From NCBI RefSeq assembly GCF_964204645.1, contig NC_134030.1, forward strand, positions 2,209,855 to 2,273,854: 64,000 nt of DNA, read 5' to 3'. Each line of letters starts with the position of its first letter. Within the stretch, counting starts at the first letter, position 1. This stretch comes from Tubulanus polymorphus. Taxonomy: Eukaryota; Nemertea; Palaeonemertea; Tubulaniformes; Tubulanidae. Positions 1-64,000 of this stretch are shown here, piece after piece. A program made the position numbers and the translations under genes. The notes below the pieces were generated by a model that searched no databases, was not told the origin of the DNA, and was given only the letters and a program-made list of their open reading frames with translations.

Positions 1-139
1 CGTGCCTTGTCTGTTTCTGCATCATTGACCCTAGTAATTTCTGATTACAAAATTTGCTGCCCTGAACTGAAACGTTCCCTCACAACTAGCGCAACCCAAG
101 GTCTTGTTCGATCGCATATTTCGTGTTGTTTATTTGCAG

Positions 140-265
140 GAAGAAGATTCAGTAACGAATCGAGTCGCCGGATTTATTTGTAAATATGTTTTATCCGAAC
201 ACATGAGTTGTGTTACGTGTATGGAAGTGATCGGTAAAGCTTGCGGATATAACACTACATACGTG
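140..265 (+). CDS. WD40 gene exon a
   Basis: 42 codons, phase 0 on both sides, acceptor tttgcag and donor gtacgt. It encodes the start of a WD repeat that is completed by the next exon, with the border falling inside the YVLTAGWD motif. Confidence 0.8.
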
Positions 266-3200
266 GTACGTTACTCTTATATATATATACACACATTGAA
301 AGTAACTACAGTTTATTTCTCATGATTCTGAACTCACGAGACTGAGTTTCATCCTCAGTTGTGAACTAAGGCAGGTTTTGATTGGTCTCTACCGATTTTG
401 GAATTCTCTTTTGGCGCGTTAATTCCTTGACCAAAATACACTCTACCTAATCCGGAATAGTATAATGTGTAAACCTGATAGAAGTGGCCGCTAGGGAGTT
501 TGTAATCTGTAAACCTGATAGAAGCGGCCGGTAGAAAGTTTGTAATCTGTAAACCTGATAGAAGCGGCCGGTAGAGAGTTTGTAATCTGTAAACCTGATA
601 GAAGCGGCCGGTAGGGAGTTTGTAGTTGGGAATAAGTTCAATGAAAAGTTGCGTAAGATTTGCCTAAGAGTCAAACTGAACCATAAACCGTCGAACTGGG
701 TCTGGTTTTTAAACGTGCTGGTATTGCTTTGTTTTTCAGTTAACCGCCGGATGGGACCGAAGAATTTGTATCTGGGATTTGAAGAAGGGTAAACTGCACG
801 ATACGTTCAGGAATTCATCTCAAACTAGTTTGGAACATGTAGAACTAGCGTGTGACGGTGTTATTATATCTATGGCTTACAGTCCTTCCAGGTATTCATT
901 CATTCATTCATGCAATCTTTGTTTTGTGCAACAATTCTCGGTAATCATGGTTTCGTCCAAGCGATTGCCTACATGTATAAACTGAAAAATCCTCAATTAC
1001 AAGATTCTAACAAATAACAAAATTCCATTTTCGATTCTAAAAAGACAGTGACTAGTCTATGGAAACGCGATATAACACCACAATCATTATCATGAAGGGA
1101 CCCCTGGGACCCCACTAGTGGCCTTTAACATGACTGCTTTATCTGATAGATAAAATGAGTGAAATTTTTCCTTCAGCTAGTACGTAGTTTTTTCAACAAC
1201 ATTTCAACTAAATTATAATATCCTACTCATCAGGTGAACATATTCATCTGAATGATGTGACATTTCAATCTAAGCCAATCAGTTGTCAGGTGCTCGCTTG
1301 TGAAAGTTATCAATGCAATGATGGATTTTACTGAGATCAGTTGTCTTGCTGAGATCAGTTGTCAGTTTACATGCGTCATGTGATAACATGCACGCTCTGT
1401 ATTGTAGTGAGTAGCACTTGTAGTGTGTAGCTATTGTTCCTGACACACAGGTTCCATGCAAGATCAGTTGGTATTCACGCTGTTCTAGGGGTAACCCGTA
1501 GGATCAGCTGGTATTCACACTGTTCTAGGGGTAACCAGTAAGATCAGCTGGTATTCACACTGTTCTAGGGGTAACTAGTAAGATCAGCTGGTATTCACAC
1601 TGTTCTAGGGGTAACCCGTAAGATCAGCTGGTATTCACACTGTTCTAGGGGTAACCAGTAAGATCAGCTGGTATTCACACTGTTCTAGGGGTAACCAGTA
1701 AGATCAGCTGGTATTCACACTGTTCTAGGGGTAACCAGTAAGAGCTAGTATTCACACAAGATGTTTATTTTAATTCTTTCTGGTTTGGTATAAACTGGTA
1801 TACCACCAAACATTGACACGGCGATGGCAACGGAGGATCTCATCTTAAGATCTAAGATAAAGAATTGTATGAATCAAGCTTTGTAAGATCAACTGTTATT
1901 CACACTGTTCTAGGGGTAACTAGGGTTCGAACCAATAATGAATGTGGTGAATTAGACGCGTCATCATCGTTTCTGTATAAAATTTTGATCTACATTTTAG
2001 CGATGATGAATGAAACCGATCGATTCTCCGGTTTAGAACACGTTCGCGTCGTTAAAGATTTCTTCGTGCGTTACGTGTCGTTGCCGCTAGTAATCAGCGG
2101 TCTGGTCGGTAACGCCCTGACGGTCGTCGTATTCACGCGCGTCGGTAAACTGAATAAACCGGGCGTCGTGTATCTGTGTTACCTGGCGTGTATCGACTGG
2201 ACGGTCTGTTTTACTCAGTTATTTTTCTGGTTCGATCAAGGTCTGTCGTCGCTGACCGGAGGTCGGTACTCGTTCGACGTCCCCGGCGCCAGTAACTTCG
2301 CGTGTAAATCGTTCTATTACGTTATATCGTTAACGTTGTCTTTATCGGCGTTCGTTACCGTGGTGATGACCTTCGAGCGTCTGGTCGCCGTGCGATATCC
2401 ATTGTTTTCGAAGCGTCACATGATGAAGCCGCGTACGCGTTTAAAGCGTCTGCTCGCGGCGTCTGTTGTGATCGCCGTGTTAGAAACGCGAAGTGTTTTC
2501 ATGTTTGAAGTTGCGCCCGAGTTCAATCGTCCCGGTAACGAACTGGTATGCACGGAGAACCGCTCGGTTAATCCGGATATTATCTACGCGATGACGTTCG
2601 TCGTGTGGATCGTCGGGTATTTCCTGACCCCGGCGTTCGTGCTGCTCGTGTTAAACGCGTCTATCTGTCACGCGTTGTTACGCGCGAACGCGTTCGACCA
2701 CGGCGGTGGCGCCACCATCAGTCGTAAAGAGAGATCGATCAGCGTGACGTTGATGTTTGTTTCGACTATGTTCATCCTGTTCACGTTACCGATGATCTCG
2801 GCGTTGATATTCGGACATTACGTGGTGCGTAATCCTCACCTAGTCTCCGCTCGAGACATGGATAATCTGTTAGATCTATACTGGCTATGTACGCATATTA
2901 ACATATTCAATTACACAGTGAATTTTCCGGTATACGTCGTTCGTCTGTCGTATTTCCGCGTTCAACTGAAAGTGATGTTTTGTAAATGTTTACGCGCGCA
3001 AATTCCGAGCTGACGTAAAATTCCTGGACACTTAACAATAAAAAGGGTCTGAAATATATAAAATCACTGCACACTTAAGAATAAAAAGAGTCTGAAATGT
3101 CTCCTTGATGTTGCCTGTCGTTATAAACATTGATCAAATCGGGCAAATTCCGAGCTGATGGAAAATTCCTGCACACTTAAGAATAAAAAGAGTCTGAAAT

Positions 3201-6200
3201 GTCTCCTTGTTGTTGTCCTCATTATAACCATTGATGAAACATTCTTAGTTCGTTTTGTAAAGATGATATAAAATCCCTGCACACTAAGAATGATAGGAGT
3301 CTGAAATGTCTCCTTGAGCTAGTGTAGTTTATTCAATGTTTCACCTATATCCTAATTGTAGTCTTCAGGAATACTGCTGATGTTGTCCTTATTATGATCA
3401 TTCATGAAACACATTGAGTCCGTGTTTTAAAGATAATATAAAATCCCTACACACTAATTAGTTTATTCAATGTTTCGCCTAGGCCTATATCCTTAAAGGC
3501 ATCTTCAGGAATACTGATGTTGTCCTCATTACAACCATTATCGATGAAGCACATGTTGTAAAGTTAATATAAAATCCCTGCACACAAAGAATAAAAATAC
3601 TCTGAAATGTTTCCTTGAGCTAGTGTAGTTTATTCAACATTTGAACTATATCCTAATAGTCATCTTCAGGAATACTGTATTCCTTGAGCTAGTGTAGTTT
3701 ATTCAACTACGTTTTAACTTTATCCTAATAGTCATCTTCAGGAATACTGTATTCCTTGAGCTAGTGTAGTTTATTCAACTACGTTTTAACTTTATCCTAA
3801 TAGTCATCTTCAGGAATACTGTATTCCTTGAGCTAGTGTAGTTTATTCAACTACGTTTTAACTTTATCCTAATAGTCATCTTCAGGAATACTGTATTCCT
3901 TGAGCTAGTGTAGTTTATTCAACTACGTTTTAACTTTATCCTAATAGTCATCTTCAGGAATACTGTATTCCTTGAGCTAGTGTAGTTTATTCAACTACGT
4001 TTTAACTTTATCCTAATAGTCATCTTCAGGAATACTGTATTCCTTGAGCTAGTGTAGTTTATTCAACTACGTTTTAACTTTATCCTAATAGTCATCTTCA
4101 GGAATACTGTATTCCTTGAGCTAGTGTAGTTTATTCAACTACGTTTTAACTTTATCCTAATAGTCATCTTCAGGAATACTGTATTCCTTGAGCTAGTGTA
4201 GTTTATTCAACTACGTTTTAACTTTATCCTAATAGTCATCTTCAGGAATACTGTATTCCTTGAGCTAGTGTAGTTTATTCAACTACGTTTTAACTTTATC
4301 CTAATAGTCATCTTCAGGAATACTGTATTCCTTGAGCTAGTGTAGTTCATTCAACTACGTTTTAACTTTATCCTAATAGTCATCTTCAGGAATACTGTAT
4401 TCCTTGAGCTAGTGTAGTTTATTCAACTACGTTTTAACTTTATCCTAATAGTCATCTTCAGGAATACTGTATTCCTTGAGCTAGTGTAGTTTATTCAACG
4501 TTTCGACTTTATCTTAATAGTCATCTTCAGGAATACTGTATTCCTTGAGCTAGTGTAGTTTATTCAACGTTTCGACTATATCCTAATAGTCATCTTCAGG
4601 AATACTGTATTCCTTGAGCTAGTGTAGTTTATTCAACGTTTAAACTTTATCCTAATAGTCATCTTCAGGAATACTGTATTCCTTGAGCTAGTGTAGTTTA
4701 TTCAACTACGTTTTAACTTTATCCTAATAGTCATCTTCAGGAATACTGATTTTGTCCTCATCACGTACATTGAGTCCATTGAGTCCGTGTTGTAAAGATA
4801 ACTGTCTGAACCGCGCCTGCAATCCAGAACAATGAGACTAAATAATCAATCATAAGGCTAAAAAAAATTGATACCTTGTTTCTCCGCCCTGCTGAGCTTA
4901 AATGTTGACCCGGCCGGCCGCCTATCTACCCTATACATTACTTTTTTAAAAATCGTGATCAATTTTACCATAACAGACCCGGCCGCTATAGAAATGAACT
5001 GTTTATAAATTTTATCATATTTTACAAAAATGACCCGGCCGCTGCGGAGAAACAAGGTATCATTTTTGTTTAGCCTGATAAGAAAGTTGTACATGTATCT
5101 AACAGAAATAGGCAAAATCAAGTTTGGGTCAGCAATGAACCCAGTCCTTCAGGGGTGACATGTGAACACAGCACCAAAAGATAAGGCATTATTTAATTTA
5201 ATATCATTAGTGCTGCTGAATTTCGTGCATTTTCTCAGTTATATCTTGTCAGATGATAACTGTGATAGCTGTAGAAAATAATCTGTTTGTATTTCGATAT
5301 TTCTAAAACTCTTCACATTTCGACGATTTCATGTTTTAATTTTGCACGAACCGAATGAAAACGAAGGCATTAAATCGATTTCGCTGCATGTGAAGCTGCT
5401 CTTTTGCCCTGAAGCTCTCGATTGGTCGAACCGGTCCTCGCAGTTGGGGGAGTAACACGAAACTAAAAACAATAGTAGATCGTGCAAGTTTATGAAATAT
5501 CAGATTGGATGACATCAGATTCGCTTTTTTAAAACACGCAGAAAATGTGCGCGTATTGTTTTTTGAAACGTCATGCAATGCCATTTTTTCCATTGTTGAA
5601 TATTTTGATAAACGCATTGAATTCATGCGGTATCGAATTACAATATTTCCTAGTAATTAACAGTTTCAAGTCCACAATGAGTAACAGTTATAACCTGTAA
5701 ATTCATGCTCTTGGAATTTGTATCTTTTAGGATGAATTTCAAAAATATCTTAACACTAATGGTGGGACCGACTAGTGGCCTTTAACATTGATGCTTTATC
5801 CGAGAAATACCTTTTCCGTTCTTCTCGACCTGGTTTTATAGACTAGTATTAACTTGAACTTTAAAATCTGGGGCTAACTGAATTAATTTTTTCAATTAAG
5901 TAAATCCCCTCGGTTAAAATTGATATAAAAATCTATAAAACCGAGCCCTGGAATTTTTCTAAATCCGACCTGTCATTGAGAATGGCTCGTAGAATTGAGT
6001 AAAACATCAGCATAGTTTTTGTAATTGTGGGTTTTATCTTCAATTTTCACGTGATGTATTTCTAATACAATGTTTTTTTCAGGGGGGAATTCGCGTATTC
6101 GTCCAGCGATAAAATGGTTTATATTCGCAAGTTTTCGACAACAGGAACGAAGATGGTTTTATTGAATACACTTCAAGGACACGAAGGAGAGGTCACCTGC

Positions 6201-8292
6201 GTATTGTGGAATAAAGTGAAAAGTAAATGGGTTACAGGGTCAGAAGATGGAACCATACGAATTTGGGTTTGTATTTTTTTCTAATGATTTTGATGAACTC
6301 TGCCTTATTTGGTAGTGTGGAGTTTATTGAACTGGATTTATATTTTATAGGCCGGAGATGGTATGAATGAATGTGAAACTATTTTATCGACTCAAGGCGC
6401 TGTTTGTAGCATGTGCGTTGATGAAATCAATGGAAGCGTAGTGGCCGGAATACAACAATATATCAGGTACAACTTACAACTTACAACTAACAACATACAA
6501 TGTACAATGTACAATCTTATTTTCTGCACTGATTATGAAGGTTTTTGACTGTTTTATTTTTACAATCTACAACATACAACATACAACATACAACTAACAA
6601 CATACAATGTACAATCTTATTTTCTCCACTGATTATGAAGGTTTTTGACTGTTTTATTTTTACAATCTACAACATACAACATACAACTAACAACATACAA
6701 TGTACAATCTTATTTTCTGCACTGATTATGAAGGTATTATTGATTACAGCTTACAACATACAACATACAACATACAACATACAACCTCTTCTGATATAGA
6801 ATTTCTTGGCTTCGTTATTGTGGGATTTCTCTCGACAACTTACATCATACAACTAACAATATCCAATGTAAAACCTTATTTACTGCGCATGTTTCATTTA
6901 TAATAGTAATAATGTTTGGGTTGATTAATTGTAGAGTTTATGATCCTGAACATCACAGACTCGTACAGACTAATATCGGACACACAGACGCCGTACGCAG
7001 CATCATGCATATACCCGAACGTAATCAATACGTATCGGCTTCGTGGGATAAATCGATCCGCATGTGGAATGCGTGGAAATTACCGCGTAAGAAAAAACGC
7101 CTCTCACAAGATAAAGGTATGGTGGCTGACTGTAACCCTCTTCCTTAGGTGGCGGTATAGACAGACAGACAGAAGTCAACTCTGGTTGTTGATATATGTA
7201 GAACTGATTTCATTGCAGAATAGTCAGACTTTTATAAGCCAAGCTGTGAATTGTACAGTCACAAATTGATATACTGAATTTGAATACATTTAATCCTGAA
7301 AACTTTGAATTACCAATGACATGAAAACTATTGTCAATTGAATAACAGGCTAGAGGATATGTTCATACTACCATGAGTTTGTGCTGTTGTACTTATACAT
7401 TATTAATATAAATCTAACATTGAAAACCACCGAACTAATATCAATTCCCGACAAAAGGTAAAAGTTCTGCGTTGTATGTTATAGAATTTGTTCTTTGTTT
7501 GCTTAAAGCGGTTTTCACTCAGACTAACGGTCTGTTTCTACTATACTGTAGCAGCTCTGAAAGAGAGTCCTGCTGCCCTGTTTCTTCCCAGGTGGCGCTA
7601 CCCGTGTATTTTTCTTGTAGTGCGTATTCATATTCGTATTCATATTGGCATAATACAGTGTCAATAGTAAGTCACTGTTCAAAATGACCCAATGGACATC
7701 AATAATGAGGCAGAGTTCATTTACATTAGCAACTCATCGGGACTGTGTTAATCCTTTTGCCTTTAAATATCAAACTGTGAATTAAAAAAATCAGTTACAA
7801 GATATGATGCTGAATTGGAACTATGAGATATCTCATAGTGGCAATGCTGGCTGAACTGGAACTATGAGATATCTCATAGTGGCAATGATGGCTGAATTGG
7901 AACTATGAGGTATCTCATAGTGGCAATGATGGCTGAACTGGAACTGCAAGTTAACTCATAGTTAGCGGCTAACATGTCAAGCTTGTACTCATTTATTTGG
8001 ACAGAATTTCTAGAATCTATTCCATGACAAAACCGCATGCTAGCATTAGTAGGATACGAAGGGTGATTGAATTCGATTTCATATGTTTTTTTCGATATTT
8101 CTTCGTGCAGGTAAAGACAACCGATCAATGTTACTAGCGACTACCGATACCGCGGATACAGCTGCTGCTGAAACGGTCCACGAAGGAGATGAGGAGGAGG
8201 CGCATGATGAGAACGACGATGAGTACGGTGTAGCGGATGATGAAAACAGTCAATATGACGACGCGAGTGAACCTGAATTAGAATCGCACTAA
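140..8292 (+). CDS. WD40-repeat protein gene, 3' part (six exons)
   Basis: Join of 140-265, 740-891, 6083-6266, 6351-6466, 6935-7116 and 8111-8292. All six exons are flanked by AG/GT, the phases agree throughout, and the total is 942 nt (313 residues plus TAA). The protein shows at least four WD repeats ending in WD-type blades (GWDRRICIWDL, SEDGTIRIW, SWDKSIRMWNAW), then a basic stretch (PRKKKR) and an acidic, low-complexity C-terminus rich in D and E. WD40 proteins fold as beta-propellers and act as protein-binding scaffolds; the partner here is unknown. The 5' end is missing because the first exon seen begins at an acceptor. The 5.2-kb intron 892-6082 contains a GPCR gene on the same strand. 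I do not recognise the orthologue. Confidence 0.88.
467..625. repeat. 40-bp minisatellite, 4 copies
   Basis: Four adjacent copies of a 40-bp unit beginning tgtaaacctgatagaagcgg sit in the intron between WD40 exons a and b (266-739). I see no coding or RNA signal in the rest of that intron. Confidence 0.85.
740..891 (+). CDS. WD40 gene exon b
   Basis: Starts after a tttttcag acceptor and reads LTAGWDRRICIWDL, a textbook WD strand-d sequence. It ends in phase 2 at a gtattc donor. Confidence 0.85.
1461..1744. repeat. 40-bp minisatellite, 7 copies
   Basis: Seven copies of an exact 40-bp unit (agatcagctggtattcacac plus tgttctaggggtaaccagta), at 1461, 1501, 1541, 1581, 1621, 1661 and 1701. A diverged eighth copy lies apart at about 1887-1925, just upstream of the GPCR start codon. 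Shorter gatcagttgtc repeats precede it near 1330-1360. Confidence 0.93.
1976..1981 (+). promoter_or_regulatory. possible TATA box of the GPCR gene
   Basis: TATAAA lies 21 bases before the first ATG of the GPCR frame. The spacing would leave almost no 5' UTR, and TATAAA is frequent in AT-rich DNA, so this is only a candidate. The sequence ttttag just before the ATG could instead be a splice acceptor for an upstream non-coding exon. Confidence 0.25.
2003..3013 (+). CDS. rhodopsin-like G-protein-coupled receptor, intronless, nested in a WD40-gene intron
   Basis: A 336-residue seven-helix receptor of the plasma membrane. Helix 1 carries GN at residues 36-37. Helix 3 begins with the conserved Cys101 and ends in ER at 125-126, within FERLVAVRYP. 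Cys183 in the second extracellular loop is its likely disulfide partner. Helix 6 has a TLP motif (261-263), and helix 7 has NFPVY (307-311) where NPxxY is usual. Sequons at Asn3 and Asn186 suit glycosylation, and CKC (327-329) suits palmitoylation. The pattern resembles invertebrate peptide receptors of the FMRFamide-receptor type, but the ligand cannot be named. I chose the ATG at 2003 because the open frame further upstream is made of minisatellite sequence. The gene sits on the host strand between exons of the WD40 gene and is probably transcribed independently. Confidence 0.9.
   Translation: MMNETDRFSGLEHVRVVKDFFVRYVSLPLVISGLVGNALTVVVFTRVGKLNKPGVVYLCYLACIDWTVCFTQLFFWFDQGLSSLTGGRYSFDVPGASNFACKSFYYVISLTLSLSAFVTVVMTFERLVAVRYPLFSKRHMMKPRTRLKRLLAASVVIAVLETRSVFMFEVAPEFNRPGNELVCTENRSVNPDIIYAMTFVVWIVGYFLTPAFVLLVLNASICHALLRANAFDHGGGATISRKERSISVTLMFVSTMFILFTLPMISALIFGHYVVRNPHLVSARDMDNLLDLYWLCTHINIFNYTVNFPVYVVRLSYFRVQLKVMFCKCLRAQIPS
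2999..3600. repeat. degenerate repeat block overlapping the GPCR stop codon
   Basis: Imperfect copies of an element containing ctgcacacttaagaataaaa and gagtctgaaatgtctccttg occur at about 3025, 3165, 3280, 3445 and 3570. The bases caaattccgagctga, which encode the last four GPCR codons and its stop, recur exactly at 3145-3159. Confidence 0.75.
3037..3042 (+). terminator. polyadenylation signal of the GPCR gene
   Basis: AATAAA stands 24 bases after the TGA stop. It belongs to a repeated unit that recurs downstream (3140-3200), so several equivalent signals follow. Confidence 0.5.
3604..4750. repeat. 72-bp tandem array, about 16 copies
   Basis: The unit runs gtattccttgagctagtgta, then gtttattcaactacgtttta, then actttatcctaatagtcatc and ttcaggaatact. 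Period measured: 72 bp (for example 3677 and 3749). Central copies are almost identical; outer copies diverge (cgtttcgac in place of ctacgttttaac). The unit is part of the dispersed element described for 2999-3600. Confidence 0.95.
4855..5076. mobile_element. non-autonomous terminal-inverted-repeat element (MITE-like)
   Basis: The ends are inverted repeats of about 33 bp: the left end contains gataccttgtttctccgc and the right end is its reverse complement, both bounded by aggct. The 220-bp element has no coding capacity and holds three internal copies of gacccggccgc. It lies in the large WD40-gene intron. Confidence 0.75.
5077..6082. other. intron sequence without recognised features
   Basis: Unique AT-rich intron DNA. 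The only repeat noticed is a segment of about 30 bp (actagtggcctttaac and following bases) at 5771 that also occurs at 1117 in the same intron. Confidence 0.6.
6083..6266 (+). CDS. WD40 gene exon c
   Basis: Acceptor ttttttcag, enters in phase 2 and leaves in phase 0. It contains the repeat with GHEGEVTCVLW followed by GSEDGTIRIW, the clearest WD40 repeat of the protein. The donor is gtttgt. Confidence 0.87.
6351..6466 (+). CDS. WD40 gene exon d
   Basis: Acceptor ttttatag, phase 0 in and phase 2 out, donor gtacaa. It encodes a divergent blade that ends QQYIR and continues as VYDPEHH in the next exon. Confidence 0.82.
6470..6855. repeat. compound acaacat / 120-bp repeat in a WD40 intron
   Basis: Runs of (acaacat)n alternate with a longer repeated block containing caatgtacaatcttattttc and gattatgaagg, seen three times. 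The block fills the intron between exons d and e. Short open frames through it are by-products of the repeat. Confidence 0.85.
6935..7116 (+). CDS. WD40 gene exon e
   Basis: Acceptor aattgtag, phase 2 in and phase 1 out, donor gtatgg. It encodes GHTDAVRSIMHI and SASWDKSIRMW, a canonical last blade, followed by basic PRKKKR. Confidence 0.86.
7817..7965. repeat. 41-bp tandem repeat with internal palindrome
   Basis: Copies start at 7817, 7858, 7899 and 7940. Each of the first two contains the perfect palindrome actatgagatatctcatagt and the others a variant of it. The array lies in the last intron of the WD40 gene (7117-8110); the remainder of that intron shows nothing. Confidence 0.88.
8111..8292 (+). 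CDS. WD40 gene terminal exon
   Basis: Acceptor cttcgtgcag, entered in phase 1. It encodes an acidic tail of about 60 residues (runs such as GDEEEAHDENDDEYG), then TAA at 8290-8292. AATAAA follows at 8420-8425, with further copies near 9409. Confidence 0.83.
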
Positions 8293-8691
8293 AACCGAAC
8301 ACAATAAGCCATATTATAACCATTGATGAAACACTCTTTAAGTCCATTGAATTGTAACAATAGTATAAAATATCGTACTTAGAATTAGAGTGAAGAGTCT
8401 GAAATGTTTCCTTGAGTAAAATAAATGAGCTCAAAGAAGCATTTCGGAATTTCTTTATTTCTAAGTGTGGTATTTTCTATATACAAGCCATAATTTTCTG
8501 CCAAATTTCACCTAATAATTTCATAATTGTATATGTATAATTACTGCTTCAATTTTTGTAAATAGTTATCTATTTGTAAGAGGCATATTTGAAGGTGCTG
8601 ATTAGACTTGATTTTTCCAGGGGCTTCGTTTATGGCAGCAACTTGTTGATAGAAACTGTGATAAATTCTTTATATTTCAAAGAAATTCTAT

Positions 8692-8878
8692 GAACTATTG
8701 ATAATATATCGTAACTATTGATGATATATCATAACTGTTGATAATATATCATAACTTTTGATGAATTATCATAACTATCGGTGATATTTCATAACTATTG
8801 ATGCTATATCATAACTATTGATAATATATAATAATTATTGATGATATATCATAACTATTGATGATATATCATAACTAC
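8692..8878. repeat. 20-bp AT-rich tandem repeat
   Basis: About nine imperfect copies of taactattgatgatatatca, downstream of the WD40 stop codon and possibly in its 3' UTR. The surrounding DNA, 8293-9500, shows polyadenylation-type AATAAA sites (8420, 9409, 9418) but no further gene. Confidence 0.85.
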
Positions 8879-9524
8879 CCAAGACATTGTCATTATCATT
8901 TTTCTTACCCGTTTTCATGATTTATCTTCGAAATTGTTCAATGTGGAATGAATTGTTTGATCGGTTTGGAATTGAATCAGTAGTGATATTTCGTGTAGAT
9001 GTAGCTAAAGCATCTATCGAATAATAGTAATGGTAGTAATCATAGTATTAGGGTTCCGTCCATGAGGAAAACTTTCCAGACTCTGAAAAGGTGCAATTCG
9101 CACTATTCTATTTTATTCTATTCCTATTTTCATGTATAGTATGACCACAATTAGTTCCATTATTTATATAGGAGTGAATGTTGAATATATGTTCTTATGA
9201 CGTTACGATATATCAAATTAGTTTTTGTACATGATAATTTTTAAGAAGCTTCAAGTTTTAAAAAACGAGGGTAATATGTTCAAATTCTATATTTATGATT
9301 ACACCGGTAATAGATTTTTTATGTTTTCACATTTCTTTAAGTTGATTTATACATTATTTGAGTTGTTGATGATGCTGTTTTATATCATTATATATTTTGA
9401 ATTGCCAATAAACACGAATAAAGTTAATACATATTTGAACATTGATTGTTCTTAGACTTAGTTTTGAGTAGAACTGCATACTAGTACACATCATTGAGGA
9501 ATTTGAGCACAAGATGGATGGATC

Positions 9525-9880
9525 GCTAAATGACTGGGTATGGATGACCACATCACCGGAGTATGGATGACCACATAACTCAGTACGGATGACCACATCA
9601 CTGGGGTATGGATGACCACATCACTGGGGTGTGGATGACCACATCACTGGGTATGAATGACTACATCACTGGGTATGAATGACCACATCACTGGGGTGTG
9701 GATGACCTCATGACTGGGTATGGATGACCACATCACTGGGTATGGATGACCACAATACTGGGGTATGGATGACCACATGACTGGGAAAGGATGACCACAT
9801 CACTGGGTATAGATGACCACATGACTGGGTATGGATGACCATATGACTGGGGTATGGATGACCACATCACTGGGGGTGGA
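9525..9880. repeat. 22-bp minisatellite
   Basis: About 15 imperfect copies of a unit close to gggtatggatgaccacatca plus ct, with period 20-23 bp. Confidence 0.9.
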
Positions 9881-9884
9881 ATCC

Positions 9885-10400
9885 ATATTCCTCTATTCAG
9901 CATCAGGACCACTCTGAATCAGTGTCAGTAATTACTGGGTTCGAACCCGAGACACCCCTGTACATCCTCTATTCAGCATCAGGGTCACTCTGAATCAATG
10001 TCAGTAATTGATGGGTTCGAACTCGCAACACCCCCTGTACATCTTGTATTCAGCATCAGTACCACTCTGAATCAGTATCAGTAATTACCGGGTTCAGCGC
10101 CACTGATTTAGTGTGAGTAAATTATGCCGTACGGTGCTGCCGCTATGATCGACATTAGCGCATTTTGCATGAACTAACACCAACTGACTCTGGCAGTAGT
10201 CCCTCCTTGGTTGCCAGAGACGATTCACGTTAGTGTATGAAAAATCCGCTAATGTTGAGCATAGCGGCTGCACCAGACGGTGTAAGGTCACGTCTATTTC
10301 ACGAGTGCCAGTAATTACTGGGTTCGAACCCGGGACACCCTTCTTTTACATCTAATCAACATCATAGGACCTCTCTGAATCAGTATCAGTAATTACTGGG
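9885..10400. repeat. 76-bp tandem repeat, interrupted
   Basis: Units start at 9891, 9967 and 10043, and a later one near 10330. Each contains attcagcatcagg and tactgggttcgaaccc. The latter resembles a tRNA B box, but no tRNA fold is present. The array is split by an inserted palindromic element at about 10096-10300. Confidence 0.85.
10096..10300. mobile_element. palindromic MITE-like insertion within the 76-bp array
   Basis: The left arm (from ggtgctgccgctatg at 10133, through cattagcgcattttgcatg, to ctctggcag) pairs with the right arm (ttgccagag through ccgctaatgtt to catagcggctgcacc at 10274). The pairing covers about 65 bp per arm with few mismatches, around a loop of about 15 bases. Array sequence stops before it and resumes after it. 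Confidence 0.75.
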
Positions 10401-10430
10401 TCATATAACTATCGTAGAGGGATGACTCAA

Positions 10431-13412
10431 TGTTGTCTTGTCTTTCTTATCCAGTTCCTATACGTGGTTTTCATCCTCTTTTGATTCATAGACACAAATT
10501 TAGAAAGATATTTTTTTATATAACAAGAATTTTATTCCCATATTTCTTATATTTATGTACAAAAAAACAATACGTGCAGATTAATTCTGACCTCGTTATT
10601 TACTTCAGATTAATTACGACTTTTTAAAGTTTCAATCAATTGTAGAAAAATGTATAATGAATTCTTGAATTTTAAGAAAATGGTTATAAAACGAATACAA
10701 GTAAATTGACATTTGTGATGTTTTTATGATTAACTTATCATACCGCGCGACTTATTTGCGATTCTTATTTTAGGAATATAACTTTGTCATCCCTGATATT
10801 TGCGTACGTACAACATCATCACAACAACATCATTTGATCGTAAATGGTACAAAATTACATCGTCATATCACAAAACATTACAACAATTCATGCAACAGAA
10901 TTTTTATTATCAAATACCGAACCTCGATCCGTTGACAAAGAAAAAAAAAAATAAAATAGAATATGAAAACAAAATTAATTTACTGGAAAAATATGAATGT
11001 GACCTTTTTCTAAGCTTAATTTCGGAACATAAAATCTTACGATAAAAACATCTCTTATTTTGTGAAAAAATATACATATATATAAAAAAAGCTTCATGAG
11101 CGAGGCACCAGGTGGCAGGAACACACCATAGAAAAAAAAAATTAATGTATTACGACAACAAAACACAAATTACAAGACGCCATTTACAGGATTAAATATG
11201 GCCCCAAATCAGCCACATTTGACTCCTGGACATTTTCTGTAATTACCTGAATAAACATGGAAAATTTAGACTCTGAAAACAGTGTTTTTGTACAATAATG
11301 AATCAGTGTGGCGTGGATTAAGCAGTCAGTTAACCGCGAGTCAAGGACTCAAATCTACGTAATGATTGTATAACAATCTCGAGTCCCTAACTCGCCAGTG
11401 CGCGTTTCATCCATTAATAGTAACCATGACGACTACCTCTATTTACACGAAATATAGCTACATCTATTCACAATACAAATCAGTGTCACAAATATACAAA
11501 ATATACAAAATCAATTCTAAGGGTTTGTGAGTGCGATGTATTCAAAATCGTACATTGGTCGTGCTTCAGTGAAACATCTACAACAACTGCTCTGGTAATC
11601 TATTTAGGTTTTTCTTCCACATTTTGATCTCAACATTGAATGATTACTTCAGTAAATGAAATACTGGTATTGGTGGTGACATGTTTCTTACTAAGCACCT
11701 TAAGAAGGTTTAAAGGAACTGTTAGGTAGAGTTTTCCACCGCCCCTCGGGCATGTACTTAACAAACAATGCCTGAATGAGCCTCGAACAGTTTAACTATG
11801 ATAAATACTAAATAAACAATGCATTTGATAAATGCCTGTACACGGAGATAATATATATTCAAGCTTACGATACCGTGAAGAGATATAGAAATTTAACTAG
11901 TTCTTATTGCGAGGTTCAATTAGGAAATACAATGGTCCCTGACACCAGTTACTCATTAAACGTTAAGCTTTAAATAATGATAAATAATGATAAACGAAAT
12001 GATTGCACACACAAAAATGTCATCAAGATTCTTTGTTCAGAAGTCTCTACAATAGATATTAAGGCAAATAGCATAAATACGTAATCGTACCTTTCTATAA
12101 AAACACATACATTGTATTGTATTTTGATACCAAATATGTGGCACGCTGGAAGTTCTCCATTTCAAAATAAAACGAATAAATAATACGCGTAATAAAAATA
12201 TGGAAATACTTGATCACGTCTGATGTGGTATATTTGGGTCGGAGAAGGCTGAGAAATATTTTGTTGTAAGTGGCTGGAAGATATTTGTAAAGCTTAATTC
12301 ATTTAAAAAATCTAGAAATGTCAAAGCTGAATGAATACGCATAAGATAACTATAAAGGCGGGTTGGGGAAGACATGGAATTCATGTGTGTGTATGACAGA
12401 AGACGCAGTATTGTAAAAATACACCTTCCATTTACGTAATATCAGGGATATATTCTTCGCTTATCTAAGTTATTTCTCAACGTAGCTCAATCCTTCCTTA
12501 CTCAGACATGGCCGACGAGATTTTGACTAACTTGGAAGAAAAAACAAAATCATTTTTCTGACTTTCTATCCTTTTACACGTACTTGGCTTACTGCGGACC
12601 AATACTGCTGGTCCCAGTGTATGCATCATTAGGCGAGGTTTACTGTAATCGATTTCTAGACAAACTAATGATATCCTAAGTACAGGATCCAGCTCCACTG
12701 TTCTTAGAATTTGACCCTAGCATTACAGCATTAGGAATGACTCTAGGATCTCATAGAACTGCATCCAGAGAGTATTTACTCAGGTTTCAAACTGCACAGA
12801 TAGATATAATAGATATTCATTCGATATTTACACGTCTTAAATTACATTATTATAAAATTCTCCTTTCGAAACAAAAGTAGCACCATCTATATTCCCCGCC
12901 CGTTCACTTGCCCAAGTAGGTGTATCAGCAATCGGAACTAAGTACATTGTATTGAATTGAATGGAACTCAAACTGATCACTTACGCCTCGAGTGAACTTC
13001 GGTGGTGGTCGCGTAACGCACTCTAGTTCAATTTCGCCGCAATCTTGGAACTAGATCCATGCTCAATCACTCCTGAGTTTGAACTATTTGCGGTCTTTGA
13101 TTTTCTACATCTTCACCAGGGCTTAATATCCAAATTTCCACAGCTGACTAAGGCAGAATTGAAAGCTCATGAAAACAGATAGTCGGTCCACGGTCCAAAA
13201 AATTACGGTAACAAATTATCAAGACCACATTCCTAAAATTCCAGAGCTTCAGACAAGAAACTTTAAAATTTCATAACTTTTCCACGTCTTGAAAAATGGT
13301 TACTAATTCCGTAAGTTTACTGGTATTTTCCGGGACTAGCACGAACGAACCGTGTGACTGACACATTGGAATGTTTCTGTCTCTGTCTATCTCGAATCCT
13401 GAGTTATTCACG
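10431..13412. other. no gene seen; probably includes the 3' UTR of the minus-strand Ig receptor
   Basis: AT-rich unique sequence. On the minus strand the first AATAAA after the receptor stop is the complement of 10903-10908, with another at 10531-10536, which would give a 3' UTR of about 2.5-2.9 kb. Short open frames here (for example plus strand 10800-11045, rich in N, K, Y and I) have the composition of chance frames in AT-rich DNA. Confidence 0.4.
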
Positions 13413-13643
13413 TTACACGACCGTCGCCCGACTTTTATCCATTTGAGAATTTAACGTTTTTAAGTCGGGACCCGGCCGCGTGAAGTCAACGATCGCGTAT
13501 TCCGACGCGTCTAAATCGCCGAGAATCTGTTTCGGACGCCCGTTGTTGCCGGGGGTGATGAATGGATGATTGGCAGACGGCGAATTAGAAGATAACGACG
13601 GAATATCGAGATCCGCGTAAACCGTTCCGTCTGCTCCGATATC
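13413..13643 (-). CDS. Ig receptor exon 17: ITIM-like pair and PDZ ligand
   Basis: 76 codons plus TAA (complement of 13413-13415). TVYADLDIPS and DASEYAIVDF lie 40 residues apart, and the protein ends RATVV. The acceptor (tatatag) is short but the phase is exact. Confidence 0.85.
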   Translation of the reverse strand, partial: DIGADGTVYADLDIPSLSSNSPSANHPFITPGNNGRPKQILGDLDASEYAIVDFTRPGPDLKTLNSQMDKSRATVV

Positions 13644-16600
13644 CTATATACATTCAACGAGAAAAATGAGAGTAATTTTACATCGAAAATAGAAGTTTAA
13701 TTGAAAATGAACTAGAAATGATTCTGAATTTGAGATTTTGAGAATATTTTGATATATTTGGGAGAATTTGAGCTCCTAAAGACTAATAACTACAGTCAAA
13801 TAGTTACGGAAGGCAGGTCTACAAAAATGAAGAGTAATTTGATATCAAAAATAGTACATTTGTCCAAAAACTATGAGTTATTCTGATTTTGAGAGTATTT
13901 TGATATTTTTCTTTATAGTAGAGTTCTTAAAAAGAGTAGAAACATCTCTTCAATAGTTCTGGAGTTCTGTCCTTGAGTTTAGGATACACACTTACCTCAG
14001 GTTTAGGCGAAGACATTCGAACATTTTGATAAGGATTTTCATCGTAAGAATCCGGTCCGAATCCCGGTCCGACCATCATCCCGACGTTCTGATACGGACT
14101 TTCATCCGGAATAACGTCCGGATTTGGTAATGGTTGATTCTCGTACATCGGCGATGAAGCTATGAAAAAAAAAATTTCGAAAAATTCAGAATCGCACGTG
14201 ATGAAATTTAACTTTTGTACGTTTAAGTCGAGAAATAGTTTACCTTTCCCTCGTTTCCGTGGAGACACTTTAGGCCGTGCACCTGAAAAATGTGATTAAT
14301 CGAATAAATATTTTCCTTATTTCGGGACTTGCAGAAATCAATAACACAATCTGAACGAAATATATTTGATCTTTATTTAGACTGCGCTGTTTGAATATCA
14401 TAAAAAAAAGCAAGTAGATTTTTAAATACGAATGAAATTAGCAAAATGTAGCGTTAAGTGATAAGAAAACTTGTAAATAATTACAATCAGGTTATTAAAT
14501 TCGATTTTTTCGTTTAGCTTTATAAGATTATTGTTATTCAACTAACATCATGGCTCAGTTTCATAATACATTCAGTCATAATTCAACTTCAGAAAATCAT
14601 TTTGCAAATTTGAGGCATCAATTGCTCCTAAGTTGGTTTAAACATTCTCATTCCACATCTGTGGGTTAAATCTGACCTACTTAGTCGATACATTGAACAT
14701 GAACTGATTTTACTCTAACTCACAACTGTGGAACTGGGAGTTATTCACCTAACCAACTTTTGAGCAAGCAGACCATGTATATGAAACCAACCAACAGAAA
14801 TCAGGAACCAATTGCAGTCATGGCTTAAGTCCAAAATTTGTCCTAAATCATAAAACTAGTCTTAATATTTTAGATTGACTTTAGAACTAAGTTGGTCTCA
14901 GACTAGTCTTAAGTTGTTAGATTGGCTATAGAACTAAGTTGGTCTCAGACTAGTCTTAAGTTGTTAGATTGGCTATAGAACTAAGTTGGTCTCAGACTAG
15001 TCTTAAGTTGTTAGATTGGCTATAGAACTAAGTTGGTCTCAGACTAGTCTTAAGTTGTTAGATTGGCTATAGAACTAAGTTGGTCTCAGACTGGTCTTAA
15101 GTTGTTAGATTGGCTATAGAACTAAGTTGGTCTCAGACTAATCTTAAGTTGTTAGATTGGCTATAGAACTAAGTTGGTCTCAGACTGGTCTTAAGTCTAA
15201 GTCATGACTATGCAACTGAACCCTGGATCTAACTTCAATGACAATTTTGAGCAGCAAAAAACCAAGAATTCTATCGAAATCATGTTGAATATTGAAAGTT
15301 GGGTAGTCATAATTATCATTATGATCATAATCATCGAAGTCATTGACAACAATTAATGAATTACCGAGTTCAAGAAGAGGAGTATTACCATCACTCGGTG
15401 AGTGATCGCCTGACGATGTATCGGTTGCTATGGGAGCGTATTTACTGGTTAACCTATAATATTAGAGATATTGAATGTCAAAATCATCGATTAGAGAGGA
15501 GAGAGACGAAGACAGAGAGATGAAGCATAGATAAAACTTACAGAGTCAGAGGTTAAAAGACCTGCTCAAATGTTGGTTAAAGATAACCAGCGGATAAATA
15601 CTATAGTTACAATGTACTTTCAATTGTCACTACGTCAACTATCACCAACATTTGAGCAACTGGCCACACAGTTTTGTGCAAAGTCTTACAACCAAGCTCA
15701 CGCATTAGGATCGGTTTTAATCTCTAACTCCGTAACTGAAACCGATCCCAAGTTTGAAATGAAAAGATGATGAAAATCGCGAAAAGACACTACCGAAAAA
15801 GTGCTTCTACTGTACATGCACATGTAATCCGATACATGTACATGCACATGTAATCCAATACATGTACATGTTTATATATAGTGCAGGTGCTGGGTGAATA
15901 TAGATAGAATAAGCCGCGATACTCGTATCCGCTATCCAGCTGCTTACCACCGTAGATGGAGCCACTGTATGATGACTCTCCGTATTCGGAATGAGTAGGA
16001 GTTGATTGTAAACCGGTATTGTGCATGCCGTCTGTAGGTGCTAATTCATGCGTTCCGACCATCGGACTTTTTATAAGACACAAAAACAATCAATAAACAT
16101 TCATTCACCCCATACATCGTAACACATACGTTTACACACAGTGTTTTTTCTACACGACAGGTTTTATCCAAAATCCGATCACGTTTCTCTGACACAAAAA
16201 TTCCCTGATTGAATTACAAGAAATCCTCAGCAGAGGCGAGGCTGTTCCTCGACTTTCCCTGATTCGGAGAGTGAGAATTCATGCAGGGATAAGAAGTCTG
16301 GAAATCCCTAATTGATCCCTGTCTGTAGGAAGCCTGTAAGTATCTAACTGAAGGAATCACTATTCAATAATCTGATGTGAGACTTAATAAGAGGAATCCT
16401 GATTCCTTCATTTCAAAATATTGGAACCCACCCCACAGCGCAACCTGCTCACCCTCAGACACGCAACATGACAATATTCATTCTTAATACATTCACGGTA
16501 TGATACAAGTGTTGCATGCAATTTGTATATTGTGCTCTTCGCCGACCTCGTCTAAATACTAGCGGCTGTTTTTCTAATTTGTGGAGCTTTAAAACGATAT

Positions 16601-19600
16601 TCAGAGAAAACTCTCCACAAAATACAGAAAAACAACCTAATTATTATACGTATATAGCATGCATGCATTATATATACAACTAAACACTGACAAAAAGCCT
16701 TAAAACCATCGCTGCTTCTGAAGACATCATTGCACACAGCAAGCTTAACACGAGGTATAAACAATGAATGAGTGGAGGACAGACATGTGTGCGATGAAAA
16801 TATCATGCATCAAAATGATAAACAACATTTTATAACAACTGTCGACGGAATTGAAATTAAACTTAATACGATATCCTTAAATTAATTCGATTTCATGTTA
16901 AACAATGATGAAATACTATATACCAATAATGAAAACCATTAAGTGGTTTTATGAAAACAAATCTGTGAAACAATGATCATCTGCTGATACTTACTTCGAG
17001 CAGTCGGCACCGGCTTTCTTCTTGTTTAAACGCTGACGACGCAAACAAACAACGGCTACGATTACGATAACCAGTATAACAACGATCGCCGCGACGACGC
17101 CGATTATTATATTCTGCATATCGGCCGCTTCTAGAAAATCAGACGAAAACGTGTAAAGATTGAGTTCAGTAGAATCAGGCTCGTAAGCCAGCCATGTCTT
17201 CAGAAGGGGGGGGGGGGGGTGGTTCATGAGAGTGGAACTTTGCATTAGTGCTTACGGAAGTCCAGGGTGCCTGGGAATACTTGCGCCGAAAAAATTAGAT
17301 GCAAAGAAAAGCAATTTCACAACTTCCAGCAAATTTTGGGTGAAAATTTTGCTTTTTTCTTATAATCTGACCTCAAATCAGGTAAGTTTGAAAGTATGCA
17401 CATATTTTGAATGAAAACGAATGAAAATTTGTTTCTTTTGAAATCGACGTTCAAAATTTCTTAAGTTTCCCCGTAAATACAAGCCTGAGAATCATTGATT
17501 GTTTTTTCGAATACTTACGAACGCTTTTATCGATGAGCGTCTCAGACGTAAAAACGGCCTTTTCCGAATCTAAAATCTGCAGGTAATAATTAAAACTCTT
17601 CGATTCGTCGACGGTGAACGTGGTTTTTTTCTGAGTTTTATCGAATTCGCTGATTCGATGATAATCACATCCAGAGTCGCGCGGAGCCGCGTCGTTGCAG
17701 TATTTTATACGTATATCTATAACATCACCGCTCACTCCTCCGTAGTTTATATCCTTCCAGCTGATCGTTACGCTCGGTCCCGATTTAGTCACCTTGATCT
17801 CTTTACTCTTCATCGTCGGAGCAGCTTCAGAAAAACAACAAGAAACTTGTCATAAAAATCTTCACGGCTTTGTTGTAATTTCTTTTCAAAGTTCTTACAA
17901 ATCAGAGAATCCAAAATTTTCAGATAATGGTATAAAATGAGGATCCAGGACCCAGTACTACAGTCATGGCTAAGATTAAAGACCAGTCTAAAGCCTGAGA
18001 CGACGCACGCGGCAAAACATTTGTTTCGCCGAAACAGAAAACACGTTTTTCACAAAACGTTTTTTGCTCGTTAAAAACGTTTTTAAGTTTGGCGTTTTTT
18101 GTTTTGCCTCCCCCGCACACGGCTTGACAAAAAACATCTTCACGAGGAAAAAACTTTTTTTTTTCGGTGCCATGTGTTGTGTGGGCTTTAGACCATGTTA
18201 GTTATATAGCCAATCTAACAACTCAGATTTTGTACTTAAACGACTGGGCCCCTGAATCTGAATATAAATCAAACCTACCTTTAGTGAAAGCGAAGAATTT
18301 ATCCGTGTAAGGACTCCAGTTTTGTGTAGGTTGTTTATTAATAGCTTGTATACGAAATCGGTACTGCGACGCCGGATCCAATCCCGTTACTTTGTACTTG
18401 ACGATCTTTTCAAATCCCGGATCGGGAATATTGCGAACTTGCTGCCATTTCGTCTGATCGAGTGTCTGATATTCGATGGTAAACGTTTGCGGCGATCCGC
18501 CCTGGAAACCGGCCTGCCATTGAATAGTAGCAGACGTAGAAGTCAGATCGAGGAGTGTTTGAAGTCGTGGTTTATCGGGAGGACCTGAAATATATCAGCA
18601 GAAATTCTTGTATGAATATTAGACACAAATGCATGAAAGACAGAAATCCCAGTTTCATCAATAGGAGACACCATCAGCTAGACAGGGAGAATGGAAAAAG
18701 TTAAGATTGAATAATTAAAAGGTCACTTGTCATTAGCAGACTCCTTCAAACAGCCAAACGATGTGAAAGGAATACTATCTCAGAGTGACTGCTTTTAAAA
18801 ATGTATACTGCTGGAAAAGTAGCTGATATCATTAATTGCTCATTGTTCTCAAGTGGCTACTAAGTAAAAGTAGATGTTTGAGCTCAAAAGTGCGAATAGA
18901 CATGTTCTTGGATTCAGCCTTTCAGTTGTTGTCCTCATTGAAAAAGTTCTGAGTTCAACTTTCACGAGAACCCAGGAGCCAGTTGCATAGTCATGACTTA
19001 AGTCCAAAAGTGGTCTTTGATCTTAAGACTGGTCATAAGTTGTTAGATTGGCCATAGAACTAAGTTGGTCTATGCAACCAGCCCCTGGGGCTGGTTCCCT
19101 AGTCAAGACTTAAGACCAAAAGTCATCTTAAATCTAAAGACTGGTCTTCAGTTGTTAGATTGGCTATAGAACTAAGTTTGTCATGACTATGCAACCGGCC
19201 CCCAGAATCTTACAATGAATGCCCCCTAAAGATGACGTACCCGGCGTTTTGAGTTCAACGTCGAACGATAAATCAGACACAATGTTTATCACGCTGCAGA
19301 CGTACGTCCCGAAATCAGACGTTTTAATCGACTGGAACTTCAGTTTACAGACGTTCGCGTTATTCTGATTACTGATTACAGCGTTTGACGGTAATCCCGC
19401 GTTGTTATCCTTTCTACGACATGTACACGCCGTAATCCTCGGTTTAGCCACGAACACGAACGTAAATTCAAGGGCGCCACCTATCTTACCGGCGATTACG
19501 ACCTTACTCTGAGTTTTCTGTAATTTTGGACCGTCTGAAAAACGACAAACAAGAAGAATATACGATCAATTTCTGGATCCAGTTCCACATTTCTCGGTGT

Positions 19601-22600
19601 ATGCCGCACGTATCACACTATATTTTGTCTACCCTGCAGTGTTCATAAGTTACTGATACTTCATTACTTGACAGGTGTTGACATCTTTCAATAGAGATTT
19701 TAACAAATATGAGATGAATACACCTCACTGCAGGGTAGAGGCACTGAAACAATTTATTTTGACTTGACTTGAGTTAATTTCCAATGTTTTTTCTCAGAAA
19801 TAAGTCAAATTTCAATCTAGAACTGTAGAACTTAGTGATTGTGAGCAAATATGTGATCCATATTCAACTGACAGTTCACAGGTATAACTTACAATTAACG
19901 TCCAAATTGAAAACGGAACTAATTGTTGTTCCTCCTGAATTGGTAACCTTGCACACGTATCCTCCAGAATGTTCAGGTTTAACTCGGTTTAACACGTAGG
20001 TGGCGCTATTCGCACCGACGGCGATTGTTTTACCGGGTTCGTGTTTCTCCCACTGATAGACGAGACCGTTCATCGGGAAACCGTTCGACGCCTCGCATTT
20101 CAACGTGACGACGTCGTTCTCGGTGACCGGACTCCCGGGAGTCGACTTCACAGAAACATCCACCGGTGGATCTGCAAAAAAACAAACCAAAAATCATTCT
20201 ATTATAAATTGAGTTTTATGAGTTTTCGGTTCATGAAGTTTTAACACTCAGAATTTAACATATTCATTTGATTTGAGTGACACAACTGTAGAGCTTCATC
20301 CTCACAAATGCAAGGCTAAGAAAACAAATTTTCCAATTCATGCAAAGCGCATGTTTATGAGGTAAAAAGCGATGTAAAGAAGTTAGTTTCACACGTGACA
20401 AGCGAGCTACCATGTCAGTAGATTAGCTATTAGTTATAGTTATTGTGTAAGAACACCTTAAACCAAATACAAGACTTTAAGTTCAAACTTTTTACTTTAC
20501 ACAGATAGATTATGCCTTAACAATACCGATGAACTCAACAAAAAAGGAATTAGATTATCTTATTACGGCAATCAATATTTTTTTGTGAAGGTATTAAATA
20601 AATGATGCCTAAATCCTAAAAAATATGCGTTAAATCCGATGAATCGAATTATTTGATGATTACGGATAAAAATATATCAACATTTGTCGTGAAATATGAT
20701 AATTTATAAAAACTTACAGTAAACATTCAAAGTGATTGATTTTTCCTTGTATTTATTATTATTCTGATATTTAACGACACAAGTATAGATGGCGCGATGA
20801 TCGGCTCGGGTCGCGTTGAAATTGATGGTATGCGTCGCCACTTTGCCGCTGTGCGCGCCGATGGTTTCCGTCTCGACGCCCGTAGTGATGATCTCTGATT
20901 GGTTAGTCGGTAAACGTCGACGATACCACGTGATTGTGCTCGTCGGATTACTGCTGTCCGTCATACAGGTCAGTGATTTACGTTGTCCGATCGGGATCGC
21001 CGTGTGCGGAGTATGCGTTAAATGGACGTTTAACGGAGGAACTAAAAACATGAACAGATGAATTCTATTTTAACCCTTTCAGCGCTGATTCAGTTTTAGA
21101 ACCGATGCTGGAGATAATTTGAAAATTTCATTCCTTGATTTCTATTTGCAAGAATATCCAGAATTTTGAGATTACAGAAATAAATGGTTCTCAAAATTTA
21201 TGAAAAGAGATTAGAATTTTTTCAACAATTAGAAAATATCTCAGACAGGATGGTGCCACTTTTCACCCATTTACCAACTGCCCGCATTTTCCTGATTTTC
21301 ATCTAGCACTCTCAGAATCTTCCGAGTTTTCAAGGTCAGCGGCGCCACCCTATCTAAGCGGAAATCTTAATTCACAAATTCTACTCACACAAAACATTAA
21401 GCGTTAAAGATCGTTGATATCCGAGGTTTGTATTATTATACTTGGCTCTGCAGGTATAGGTGGCGCGATTGTCTTGTTCTCGTAGATCGACTACGACGGT
21501 ACTAGTCGTCACTATCCCGCCGTTCGCTCCCTCTCCGCTAGTTTTACTCGCAGTAACGCGACTCGTCTGCGTTGATCCCTCCTCCGTACGATCCCACACG
21601 ATATCCGTCGCCGGGTTACTCGACGTCGATTGACAGGTGATTGTTTTTTTCGTGTCCGCCGTGTCCGTCGGCTGGTCGGGCGTTTTTGACATGATGATAT
21701 CGGTCGGCATGACTACACAATATAAACAATAACAATATGCACACGGCGGTTTCATGCGACCACGGCAACGATTTTGAATGAGATAAAATCATGCGGAAAA
21801 ACACGATCGCCAGAAGCAGAAAAACAAACTGCAAATCATTTTAAAATGCTCTTTTAAAGACGACATTCATTTGACTAATTTCATGGTAAGAGACTCAAAT
21901 ATGGAACTTTGTTAAATGAGAGTCCAACAACATGAAACATTGAAGATTGAATCTTATCTTTTCCAAACAGTTTGTACTTGAATACTTAAGTAATACATAG
22001 ATCAGAGGTTAGAATTTAGGATCTATTGATTTAGTAAGTTACAGGATGATGACATAAGGTTATAAAATGTGAAACGGAGATAGATAGAGCCTTTCTAATG
22101 CCTATCTATACATTACTGTAGAGAGGGAGGTATTGTATGTATGTATATCAGTAGGGTGTATTCAAACAGTTACAAGTACCATTATAAAGTAGTTATAAAA
22201 AATAGATAATTTGGCTGCGCGATATTCAAAGGAGGCTTAACCGCCATCAATACCCTTCAAAATGAGCTCTCTTACAATCGATCATTGAAGATTATATTTC
22301 CTGATACTTTTAAGAGAGTTTGAAAAGTTGCGTCTTGATTTTTGATGAATAAAGTTTGTTCTTAAATTTTGCTCATTTAGTGGCTTTTTAAACTAATTTC
22401 TATCTGATCAATATTTACGTCAATATTCATTAAAACGAGATTCCAATGCGTAACATCGCAAACAGATTTGAAAATGCAAAAATAATCGCAAAAAAATGCG
22501 GAAAAACTTACAATAAACGACGTAATCTTTGACTAATGAATCGATCTGATTCGTAATCCCGGCGCTCACCGCTGAACATTTCATTTTAGCTCCGTTATCT

Positions 22601-22938
22601 TCGACTTTAGCCGACTCGTCGTGAATGAGTTCGCCGTTCGCGACATCGCGCAATAAATCCCAAACTACCGAACCGCGACGCTGTTTAAACAACGACAGAC
22701 GCGGCGCCGGGTTACCGCCGATCGCGACGCAACGCCACCTAGCGGTCGAACCTACCGACACACCGGTGCCCGGTGGAGTCAATTCAATTCGATCGGGCGG
22801 ATCTGAAATATTGGAATAATAGTAAAAATTTAAGTTTGTAGGATGGCTTTATATAAGTCAAGAAGATACACAATTAATGAGGAATAAGGAATATACGAGA
22901 AAAATCAAACAATAATTCAGCCAAAAAATGAAAAGTTC

Positions 22939-23026
<88 letters not shown>

Positions 23027-26000
23027 ATATGAGCTCATATATATATATACATTTCTAATATTAAAGAACTTTGCATTTTTTGGCTGAATTATTGAGGAAT
23101 CTCTCTCGATTATATCGCTTTATATTTGTGGTTATAAGAGTAAAGACTTACAGTATATTTCTATAGTTAAAGGAGAACTCAACTGAGAACCGACTTTGTT
23201 TGAAGCTGTACACGTGTACGAAGCCGCATCCGTTTTCCGAATTGCCGTAAACGTCATAATATTCGTATTCCTCGAATCGGTCATAGTTCCCGTCACCATT
23301 TCACCGTCGGTTCGTTTCCACGAATAGTTTATAGGTGGCGACGCGTTGTTATACGCAGCGTCACACGTTAATGTAACCGTCGAAGTCTGTTTAATCGATA
23401 GTTTATTCGTTGATGTCGCCGGGCTGGTTGTAATCATCGGCACCGACGGAGGAACTAAAACATAAAATATATTTCAAACAAACTAAAAACGTGAAGTGTG
23501 GACGTTTCTGAAAGTGTGCTGATAAAATGTCTAATATCAGATGTTACTAGTTCATTTTCAATTGAAAATGTCTCAGATGAAGTACTGAACACATGTGAAG
23601 TGTGGACGATCAGTTTATGAGAGTTGAAACTGTGCAGATAAAATGTCTAATGTCTGGTGTTTGTAGTTCATTTTCAATTAGAAATGTCGCAGGTGAAGCA
23701 CTGAACACATGTGAAGTGTGGACGATCAGTTTATGAGAGTTGAAACTGTGCAGATAAAATGTCTAATGTCTGGTGTTTGTAGTTCATTTTCAATTAAAAA
23801 TGTCTCAGATGAAGTACTGAACACATGTGAAGTGTGGACGATCAGTTTATGAGAGTTGAAACTGTGCAGATAAAATGTCTAATGTCTGGTGTTTGTAGTT
23901 CATTTTCAATTAGAAATGTCGCAGGTGAAGCACTGAACACATGTGAAGTGTGGACGATCAGTTTATGAGAGTTGAAACTGTGCAGATAAAATGTCTAATG
24001 TCTGGTGTTTGTAGTTCATTTTCAATTAGAAATGTCGCAGGTGAAGCACTGAACACATGTGAAGTGTGGACGATCAGTTTCTGAAAGTGTGCTGATAAAA
24101 TGTCTAATGTCTGGTGTTTGTAGTTCATTTTCAATTAAAATGTCTCAGATGAAGCACTGAACACATGTGAAGTGTGGACGATCAGTTTTTGAAAGTGTGC
24201 TGATAAAATGTCTAATGTCTGGTGTTTGTAGTTCATTTTCAATTGAAAATGTCTCAGATGAAGTACTGAACACATGTGAAGTGTGGACGATCAGTTTATG
24301 AGAGTTGAAACTGTGCAGATAAAATGTCTAATGTCTGGTGTTTGTAGTTCATTTTCAATTAGAAATGTCGCAGGTGAAGCACTGAACACATGTGAAGTGT
24401 GGACGATCAGTTTATGAGAGTTGAAACTGTGCAGATAAAATGTCTAATGTCTGGTGTTTGTAGTTCATTTTCAATTAAAAATGTCTCAGATGAAGTACTG
24501 AACACATGTGAAGTGTGGACGATCAGTTTATGAGAGTTGAAACTGTGCAGATAAAATGTCTAATGTCTGGTGTTTGTAGTTCATTTTCAATTAGAAATGT
24601 CGCAGGTGAAGCACTGAACACATGTGAAGTGTGGACGATCAGTTTATGAGAGTTGAAACTGTGCAGATAAAATGTCTAATGTCTGGTGTTTGTAGTTCAT
24701 TTTCAATTAGAAATGTCGCAGGTGAAGCACTGAACACATGTGAAGTGTGGACGATCAGTTTCTGAAAGTGTGCTGATAAAATGTCTAATGTCTGGTGTTT
24801 GTAGTTCATTTTCAATTAAAATGTCTCAGATGAAGCACTGAACACATGTGAAGTGTGGACGATCAGTTTTTGAAAGTGTGCTGATAAAATGTCTAATATC
24901 TGGTGTTTGTAGTTCATTTTCAATTAGAAATGTCTCAGGTGAAGCACTGAACACATGTGAAGTGTGGACGATCAGTTTATGAGAGTTGAAACTGTGCAGA
25001 TAAAATGTCTAATGTCTGGTGTTTGTAGTTCATTTTCAATTAGAAATGTCGCAGGTGAAGCACTGAACACATGTGAAGTGTGGACGATCAGTTTCTGAAA
25101 GTGTGCTGATAAAATGTCTAATGTCTGGTGTTTGTAGTTCATTTTCAATTAAAATGTCTCAGATGAAGCACTGAACACATGTGAAGTGTGGACGATCAGT
25201 TTTTGAAAGTGAGCTGATAAAATGTCTAATATCTGGTGTTTGTAGTTCATTTTCAATTAGAAATGTCTCAGGTGAAGCACTGAACACATGTGAAGTGTGG
25301 ACGATCAGTTTTTGAAAGTGTGCTGATGAAATGTCTTATGTCTGGTGTTTGTAGTTCATTTTCAATTAAAAATGTCTCAGATGAAGTATGAACACAATAT
25401 GTGAAGTGTGGACGATCAGTTTCTGAAAGTGTACTGATAAAATGTCTAATATCTGGTGTTTGTAGTTCATTTTCAATTTGAAATTTCTCAGGTGAAATAC
25501 TGAACACCTGTGAAGTGTGGACGATCAGTTTTAGAAAGTGTGCTGATAAAATGTCTAATGTCAGGTGTTTGTAGTTCATTTTCAATTATAAGTGTCTCAG
25601 GTGAAGCACTGAACACATGTGAAGTGTGGACGATCAGTTTTAGAAAGTGTGCTGATAAAATGTCTAATGTCTGTAGTTTGTAGTTCATTTTCAATTAAAA
25701 ATGTCTCAGATGAAGCACTGAATACAATATGTGAAGTGTGGACGATCAGTTTCTGAAAGTGTGCTGATAAAATGTCTAATGTCTGGTGTTTGTAGTTCAT
25801 TTTCAATTATAAGTGTCTCAGGTGAAGCACTGAACACATGTGAAGTGTGGACGATCAGTTTTTGAAAGCGCGCTGATAAAATGTCTAATGTCAGGTGTTT
25901 GTAGTTCATTTTCAATTAAAAATGTTTCAAGTGAAATCCTGAACACATGGTGAATCATGGAAGAATGGTGATAAAACAACAAATATATCTGAAGGGTTCG

Positions 26001-27054
26001 GGCAGCGGATTGATACCAGTATTAGTCATGTGCAATTGATTTATGGGGTAGTTACAGTAAACGAGCAGAATTGAAACTCACCTAAAACCTTTACGCGAAT
26101 CTTATTTCCTCGATTCAAGAACGAACACGACCAATCGGTGCTGTCCTCTAGTGTCACCGCGCTGATCACTAGTTTATAAATGCCGAGGTTTTTTTGGCCG
26201 CAAACGACGGAATATCGCGGCCGGTTGAGCATCAGACCGCAATCTCGTGAAACGTCGGTCGTGGCGCGGATCCAAATGACGGGAAACTTGCATTCGGTTG
26301 ACGCTACAGCCGGAGTTACCGTACACGTGAGTGTGATACTAGATCCGATACCCGGTTCAGAGTTACTAACAACTCCTACTACTGACTGCGCCGGCACTAA
26401 ACAATCTACAATTAAAAATCATACATGAAAATATATTCCCGGAATGAGTGAAGAAATTCTGGTTTCAATAAACTTCGAATTTGTTAAAATTCTCAGTTTC
26501 CAGTTATGGGATAATTTACTCTTGACAATATTTGATGAGGCCCCGTAAATAGGCAAGTAAAGATCACTAGGAATCGCATTCAGATAATGGAGTTCACAGG
26601 TAAACTATGGAAAAACCTGGGTTAAAACAGGATTTCTGATCGGCTAATTATGACGCTATCCGAGCTACGCCCTGACGCGGAGGATGTGTGCAGACAGCTC
26701 ACTAGATGGCGTCACATCAATACATGTGTAATAGAACTATCGTCTTCATTTTCCGAAAACTAGGCAAATCTTGGCGATGACATATCGATCTTTTATGGCA
26801 TGATTTCTATTCATCATTCGAGGAATTTTCGATACTAGATTCAGGGGCGCCTATGATTCAATAATTCGGAAGTTTATTTAGAGCCGAGATCACATGACAG
26901 CTATTTACTGATTATTCCACATGATGAAGACAAGTGAATTCAACCCCTATCAGCGAATATTTTACTTACTGCATTCAATCTGTTGAACGGATAAAAATAG
27001 TAAAATAAAAAATCGTAAAATAATTTCCGTCATCGAATAGTTTGATGCCACCAT
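13413..27054 (-). CDS. Ig/FN3 single-pass receptor with ITIM-like cytoplasmic tail (17 exons)
   Basis: Reading on the minus strand, exons are 27054-26970, 26405-26082, 23454-23152, 22802-22512, 21712-21389, 21041-20718, 20171-19893, 19534-19241, 18584-18279, 17824-17519, 17130-16995, 16066-15948, 15735-15702, 15453-15389, 14282-14244, 14159-13996 and 13643-13413. They total 3624 nt, 1207 residues, with every phase consistent. Order: signal peptide (1-28), seven Ig domains (about 29-741), two FN3 domains (741-945), one membrane span (about 951-976) and a tail of about 230 residues. All ectodomain exons are phase 1-1 with one domain each. The tail has TVYADL, SEYAIV and SPYQNV (ITIM-like), YENQ and YQNV (Grb2-type YxN), and ends TVV (class I PDZ ligand). 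This suggests an adhesion or immune-type receptor signalling through SH2 proteins. Ligand and orthologue are unknown. Alternative donor use at 15365 would add eight residues. Confidence 0.88.
13996..14159 (-). CDS. Ig receptor exon 16: YQNV motifs
   Basis: Phase 1 in, phase 0 out at gtaagt. It encodes SSPMYENQP, DESPYQNVG and DENPYQNVR, three tyrosines in YxN context. The two halves with ESPYQNV and ENPYQNV look like an internal duplication. Confidence 0.85.
14244..14282 (-). CDS. Ig receptor exon 15: 39-nt basic exon
   Basis: Phase 1-1, acceptor ttttcag, donor gtaaac. It encodes ARPKVSPRKRGKG, a basic patch that could bind membrane lipid or act as a nuclear signal. It could be skipped without changing frame. 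Confidence 0.75.
14810..15228. repeat. hairpin element expanded by a 47-bp tandem array
   Basis: The outer ends (aaccaattgcagtcatggct ... catgactatgcaactgaacc) match the 18960 hairpin family. Between them a 47-bp unit (aagttgttagattggctata onward) repeats six times from 14911, for example 14911 and 14958. The rest of the intron 14283-15388 shows no feature. Confidence 0.88.
15389..15453 (-). CDS. Ig receptor exon 14: cytoplasmic tail
   Basis: Phase 2 in, phase 1 out. It encodes LTSKYAPIATDTSSGDHSPS. A second in-phase donor at 15364 would add the coding for NTPLLEL before joining exon 15. I cannot tell which is used. Confidence 0.7.
15555..15685. mobile_element. hairpin element, TTGCTCAAA family
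   Basis: Ends read ctgctcaaatgttggttaaa and its near-complement ccaacatttgagcaactggc. Related copies lie at 60949-61075 and 62822-62950. Confidence 0.7.
15702..15735 (-). CDS. Ig receptor exon 13: 34-nt microexon
   Basis: Acceptor tcggtttcag, donor gtgagc, phase 1 in and phase 2 out. It encodes TELEIKTDPN plus two split codons. It is needed: exon 12 leaves in phase 1 while exon 14 is open only if entered in phase 2. It lies right beside a hairpin element (15555-15685). Confidence 0.65.
15948..16066 (-). CDS. Ig receptor exon 12: cytoplasmic tail
   Basis: Phase 2 in, phase 1 out at a strong gtaagc donor. Tyrosine-rich stretch HSEYGESSYSGSIYGG. Confidence 0.8.
16995..17130 (-). CDS. Ig receptor exon 11: membrane span
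   Basis: Phase 1 in, phase 2 out. It encodes a helix of about 26 residues rich in I, V and A (NIIIGVVAAIVVILVIVIVA) followed by a basic stop-transfer stretch (CLRRQRLNKKK), setting the N-terminus outside. Confidence 0.92.
17519..17824 (-). CDS. Ig receptor exon 10: FN3 domain 2
   Basis: Phase 1-1, 306 nt like FN3 domain 1. PSVTISWKDI carries the core Trp, then IKYCND, and FNYYLQILDS replaces the usual Y.VRV strand. Two Cys (KYC, GCDY) may pair. The acceptor (tttttctgaag) is weaker than the others. Confidence 0.82.
17954..18250. mobile_element. CCAGTT-family hairpin element interrupted by a second insertion
   Basis: The outer parts (cagtcatggctaagattaaa ... gactgggcccc) match the hairpin family at 18960-19203 and 14810-15230. 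Between about 17996 and 18182 lies unrelated DNA with imperfect inverted ends (gcacgcggcaaaac and the complement of gtgccatgtgttgtg) and poly-A/T tracts. Minus-strand open frames here (17920-18173) are by-products. Confidence 0.6.
18279..18584 (-). CDS. Ig receptor exon 9: FN3 domain 1
   Basis: Phase 1-1. Starts GPPDKP, then SATIQWQAG (conserved Trp), FTIEYQ, and YRFRIQAINKQ, the standard FN3 core ending with the FAFTK strand. Confidence 0.92.
18960..19203. mobile_element. two adjacent hairpin elements, CCAGTTGCATAG family
   Basis: The first (about 18970-19087) runs from gagccagttgcatagtcatg to ctatgcaaccagcccctgg. The second (about 19085-19203) runs from ggggctggttccctagtcaa to gactatgcaaccggccccc. 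Both have the ends as inverted repeats and contain ttgttagattgg. They lie just outside the Ig7 exon. The rest of 18585-18960 is unremarkable intron. Confidence 0.75.
19241..19534 (-). CDS. Ig receptor exon 8: Ig domain 7, atypical
   Basis: Phase 1-1. The end is canonical (SDFGTYVCSVIN). The B-strand Cys is missing (LEFTFVFV), and a CTC pair plus a later Cys (NVCKL) are present instead. The domain borders the FN3 region. Confidence 0.85.
19893..20171 (-). CDS. Ig receptor exon 7: Ig domain 6
   Basis: Phase 1-1. VTLKCEASNG, YQWEKHE and HSGGYVCKVTNSGG: a complete I-set type domain. Confidence 0.9.
20718..21041 (-). CDS. Ig receptor exon 6: Ig domain 5
   Basis: Phase 1-1, 324 nt. KSLTC, ITWYRRR and RAIYTCVVKYQNN. 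Probably arose by duplication together with domain 4. Confidence 0.9.
21389..21712 (-). CDS. Ig receptor exon 5: Ig domain 4
   Basis: Phase 1-1. KTITC, IVWDR and RATYTCRAKYNN. Closely similar in length (324 nt) and sequence to the next exon. Confidence 0.88.
22512..22802 (-). CDS. Ig receptor exon 4: Ig domain 3
   Basis: Phase 1-1. RWRC and MKC provide the Cys pair. The usual core Trp is replaced (LSLFKQ). The DNA is unusually CpG-rich for the locus. Confidence 0.87.
22910..23094. mobile_element. hairpin element with AT-dinucleotide core
   Basis: Inverted arms caataattcagccaaaaaat / attttttggctgaattattg flank a core of almost pure (TA)n, about 22941-23050. The whole can fold as one long hairpin. 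It sits in the intron between Ig domains 2 and 3. Confidence 0.8.
23152..23454 (-). CDS. Ig receptor exon 3: Ig domain 2
   Basis: Phase 1-1. I-set pattern: VTLTC, YSWKR, then DAASYTCTASN. It begins with the VPPSVP linker typical of Ig chains. Confidence 0.9.
23455..26081. repeat. satellite array in Ig receptor intron 2 (108/116-bp monomers, 681-bp higher order)
   Basis: From about 23470 to 25935 the intron is one tandem array. The monomer starts gaacacatgtgaagtgtgga and exists in a 116-bp form (with atgagagttgaaactgtgca) and a form of about 108 bp (with ctgaaagtgtgctgat). Four long and two short monomers form a block. Block starts at 23587, 24268 and 24949 are exactly 681 bp apart. Monomers at the right end diverge. 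Minus-strand open frames of 68-105 codons across 25268-25915 arise from the repeat and are not genes. Confidence 0.95.
26082..26405 (-). CDS. Ig receptor exon 2: Ig domain 1
   Basis: Phase 1-1. SITLTC and DWSC supply the core disulfide and VIWI the core Trp. Three further Cys (TECK, RDCG, VVCG) suggest additional bonds. It resembles the first Ig domain of the divergent plus-strand gene in having extra Cys. Confidence 0.88.
26970..27054 (-). CDS. Ig receptor exon 1: signal peptide
   Basis: The ATG (complement of 27052-27054) opens a 28-residue peptide with a hydrophobic core (IILRFFILLFLSV) and small or polar residues after it, then a gtaagt donor in phase 1. This is a typical secretory leader. 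Confidence 0.87.
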
Positions 27055-27849
27055 CTTTGCTAGTCTAACAACTGTCTCCTGAATCAGTGAGTCACACGAG
27101 GCAGCTCAAAGCTCGCACAAACTGAAAATTAGAATTTCAAAATTCAGAACCAGCGAAAAAGAAGCCAAAGGTAGGATTTGACAATAATAATAGCATTTTG
27201 TCAATCAATATTCACAGATCTAATCCAAATTGATTAAAACATCAAATATTCCTGATGCGCAGAGAATCATAAAATCCGTTAATCTTTTAATCCAATAATC
27301 CGTGACACCGGTTTGCAGTGCTATTACACTGTTGTGTCAGATATTGACAGGAGGGGACCGTATCCAAAACTGAAAACTTTTCACACTTGACAGTTTGACG
27401 CTCCTTACCGCAGAAAAATACTGCAGCAACTTTAATCAAATTTAGCGAAAAACCCGTGTAACATTTTCTTCATGACGTCAAATATATTTGTAAATCCATA
27501 AAACTGCGATTTAATCCAGAAAATTCATCTAAACCGCAGAGATCGATAGGTCGAGTAGAGAGAGAGAGAGGATCCGCCATAGACGACTCCACACTACTGA
27601 ATGATCTCCTCAACCCGCGCCAGGCAAAACTAACACGCTCAAAACACCGGACCCTGGCACGCGAGGTTTAATCCAACCCCGGCACGTGAGACTCGATCAT
27701 GCCTCGGCACGCGAGGTCTCGGTGACTAAGCGCCAGAGGGCGTCAACGTGTGTGTGTGTGTGTGGAGTCAAACAAAATGGCTGCCGAAATGCTTTAATTG
27801 GATATATCGGAGAAATTATAACAGTTTTTACGGATTTAAACGGATTAAA
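27055..27849. promoter_or_regulatory. shared promoter region of two divergent receptor genes
   Basis: The minus-strand receptor starts at 27054 and the plus-strand receptor at 27850. Three GGCACGYGAG motifs stand 25 bp apart at 27656, 27681 and 27706. The middle one contains the E-box CACGTG; the outer two read TCGCGTG on the minus strand, the type of core used by bHLH-PAS factors. There is also a short (GA)n at 27557 and a (GT)n run at 27750. No TATA box stands out. Confidence 0.5.
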
Positions 27850-27916
27850 ATGGCGCCAGTATCATTTAAAACGATTCCATTGTTTTATCTAGTTGTTGTA
27901 AACATTATTCAAACGA
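27850..27916 (+). CDS. receptor 2 exon 1: signal peptide
   Basis: The ATG opens MAPVSFKTIPLFYLVVVNII followed by QT and a gtgagt donor in phase 1. It has a hydrophobic core and is in the same exon position and phase as in the divergent gene. Confidence 0.83.
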
Positions 27917-30592
27917 GTGAGTATTCTATTAACTGTAGGAGTTTTTACTGTGAACGTATTTTGTTTACAAACAAATCAATATATTTCAATTCACGAATTG
28001 AATGAATGATTCGCGCGGCCGCCGGTTAAAAAACAACCTACGACAGACGGACCGGCCCTCCTCTCGCCGGTTGCTGAATATATACTGCCTATGTCGTAGC
28101 TGGTTTGGTTTGTTAACAGTAAACATATAGAGTGACAGTGTATGAGTCTTCATATATTCAGTTTTCTGTATTGTCACATAGAGACATAGAGTAGACAGAG
28201 TGTGGGGTGGTAGACGGTCCTCCTTATTACTGAGATTACGTATTTTACCGAGATGACATGAAATATAACATATTTATTCATAACTCATCTCGGTAAATTA
28301 CGTCATCTCGTTAATAAGGAGGACCCGTGGTAGAGCCCGTTCATTTACACTTGAAGCAAAGCAGAGTCTGTTCAATTGATTAGTAATAAATGATACTTAT
28401 ATGCATATTTGTTTGGGATGCTGTTATGGAAAGACAGAGACAGAGACAGAGATGTCATGATTGCAATTACAAATATAGGCCTAAAAATTGTATTGGAATA
28501 GTATCAAAAATATAGGCGCGGGCCTACACATCAATACATCATCCATGATCTAGGCAGCTTTAAAGACTATTAATAAGAATTAGCTGTTCAAGTTGTCGGA
28601 ATCCAGTTGACGAGACAACTGGCTTTAGTGTCATAATTGTTGGACTGTTTCTCCTTTTTTCCAGGTTATGGATTATCGACGAAAGCCAAAGTATTCCCGA
28701 AACAGGTTCAACTATTCCGCGATGAATCTGTAAACGTTAGTTGTCGACTGACGGATTTTCCTCCGAATACGCACCCGGTCTGGCGTATCGACAGTCAAAC
28801 CCAACCGATAAACTTCAACCACGATTGTATGGCGTACCCGATGAGTTCGTTCGGTTCGTTTCCGATCGAATCGTTATCGGTTACGTGTAGTCCGGGCGCT
28901 GATTTAAATGCCGGTGGCTCCCTCATGTGGTTGAATATGACGGTTAAAACTAAAGGACAGTGGTACAGTAATGGCCGACCGATGTTCTACTGCGCGTTAC
29001 TCGCTAATCCTGAAGGTGTTGATGTCACATTACTCGGTATGTGGTTCGTTTTTTAAACAATTAATTTACCAATATCCTAAGCTTACTTGAAGTCCCGGTC
29101 CTGGGGCAAGTTTGGTATTAACTTTAACCCGGGGTTAACTCAATTGAAAATGAATTTGGTTAGTTCAAAATAATACCAGCTTGAAAACCTGACCCAGAGC
29201 CCAGTTTCATAAAAAGGTTTAACTCTTAAATCGATTTAATTTCTTCATTCAGTTTATCCTAGGCTTTAATCATTTTTGTGAAACTGGGCCCAGGACCCAA
29301 TTCCATAGAGCTCCTTCAAAGTCCCTCTGAAATAATGGACCTATATGCTAAAGCTACTTGGAGTTGAGTCTTCTGTATTTTGCTCATTTGTGTAAGTGTT
29401 GCTCATTTGTGTAAATGTTGCTCATTTGTGTAAAAGTGTGTAAGTAATTTGAAGAAGGCAACATAATTCAGAAGAGTAGACTGAGACAGCTGCTGCTGCT
29501 GCAGCTGTCTGATTGTGCTCTTATTCTTTATACAAACTCAGCTGAATATCTTGATATTTGAAAGAATATAACTGAGCTGTTTCCAATTCATGAATGCGAA
29601 GAGAGCAAATCTTTTTCTCTTTAGTTGAACCAAAATTTGTAGCTTATTCAACCAATTTTGGTTACTACACATGATTGCGGAAACCCTTCACTCCGTTATA
29701 TTATATTATCCCTGCATTCAAGTTATCACCTGTTTTGGTAGAAGGGCCCTATAGTTCCACATTCATAAGGCTTTCTACAATTCCGATTGTTAACGATGAT
29801 TTTCTGATGATTTTGAGTTGTGTTTCAGATCGAGTAACGACTGGTCAACTCGTCTCTAAACCGATGGTCAGAAGCGATCAGACTCTAAAACCTGAGGTTC
29901 AAATTAAATTCACTTGCGACACGGGAACTAATAATAACGAATGTCAATATACGAGACCTACGATTCAATGGATAGTCGGGGTACGTTTAATTTCATCATT
30001 TTAGAAACGTATTTGGGTATGCACTGCACATTATCATTATCACTTGTCCACTGGGCTAGTGCAGTTTTATGTCTCCAAGTTTTCCCAATCGATACAACAA
30101 ATGGACTGCTTGTGTAGGGCAAGTAGATTTTTGAGGGAGCAAGTAAAATTTCAGGGCCGGTGGCTCTTATTCCTTAGATCAGACCCTGTGTTTGGGTATG
30201 CACTGCACAGTAGACTGTGCGTTTGCATCAAATCTCACAGGGTTTATGCAAATTCCAGAGCACTCGGAGAGACATGAATTGGGAGTAGGATCATTTTAAA
30301 CATTCTGTCACTTGAGGCATGCAATAATGAGCTCGGGCTACACTGTAGTTGCATTATCCTCAATACGTGGACTTGATTCAATTTCTAATTGGTTTACAGC
30401 AAAAAGAAATCACGGAAGGCGTAGTGAATAATCCTGTAGATTGCGGAGGAAATCCGCCGAAATACCGAACATCCAGCGATATAAACATCAGCGGTGACCA
30501 GTTCAACGGAGTTCAGGACGTAAAGTGCGTCGTTAAAATGAAGGATAGAATCGATGAATCGGCGACTAAAACTATTACAGTCAAATTTCCAG
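27850..30592 (+). CDS. second Ig receptor gene, N-terminal part: signal peptide and two Ig domains
   Basis: Exons 27850-27916, 28665-29036, 29829-29980 and 30400-30592, with consistent phases (1, 1, 0, 1) over 784 nt, 261 residues. The signal peptide is followed by an Ig-like domain with several extra Cys, then a second Ig-like domain split by an intron. The last exon leaves in phase 1, so a downstream exon is required. In-phase candidates are the membrane-span exons at 56220 (short tail, stop) and 62619 (leading into a serpin). The extra-Cys Ig type is shared with Ig domain 1 of the head-to-head gene, suggesting paralogues. Function is inferred only as a cell-surface recognition protein. Confidence 0.82.
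28216..28325. mobile_element. MITE-like palindrome in receptor 2 intron 1
   Basis: The left arm starts ggtcctccttatta, followed by cgagat-type and ttaccgagatga sequence. The right arm is its reverse complement ending taaggaggacc, with arms of about 45 bp and a short AT loop. There is no coding capacity. The rest of 27917-28664 shows nothing. Confidence 0.78.
28665..29036 (+). CDS. receptor 2 exon 2: Ig domain 1
   Basis: Phase 1-1, 124 codons, acceptor ttttttccag. VNVSCRL, PVWRID and MFYCALL give the Ig core; further Cys are at HDCM and VTCS. The exon is longer than a standard I-set domain because of a loop between the sheets. Confidence 0.82.
29196..29293. mobile_element. hairpin element, CCCAGTTTCATAA family
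   Basis: Runs from gagcccagtttcataaaaag to tttttgtgaaactgggccc, inverted ends around an AT-rich centre. A partial relative occurs at 38705-38785. Elsewhere in the intron 29037-29828 there is a short triple repeat of ttgctcatttgtgtaa (29395-29440). Confidence 0.7.
29829..29980 (+). CDS. receptor 2 exon 3: first half of Ig domain 2
   Basis: Phase 1 in, phase 0 out (gtacgt). VQIKFTCDTG and PTIQWIVG supply the first Cys and the core Trp. Confidence 0.8.
30400..30592 (+). CDS. receptor 2 exon 4: second half of Ig domain 2
   Basis: Acceptor tttacag, phase 0 in and phase 1 out (gtaaga). VQDVKCVVKM supplies the closing Cys and the exon ends TITVKFP. Failure to splice here would add 11 codons and a stop, which would give a secreted form. 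Confidence 0.8.
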
Positions 30593-32670
30593 GTAAGAAT
30601 TTCAATCTGTGTTTCAGTGGAAGATGAGCCGTGTGAACCTGGTGTCAAATCTGTGAACTTGAAGACAAATAGTACAATGTTGGTTAAACTAGATTTTATT
30701 AGAAATTACAAGTTTTTGCCGCTAAGTGCAATGTTGCAAAAGCTCTAGATTTCTATCAAAATCAGTGAACACCTACACAGTACCTTTACCGGTAAAATCT
30801 ACCTGTATTTATATAGTACTGTGTCCTATTGGACTGAGAGACTCTCAACAAAGATTATACAACGATTCTTAGTGAATTGCGCACATCTTTAAAACGGTGA
30901 TTTCGATGCTTGTGTTTTGTGTGAAATGAAGTTTGAAGTTTGCTCCTGATTTAAGATACGTTTTGACTTGTTTTGGGTGTAATCGTGGTTTATGGTTGAT
31001 AGTAATCTGAGGTGTGGTTCAATAGGATTAGTATCAGTCACTGTTCACACAGGTTTAGATTAGAGATTAATGTTATAATATCTCGCAGTGACAGATATCA
31101 GCCCCGCCCCTTATACGCAATCACTGTGTAATAATTCACTGTTTAACATGCTTTCATTGTGGTTTATCAGTTATTACTCGATGACTCATCATAATCGCAT
31201 AGAAAATCATCTGGCCTAGCTGAAATTGTAAAATTTCTCGCTTAAACCACCATTGATAAAACACTATATCTGTGTTGTGACGATAATACAAAGCGAATTC
31301 CACAGTAATAACGAAAAACAAAGTCCGAAAATGTTTTCTAAGAGCTGGTAGTTTATTCAATGTTTCGACTTTATTCTCATAGTCATATTCAGGGAGGGCC
31401 GACTTAGAACATTGTAGAAACGTCGAATAAACTGCTAGCTCTTAGAAAACACCATATTTAAGATTAAGTGAGATAGGTTTACTAGTAGTAGGTTGTATAT
31501 TGGCCAAAACTGATGATCATGACTAATGCCAACAACTTCCTGGTTTTGATATAAACTGTTACATTTTAATTGTATGCTGAGATTTCTGTCCTATTTTAAT
31601 TAATTACTAATTTTGACCCGAAGTCAATAATAACATCATATAAAACAGCATCGACATTCCGGGACGTTTGACATTCCGGGACAGTTGTGATTGAGTTAAT
31701 TTGTAATATGTATCTGATTACACTCCGTTACTATTTTCGTGTTAGTCGCAAATTGCTTAATACAAAAAAAAAGTGAACTCAGTAATTTATATGAATGACT
31801 CTGTTATATATGTACGTGTATAGTGTAATAACAGGAACTCATGATTTCTATATTCTGTGAATTACTAGATGAACCTTCACCCTCCGTGATCTCACTGTAA
31901 TTTACTTCACGATCCTGACCCAGACAAACAATTACCCCTATATATAAATTTGTTTATTGACCATTTCATTTGTAACTGATCCTTAATACTAATACAGTAT
32001 GATTAATCCTGTTGCTTTGGTAACCACCCTCACAGGTTTGGGGCTCTGACTGTAGATCGTGGAAAAGTCTGGGAATTGGAATTTTTGGTATTTTGTGTTT
32101 CTGGTAACGAGTGGCACATGCATCCCTCACTGAGGAAGGATATCATATAAATTAATGAGGGATTCATGGAAATATCTTGGAATTTTGTATTCCTGTAATC
32201 TGTAAGAACCTTGGATAACATTTTAGAATGAATATTATATGCCTCTATTGAAGTGAGAAGGGTGGATACAGTTTTCTGTTGTTATATCGGAAGTTTTAGG
32301 AAGCAGATTAGGTTTTTTTAGATACTCTCGCAGGAAAACGTGATCTATCTTCATGAAATCAGTCTCTGTCGGTCGGTTATTAATAATAGATGATTAGAGA
32401 AATATATCGTATTCATCATTAATCTATGAAATACAGACCGGTCTCTAAATACTCACTCATTACAGAGAACAAAAACAGCACTGCACAATAACAGGCTACC
32501 AGGGCTGGAAATATATATAACAACATAAGACCAACACCATAAACAAATCCTTAATATAATATTTTTAACCTGGAAAAAATATATATGTTTGAAGCAGTGC
32601 AGCTTTATCTGAAAGCTGTGAGAAATTTTTTTTTATTCATAATTTTTACCGAGAAAATTCCACAAAATTC
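30593..32670. other. non-coding, with inverted copies of the 72-bp-array element
   Basis: No exon recognised. At 31322-31450 two inverted copies of the element that makes the 72-bp array (tagtttattcaatgtttcga and its complement) form a hairpin. At 32075-32215 there is a diverged copy of the 105-bp array element of 34657. At 30665-30745 there is a segment (attttattagaaattacaag) that recurs at 48235. Confidence 0.55.
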
Positions 32671-32674
32671 TCAC

Positions 32675-32870
32675 CCAGGTCGCCATTAACCCTAGCCCTA
32701 GGTCACCAGTTGCACTAACCCTAGCCCCACCGGGATTAGAACTTCGGTTCTCTAGCTTTCAAGGCCAGTGCTCTAACCACTGGGCCATATAACTCTGATG
32801 GTTATCACAGTTTAGAAGTTTGTCTTATGTCAGACCAGTGTACAGTGACCAATTAGGCGTGATGATCTAT
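32675..32870 (-). mobile_element. tRNA-derived SINE copy 1
   Basis: On the minus strand: an A-box-like tggttagagcactgg, an anticodon-arm-like stretch, and a B-box-like aagttctaatcccg. A module containing tggtc and acaaactt precedes it. It shares this module and layout with copies at 49190 and 59490. Confidence 0.7.
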
Positions 32871-33115
32871 TCATTCCCTGATTACAGGCCTTTTATGAAT
32901 TTTCAATTGCATTTCTATATTCTAAACTAACTATATTACAACCAACAAGGTTGTCTTTAAGACTAAAAGCTGGAATCTAGAAACTATATTCTATATAGAT
33001 ATATATTTGAGTTGATATTTTAGAAATTTGAAATACAGTGTTTCCAAGCGTGAAGATTTGATAATACAATCAACGATAATCTTTACAAACTATGATGTCC
33101 TGTGAGTCCTACTAG

Positions 33116-33265
<150 letters not shown>

Positions 33266-34189
33266 AAAGTACTGTATCAGCAACTCATCTCAGGAAGTGG
33301 TCTCATATAAAATACACAGGTTTCCATGGTAATCTATATTAAAACCTGAGGTTACCTTTAATGGGGGCGGCAGATCAAACACTTTATGTCAAAAATGATC
33401 GATCAGTTTTTGAGATATTTAATGAAGATGTTTGAAGATGATGTGTACGTTAAACATGAACTGATTAATTGTTTGATGGTGTTAATTGATGGGGTTTGAT
33501 TATCAGTTTCATTACAGCAGTCTGATATAGCACACAGTGGCCTGACAGGCCTAAAGTAGTCTTGATACAACTAAACAGTGGCCGGGCAGCAGTCTCAAGT
33601 CTGATACAGTAGTCTTGTAATGGCCTGATAGGCCTACAGTAATCTGATACAGTAGTTTGTAGTCTGATTCTGTAGTCTGAAACAGTAGGTTTCTATTGTG
33701 GGATGCAGAGGTTTCTAGTCTCAGTCACAGATCATTGTAGCTATTGTTATAATGTCACACGCATCACCGCGCGCTCTCCGCGCTCTCTCTCTCCTCGTCA
33801 AACCCCTGCTTCTATTTATAACTGATCTATCTATTGATCCGTAGTCAGGCTGTAATCGTATTATCCCTACCCGGGTTGGACACAGCTTGCGCGTTGTCTT
33901 GAGGTTTCTTTCTATTAAATCATTGTCTAGTGGCTGTTCGCGTATATCGATTTTATACACTAAAAATTATCCATAATTTCATCATCATCTACAGACACAG
34001 AGACGTATATAGATTATTCATTTGACGTCTGTTCTTGTTGTTGTATAATATATTGCTATTAATATATTCCATTTATTCATTTAGAATAGGTAAATAAACC
34101 TGTCTCATTTGTATATAATTATATTCCACTCAAAGCTGCTGATGTTCTGCTGCGGTTTAATTTGAAAAGCAACAAAAATGGACAGCATC

Positions 34190-34372
34190 CAGTTTCACAG
34201 TAATGAATTAAGAGTTTCATTTTCGATGAGTCAAATCAGAACGGGGTCGGTCCGGGATGGATCCAGTTTCACTGTTAGTTGAAGAGTTAACTCTTCGTTT
34301 AAAATAAGTTCATTTTCAATTTTCCTGCGTCAAATCTTTACTTTCAACTGTGGAACTGGGTCCTGAAATTTA
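34190..34372. mobile_element. hairpin element, GGATCCAGTT family
   Basis: Contains catccagtttcacag near its left end, a second ggatccagtttcact inside, and caactgtggaactgggtcct at its right end, with agttaactc motifs between. One of about ten copies of this family in the window. Confidence 0.65.
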
Positions 34373-34656
34373 GTAACGATCTAGCAGTGTAACTAAGACT
34401 AGGATGGCGTACTATGTACGCGGTCACTTACTCCTCTAATGCTGATACTGTATGACATTCTCATCGGGTAAAATTGATGTTTCGTTTTATTATGATTTAT
34501 AGCTCTGACGACGATCAGAACTTGGATAATCTATCATCGATTTGTTTTTCGATTTATTGATAGCTCGTTTGATGCGTCTTTTACAAACAGTTGATGTTCG
34601 ATATAAGCAAAACATTTGATACGTGTCCGTGTACTAGTCAAATCCCTACACTAACG

Positions 34657-35345
34657 AGGAACCTCTTGATAAGAAACAGCCCTCACTGAGGATATATTAT
34701 AATTTAATCAGGGAATTTGAATTTTTGGTGTGTTGTCCTCCTGCTAGTGACGAGTGACACAAGGAACCTCTTGATAAGAAACAGCCCTCACTGAGGATAT
34801 CTTATAATTTAATCAGGGAATTTGAATTTTTGGTGTGTTGTCCTCCTGCTAGTGACGAGTGACACAAGGAACCTCTTGATAAGAAACAACCCTCACTGAG
34901 GATATCTTATAATTTAATCAGGGAATTTGAATTTTTGGTGTGTTGTCCTCCTGCTAGTGACGAGTGACACAAGGAACCTCTTGATAAGAAACAACCCTCA
35001 CTGAGGATATCTTATAATTTAATCAGGGAATTTGAATTTTTGGTGTGTTGTCCTCCTGCTAGTGACGAGTGACACAAGGAACCTCTTGATAAGAAACAGC
35101 CCTCACTGAGGATATCTTATAATTTAATCAGGGAATTTGAATTTTTAATGTGTTGTCCTCCTGCTAGTGACGAGTGACACAAGGAACCTCTTGATAAGAA
35201 ACAGCCCTCACTGAGGATATCTTAGAGTTTAATCAGGGAATTTGAATTTTTGGTGTCTCGTTTGTCTTGCTGGTGATGAGCGACACAAGGAACCTCTTGA
35301 TAAGAAACAGGATATCTTGTAATTCAAACGGGGAATTTTTGGTCA
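34657..35345. repeat. 105-bp tandem array, about 6.5 copies
   Basis: The unit starts aaggaacctcttgataagaa; starts at 34761, 34866 and 34971 give a period of 105 bp. The last copies diverge. Single diverged copies occur at about 32075 and 47330. Confidence 0.93.
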
Positions 35346-36445
35346 AGGGTCGGGGAATTTTGGATTCTCTGATCTGTTAGGTCCATGTGTATATGTATAG
35401 ATGGGATTTCATATCATCACAACACAAAGAATTGTAGGGGCCTGTGTTGAAAGCCTTGTTTTCTGTTTCTAGTTTCAATAATGCGAACCTGTTAAAGGAA
35501 TTTATGATTAGCCTTCGTTATGTTTGACATGGTCGAATGCCTTAACTGTAAAAACAGATAACGATAGTCTCGTAAATTCAGGTTTTACAATTTCTATTTG
35601 TTCTGGGCTCGACGATTGAAAATGCTGGCATAATATACCGCATTCGACATGGCAACTTATGATATCGTAGTAAAATTTCTATTTGGTCTGTCTGGGCTTG
35701 TTGTTAGCTTTAAAAAACTCCTATATCAAGATCAACATAGCAACTTGAGATAGAGTTATATTTGTAAAGGAAGGTTTGTTTGACCAAAACGTGCTCACCT
35801 GAGGGGCCATTTTGGACGCACATGTGCGTTTATTCAGTCTAAAACTGCGGGACGTATTCAAACCTAGGAACGGGAACATATGTCCACTGTGGTCGTTATA
35901 GCGATATGTATATGACTGTATGAGATCATAGATCTACGGACAATGAACAGGTTTTAGAGTATTTACAATGTAAAATAATGCTTTCAAACATCTGTCGCCG
36001 CAGTCAGTTCCATTCGTCGTCTCGTGTACATTCTCGAACAGAAAGAGATCGATTGTTTTCAACGCTCGTTGTTCATGTAACATCCCTTTATTAGGAATTC
36101 GGGATCAGCTATTACACGTCCTCTAGAATAAGCCACGGTTTCTAATGCTTCTTTAAAAGCTGTTACACGAGGCTTTTGTCATTTTGAGAAGCGGCATTAT
36201 ACCCCTGTAGTGGCTTCTCATTGAGCAGAGCTTCATTTTTCTGATAAAATCAGTTTTGTTTTTTCATGGTTGATAGTAGCGGTTATGATCTATTGGGAGA
36301 TTAAGCCCAGTATTTCTACGCGGTATGCTGAACATTCAGTTCAGTTTCTCCTCACTATTTTCTCTGTCAATTATGATGTATAGATACTGATTGTCCTAAC
36401 ACTACATTATCTCTATCAGTGAGTTCAGTGATATTTACGGCATCC

Positions 36446-36580
36446 AGATTCTGCAGTGTACAGTAATGTGCACCTCAATCATTCCTGCTCAGATTCTGTA
36501 GTGTACAGTAATGTGCACCTCAATCATTCCTGCTCAGATTCTGTAGTGTACAGTAATGTGCACCTCTATCATTCCTGGTT
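36446..36580. repeat. 45-bp repeat, 3 copies
   Basis: Starts at 36446, 36491 and 36536; unit agattctgtagtgtacagta followed by atgtgcacctcaatcattcc and tgctc. The DNA from 35346 to 36445 is non-coding with no feature I can name. Confidence 0.85.
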
Positions 36581-39500
36581 CACTTTACATATCAGGATCT
36601 ATTGATCTCAGTAATTTTAATCGTGTTCAGTTGTTACATTATTCCAGTGAATATTGAGACTTGTTTTATATATTTCAAGTATCGACAGCTGTTATGATAT
36701 ACAGACCTCATTGGTCCATTCCGTTTCACTGTGCGCTTGCTATGAATTATTTTCTATGGTTGAATATATTGAGGACTGGAAATTGATGGCTTTTCCCAAT
36801 TCTCTCATTGATGTTGCTGATGTCGCTGCTGATGCTGCTGCCATGGATGCAGATTTTTTCAACGTTAATAGCACGGCTTCATTTGCTTACAATCAGTACT
36901 GCTTCTGATTAGGTTTTGAGGAATGATATAATCATTTACTACTAGTGGTGGTTGTTGAGGTTGATAGGAGTAAAACCTATTTGATGTCAATATACTACGA
37001 CCGAACGACCTATTCATTAAACGACCTGGAATTTTAGAGTAATTATTTCGTCGACAATTAACGATAGTGAATTTGAATGAGTAAATTAATGGTATATTTA
37101 CGAGTAATAGTTTGGGTATGGAGAGATAGAGCTATATGCAGCGTGTGTTTAACCCTCCTGGGTGCAGGACTCAGTAATATATCACATCATTCACAGGCTC
37201 GCTCTATGAATACTTCATCTCAACCTCTCCCTACCTTAAAGTATTACGGAGGTAGAGATATTGTGTAGTCATGTTTTCAGTATCAGTCCAATTACATAGC
37301 TCCTCATACAAGGAAACAACTTTCTCGACTATAGCTGAGAGAAACGTTTTTGACTAGTGATATAGTGTCATGTTTTCAGTATCAGTCCAATTTACGATGG
37401 ATTTAACTCATGGAAATATTTTTTACTCTTTTTTTCATTCCTAGTGTGGGATCGTATATTTTAGATATTTAGAACACAGACTCAAAAGTATTCATCATCA
37501 ACGGTTCCAGGTACTCAGTTTACAGATATACTCACTCTGATTACTGAACCCTTGCAGTGAGTGCTACAGCCTGAACCTGATTAGTAATAACGTGTACTGT
37601 GATCAGGTCATCAACTGTTTCTAATAAGATTATGTTTTGTCTTTGAGCTCCTGAAATTCTGTTCAATTCAAATGAACAATGAGAAACATATGTTAAGAGG
37701 ACATGACCCACGACACGGCGACACCCGGGACGACACCCGGGACAGACAGCTGGGTTCTTTCTCATTTGAAGTTCATGAAGAATCTATTTTTGTTCTTTCA
37801 ATTTGCTAATTCAGAATATTCACTGGTCCTCTTAGAATCGCGTGAGATCTTGATTCGGAACCAGTTGAAAACATCTCTGTTAAGATGACTTACTATAGTT
37901 CGTTCTTAATGTTTTAAGCCGTCAGTCAGATATAAACCTAGACCTCTGCCCATGTTGAAACCATGATGTAAAATCCCATGATGGGATTAACTCTTGAGAT
38001 ATTTCTTTAGCCCAGGAAAAAGTTTGGAATAAACTACAGATAACTCGAGGCTAATTTTTGGGTCCTATTTTCATTTCAATTATGGGATTTACATTACGAG
38101 CCTGATCTTCTTGTAGTCGGTTTGTTCATGGAAGCTTAAACAGAGTCGATGGTTTGTTGGAACCATTGTATGGTCAGTTATTGTGTTCATTAGTGTCGCT
38201 GATTATAAAATGAGTCATCAGGTATTTTGCTGCTGTTGGGAATAGATAAAAAATGAGCAAATCACCAGTAGCAGCAGCAGCAGCGTGTCTAGTTGGAGAG
38301 TAGTGAACTGTAGCTGTGTAGGTTTGGTAAATGGTTGATTGGATTAATGGATTTCATGTTAATTCAGTCATGTCTTTGTAGCTGAATTAACGTCATCATT
38401 ATCTACAGTTTTTACCTCATATATAACATGTGTAGTCGCTTGCAGTCAAACTGTATTTCCATATTTGGGCAACGTATATTGCCTAGATTGTTTGAGCTCC
38501 TTAGAAAGATATCGAGCGATAAACTCTACTAGTGTTTTCAACTCATGTCACAAAACCTAAAGCTCATCTCATAATACAACTGATGTGACTGATATCTGGT
38601 GCAAGGTCCAGTACCTTTCTGTTTTTGCATAGAGTCGCACGCTACCCTTGTGGATTTCCCCGAGCTGTCGATGGGTAGAATACTGTTAGTTTTAGTAACA
38701 CTCTGAGCCCAGTTTCATAAAAAGGTGGAATTCTTAAATCTATTTATTTTCTTCAAATTGAATTCAGTTTATCTGAACGTGATATAACAATATAACAGTT
38801 CATGAATGTTTTTAAACTGTACACTTAATCTGTAGCCCTGATAGCCGTAGGGGGGTATGAATTCAGATGAAGTACTGTGACTGTCTCTCGTCAGTTAAAC
38901 GGTTCAAATATTGACGGATAACTCTGATATGTTGAATTGTAAATATACAGGAATTCATCTGTTTCATGTAATTTAATATTTCTGTAATTGATTTAGTTTG
39001 AATTCTGACTCCGGGCGGAATGTGTGTCAAACACATGTTTGTTTGTTTGTTTGTCATAGGTTTCATAGTTTTAGTTATTTCATTGAATTCAATGATGAAT
39101 GAAATGACTGGGAAAGAGTTTGTGGGTATTTGTATTCAAAATATGATATGCTAAGTGTAAGTCATCATTTTGATAAGTCGTCACATTACTGAAGTCATCT
39201 CTATTCATCTCATTCTAATTCAATTTACTAAGCGTAAGTCATCATTTGGATAAGTCGTCACATTATTGAAGTCATTTCTATTTTTGAGTCTCAATTTGTA
39301 CATTCTAATTCAATTTACTAAGTGTAAGTCGTCAGTTGGGTAAGTGGTCTTTAAGCTAAGGTATCAGGACCTTAGTATCCTGGTCAATCTATACTTTTAC
39401 TGTTCAGGGTTCCCGGACTAACAAGTCATCAGCATCTCAACACCGAGAACATTTGCTGAACATTCAAAGAAAGTGCTGTAAATTCCTGCTCTTTACGTTC

Positions 39501-42500
39501 AGACTCTCGGAGATGAAGGGAATTTTTTCTAACCACTGTAGGGTGAAAGTTGTTACAGGGATAAGCAACAATGTTTTACTCCTCAAGTGTTACTCACTGA
39601 TTACTATCAGCTTATGTTAAGGGGTAATTTTTACCTGGTGAAAATGTTGTTATACATTCACTGATGCTGGTATCGGGTTCGATGTTAAACGAGTTAAACT
39701 GGAAACCAATTTGTTTAAATATCGCTTTGATTTCAGTTTAGTTTGATCGGATCTAATAACAGATACAGACTACTAACTACTACCGTTATTAGAACACACC
39801 TCCTTTGTTTGCACTGTCTGGAATTTAAGGAATTAGCCCACGGGTTGAATTAATCAGACATGTATTCATTTACTGCAGTAAAGATATTTCCTGTGTAAGG
39901 GTATTTATTCCTGTATGAGGTGTGTATTTGTAAGATATTAGTAATGTCAAGTGTTTAGTAAACTTTGACATTATGAAAGTGCTGCTACTGTACAGGGTTC
40001 ACACTGAGTCTCAGAATTGCTTGTACAAAGTGCTTAGTTTTTAGACAATAGTAATGCCTTTAAATAGTGCCTACTTTTCACAAGAATTAAGTGTTTACAA
40101 AGTGCTTTCTTTTGACTTATGGGATCCCAAATTATTTTTTGGTCAAGTATGCGTTATGTATTAGGATGAGGCGACAATTTTGCCTAACTTTTTCTATGAT
40201 AAGTGCTAATTTTTGCCTCAACTTCACTACTCAGATGAACCGTGCTGTATGTCAGCGTCAGGAGGACTGTAACAGTACATTACTGTACGGGTCATTTATT
40301 CATGAGTTATTTGTATGAATATGAATAAAAGCCATTGTTTGTTGTGCACCTGTTTCCACTGATTACTAAAGGCATTTTACACTCATTACTATGAAATGTA
40401 ATGCAATGTATTAACACATATTTACTGATTGCTAATTAGCATTATTCAGATGGATGAAAATATGAAGGTGTGAGCTGTGAAATAATGTATGTTCAGATTG
40501 TTGGATGAGAGGGGCACTAGATCTTGAAGATATCTCCCCGAGAACCATACAATAAGGGGAGATGGGCCGCCTTGAATACCTATAGCTCGGGCATACTTTA
40601 ATTTAGGTGTATAGTTTCTAATCAGGGTTTTAGGCTATTAGTGGGTAATTGAATTGAAAATGCTTGTTGAGTTTTTCGCGCAGGACCCAGTTCCATGGTA
40701 AGAGTTAACTCTGAATTGAAATTATCTCATTTTCAGTAGGTTAACTCATAGTCCAGTATCTATACTCTACAGTCAACTGAACGAAGGGTACTAGAAAGTC
40801 TAGGACCGTTTGCGAGTTTGAATACAGCACGGATCTGAGTCTTCAAACACCACATCCTGCTCGCTATAAAAACACTGTTGATTAAGACTGATTTTACCCA
40901 TGAGATTCAGAGAGAGGGAGAGAGAAACATGATTTATTCGTTCTCTTGAGCAACAGATTATAACGACAGCAGAGAAGAAAAGAAAGAAACCCATCTTCTC
41001 TTTCTTTATCGCGACAGCAAATTAATGCAAAAACCGTCATAAAACAAATTAATTTGTGTCGTTTCTTTTTATTCCTGACATTAGAAATATTAATGCATTA
41101 ATTCAACCAACAATAACGATGTATTTGAAAGTATCTGTCGTACAGACAAACTCAGTTTACTATTCAACAATGATTCTATTTCTGACATTAGAAATATTAA
41201 TGCGTCTTTATGAACAATTGGACTCTCTTTAAAGTATCCTTTATTGAAACTCTTTTAGTTATAGTCTGATAAGTTATCATATTAATGAAGTCAGTGTTTG
41301 AGTGTTGCCAACATAATGAATTCTATATTTATGCACTCATAGTCATAAACCACTGCTCCTTATTGTCCCTTATTTGAACCAGATGTTGATATCAGAAGCA
41401 GAGATAATTTCAGCCAGTTATCACTAGTTTTATATGATATATTTACCTATTAAGCGATAACATTGTTGTTTTTATTGGGGAACATTTAACTGTTCACATC
41501 AGGCTTACCCTCATTATATATGTCCAAGAATCATATGCGAAATTTCTCAAACAAATTAACAAAATATCCTTGTTTGATGGACAAAGAATTGCCCTTAGTA
41601 ATGTACTGGTTTCTCCTAAAACCCACTGGAGTCTGTCGGTCCTCGGAGTAATGGAGCACAGGAAAGCTCAATCTTAGTTGAAACTGGTATTATCCTATTT
41701 TCTCTTGACCAATTTGGATCCTTTTTGTCAGCAATATAAATGTGTAATATAGTCATTCTGCAGTCAGTATTGTGTTTCAGATCCGCCTCCCTCTTTAAGC
41801 CATTTATTCGGTTTTATCATTATAGTTTTCACTCAATGATATAAATCTCTGAACGCAAATTACAACGATGAATGTCAAGGATACTGATTTTTTTCAGAGT
41901 TAATTATCGACCGGGGGTTTCGAAGTGTATACGCAATCAATCTCTCGAAAAAAAGTATCTCGTTATAATGAGATGATAATAACTGTTTGGAATGATAAAT
42001 ATGACTAGACCACGCGGTATATAGAACGTACAGGAAACCGAATACTTTTAATACAGGAAATATGATCAACATTTCAATGAAACATTCCTTAATAATTCCG
42101 AGAATCAACGATAGGTTTATTGACCCTATACGGTATTGAAGTGGAAGCTCGTTTAAACATCATTATCAACTCCAAGTTTAAGACTATTTCAATGTCATAT
42201 AACATTTTCTTAGCTCGAATACGAAATCATCTTTATATATTTTAGGTCTTGTAAATCTCACAATATTTATTTGGAAACACTCTTTATTTCCCCGGACCCA
42301 GTTCCATAGTTGTGGATACAGCTTAATAAAGGTTGTTTTTGATAGATTTTCTGGTCACAGTCTGAAGTATCGTTAAATTCCAAGAACGAATGACATCAGG
42401 TCTATTGACCCTACTTTACGATACTAGTGTTAGAAACTGATTTAGTAGTTTATCGATCACACTGTAGATGTCAGCACGCGTTAATGTCACCGGTCAGCAT

Positions 42501-43000
42501 AATAAAGACTGACTAATTCCGCAATCACTCGGTAGATGGCAGCACGTACTGAAGTCTACGCGATACAGCGGTTTACGAGTTTATAGCCAGTTAGTTTTGC
42601 CTGGCACGATTAATAGTAGTAACTGTGCTCGAGACAAGCGCGTACAGGAATGTGTGCGTGAACTTTGAATGATTGTTTGTGACAGTGAATTCTAACAGAA
42701 ATCTTCGTCGTCTGTTGTTGTTTTGTGTGATTTATAACCGCTTTTATAAAACACTTGTCGCCGAATGATAAATGAAAATATTTCGGCCGTTTATTTTTTC
42801 ATTCAACGAAAATTCGTTGGCGCAATGAAATTGTTTTGTTCGGTTTTTTCGATGATAAATGATTTTTTAATCAACGCGCGCGCGGCCCCCGGGCCACGGG
42901 CCACGCTGCTAACAATATATATTTCTTTGAACCGCAAACATTTTCTTACGACATTAAATATGAATTTGTCTTTTTGACGACATTCTGAGTTAATTCTCAT
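36581..43000. other. long non-coding stretch with scattered repeat copies
   Basis: No exon could be supported. Items seen: a segment repeated in tandem at 39149-39350 (taagtcatcatttggataag type), which returns inverted at 50505-50720 and again at 55800-55935; a hairpin-family copy at 40680-40790 (gacccagttccatgg); and a CpG-rich patch at 42440-42910 with two copies of gtagatgKcagcacg. Short frames in this stretch lack splice or composition support. Confidence 0.5.
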
Positions 43001-43296
43001 TATGGAAATTCGATAAAGATATATCGAGCAAACAGTTCCACAATTCTGGCCCAAGTTGGTTCCACATTCCACAGTTAATGGACCCAGTTCCACAGTTTTG
43101 GATCCAGTTCTACACTTGCGAGTTAAGATTTGACTCAACTTTTTTTGCAACTGGGTCCTGAATTTTTATTGCCAACTTATGTTACTATATCTGATGCTTG
43201 ACGGAACCTTTGGAAGAAAATAATTGTTAATAATATTCTTGATTACTTAGAAGAATTAACTCTAACAATTTTTTCAATCCGCCTTCGAGATTTTAA

Positions 43297-44283
43297 TGAG
43301 TTTGTCAAAAAAGGAACAAGATAATATTTCCACTGAGACTGTGACCGTTACTGAGGAGGAGTTAAGGTATTTGCTAAATTTAGTATGTTCTCGCAGATTA
43401 TGTATAATTTTCTAGTTGTCGGACAAAAATAATATTTGCTTCATCATACGTTAATATGTGGGTTAGATGCAGAAATCAAGGCAGACATATCCAGTTTACT
43501 TGACATATTTGTATCAACCAGAAAAATGATTCCTACAGAAAAAAGAACAATAATATGAAAATAACTTTCATAAGTAATTAATTCCTAGTTTGTGTCTGTG
43601 TAAACTCTGTTACATCGGGAATCAGTTTATGTCTGGTGATTGCACCAAAAACCTCTGCCTTCATGTATACATTGATTATCATTGATAATAATGAAAACAC
43701 CAGTGAATACGAACAACATCGAAGTCTATCATCTTTCTCTCTCTGATCTCTAAACACTTATTAGTTTAGTTTCCCAGCTTTTCATGTTGATGATATCCCC
43801 AAATCCCTAAACGAAGAGATTCCCTAGAGCCATAAAAATTGTTTTATAGAGCTTCGGTCCGACTGGACGGTAAAAACTTGTTGAACATTTCAGAAATTAA
43901 TTGCACTCCATCGTCTGTGTTTCGGTCCCCCCTTTCTCCCTTTGTGAATTCACTGGAATCACCTCTAATTACTGGTGATATTCATCAAAAAGAAAAAAAA
44001 ATGTTTGATATTTTGGCACGAAATCCCAAATCCCTGATGTAGACCGAGAGAGTCTGATATTTTGCCAGGCATTGTTTTTGATAAAACACTTAGAGAAGGG
44101 AACTGGAGTCTGTTATCAATGTATGATAAATCCTTCCTCTATTATCCCAAATATTGTGAGGTTACTGTGTGTGAAAACATAGACTACATTCATGTAATAC
44201 CACAGATATCTGAGTCGAGTGATTTGATACAAACATTACTTATCCTCATGCAGGTGATAAGCCTAGGATTATCAGTTGAATAG
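43297..44283 (+). pseudogene. possible decayed coding remnant
   Basis: An ATG at 43297 opens 23 codons ending at a possible gtattt donor. Further on, two open stretches (43839-44042, 44062-44283) sit in different frames separated by stops. They show protein-like composition (for example GNWSLLSMYDKSFLYY) but no family I recognise. It could equally be chance. Confidence 0.2.
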
Positions 44284-44989
44284 ATAATCTGAAATGTGGG
44301 ATATTTATTCTCAAAACCGTTTGTTGTTGTGAGAGATCCATTCACATTTTACACAGAGTATTTAAAACGCTTTTATCCTTATAGGAATGATTAAAAACAA
44401 GGTTTCAATAAAAGATATTTCTTTCTGAAAATATAACAATAGCCAGGTAGAGAAATGAGAATTACACATCTCCAGGGTAAGGGTAAAGGTGGCAAAGGGA
44501 AGCAAGTAAACTTTAGTATGAAAGTTAACTCTATTCGCAGATATTGAGAGAAATATTTGTTTGTCTCTTGTTTCTCGGCTGTTGGTGGGAAATTAATGAC
44601 TTTGATACCCGGTATTTCATGAGTGTGATCTCTGTCAATGTCGAATTGTAGTTAAACCTTTTTTATTGTCGACTTGACACAAATTCTATCGAGCACTTAC
44701 TCTCGTTTTACCAACTGCTCTGTCATGTTACGTACTTGCTAGTTTTTTCTACGGCTGCCCGGGAAATTTTGAAACATGCTTCACGGTCACGAGTATTTAC
44801 ATTGTTTTATGATTACGGCGCGTTCTAGTATCAGATTAAAACAAGTGGACAATTCAAGATTCATTAAAATGTGGTAAACTAATAACTCTTTGCTGATCGA
44901 TGCTCGATTCTTGGATCGGGTTTATAAGTTCTCAAGTTTTACCTTGAAGTAATCATTTTATGGTTGTAATTTAAGAGTGTAATTTAAAC

Positions 44990-45135
44990 TGTGGAGCTGG
45001 GTCTGATCTGTAAGAACCCTGGACCCAGTTCCACAGTTGTGAGTTAGAGTTATCTCTGAGTTAAAATTAGTTCATTTTCAATGAGTTAACTCAGGGTCAA
45101 ATCTTAACCACGAACTGTGGAACTGAACCCTGATG
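44990..45135. mobile_element. hairpin element, GGACCCAGTTCCACAG family (best copy)
   Basis: Starts ggacccagttccacagttgt at about 45014 and ends cacgaactgtggaactgaac, with gagttaactcagggtc inside. The two ends are inverted repeats and the centre attagttcattttcaatgag is typical of all copies. Confidence 0.75.
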
Positions 45136-45773
45136 GTTTAGCCAATGGTCAGTGAAATAGAAATGTGTTTAAACTTAAGTGTTTGTATGTTCCACTTTGG
45201 AATGATAATAGAACATATATACCTAGAATTAACCAAAATTATACTTAATCACCCAATAAACAAATTAATAGTCTTAATTCTGGAGAATTAAATTTAAAAT
45301 GTTGTCTTTTCTAAAAGTAATATAAAGATCTTATCATAAATTTTTGAAAGGAGCTTTAATAAAATTCAATGCAATATTTCCAGTTCATAGACTTTTTGTG
45401 GCGACATTTTCTGGTTTTATATACGGTGACCCTCGGGTGGCCCCCCCTCAATTAGACGTATATTGACACAGGTTTACTACCTGTAGATGTGTTTGGTCAT
45501 TATGATTCTACTAATGGAGCATTCACTGTTTAACGTGTTCAAACTGGATGAATTAATAATATGACATTGTTCATTTGACGTGGTCAGTGGATGAACTCTA
45601 AAATGGAGTTTCTCATTATTCTGGGCACAATTGTAGGAACTAATAGCTTAGAGAGCCATTTGTAAGATAAACAGTACCGATATAGGAGGAGTCTATAGTA
45701 ATTGGGATATTGTCTGAAAGTGATGCAGACACTTCCTTGAAATTTGACTTTTTCTTGAAAACTTCTTATATTC

Positions 45774-46258
45774 AGGAATGACTTATCTGTAGGGACCCTG
45801 TACATCCAGGAATGACTGATCTGCAGGGACCCTGTACATCCAGGAATGACTGATCTGCAGGGACCCTGTACATCCAGGAATGACTGATCTGTAGGGACCC
45901 TGTACATCCAGGAATGACTGATCTGCAGGGACCCTGTACATCCAGGAATGACTGATCTGTAGGGACCATGTCCTTACATCCAGGAATGACTGATCTGCAG
46001 GGACCCTGTATATCCAGGAATGACTGATCTGCAGGGACCCTGTATATCCAGGATTGACTGATCTGTAGGTACCATGTCCTTACATCCAGGAATGACTGAT
46101 CTGCAGGGACCCTGTATATCCAGGAATGACTGATCTGCAGGGACCCTGTATATCCAGGATTGACTGATCTGTAGGTACCATGTCCTTACATCCAGGAATG
46201 ACTGATCTGTAGGGGCCCTGTATATCCAGGAATGACTGATCTGTAGGGACCCTGTGTA
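45774..46258. repeat. 34-bp minisatellite, about 14 copies
   Basis: Unit ggaccctgtacatccaggaa then tgactgatctgcag (34 bp). A variant with ccatgtccttacatcc recurs three times within longer blocks at about 45965, 46070 and 46176. Minus-strand frames across it are repeat by-products. Confidence 0.95.
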
Positions 46259-49170
46259 AAATTGTTCAGACAACTTCATATTCTATCAGTTTATAAAGAC
46301 AGCTCTCTCTCTGTCTATCTGTTGGTTTATATAGAGCTGAATATGTGTGAATTATTTACTTTTGAATATCTTAGAATTTGACGAGATCCACTTGAAAACT
46401 TGTACGTTAATATCAAGTACACTTCACTCTGCCATTTCACGGCTTCAGAAATCGGACCTCGGACTTTTACTAACGATAAGAATTTTTATTATGAGTTAAT
46501 TAAATAAAGTCCTACCTTCGTAACCTATTTCTACTGTTAATAGTCGCACACCTCGATCCAGTAAGCGTAAACACTTATGGCAGAGTTTGAAAAATATCTC
46601 TAAAACAAGTTTTTTTATAAATCGGAATTTTTTCCGGAATCGATACCCAATCAGTAGTGACGACTGAAACGCGGGTGCGCGGGTACCGCGGGTATCGGGA
46701 TCAGCTGACATACGACTCACAACTCGGGTGTCCTAATATTTACATGTAAATCAGAAGTGATTTCTACGATGTTTATTTTAACACAATCACCTTCAATGTC
46801 ACGTCTTTCTATAGACTTTAACTATTCTAACTATAATAGTGTATTATACGTGATAATTATATATTCTATAGGAAGATTTTAATTTCAATCAACGTTTTAC
46901 AAGCGGATCTAATTACAGTTTGACAGGTTTCTGTGAATTCATTCGTTTCCGTCACCGGTCCGTTAAATCTGTTCATTTCTCGATTAACTTGTTAAATCAC
47001 TTGTATAAAGCGATGTCAAACTCGGAAGAGAAATTCCAGATCTTCGAGATATTATTTCAAATTCGAGATAATCAAAAGAAGTGTGTTAGGAAGTTTTGGA
47101 CTGATCTTAGATAGCTTTGTCTCGATCTGAAGAACACCTTATTGAAAGTTTCTATTTTGGTTCAATCTGAATAAAGATCTGGCGTTTGTTGGGTAAATAA
47201 ATGGAGGAGCAAATACAGTTTACGGTCAAATTGAATTCATATATAGGTTTTCCTCTGATAACTGAAGTGTGACTATAAAGATCAGGAAAAATCTGCGAAG
47301 TCTGGCTCTTTTCTTAATAATCGAAGAAAGTTGGGGAATTTTAATTTTTGGAGTCTCGTTCTTGCTGGTGACGAACCTCTTAATAAGAAACAGCCTTTAT
47401 TGGGGATATCTTATAATTTAATCAGCAGATTTTTGGTCAAGCGTCGTGGAAAATATCATGGAATTTAGGATTTTGAGGCGAAATTATAATATTTGGCTGA
47501 GTTTCAACTTGACTCGACGTGTTTACAAACTTCATTTTGTGAAAGTTGATTTTTTTACAACTCGTTCAAACTTGGTATTTATTGGCACGAGAATGTCGCG
47601 TGTGTGTTTGCGTTTATAGAAAGAACACTTCTTTTCAATATTAATTCCTATTGACACAATCTACACAAGTAAAAACCGACTGGAACCCGTTTTACGCTGT
47701 TGTGATATTTATAGACGCCGGTTTGACAAATATAAAAACTGTTTTGTCGTTTTGTCGTGAATTCACCGAACACACTTCCCCTCATTGATTACCTACAGTA
47801 ATTTGAGATATCTTTTTTCCCCGAATAAAATAGCACTTAAAAGGATCAATATTTTGTCAGTTCTCAGTAAATATGTTATCTTCTGCATTTTCTTTATCAA
47901 AACATTTTATTTATATCGATTTCTTGGTATCACTTTTTGGCAGTTTTAACACTTATTCCAACTTAGTGTTTGTAATAATAATGAAAAAATCTGAAAGCAT
48001 TTTAATTAGTGTTGAAACAGTTTAGATAAAGTTCATTTATTTGTTGTTTTTTTTAATAAGAGAAATATTGAAAATGTTTTTCTTCATTATTGACAACTTT
48101 AAGTTCATCATAAAGTTCTATGATTTTCTTTTGTGCTATTTCAACACTAAAAACGGAACAGTTGTAGAAAGAAGCCATGTTCATAACATGGTGTAGAATT
48201 AAACAAGAAATTAGTCACTGTGAAGGTTTAACTGATTTTATTAGAAATTACAAGCTTTCATAACTATATTTCACTGCTGTTTACAGTATCTTCATCAGGG
48301 AATTAATGAGTAACAACACGTTATTCCAACTCGATTATGTTTACTATTATGAAATAATTCTATAACCTTGCAAGTTTAATAGACATGGCATTTTGTCACT
48401 AACTGCGAAATAAAAGTGATTTTGGACCGAGTTCAAAATGCGATTAATTAGTAAAAATTCCCCGGTTAAATCACTAGTTTTATTAAGCGCGGTACAGCAG
48501 GGGTTTAACATCAGGGGAAAGTGTGTGGAATTCTATTCAGAAAGTCGCGTGCGGAAGCCCCCTGCGAACGGAAGCCCCCCGCGAGCGTCAACCCTCTATT
48601 CATTCTTCACAAAAAACATTCTTACAGAAAAATATAATACTTAATTTTTCGCTGGGTGAATTCCGACTATAAATACAATACTCTGTCTGAAACGGTCTGA
48701 AAAGTTCAATGGCGCGTTTATTTTTATTGTCGTTTTTTTTTTCGAATGCAATCGTAGATTAATTGGTAGGATTATTGTCACACTGGTTCATACTGATAAT
48801 AACAGTGATAAACACTTAAAACTGACTTCAAATATCCGACGAATGTTATTGTTCAAATCTACGTGGTAATTTCTGCTTAATCCTGAGTCCTTCACTCCAT
48901 GTGTCTGTCGTGTCTTAAACTGTTTTGCCTCTAATTATTGCTGTGCTCTGACAATTTTGGGTGATACTAAGAATTTGTGACAACAAAAAACCATGTTAAC
49001 CTCGCCCGGGCTTATAAGGCTCCTGTTTACGAGGAAGACTCCATTTAACGTTTTATTAGCTTGATGTGTAAGATAAAAAGTTGTATAATTAATAAACAAC
49101 CTCAAAAATTTCAAATTTTCTTGTATCTTGAAGGACCAAAACTCGTCTAAACACAGCTTAATAACCCTTA
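46259..49170. other. non-coding, with isolated repeat copies
   Basis: No gene supported. A diverged single copy of the 105-bp array element lies at 47330-47420. At 48220-48310 there is a segment with ttattagaaattacaagctt and tatcttcatcaggg, related to 30665. A minus-strand frame at 46496-46720 and a plus-strand frame at 48438-48644 lack support. Confidence 0.45.
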
Positions 49171-49179
49171 ACCCTTGGG

Positions 49180-49370
49180 TTAATCCTCATTACATAACTC
49201 TAGCCCCCAGCGGGATTTGAACCTGGACCTCTTATTTTCAAATCCTTTGCCCTAACCACTAGACCATCCGTGCTTTGATAATTATCAAGGTCTCGAAGTT
49301 TGTCCAGTCAGTGTTGGTGACCAGTTGGCTGTGGTGACCAGTCAGCTGTGGTAACTAGGGCTCTATTCAC
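49180..49370 (-). mobile_element. tRNA-derived SINE copy 2
   Basis: Minus strand: gatggtctagtggttaggg (A box), anticodon-arm-like gatttgaaaat, and ccaggttcaaatcccg (B box), preceded by a module with gtcaccaacactgac. Confidence 0.75.
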
Positions 49371-50504
49371 TAACAATACGCTAAATGTATAGGAAACTAG
49401 TGTGTTGAAGGTTGAACCAAAAATATTCTAAACTAATGCAAAAACTGCTGCAATGTCGCTTCATAATTACAGAGGTCATTCATGAGTAATTTCTGGAAAT
49501 TGATGTTTAGTGTTTATAGTTTATAGTGTGAGGTAGTAATATATAGTGACTTGTAGTCGGTTCACTTCAGTTAGAGAGAGACTTCAGCAGCAGAGTCACA
49601 TAGAAACAATAACTATCACCTCATAAAACACCCTGTATATATAGCAGTTTGAACCCAGTCGCGATACAACAACAAGCGCATGCTCCCATCTCTGGTGCCC
49701 TTTTCAAAAACAATAGCAATTTTTCTTGAGTGCCTGGAAGTTGCATTGAAATGCACTGACATTTCCAAGATTTTCCAGAACCCAATTTTGGCTTCTGCAT
49801 AGACACTTGTACCATTTTCATTACTTTTTTTGCTCCCATCGAAGTCTGCCCCTTGAATTCACCCCTGAAGCCTAGTACACACACACTCCAGTTAGAATAA
49901 AGTCAAATAAATGTTTTTTTTATATAATTGATATTAGTGGGAGAAATGCTTTTAGAAATCAAGTAAAGACTCGACTGATATCCATATAGTTCAATACAAT
50001 AAAACATTCAATGTCAAGATGTGTTCATTCACATATCAGAAAATGTTACCGGTATTTGAACGAATGCATTTGTTATTTTAAATAAAATCAGTCTTTATGA
50101 CATAGATTCATTACTAACTATTCAAGCCAAAATTTGTCTACTGATAAATCAAATTCTACAAGAAATAAACCTGAACATATTTCCTATATTTTATATCTCC
50201 TCTTACCATCATTGACATTCATCCATTGTCACTTTCCTATTTCTCAATAGTTTCTACTTGAAATGTCTGGCAATTTCGTATCCGATAAACTTCCATCTCG
50301 TCAGTGTATACATATGACATATGTAATGTCAAATATTGGTTCATATATGAAAATACTTGAGACCAGAGAAATCTACGTAACATTGAGTTGATTATTTGAC
50401 TAAACCATGGACTCTTAAGACTCTTAGAGTCCATGACTAAACTACGGGTGAAACATGTCAATAAATACAGTGGAAGTTGCCTTGAGTCTTTGTATAAGGG
50501 ATGA

Positions 50505-51150
50505 TCATCATTTTGATGACTTACCCAAATGACTTACACTTAGTAGATTGACTGTTATCCAAAAGACTTAGTAAGTTGAGTTAGAAATACAATTGGAGAC
50601 TCAAAAATAGAAACGACTTTAGTAATGTGATGATTTACCCTAATGATGTCTTCTTACGCTTAGTAAATTGAATTAGAAATACAAATTAGGACTCAAAAAC
50701 GGCGATGACTTCGGTGAGCTTGACTGTATGAATGCTATGCCGAATGTAGGAATAACTGTATAATTTTAGGATACATTCCTGAATGATAATTAAACCGTTC
50801 CGTAATTAGAGATAGATATGAATGAGTGTCCTTTACATTCAGGTCAGAGATCACATGCGTTTTACTAGACTATACTATATATACCTCTATTGACATACAG
50901 TAAAATCTAGTAAATCATCTGAGTTTGAAACTGGAACACATCATAAAAATCTGAAATTGTTGTTTGGATATAAAGGCTAAAAATTGTGCGATGTTTTTGT
51001 TAAAATCGTCACGATTTTGATGTTATCTGTAAAGTTTTAGCGTAAAATCTCACATTAGGAGTGAAAAATAGAGTCCGGAATGTTTTAGTGAGCTAGAAGT
51101 TTATTCTACCAGCTAGGAAACATTTCAGACTCTTATTTTTCATTCTGATT
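50505..51150. repeat. inverted dispersed repeats
   Basis: 50505-50720 carries tandem, inverted copies of the 39149 element (cttacgcttagtaaattg). 51040-51150 is a hairpin made of two inverted copies of the gagtctgaaatgtttcc end of the 72-bp-array element. The rest of 49371-52380 shows no gene. Confidence 0.65.
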
Positions 51151-52380
51151 GTGGTACTCTAGTTTACACCGCAGACTCCACGGTGTTTCCTTTCATTGCG
51201 ATACATTCATATTTCTGAGGAGAATGATTCATCTGAGGATTGGTTTTGAGACGATGAATGCGGTTTTTACCATCATCATCATCGTTTATGAATTGAAAAA
51301 TTCCGATATATTTTTACTCATCTCTCAGTCCTCACACTGTACACAACCCACACCTACACAACTATCACCTATCTCTACACTGTAAACTGATGTTTCATAG
51401 TAACATTGATTGTTAGGAGGGAATTTTTAAGTAAGGCATTTGTTTTTGAAGTGCTCTTGAAATTGAACACATGGTTAGTTTAATTATCGGATCGTATCTC
51501 TCGAGCACAGGTGGCTCATATCACATACCGTTTTCACATGTGGATATGGCCCCTCGTTTAATTGTGTAGATAGTAGCGGAACTTTCTGAATAGGGCGGGT
51601 AATGATTATAGTTGTAGTTTATAACTGAAGGTGGCGGCACCTCATAGATCGCTAGTCGTCCGTGTAGTGATGACTTCTTTTTCTTTTGTTTTATCTTGTT
51701 TTACGTTCGGAACTTGTTTCCCGAGACGAACCTGATCGGATTGTTCGTATGACCTCACATCCTGACCACGGCTGCTGAAATGTTGTCCACTGACACAGTG
51801 TAAGCAGCAGCAGGACTCGAACCCGCTTGTCCCTGAGCACTGATAGTGAATGCTACAGCTGGACTAGAACCCGCTTGTCCCTGAGCACTGATAGTGAATG
51901 CTACAGCATCACTCCTCACACCACTGTCTGAGTTACTGAGGCAGCTTTCTGAAAAATTTGTCTGATTTCTGAAAACTCTTTGATGCCTTCTGGCAATTTC
52001 ATCCTCTTCATAGAAAATTTGTTTGCAGTTGCAAACCTTTGTGACTTGATATGATTTTATTTTTGTAAATAAAAGTTTTAAGAAATGGATGAATACCTCT
52101 TGTGGGACAGACGTGTTTGAGGTGGTTAACTATCTAGATGTTTGTAATCAGTAATCCCGAATGTTGGCAGAAAATCGAAGGGTTGATATTGAATCGAAGG
52201 TCGATTTTATAGAATTATTTTGCCTAAATTTTTGCATGTTGCTTTTATATGATATATCAGATGCTTTTAAAATGCTAATCGGTTTCTTATTTTATTTTTC
52301 CATCTACAGAAGCAAAGACTGGTGCAGGTATAGTCCGCTTTTTATAATTATCTAAATGTTGTGTCTCGTTAAAACCGAGG

Positions 52381-53160
52381 ATTGAGTTCCACAGTTTCCT
52401 GGTTAAAGTTGAATCTATCAAAGTTAAAATCAGTTGATTTCCAATGTTTTTTTAACTCTATAGATTCAAATAAAACTGTAGAACTTGCTCCAGAATAATA
52501 TTCTAGATTTTACTAATATCCATTCTCATTTTCCTATTTTCAAACTCGATGTATGATAAATTGATTATTTTTCCCCACTTTTGTTAAGTTGGCTGGCAGC
52601 AATCTCTTTATTTTCAGTATTTCAATCCAATGCTTTCCCTTCATGTATAACCTCCACCTGAAACTCAGTTTCACAGTCTGTGGCTAGTTCGACTCTAATT
52701 ACAAAGATTAATTTATTTTTTAATGTTCGAGTCAAATTCTAACTCACAAAACTGTTGAACTGAGTCGACATGTTTTAATGTTTGTTTTATTTACACATTT
52801 TTATATTTATTTATATCAATGAATGTGTATATAGTATATACGACTTGTGACTTCAAAATTTTGATTTCTGTTTTGTTAAAAATGTATTGTTTGTCCATGT
52901 ATTCCACAGTTCAGAATCCAGTTCCACAGTTCTGGATCCAGTTCCACAGTTCTGGATCCAGTTCCGCAGTTCTGGATCCAGTTCCACAGTTCTGGATCCA
53001 GTTCCACAGTTCTGGATCCAGTTCCACAGTTCTGGATCCAGTTCCACAATTCTGGATCCAGTTCTGCTGTTCTAAGTAGAGATTTGACTTTTGAGTTAAA
53101 ATATTGAAAATGAACTAATCTCAACAAGAGTCAAACCAACAGCTCTGGAACTGGATCCGG
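52381..53160. repeat. hairpin-family copies and a 20-bp array derived from their terminus
   Basis: Hairpin-family copies lie at about 52381-52492 and 52667-52771. From about 52903 to 53065 the 20-bp unit ttctggatccagttccacag is repeated eight times, then follows the remaining end of an element (53080-53160, ending ctctggaactggatcc). The array unit is the terminus of the hairpin family. Confidence 0.9.
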
Positions 53161-54690
53161 AAACATGAATTATTTGCAAGCAAGTGGATACAGCGAACAG
53201 TTTCAAACAAAAATCTATATTTGAATATTTGAAAATGTTTTCCGCTGTTTAATTTGTGTTTATCACGAAATATTGAAATCCGTTTCAAACATTTTTTTCG
53301 GTTTCGTTTTTAAAGAAAACAACAAAAACGACACGAATAGTAAAACTGTACATGAGAAACCACAAACTGGCGCCAGTACTAATAAAGGTAACGCGTGAAA
53401 GATTCATTAGAGACAAATTGAAATTGAAGGTGGTTTGTTGTGTTGCAGTTACCTCTTTTGCTTCTTTCCTTGATGAAGTCTATAACTACGGTTTTAGTTA
53501 TAGACGATTCAAGTGTTTTAGCCGGCTGTCAATCATTTCTTTAAATCCCGCCACCTTTTTTATTTAAAACTGAAACCTTAAAACTATTTCAAATAACTGA
53601 TGATGTAGAATCCCACGATAAGATAGAAAAACGAGTTTGAAATGTTTCCTGATCGGCTAAAAATGGTTGATTCAACGTTTCAATTTCATCCTCATAGCAA
53701 TTAGAGTGGTCTCTTAGGATACAAGATCCTCTATTTAAACAGTATCCCGCCGCGTCATATTTGGTTTGCCAGTTTGTCAGTTTGCCTTTGATTTATGTTT
53801 TTAATCAAGAAAACGCCGGAAAGAATTAGATCAAACATTTTCCAATGGTGAAATCTATGAAAATTAGTTCCCTCGCGATACTGCAGAAATCAAGCCGTGA
53901 ATAGCCTTGAAGGAATACCTTGTTTTCCTTTCTTTTTGTGGAACCTTCTATATCATCATAACAACATGGACTCAGAGAATTGGTTAACCCAGGCCAGGGT
54001 TACCCCGGTCCTGGGTTACCCTGGTCCTGGGGCTGGATTATCCCACCCCTGGTTTGGTATTTTAATGATTGACAGTATTTTTACGCAGTTAGTAGTTTAA
54101 CACATTGATAAACTCCTCGGTTTTCGAGCCGGTGTCTGATTCGACGTAGTTCAAACGAATCATTCAGATATTTTTTTCAGGTTTTGGGTTTAGTTTTTTT
54201 TTCAGTTATAAACCGTTGTTGTTTTAAGTGTTGTACGTTTACTGTTTTATTAGTCAGTAGTTAGATAGTGTTTACAGTATTCATGTGTTTTCATATTCAA
54301 TTAATCCCTGGTTCATTCAAGTTTCATGTAAACCAGCGATACAACCACGTAATCTTTCAATCCTTTCGTTTCATTTTCGATGCGGGATTACGACTTTTGT
54401 CGAATACTTTTCTTTTATTGCTTTAGTAGAGAAAATATATCGGTATTATTGGTGGGCTTGTGTAATCAAATTCAGGTCGTTAAAGTTTATTATCACGAGG
54501 CTAGATTCGATGATTTGTATAGAATAATAGCGTATAGGTGAATAGGTCAAGTCTAGAGTCCTTCTCATTGCTATAACTGGTTCCGAAACTAGTTGATTGA
54601 ACCATGGACTCTTGAACGCAGCGCGTCGTCTATTGCATACAGGCAGTAGGAAGAAGCAGCTGTTGTGTGTGTGGTGTGTGTATATCCAAT
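53161..54690. other. non-coding, upstream of the small membrane protein gene
   Basis: At 53630-53705 there is a diverged copy of the gtctgaaatgtttcc / gttcaacgtttc element. A short tandem of gttaccc(t/c)ggtcctgg occurs at 53985-54045. No exon recognised. The promoter of the following gene should lie at the right end; no TATA box is evident. Confidence 0.45.
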
Positions 54691-54796
54691 ATGTCGATGA
54701 TGGGATTCACACGGTTTTCATTCCGCTCGTCCGCGATGCTTCTAAATTCTCTACTCGTAGCCGCCGTGTTCGCGACCGTTCTCGCTCAGGATGATG
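54691..54796 (+). CDS. signal-peptide exon
   Basis: ATGs at 54691, 54697 and 54700 are in frame; the first is taken as the start. Donor gtatga, phase 1. Confidence 0.72.
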
Positions 54797-56416
54797 GTAT
54801 GAATTTTATACGGCGTCGATTTCGTGTTAATTAAGGGACGAATTAGATTTGAATTTCTAGACGGATTTATAGGATTTATATATCTGTGCGAGTGTGATGA
54901 TCACATGGGACTAAAGTAGTAGTTAGTCTACGGATTATGCAGTCCACCATGTATATGTGTAGCCTATGCTTGAATGTAGATTTTGTTAGCGATATTCAGT
55001 TATTCCGGATGGAGTGGACGGAGTCGTTAGTGTATGGAATGATGAATCAAATCGTTGGACGATAAAGACTGCTTCACACGTGTGTGCGTGTTTAAATTGT
55101 GTGAAATAATGAGGGCATGTGGGAGGGAGAGGAGGGAGGGAGGGGGGAGGGAGGGGGAGGAGATCATTAACCGTATCACTAAAACCAAAAATACATTAAG
55201 ATAGACGTAAATCCTCTTTATGTATTTTTGCTAAAACCTAACATCATTTCATAGAATGAATTTTCATTCTAAGTCTGAGATGAAATATGTTTTTTGGACG
55301 ATGGTCGAGAGTTTAGTTTCAATAGTCTTTTTCCATATTTCATATTAGATCTAGTTATCAAAATCTCGTTAGAACAATAGATTTATATCACGTCAATCAT
55401 GGGTCATCGTTTCAGTTGGGTTTATATTCTCTTTGAGGCACACATTGCACACTGTAACATGCTGATGTATATATATATGTATTGAATTTGGCTGATGGGA
55501 TTTAGAGTTTGATTGAATGAATTTGGTTGTGGGTCGCACACAAATTACTGATCGTCCGGTTCTGGCGGTGTATTGGAACAGCTCTAATCTAATTACATTG
55601 ATTTATATATCGAATTCTAATCAAAGAGGTTACGATAACCTCTCTCAGTGACCTCTTCACGAGGCTGTTGGAGGTCGGTCGTAATTGCCTCGCCGGTGCT
55701 AATTGCTTCCATAATCAAAAACCTAATTGACAAAAGGTACCAAGAGATTTTCAGATACGATACCATAAAACTCATTTAAAAGTAATCAAAATATACTTAA
55801 GTCGTTAAGTGTTAATAATGACTTAATTGATGAAGTCGTTTAAGTCATCTCTATTTTTGAGTCCCAATTTGCAATTCAATTAGATAAGCATAAGTCGTAA
55901 TTTGGATAAGTTGCCAATATATCGACCATCCCCTACTCTTACTAGGATGACTTGGATGAGTTTGGCTGTAAGGATTAATAATTTCGCTCCTATTTTCTGA
56001 ATTCGTTAACATCGAAAAACTCTTGGTAGCTCCGTAGAATTGACTGACTCGGTTGCAAAGTTTACGTGAACGTCCGGAATATTTTTGAAAAGAAAATTCA
56101 TGATAATTTATGTAAATTTATGAAAATATATGTAAATTTCGCAACCAGTCTTTAGACGAATCAATCCTAACCTCATTGGACACTAACCCCGGCTTTTTTC
56201 TGCCTCTTGTTATTTGTAGGTACCGGTGGAAGTTCTTCACCTCACAACCAGGCGGCGCCACTAACGAGCCCCGAGATCGCCGGTATCGCGATCGGTGCCG
56301 CGGCCGCCGTCGCGCTCTTACTCATCGGGTTAGTCATCTTCTTACGTAACAAACGCGTTCAAAACGAAAATAACGGACAAAAGGAGGCGCTGGCCGAAAA
56401 AGCGCAGGACGTGTGA
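54691..56416 (+). CDS. small type I membrane protein, two exons, 100 residues
   Basis: Exons 54691-54796 and 56220-56416 (303 nt, phase 1). The first encodes a signal peptide with hydrophobic core NSLLVAAVFATVLA and a likely cut before QDD. The second encodes a short Ser/Pro-rich stalk of about 20 residues, a 23-residue membrane span (IAGIAIGAAAAVALLLIGLV), a basic RNKR stop-transfer, and a 20-residue tail rich in E, K and Q, ending before TGA at 56414-56416. There is no ITAM, ITIM or Cys for a partner disulfide. I do not recognise the family. Each exon might also serve other transcripts: 54691 could join the 62619 exon, and 30592 could join the 56220 exon, all in phase 1. Confidence 0.7.
55119..55162 (+). 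other. G-rich tract with G-quadruplex potential
   Basis: More than six runs of three or more G separated by single A or GA, on the coding strand of the intron 54797-56219. The rest of that intron is AT-rich with a copy of the 39149 dispersed element (55800-55935). Confidence 0.7.
56220..56416 (+). CDS. membrane-span and terminal exon
   Basis: Acceptor ttatttgtag, entered in phase 1. CpG-rich coding DNA in AT-rich surroundings, ending in TGA, with a 3' UTR that stays CpG-rich to the poly(A) signal at 56905. Confidence 0.83.
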
Positions 56417-56904
56417 AAGAAGAACATCGACGCGAAAACAAAAATCCCGACCAACTTTTTACAAACGATTAAAAAAAAACACCTTGCGTTAATTTACACG
56501 TTTTAAAACACGTAGAATATTCGTGATGATCTGAGAAAAAATCTTGATACCGAAATGTGGAATTTCGTCGCTGTAAATCGCGACGGCGTTAATTTAGAAA
56601 TGTTCTCATCGCTCGGACGATGAATACTGCGAGATCGATATTTTACGAGATTGTTTTATCTCTGTTTTCATTCCATTTTTTAAAAATGAAGACGACAAGA
56701 AACTCTCGGATGGTAACGAACGACGGAGACTTATTTTAAAACGCGCGAAGAAGGATTCGGTCGTCTCTAGCGTTCAGTCAGATATGTACTCTTATTAATC
56801 AGTGGTCGTCTGTTAAAGGGGGTTTAAATGCGACGAGGCCCGCGATCAGTGATCATCGAACCCCCCGTTTTAAGTTTTGATTTTGTATACAACGCAAATA
56901 TGTA

Positions 56905-56910
56905 AATAAA
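56905..56910 (+). terminator. polyadenylation signal of the small membrane protein gene
   Basis: AATAAA about 490 bases after the stop, followed by T- and G-rich sequence. It is the first AATAAA after the stop. Confidence 0.7.
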
Positions 56911-57194
56911 TCTTTCTTGAGAAATTTTACACAAAGATTGATCGAGTATCTTCGTCATCAAATGTTTATTCTTACGTTTTCGATCAGCATTTTGGTTTAG
57001 AGGAGAATTCTCTACTGATCCGCCTTCAGTCTCTATCTCTCTCGTTAGACGCACCTCTGATTAATATATCTAATTAATAATTAACGTTATCTAATTAATC
57101 TTGATTGTTTAATTATCAAGCTTTTGCAAGTGGAGAAACAGTGTTAGTCTGTCCCGGGATGATAGAGGTTTTAAGTTAGAGAAGACTACACTCA

Positions 57195-57385
57195 AGTCAG
57201 AAACAACAGTTTAACTCAGAGATAACTGTTTAACTCAGAGATAACTGTTTAACCCAGAGATAACTGTTTAACTCAGAGATAACTGTTTGACTCAGAGATA
57301 ACTGTTTAACTCAGAGATAACTGTTTAACTCAGAGATAACTGTTAAACTCAGAAACAACAGTATAACTTAGAAAAAACAGTTTAA
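57195..57385. repeat. 19-bp minisatellite, about 9 copies
   Basis: Unit gataactgtttaactcaga. The unit resembles the central agttaactcagag part of the hairpin family. The remainder of 56911-58400 holds a short (TA)n at 58257 and no gene. Confidence 0.9.
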
Positions 57386-58410
57386 TTGAGAGATAACTCG
57401 GAAGATAATCTGAATAATCATCACAAGTTTTCACGGTGAAAAGAGATCCAACTTGGGCAGAATCTACTTAACTGCTTAGCTCAGATATCGCTTGCAAGTT
57501 AAGACAAATTTTGTCCTAAAAGACCTCACCCGGGATTTACTAACACTGCTTTAAGACACAGGCCAGGTTACGCACTTAACAAGGTAAACCTCATGAATCA
57601 ATGATTAATCTTTGCTTTCATTCTTAATTCATAATTCTTTAATCGAATCTAATTCCCCCTTGCATTCGAAAAAAATAAGAATTGATTCAAGTTCTCTGTG
57701 GAAAGGAGTCGTGGAAAAGTATCCGTTTTTAAGCGAATGATAAGGATTTGAAGAGGTTTATCTCATTGGCTGCTGATCTGAGGAATGTTCACACTATTTA
57801 ACACCAGATTTCAAACAGTAGTAAACTCTACTTTACTCGGTGGTATAGTATTAGTAATGTATTTTCTCATACACCACAACATCTAGAATATAATCTTTGC
57901 ACTCTATATAAAATGAGGCATGTTTATTATTATATAGATGGAATAATGAGGTTTCTGAATGTACAATTACAAGTTATTACCAATGGGATATAGTCGGTGT
58001 ACCGAGAGTTAGGAGGAGTTCTTACTTGGTAAAAGTCGCTGAATTTTACTCAAAATCTTTTCCCTTTAAAGCAATTGATGCTAACGCCACCGAGTGACGT
58101 ACAGTTTACTGTCTACTGCAAGTTCTATGATATTCTCTTGATCTTCATGCTCTGCTTTAGAGATGATTGTAATCGACACATTCACTGACAGTAGCAACTG
58201 TCATTAAACTCAGAATTATTAGGAAGAAATGAATTTCGTTCATTGATTGAAATTAATATATATATATATATATATATTTTAGGCGTTGATGTTTTAGTGT
58301 TTTAGTATCGAGACCGGATTTCAATGGCTGCATTTGAAGAATCTGAGAATTTTATTCGAAGTTATTGAGTCTCAGTAAATCTCATGAATCTAGTGAATCA
58401 GTCATCTGGA

Positions 58411-58503
58411 TCTGGTTCCACAGTTGTGAGTTAATTTCAGTTAGAATTAGTCTGTTTTCAATAAGTTGAATGTTTACCCACAACCGTCGAACTGGTTGCA
58501 GAA
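58411..58503. mobile_element. hairpin-family copy (GGTTCCACAG)
   Basis: Left end tctggttccacagttgtgag, right end acaaccgtcgaactgg, with attagtctgttttcaataag in the middle. Confidence 0.65.
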
Positions 58504-59485
58504 TCGTACGGTCTCAGTGTCTTGTAGTTTTCAATGTTTTGTCGGTTTAGATTTTGGGATTTTGCAATTATTTTACCGCCTATTATTTGTTCATTTAAAA
58601 ATGCATTTTCTATTTTAACGAAAAAATATGAAAGTTTCTTTAACGCGATGTAAATACGTTATCTTTAAAAGAAAACTAGAAAATTCTAGAATTGCTTTAT
58701 CAATTTTTCAAATGAAAAAACTTGATTAATATTTCTATAAGATTGATAATAAAAGATTTGATTTTCAGTTAACTCGTAATATTTGAATATTTGAAATTAA
58801 CTGTCGTCATATTCAACGCAAAAACAATCGCAAACAGATCCAAAATATGCGGTCACAAGACTTCGTACTTAGCGTTAGAATGGGGTACGGTGATGCCGCC
58901 TATCCCACCAGATGGCGTAACGAGACTCGGTCTTATGTTGTCAACGTTAGTTCATTATCGAAATCAACTTTGAACGCATCAGCGTTGAAATTCCCCCATT
59001 CAATTCCAAAGTCGTCTCTAGCATAGGATAGAATAATTTCATCAATTTGGCTACTGTATTTAGAAATCTGTGGTTCCCGGTTTTTGTAGACAGGGTTTTT
59101 ATGGGGTTCCAATCAAAATTGGGATAATGTTATTAGCGTAGAAATATTACCCCCAGTCTTTAGTCTTATTATTAAAATGAAGAATCAGTTTTTTTCTGAT
59201 GAGAGTACTTGGTTAGCTCAATGTAGTTTGTAAGTTTCGTTTGCTCAGCTCAGTTGAAGTCATCCACGCGGCGAACCATGACATGGTCTGTATGTGTATT
59301 TTGCGTAGGTTTTCACTATGGAATCTGTGAGGAATTATCGACCATCCAAGCCGGACTTGTAGCCAGGTTTCAGGGCCAAAAAAGCACATATTTACGGCAA
59401 TTTTCATGGGTAAAAAATTGAAAGACTTGTGATTAGGTATCGGAAAAAGATTTATGCTTTCAATTCTTTACCCATGAAACTTGCT
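58504..59485. other. non-coding
   Basis: No gene recognised. The patch 58800-58990 is richer in CpG and briefly open, but has no splice or family support. Confidence 0.4.
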
Positions 59486-59489
59486 TCAT

Positions 59490-59680
59490 AACCCTAACCC
59501 TAATGTCAGTCCCTCCCGGGATTTGATCCTGGGTCTCTCTCTTTGGAAGCCAGTGTGCTAACCACTAGACCATTGAGCTCTAGTGAAATAAGTTGTTAGT
59601 AAGTTTGTCTGGTCAGTGTTGATGACCATTAATCCATGGTGACCAGTCAGGTGTGTCGACTGATTGTCCTACTCACTAAC
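59490..59680 (-). mobile_element. tRNA-derived SINE copy 3
   Basis: Minus strand: caatggtctagtggttagca (A box), ggcttccaaag, and ccaggatcaaatcccgg (B box), preceded by a module with gtcatcaacactgaccag shared with the other two copies. Confidence 0.75.
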
Positions 59681-60860
59681 ATGCTTCAACTACGAGACTT
59701 TCCAATGAGGCTCATTACCAAATAAATCCATTATTCAATGGATCTTTTTAATGAGGTAGAACAATTTTAAAATGTTTTAGCTGATCAGAAACAAGGTTAT
59801 TAGGGGTTTTAGGGTGATGTTAAAATGACGGAATCCTGCATGGCTACAACCAACAAAGTTCCATTTATTTAAGAAATGTATAAATTATTTATTTTTTGTG
59901 CGTGTAGCAGCATTCCTAGTTCGATTGTGTGTGATAATTTTGAAATGAACCCTCAGTATTATTAAAAGCTCGCTTGCCGCAGTCTGCAATATCTATTTCA
60001 CTTGCTTGGCTCGTGTTAGCGCGTTCTCACGAGAATTCAAAAAATTATTTTACATGATTCATCTGGTTTAGGCTGTCATGATTTCTAGGAATATCATTAT
60101 AAGAACATTAGGGTAGAGATTATAATAGACAAATAGCAGTCGTAAAGCTGAAAGTAGAAACAGAAATTCACAGAATCATTAGAAGAATAACAACATTTAT
60201 GCTTCTAAGGTTGCGGGCAATAGACTTCATCTGGATTGATGGAAGTTTTCTACCCAAACCCTAAATATGTTGTTTTACTTCTAGTGATTGTGGGTTTTGC
60301 TTCTGACAGCATTAAGGTAATTTAGAAATACGAATTTTTAACATTTCTAATAAAAGCCTTTTTCCTAAAACGCTTGTCAACACTAAGAATGAAAAAATCT
60401 TTTTATCAGATTCGATTACCATGACTACTGTATGACGCGGGTTGTCATGGTAATGACTGTTTTTGTAAATACACGTATAGCCCTCTATATTCTGATGTCT
60501 GTAAATTGTTCGAAAAAAGATATTAACTTAAAAAATAAGAAATCGCTTTAAAAAAAAAAATATTTGTGGCTTGAGAAATGATGAAAGAAATGAATGGGAA
60601 TAAATTTTATATAAAATTTGTGCAGATATTAATTTATAAACGCTTTGAATTTTAGTGAATGTATAGTTGTAATAGTTCGGTGCTGATTGATGTAAATCGA
60701 TGTAGTCCCATGCTGATATGTATCCAATACATCATTAAACATGTATTTTAGTTGTTGTGATGTAAATATAATGTCATACCCCTCCGCGCTCGCAGCATTA
60801 GCATGTGTTAGGGTCATGATCTCCGTGTTGATATTTTATGTGATGGAGTTGCACAACAAA

Positions 60861-60904
60861 ACAGAGCAATGATCAAAACATAACAGTTTTGATCATTGCT
60901 CTGT
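60861..60904. repeat. perfect 19-bp inverted repeat
   Basis: acagagcaatgatcaaaac and its exact complement, separated by six bases. It could form a strong hairpin; there is no protein context. Confidence 0.9.
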
Positions 60905-60948
60905 ATCACTTGTTGGTCACCTGTTGGTTAACTAAGCAACTGAAGCGT

Positions 60949-61075
60949 TAGGGCTGCAATTGCTGATTTGGTTAGAGTCAACCATTGGATAGCAGACACA
61001 GTGAGAATTGAAAGTTTGTTATCACTTATATCCACTGGTTAACTCCAACCAGCTTTTGAGTAACTGGCTCCAGAT
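60949..61075. mobile_element. hairpin element, TTGCTCAAA family
   Basis: Contains ggttagagtcaaccattgga in the left arm and ccactggttaactccaacca in the right arm, ending tgagtaactggctccag. Related to 15555 and 62822. The flanking DNA (59681-62618) is otherwise without supported genes. Confidence 0.7.
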
Positions 61076-62618
61076 TTGTAAATCACATCAAATACTTGAG
61101 CACCTAAGAATCGATGTCAGTTTCATTCATATATAAGCTTTCCTCTCTGTCTTGAATTGTGCCATATAAATGTGGAAGAACTAATAAACAAGTTTGTATG
61201 CAATATTAATGTATTATATTGATGTATTTTATTTACCAGATACCTAGTAAACCATTTGGGTTCAGAAAAAAGCACATTGATTCACAAGATTTTGTCATAA
61301 AAGAAGAAAATAACTGATTGATAAGTTATATTTTGCCATCTTTTAGGGTTTCTCAAAATTCCAAAAGCTCGATTAGACTTAAGCAAACAGTGGTATTATT
61401 ATTGTTAATTTGTGAATGCGAGTTAGATTTTAATAATACAATACCGCTGTTTAATCCTATAGTATATATGTATTGAAGTTATCATGAGATACACAACGAA
61501 CCCACAGATGTACACAGCTTGGGCTTAGCGCATATCCCGAATGAAATGTATTTAATATTACATCGTGTATTTATTTATGTTAAAATTATGCGAAGAGCAG
61601 CCCTAGAAATTAAAGCATTATAGCATTTTTGTTTGAAGACATGTTCATAGCTGCACAATATTAGACTATTGATGTATCTTGTCGTTAATGAATATTCACA
61701 TTTCAACTCAAGTCAACAAACATCCATTTCTAGCCATAATACATTTGTAAATACGTAAGAGTTAAAAACCCATCATTTCTCTCCCTCTCTCTCTATCAGT
61801 ATCTATTACTTCTAACGAGTCAAAATTCTGATCTTCCATCTTATTATTTAGAGTATGAATAATCTGAAAAATTCCAGTAAACCAGGATCAAAGTTTTTGA
61901 AGTTGTGACACAAATATGACTCTGTTATCAACTTCTGGACTCGGTTCAGAAATCAATAATCTAAAGCTCAGATATGTTTTGGAAACACAGATCACCTTTT
62001 AGTTAGACTGCATTAGTTGAAATTGATAAATTTTCCAATATTTCAATTCTGGAGTGAAATAATGACCAACAGCTGTGTGGATCTGATCGAGTATATTCAG
62101 TGAACTGCAGAGAATTCTATTCTGAATAAATGATGATCAGAATTTTAAAAGCTTTAGATTTGCAGCTCATTATTAATATTTACTTGCACTCTCTTATCAT
62201 TTTCATTCTGTGAAGCAAGCATGTCTGCCCCTCATATCTGCCCCTCATATCTACCCCTCATTCTGTCATCGTTTGTTTTACGTTAAATTTACCTGTCATT
62301 ATTGTGAACAAAATATTAAAGTAATTTTAAGTAAAATAAAGATAAAAAATCTGATGTAATCGATTACTTTTATTTCGTCGATTTTCTCGACTGTGCATGA
62401 TGAATATATTAGGTAGAAGTGAATGCATTCTCTACTCTGGACTACTCTGGACCATAGCAGAGGATCACTGATGTTGCTGAGAACAGAACAAACAGAAGAT
62501 ATGGAGCTACAGAGATGTCATCGACCAGAGGAATCTTGAGCAACAGACAGAATTCAAAATCAATCCCTCATATCTTATAAATTGCTAACAAGATTTTATT
62601 TTTTCAATTTATTTCTAG

Positions 62619-62744
62619 TTGACGGTTTGAGTAATATGAAGTTGATCGCGATTATTATTGGAACGGCTGCCGGTGTTGCTATAGTGACTTCGATTATTGT
62701 CGCCATCGTTTTACATTTGAGAAAACAAAAACTATCTTCTACAA
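62619..62744 (+). CDS. membrane-span exon of the serpin gene
   Basis: Acceptor atttctag, donor gtaggt, phase 1-1. The pattern of span plus RKQK-type anchor is similar to the span exon of the minus-strand Ig receptor (CLRRQRLNKKK), which suggests common descent. Confidence 0.78.
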
Positions 62745-64000
62745 GTAGGTATTTTATATTTGTGCGGGTCCTGTACAGTTGGAGTCCTTTATGATGCTAC
62801 CGTTTGGATCGATAACAAACAGGGGCCGGTTGCTCAAAAGTTGGTTAGAGTTAACCAGTGGAGAGTTGATATGGTGACAATTGAAATTTCATTGTTACTA
62901 TGGTATTTAAAGGCCGGTTATTTTTAACCGATTTTTTAGCAACTGGCCCCTGGATGTTATAACAAATTTGGCATTATGTAAGAATGGTAATTTCATTGAA
63001 TTTGTATTGAGTAAGATTGGGAAAAAGTGTTCTCTGAAAAGTGTTAGCGTTGAGTGAGAAGTGGCATTGAAAAGGATGTCTTTATGACGGACTTCGATGA
63101 CAGTTCATTGTAAAAGTGCCCTGGACTTAATCTTCCCAATAACAGAAGTAATAGTGATAAGATGCTAGTATTAGGATGCCTTTTGTTTCCCAGCCGAGAG
63201 GCTAAAGGTTCAGAAACCTACAGGGTAGGAGGTCCTGGCACAGAGATTGAGATGAAGATGATTGTATATTATATAGTTTATAGCTTCGTAACCATTTCCA
63301 AAATTGTCAGTTAAAACTAACTCTAAATCTATAGAAATAAACCTAGAACTGTGGAATTGGAGTGTTGAAGAGTATTAAATTCTTGAGAGCTGGGGCTATC
63401 TTTATTTTGATATGTTGCACTGTTTTAGAATTGATTTTGACTCTCCCTCTCTCTTTCCACAGATGACTTGTGCATGTCGCAGAAAGGCAAAAAGATGCGT
63501 AAAGCTTACGTTTCCGAAATGGAAACTCCGCAAGAGCAGACGGCATCGGTGGAAGAAGCGTATTTCCACGACATCGTCTCCGCGACAACTTTATTCGCTG
63601 AACGATTATATTCTCGAATAGCGATGATAAACACGGATTCGATGATTCTATTTTCGCCGTTTGCTGTCATGAACATGATGTCGGCGATATCGACCGGAGC
63701 TCGCAACGCGACCGCCGACGAGCTGGAGAAAACCATCCGAATAAACGCCGTCAAAAATCTCGATTTGAAATTCGAATCGTTGAATCGTCTGATCAACCGA
63801 AATCCGAACAATCGTAACTACACGTATAAACTAGCACAGGGAATGTTCGTCGCCGCGACGACCGAATTAACGCCGGCGTTTAAATCGTCCGCTCAACGGA
63901 ATTATCGTATATACGTGCGTTCGGTCGATTACCGAGACGGCAACCGACACGACGTACGACACGAGGTGAACGAATGGTGTCGTAACGCGGCCGGTATCGA
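62619..64000 (+). CDS. transmembrane serpin gene, partial (membrane span + cytoplasmic serpin domain)
   Basis: Exons 62619-62744 and 63463 to the window end, both joined in phase 1. The first encodes a span of about 26 residues (LIAIIIGTAAGVAIVTSIIV plus AIVLHL) followed by basic RKQK. The second continues through a linker of about 35 residues into a serpin: FAERLY (helix A), NTDSMILFSPF, MSAISTGARNATADELEKT, LAQGMFVA, AFKSSAQRNYRIYVRSVDY and VNEWCRNAAGI. These match the helix A to strand 1-2 region of the family in order. Serpins trap proteases with a reactive loop near the C-terminus, which lies beyond this window, so inhibitory activity cannot be judged. The upstream partner exon must leave in phase 1; candidates are 30592 (two-Ig ectodomain) and 54796 (signal peptide). 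Confidence 0.78.
62822..62950. mobile_element. hairpin element, TTGCTCAAA family (best copy)
   Basis: Starts ggggccggttgctcaaaagt and ends ttagcaactggcccctgg, nearly exact inverted ends, with ttaaccagtgga and a centre containing aattgaaatttcattg. It lies in the intron 62745-63462. A partial CCAGTT-family copy follows at 63305-63360. Confidence 0.78.
63463..64000 (+). CDS. serpin-domain exon, partial at window end
   Basis: Acceptor ctctttccacag. Open for 179 codons without a stop, entered in phase 1 and running off the window. High CpG and GC relative to the flanks. The first in-frame ATG is the fifth codon, so a conventional cytosolic serpin start inside this exon cannot be excluded. Confidence 0.9.

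Follow-up and report, generated by a model that had tools for sequence, protein, structure and literature searches.

A serpin domain joined in phase to a membrane span in a predicted Ig-like receptor gene of the nemertean Tubulanus polymorphus

The window analysed here, a stretch of 64,000 nucleotides on contig C6 of the 267.8 Mb T. polymorphus genome, carries at its right end a membrane-span exon that lies in phase with a serpin exon, and a database gene model joins the two to a receptor-type ectodomain. The reading that we consider fairly probable is that the gene specifies a single-pass type I receptor made up of a signal peptide, a pair of divergent Ig-like domains, a short stalk, a membrane span and a complete but strongly diverged cytoplasmic serpin, the last as a putative binding module. 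The exons of the proposed gene are as follows (phases given as in/out):

27850..27916, + strand: candidate signal-peptide exon, MAPVSFKTIPLFYLVVVNIIQT, phase 1 out, donor gtgagtat; added here, absent from gene model P0003
28665..29036, + strand: ectodomain exon A, weakly Ig-like, phase 1/1; contains the start Met of P0003 (28829)
29829..29980, + strand: ectodomain exon B, phase 1/0
30400..30592, + strand: ectodomain exon C, phase 0/1
52310..52327, + strand: stalk microexon of 18 nt, reading E-A-K-T-G-A with the flanking base, phase 1/1; present in P0003
62619..62744, + strand: membrane-span exon, phase 1/1
63463..64781, + strand: serpin exon, phase-1 start, stop at 64781 (the window ends at 64000)

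Gene structure and coding tests

The initial annotation had drawn attention to the shared phase 1 of the span and serpin exons, to their splice sites and to the 718 bp between them; when the boundaries were re-read from the sequence, all of this was confirmed. The span exon is bounded by the acceptor atttatttctag and the donor gtaggtat and is of phase 1 on both sides, while the acceptor ctctttccacag directly precedes position 63463. The intervening intron (62745-63462) is 718 bp long, and splicing it out creates an AAT (Asn) codon at the junction. Past the end of the window the serpin continues to the end of a single 1319-nt exon, in which the codon split by the junction is followed by 438 full codons and the stop ends at 64781. 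Reading through the span-exon donor leads to a stop at 62794. When the span was used as a query, its own locus was the only match in the genome.

A protein query composed of span and serpin returned four proteins from 8,000 scored candidates: three distant serpins and P0003, a 671-aa gene model at this locus which matches with 100% identity and coverage and joins 62744 to 63463. P0003 starts at the internal Met at 28829 and proceeds in one frame through the three ectodomain exons, the 18-nt microexon, the span exon and the serpin exon. Placing exon 27850-27916 before the P0003 exons gives an unbroken reading of 748 aa that is letter for letter P0003 at its end, and in which a candidate signal peptide, two weakly Ig-like domains, the span and the serpin follow one another. 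The codon use of the added exon is background-like (p 0.49) and unlike coding sequence (p 0.0018). The exons at 27.8-30.6 kb lie ~32 kb upstream of the span exon. The microexon is symmetric and dispensable for the frame, and a predictor blind to transcripts would have had little reason to include it, so P0003 is possibly RNA-supported; we take its presence as an indirect sign of such support, not as proof. No ortholog of the fused gene was found among the 8,000 candidates, scored from a database that holds Lineus longissimus proteins; the fusion may be narrowly conserved, may diverge fast, or may have been missed by the search. An NCBIfam scan of P0003 returned nothing relevant.

The likelihood that the span exon arose by chance was assessed with 27.8 kb of neighbouring non-coding DNA, read on both strands (55.6 kb), from which open AG..GT segments of 60-250 nt were collected using splice filters looser than the values of the span exon itself. 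A 19-residue window with a mean hydropathy of at least 2.3 occurred in none of the 51 segments that passed these filters; the value for the span exon is 2.54. The span exon contains eight CpG dinucleotides (mean 2.9; eight or more in 4.5% of 3,922 non-coding windows), and its observed/expected CpG ratio is 1.87, against 0.45 and 0.47 in the flanks; the surrounding exons are likewise CpG-rich. Its synonymous codon use falls between background (p 0.069) and coding (p 0.01). The 37 codons that follow the serpin acceptor are coding-like, their score (with these codons held out of training) being reached in 0 of 5,000 background draws, and so are the first 18 of them, which lie upstream of the Met with the best start context (p 0.013). 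The score of the whole serpin, 196.8, is not independent, as the serpin belonged to the training set; since its frame is open across 438 codons, it is probably no decaying copy. Between 56.9 and 63.46 kb no other coding-looking exon stood out when codon score and splice filters were applied.

Ectodomain, related receptors and a nested gene

The ectodomain resembles Ig domains weakly at best. Together with the candidate signal peptide it contains eight cysteines and three N-glycosylation motifs; one of four family members matched the Ig C1-set profile, weakly (20.2 bits, cut-off 21), and the seven weak PDB profile matches were all to Ig proteins (best E 0.4). No homolog was found among 502 scored candidates from the protein database, a search restricted to lengths of 170-541 aa, a range outside which P0003 falls. 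Three features of the window were seen besides. A large gene on the - strand (~13900-26420), several exons of which look Ig-like or fibronectin-like by eye and whose tail is rich in YQN, stands in an approximately head-to-head arrangement with the receptor gene; an intronless GPCR-like frame of up to 385 codons (1856-3013, +) was seen by eye between WD-repeat-like exons; and a long trinucleotide run at ~33100-33290 leaves several frames open as poly-Leu, poly-Gln, poly-Ala, poly-Ser or poly-Cys.

The claim that the serpin sits on the cytoplasmic side of a receptor fared well in one part: ectodomain, span and serpin are joined in P0003, and a paralog on contig C10 also splices onward after its span, which supports a single gene with a receptor-type ectodomain, a span and a serpin beyond it. 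For the other part, the topology, we have to infer. Basic residues stand after the span, and among the 15 residues on each side there are two K/R outside and three inside, a small difference in charge; the tail, with five cysteines and four glycosylation motifs, does not discriminate between orientations.

A genome search with the ectodomain produced seven matches: its own three exons, one locus on C10 and three on C6 at 2.67-2.69 Mb. The C10 locus (~630911-626350, -) appears to encode a paralog of the receptor that is Ig-like outside, has a single span and ends in an SH2-like cytoplasmic tail, a combination that is itself unusual. Its ectodomain is 33% identical to that of the window gene, and the phases at the boundary between exons B and C and at that between C and the next exon are the same. 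As read from the sequence, its span has a phase-1 donor, after which exons with coherent splice sites lead to the SH2-like domain and a stop; the frame of the span requires a small exon between exon C and the span, assumed here and unlocated. The tail matches the SH2 domain of PLC-gamma (E 8e-5) and Pfam SH2_1 at E 0.0046, below the cut-off, and was absent from the 66 matches of a whole-genome SH2 search. No SH2-like tail exon of this kind was found near the window gene with tblastn. One receptor plan thus seems, on the strength of these readings, to carry two different cytoplasmic modules, and the family may exchange such modules. The C6 matches (2.666-2.686 Mb, -) form a recently duplicated tandem trio of related ectodomain exons and span exons. 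The copies are about 79-98% alike in aligned pieces, so alike that the exons of their tails could not be selected by conservation; no domain was seen by eye in the tails of the trio at 2.66-2.69 Mb.

Within the receptor intron 52328-62618, and on the same strand, which is unusual, lies a small two-exon gene (54691-54796 and 56220-56416, +). Its predicted product of 100 residues has a leader, a single span and hardly any ectodomain. The gene has its own stop and an AATAAA at 56905-56910, and is frame-compatible with both the ectodomain exons and the serpin exon. Its leader, 54691-54796, was considered as the start of the receptor and rejected: the frame does fit, yet the leader and 56220-56416 together make up the small protein, and the leader is missing from P0003. 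Rejected too was a receptor made of the ectodomain and the span exon at 56220, frame-compatible as this is, but with an exon that has no donor and with no model carrying this ectodomain among the 502 candidates. A short-tail isoform that uses the 56220 span exon is an alternative, and it is possible that the leader or span exon of the nested gene is shared in other isoforms.

Divergence of the serpin

The serpin matches Pfam PF00079 over profile positions 2-366 of 370 with 185.5 bits (cut-off 27), a full-length match above the curated cut-off that places it in the serpin superfamily; its best PDB match is leukocyte elastase inhibitor (E 6.8e-30). Reading past position 64000 brought the reactive loop and hinge into view. 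The hinge, DKNTKPQEER, is non-canonical when set against EEGTEAAAAT. The inhibitory consensus, as given in a passage of PMC9820262, has E at P17, E/K/R at P16, G at P15, T/S at P14 and A/G/S at P12-P9, and the same passage describes a proline in the proximal loop as harmful to inhibition; changes at P12-P9 serve, in an excerpt of PMC7692276, as the ground for calling serpins non-inhibitory. In the window serpin P16 (K) and P14 (T) fit this consensus, while P17 (D), P15 (N) and the whole of P12-P9 (P-Q-E-E) deviate from it, with a proline at P12 and charged residues from P10 to P8; the losses comprise P17, P15 and all of P13-P8. The exposed-loop region is of about normal length and acidic, and the serpin also bears an Asp/Asn-rich insert.

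The conserved core was compared with that of 25 serpins out of the 123 other listed proteins (all three from the span + serpin search and 22 of 120, picked for spread, from a search with one C4 serpin), among which 90 columns are near-invariant, i.e. at least 90% uniform. The window serpin keeps 37 of these 90 positions and loses 53, whereas each comparison serpin keeps 86-100% in leave-one-out comparisons; most of the comparison serpins had been retrieved with a canonical query and so lean towards the canonical pattern, although the size of the gap stands. The changes include the GNW tryptophan and the NAIYF asparagine, which we take to be core residues of breach and shutter.

A profile search located five other serpin loci in the genome, four of them full-length and one detected as two partial matches (C9:838578-839310), with in-frame stops in one of the two, probably a broken copy. 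Each of the four full-length serpins has its coding region in a single exon, and the window serpin is 20-25% identical to them. Three of the four have the hinge EEGTEAAAAT or EEGSEAAAAT, the C9 serpin reading KDGTEASAAS. When one C4 serpin was used as query, the best match was protein P0007 (90% identity), probably the other C4 copy, and two canonical serpins of Lineus longissimus were among the matches. The C8 serpin has an acceptor-like site shortly 5' of its ATG, as would be expected of a 5'UTR intron. It was inspected, among the four, as a candidate for a second fusion of membrane span and serpin and was rejected: hydrophobicity before the ATG is 1.71 counted from the likely acceptor and reaches 2.34 when the intron side is counted. 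The case cautions against relying on hydrophobicity by itself.

Because of its strong divergence and broken hinge, the window serpin is unlikely to trap proteases. It appears from its sequence to be a serpin by descent and probably no inhibitor, and a role in binding or as a scaffold fits better than trapping.

Alternative readings and comparison with known serpins

Chimeric gene models are common, and P0003 might have merged two genes, a receptor that stops at 62794 and a free serpin of the cytosol that has an intron in its 5'UTR and is translated from an internal Met, for instance METPQ. The acceptor-like site before the ATG of the canonical C8 serpin, with its likeness to a 5'UTR intron, the start context of METPQ, good as judged by eye, and the single coding exon of all four full-length serpins agree with such a merger. 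P0003 itself, by linking receptor and serpin, speaks against it, as do the C10 paralog, which splices onward from its span in phase 1, and the coding-like 18 codons before METPQ (p 0.013), though a start at MSQKGKK would explain most of that signal. A merger of two genes is the strongest rival reading, though on balance we judge it unlikely. Still less probable is a membrane-anchored serpin that lacks the Ig ectodomain, with the span joined to the leader 54691-54796 or with Met 62634 as the start of a signal anchor. Leader, span and serpin do form a single open frame (phase 1 to 1), Met 62634 has, by eye, an A at -3, and the ectodomain is 32 kb away; P0003, however, begins in the ectodomain and includes the microexon, and the leader and 56220-56416 make up a complete small protein.

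A receptor that senses or traps proteases, with a cytoplasmic serpin that inhibits an intracellular protease or is cut by one, had been the initial annotation's suggestion. The serpin domain is complete, its loop region is near normal length, and cleavage of the loop could occur even where inhibition does not. The hinge DKNTKPQEER, with Pro at P12 and charges at P10-P8, and the loss of 53 of 90 columns that 25 serpins keep to 86-100% nevertheless make this the kind of function that we would be very surprised to find, and the suggestion was not borne out.

The type I receptor with a diverged cytoplasmic serpin, for which we infer the fused mRNA, the signal peptide, the topology and the binding role, would most likely work as follows. 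A ligand bound outside by the ectodomain would influence the interactions of the serpin domain inside the cell, where the serpin would act as a cytosolic binding or scaffold module at the position occupied in the C10 receptor by the SH2-like domain; with a hinge and loop unfit for insertion into sheet A, it would probably not trap proteases. The fusion may have originated when the phase-1 donor of the span was spliced into an acceptor before an intronless serpin gene, an acceptor of the sort suggested by the C8 acceptor-like site. A broader proposal, to which we give an even chance, is that a small palaeonemertean family of Ig-like receptors swaps whole tails at the phase-1 intron directly after the span: one member carries an SH2-like tail, while the window gene captured an intronless serpin, which then gave up inhibition for a signalling or scaffold role.

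Full-text searches of open-licence literature retrieved no 'transmembrane serpin' and nothing that combined serpin, Nemertea, immunoglobulin and receptor, and no description of a serpin as the intracellular domain of a receptor was found in the open-licence literature searched. What did emerge, from excerpts of published work, was SerpinB2 bound to lipids and SerpinB3 at the cell surface. A serpin serving as the intracellular domain of a receptor, if true, would be a new domain architecture in which a protease-inhibitor fold is reused as a membrane-tethered binding module, and the C10 paralog with its SH2-like tail makes the gene a test case for swaps of cytoplasmic domains via phase-1 introns.

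Among known systems, the C10 Ig-like receptor resembles the window gene in its related ectodomain, its phases and the phase-1 donor of its span, and differs in having an SH2-like tail where the window gene has the serpin. Serpins are usually free proteins, either secreted or cytosolic. The clade B-like serpins (leukocyte elastase inhibitor-like; P0007 and the C4 and C8 copies) share with the window serpin a near-complete serpin profile and a single coding exon; unlike them, the window serpin has a broken hinge, an acidic loop, an Asp/Asn-rich insert and a join to a span. Ovalbumin, maspin and HSP47, which appeared among the PDB matches and which we take to be non-inhibitory serpins, are like it in belonging to the serpin fold family and in their non-canonical hinge. 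These, however, are free cytosolic, secreted or ER proteins, whereas the window serpin would form the cytoplasmic part of a receptor.
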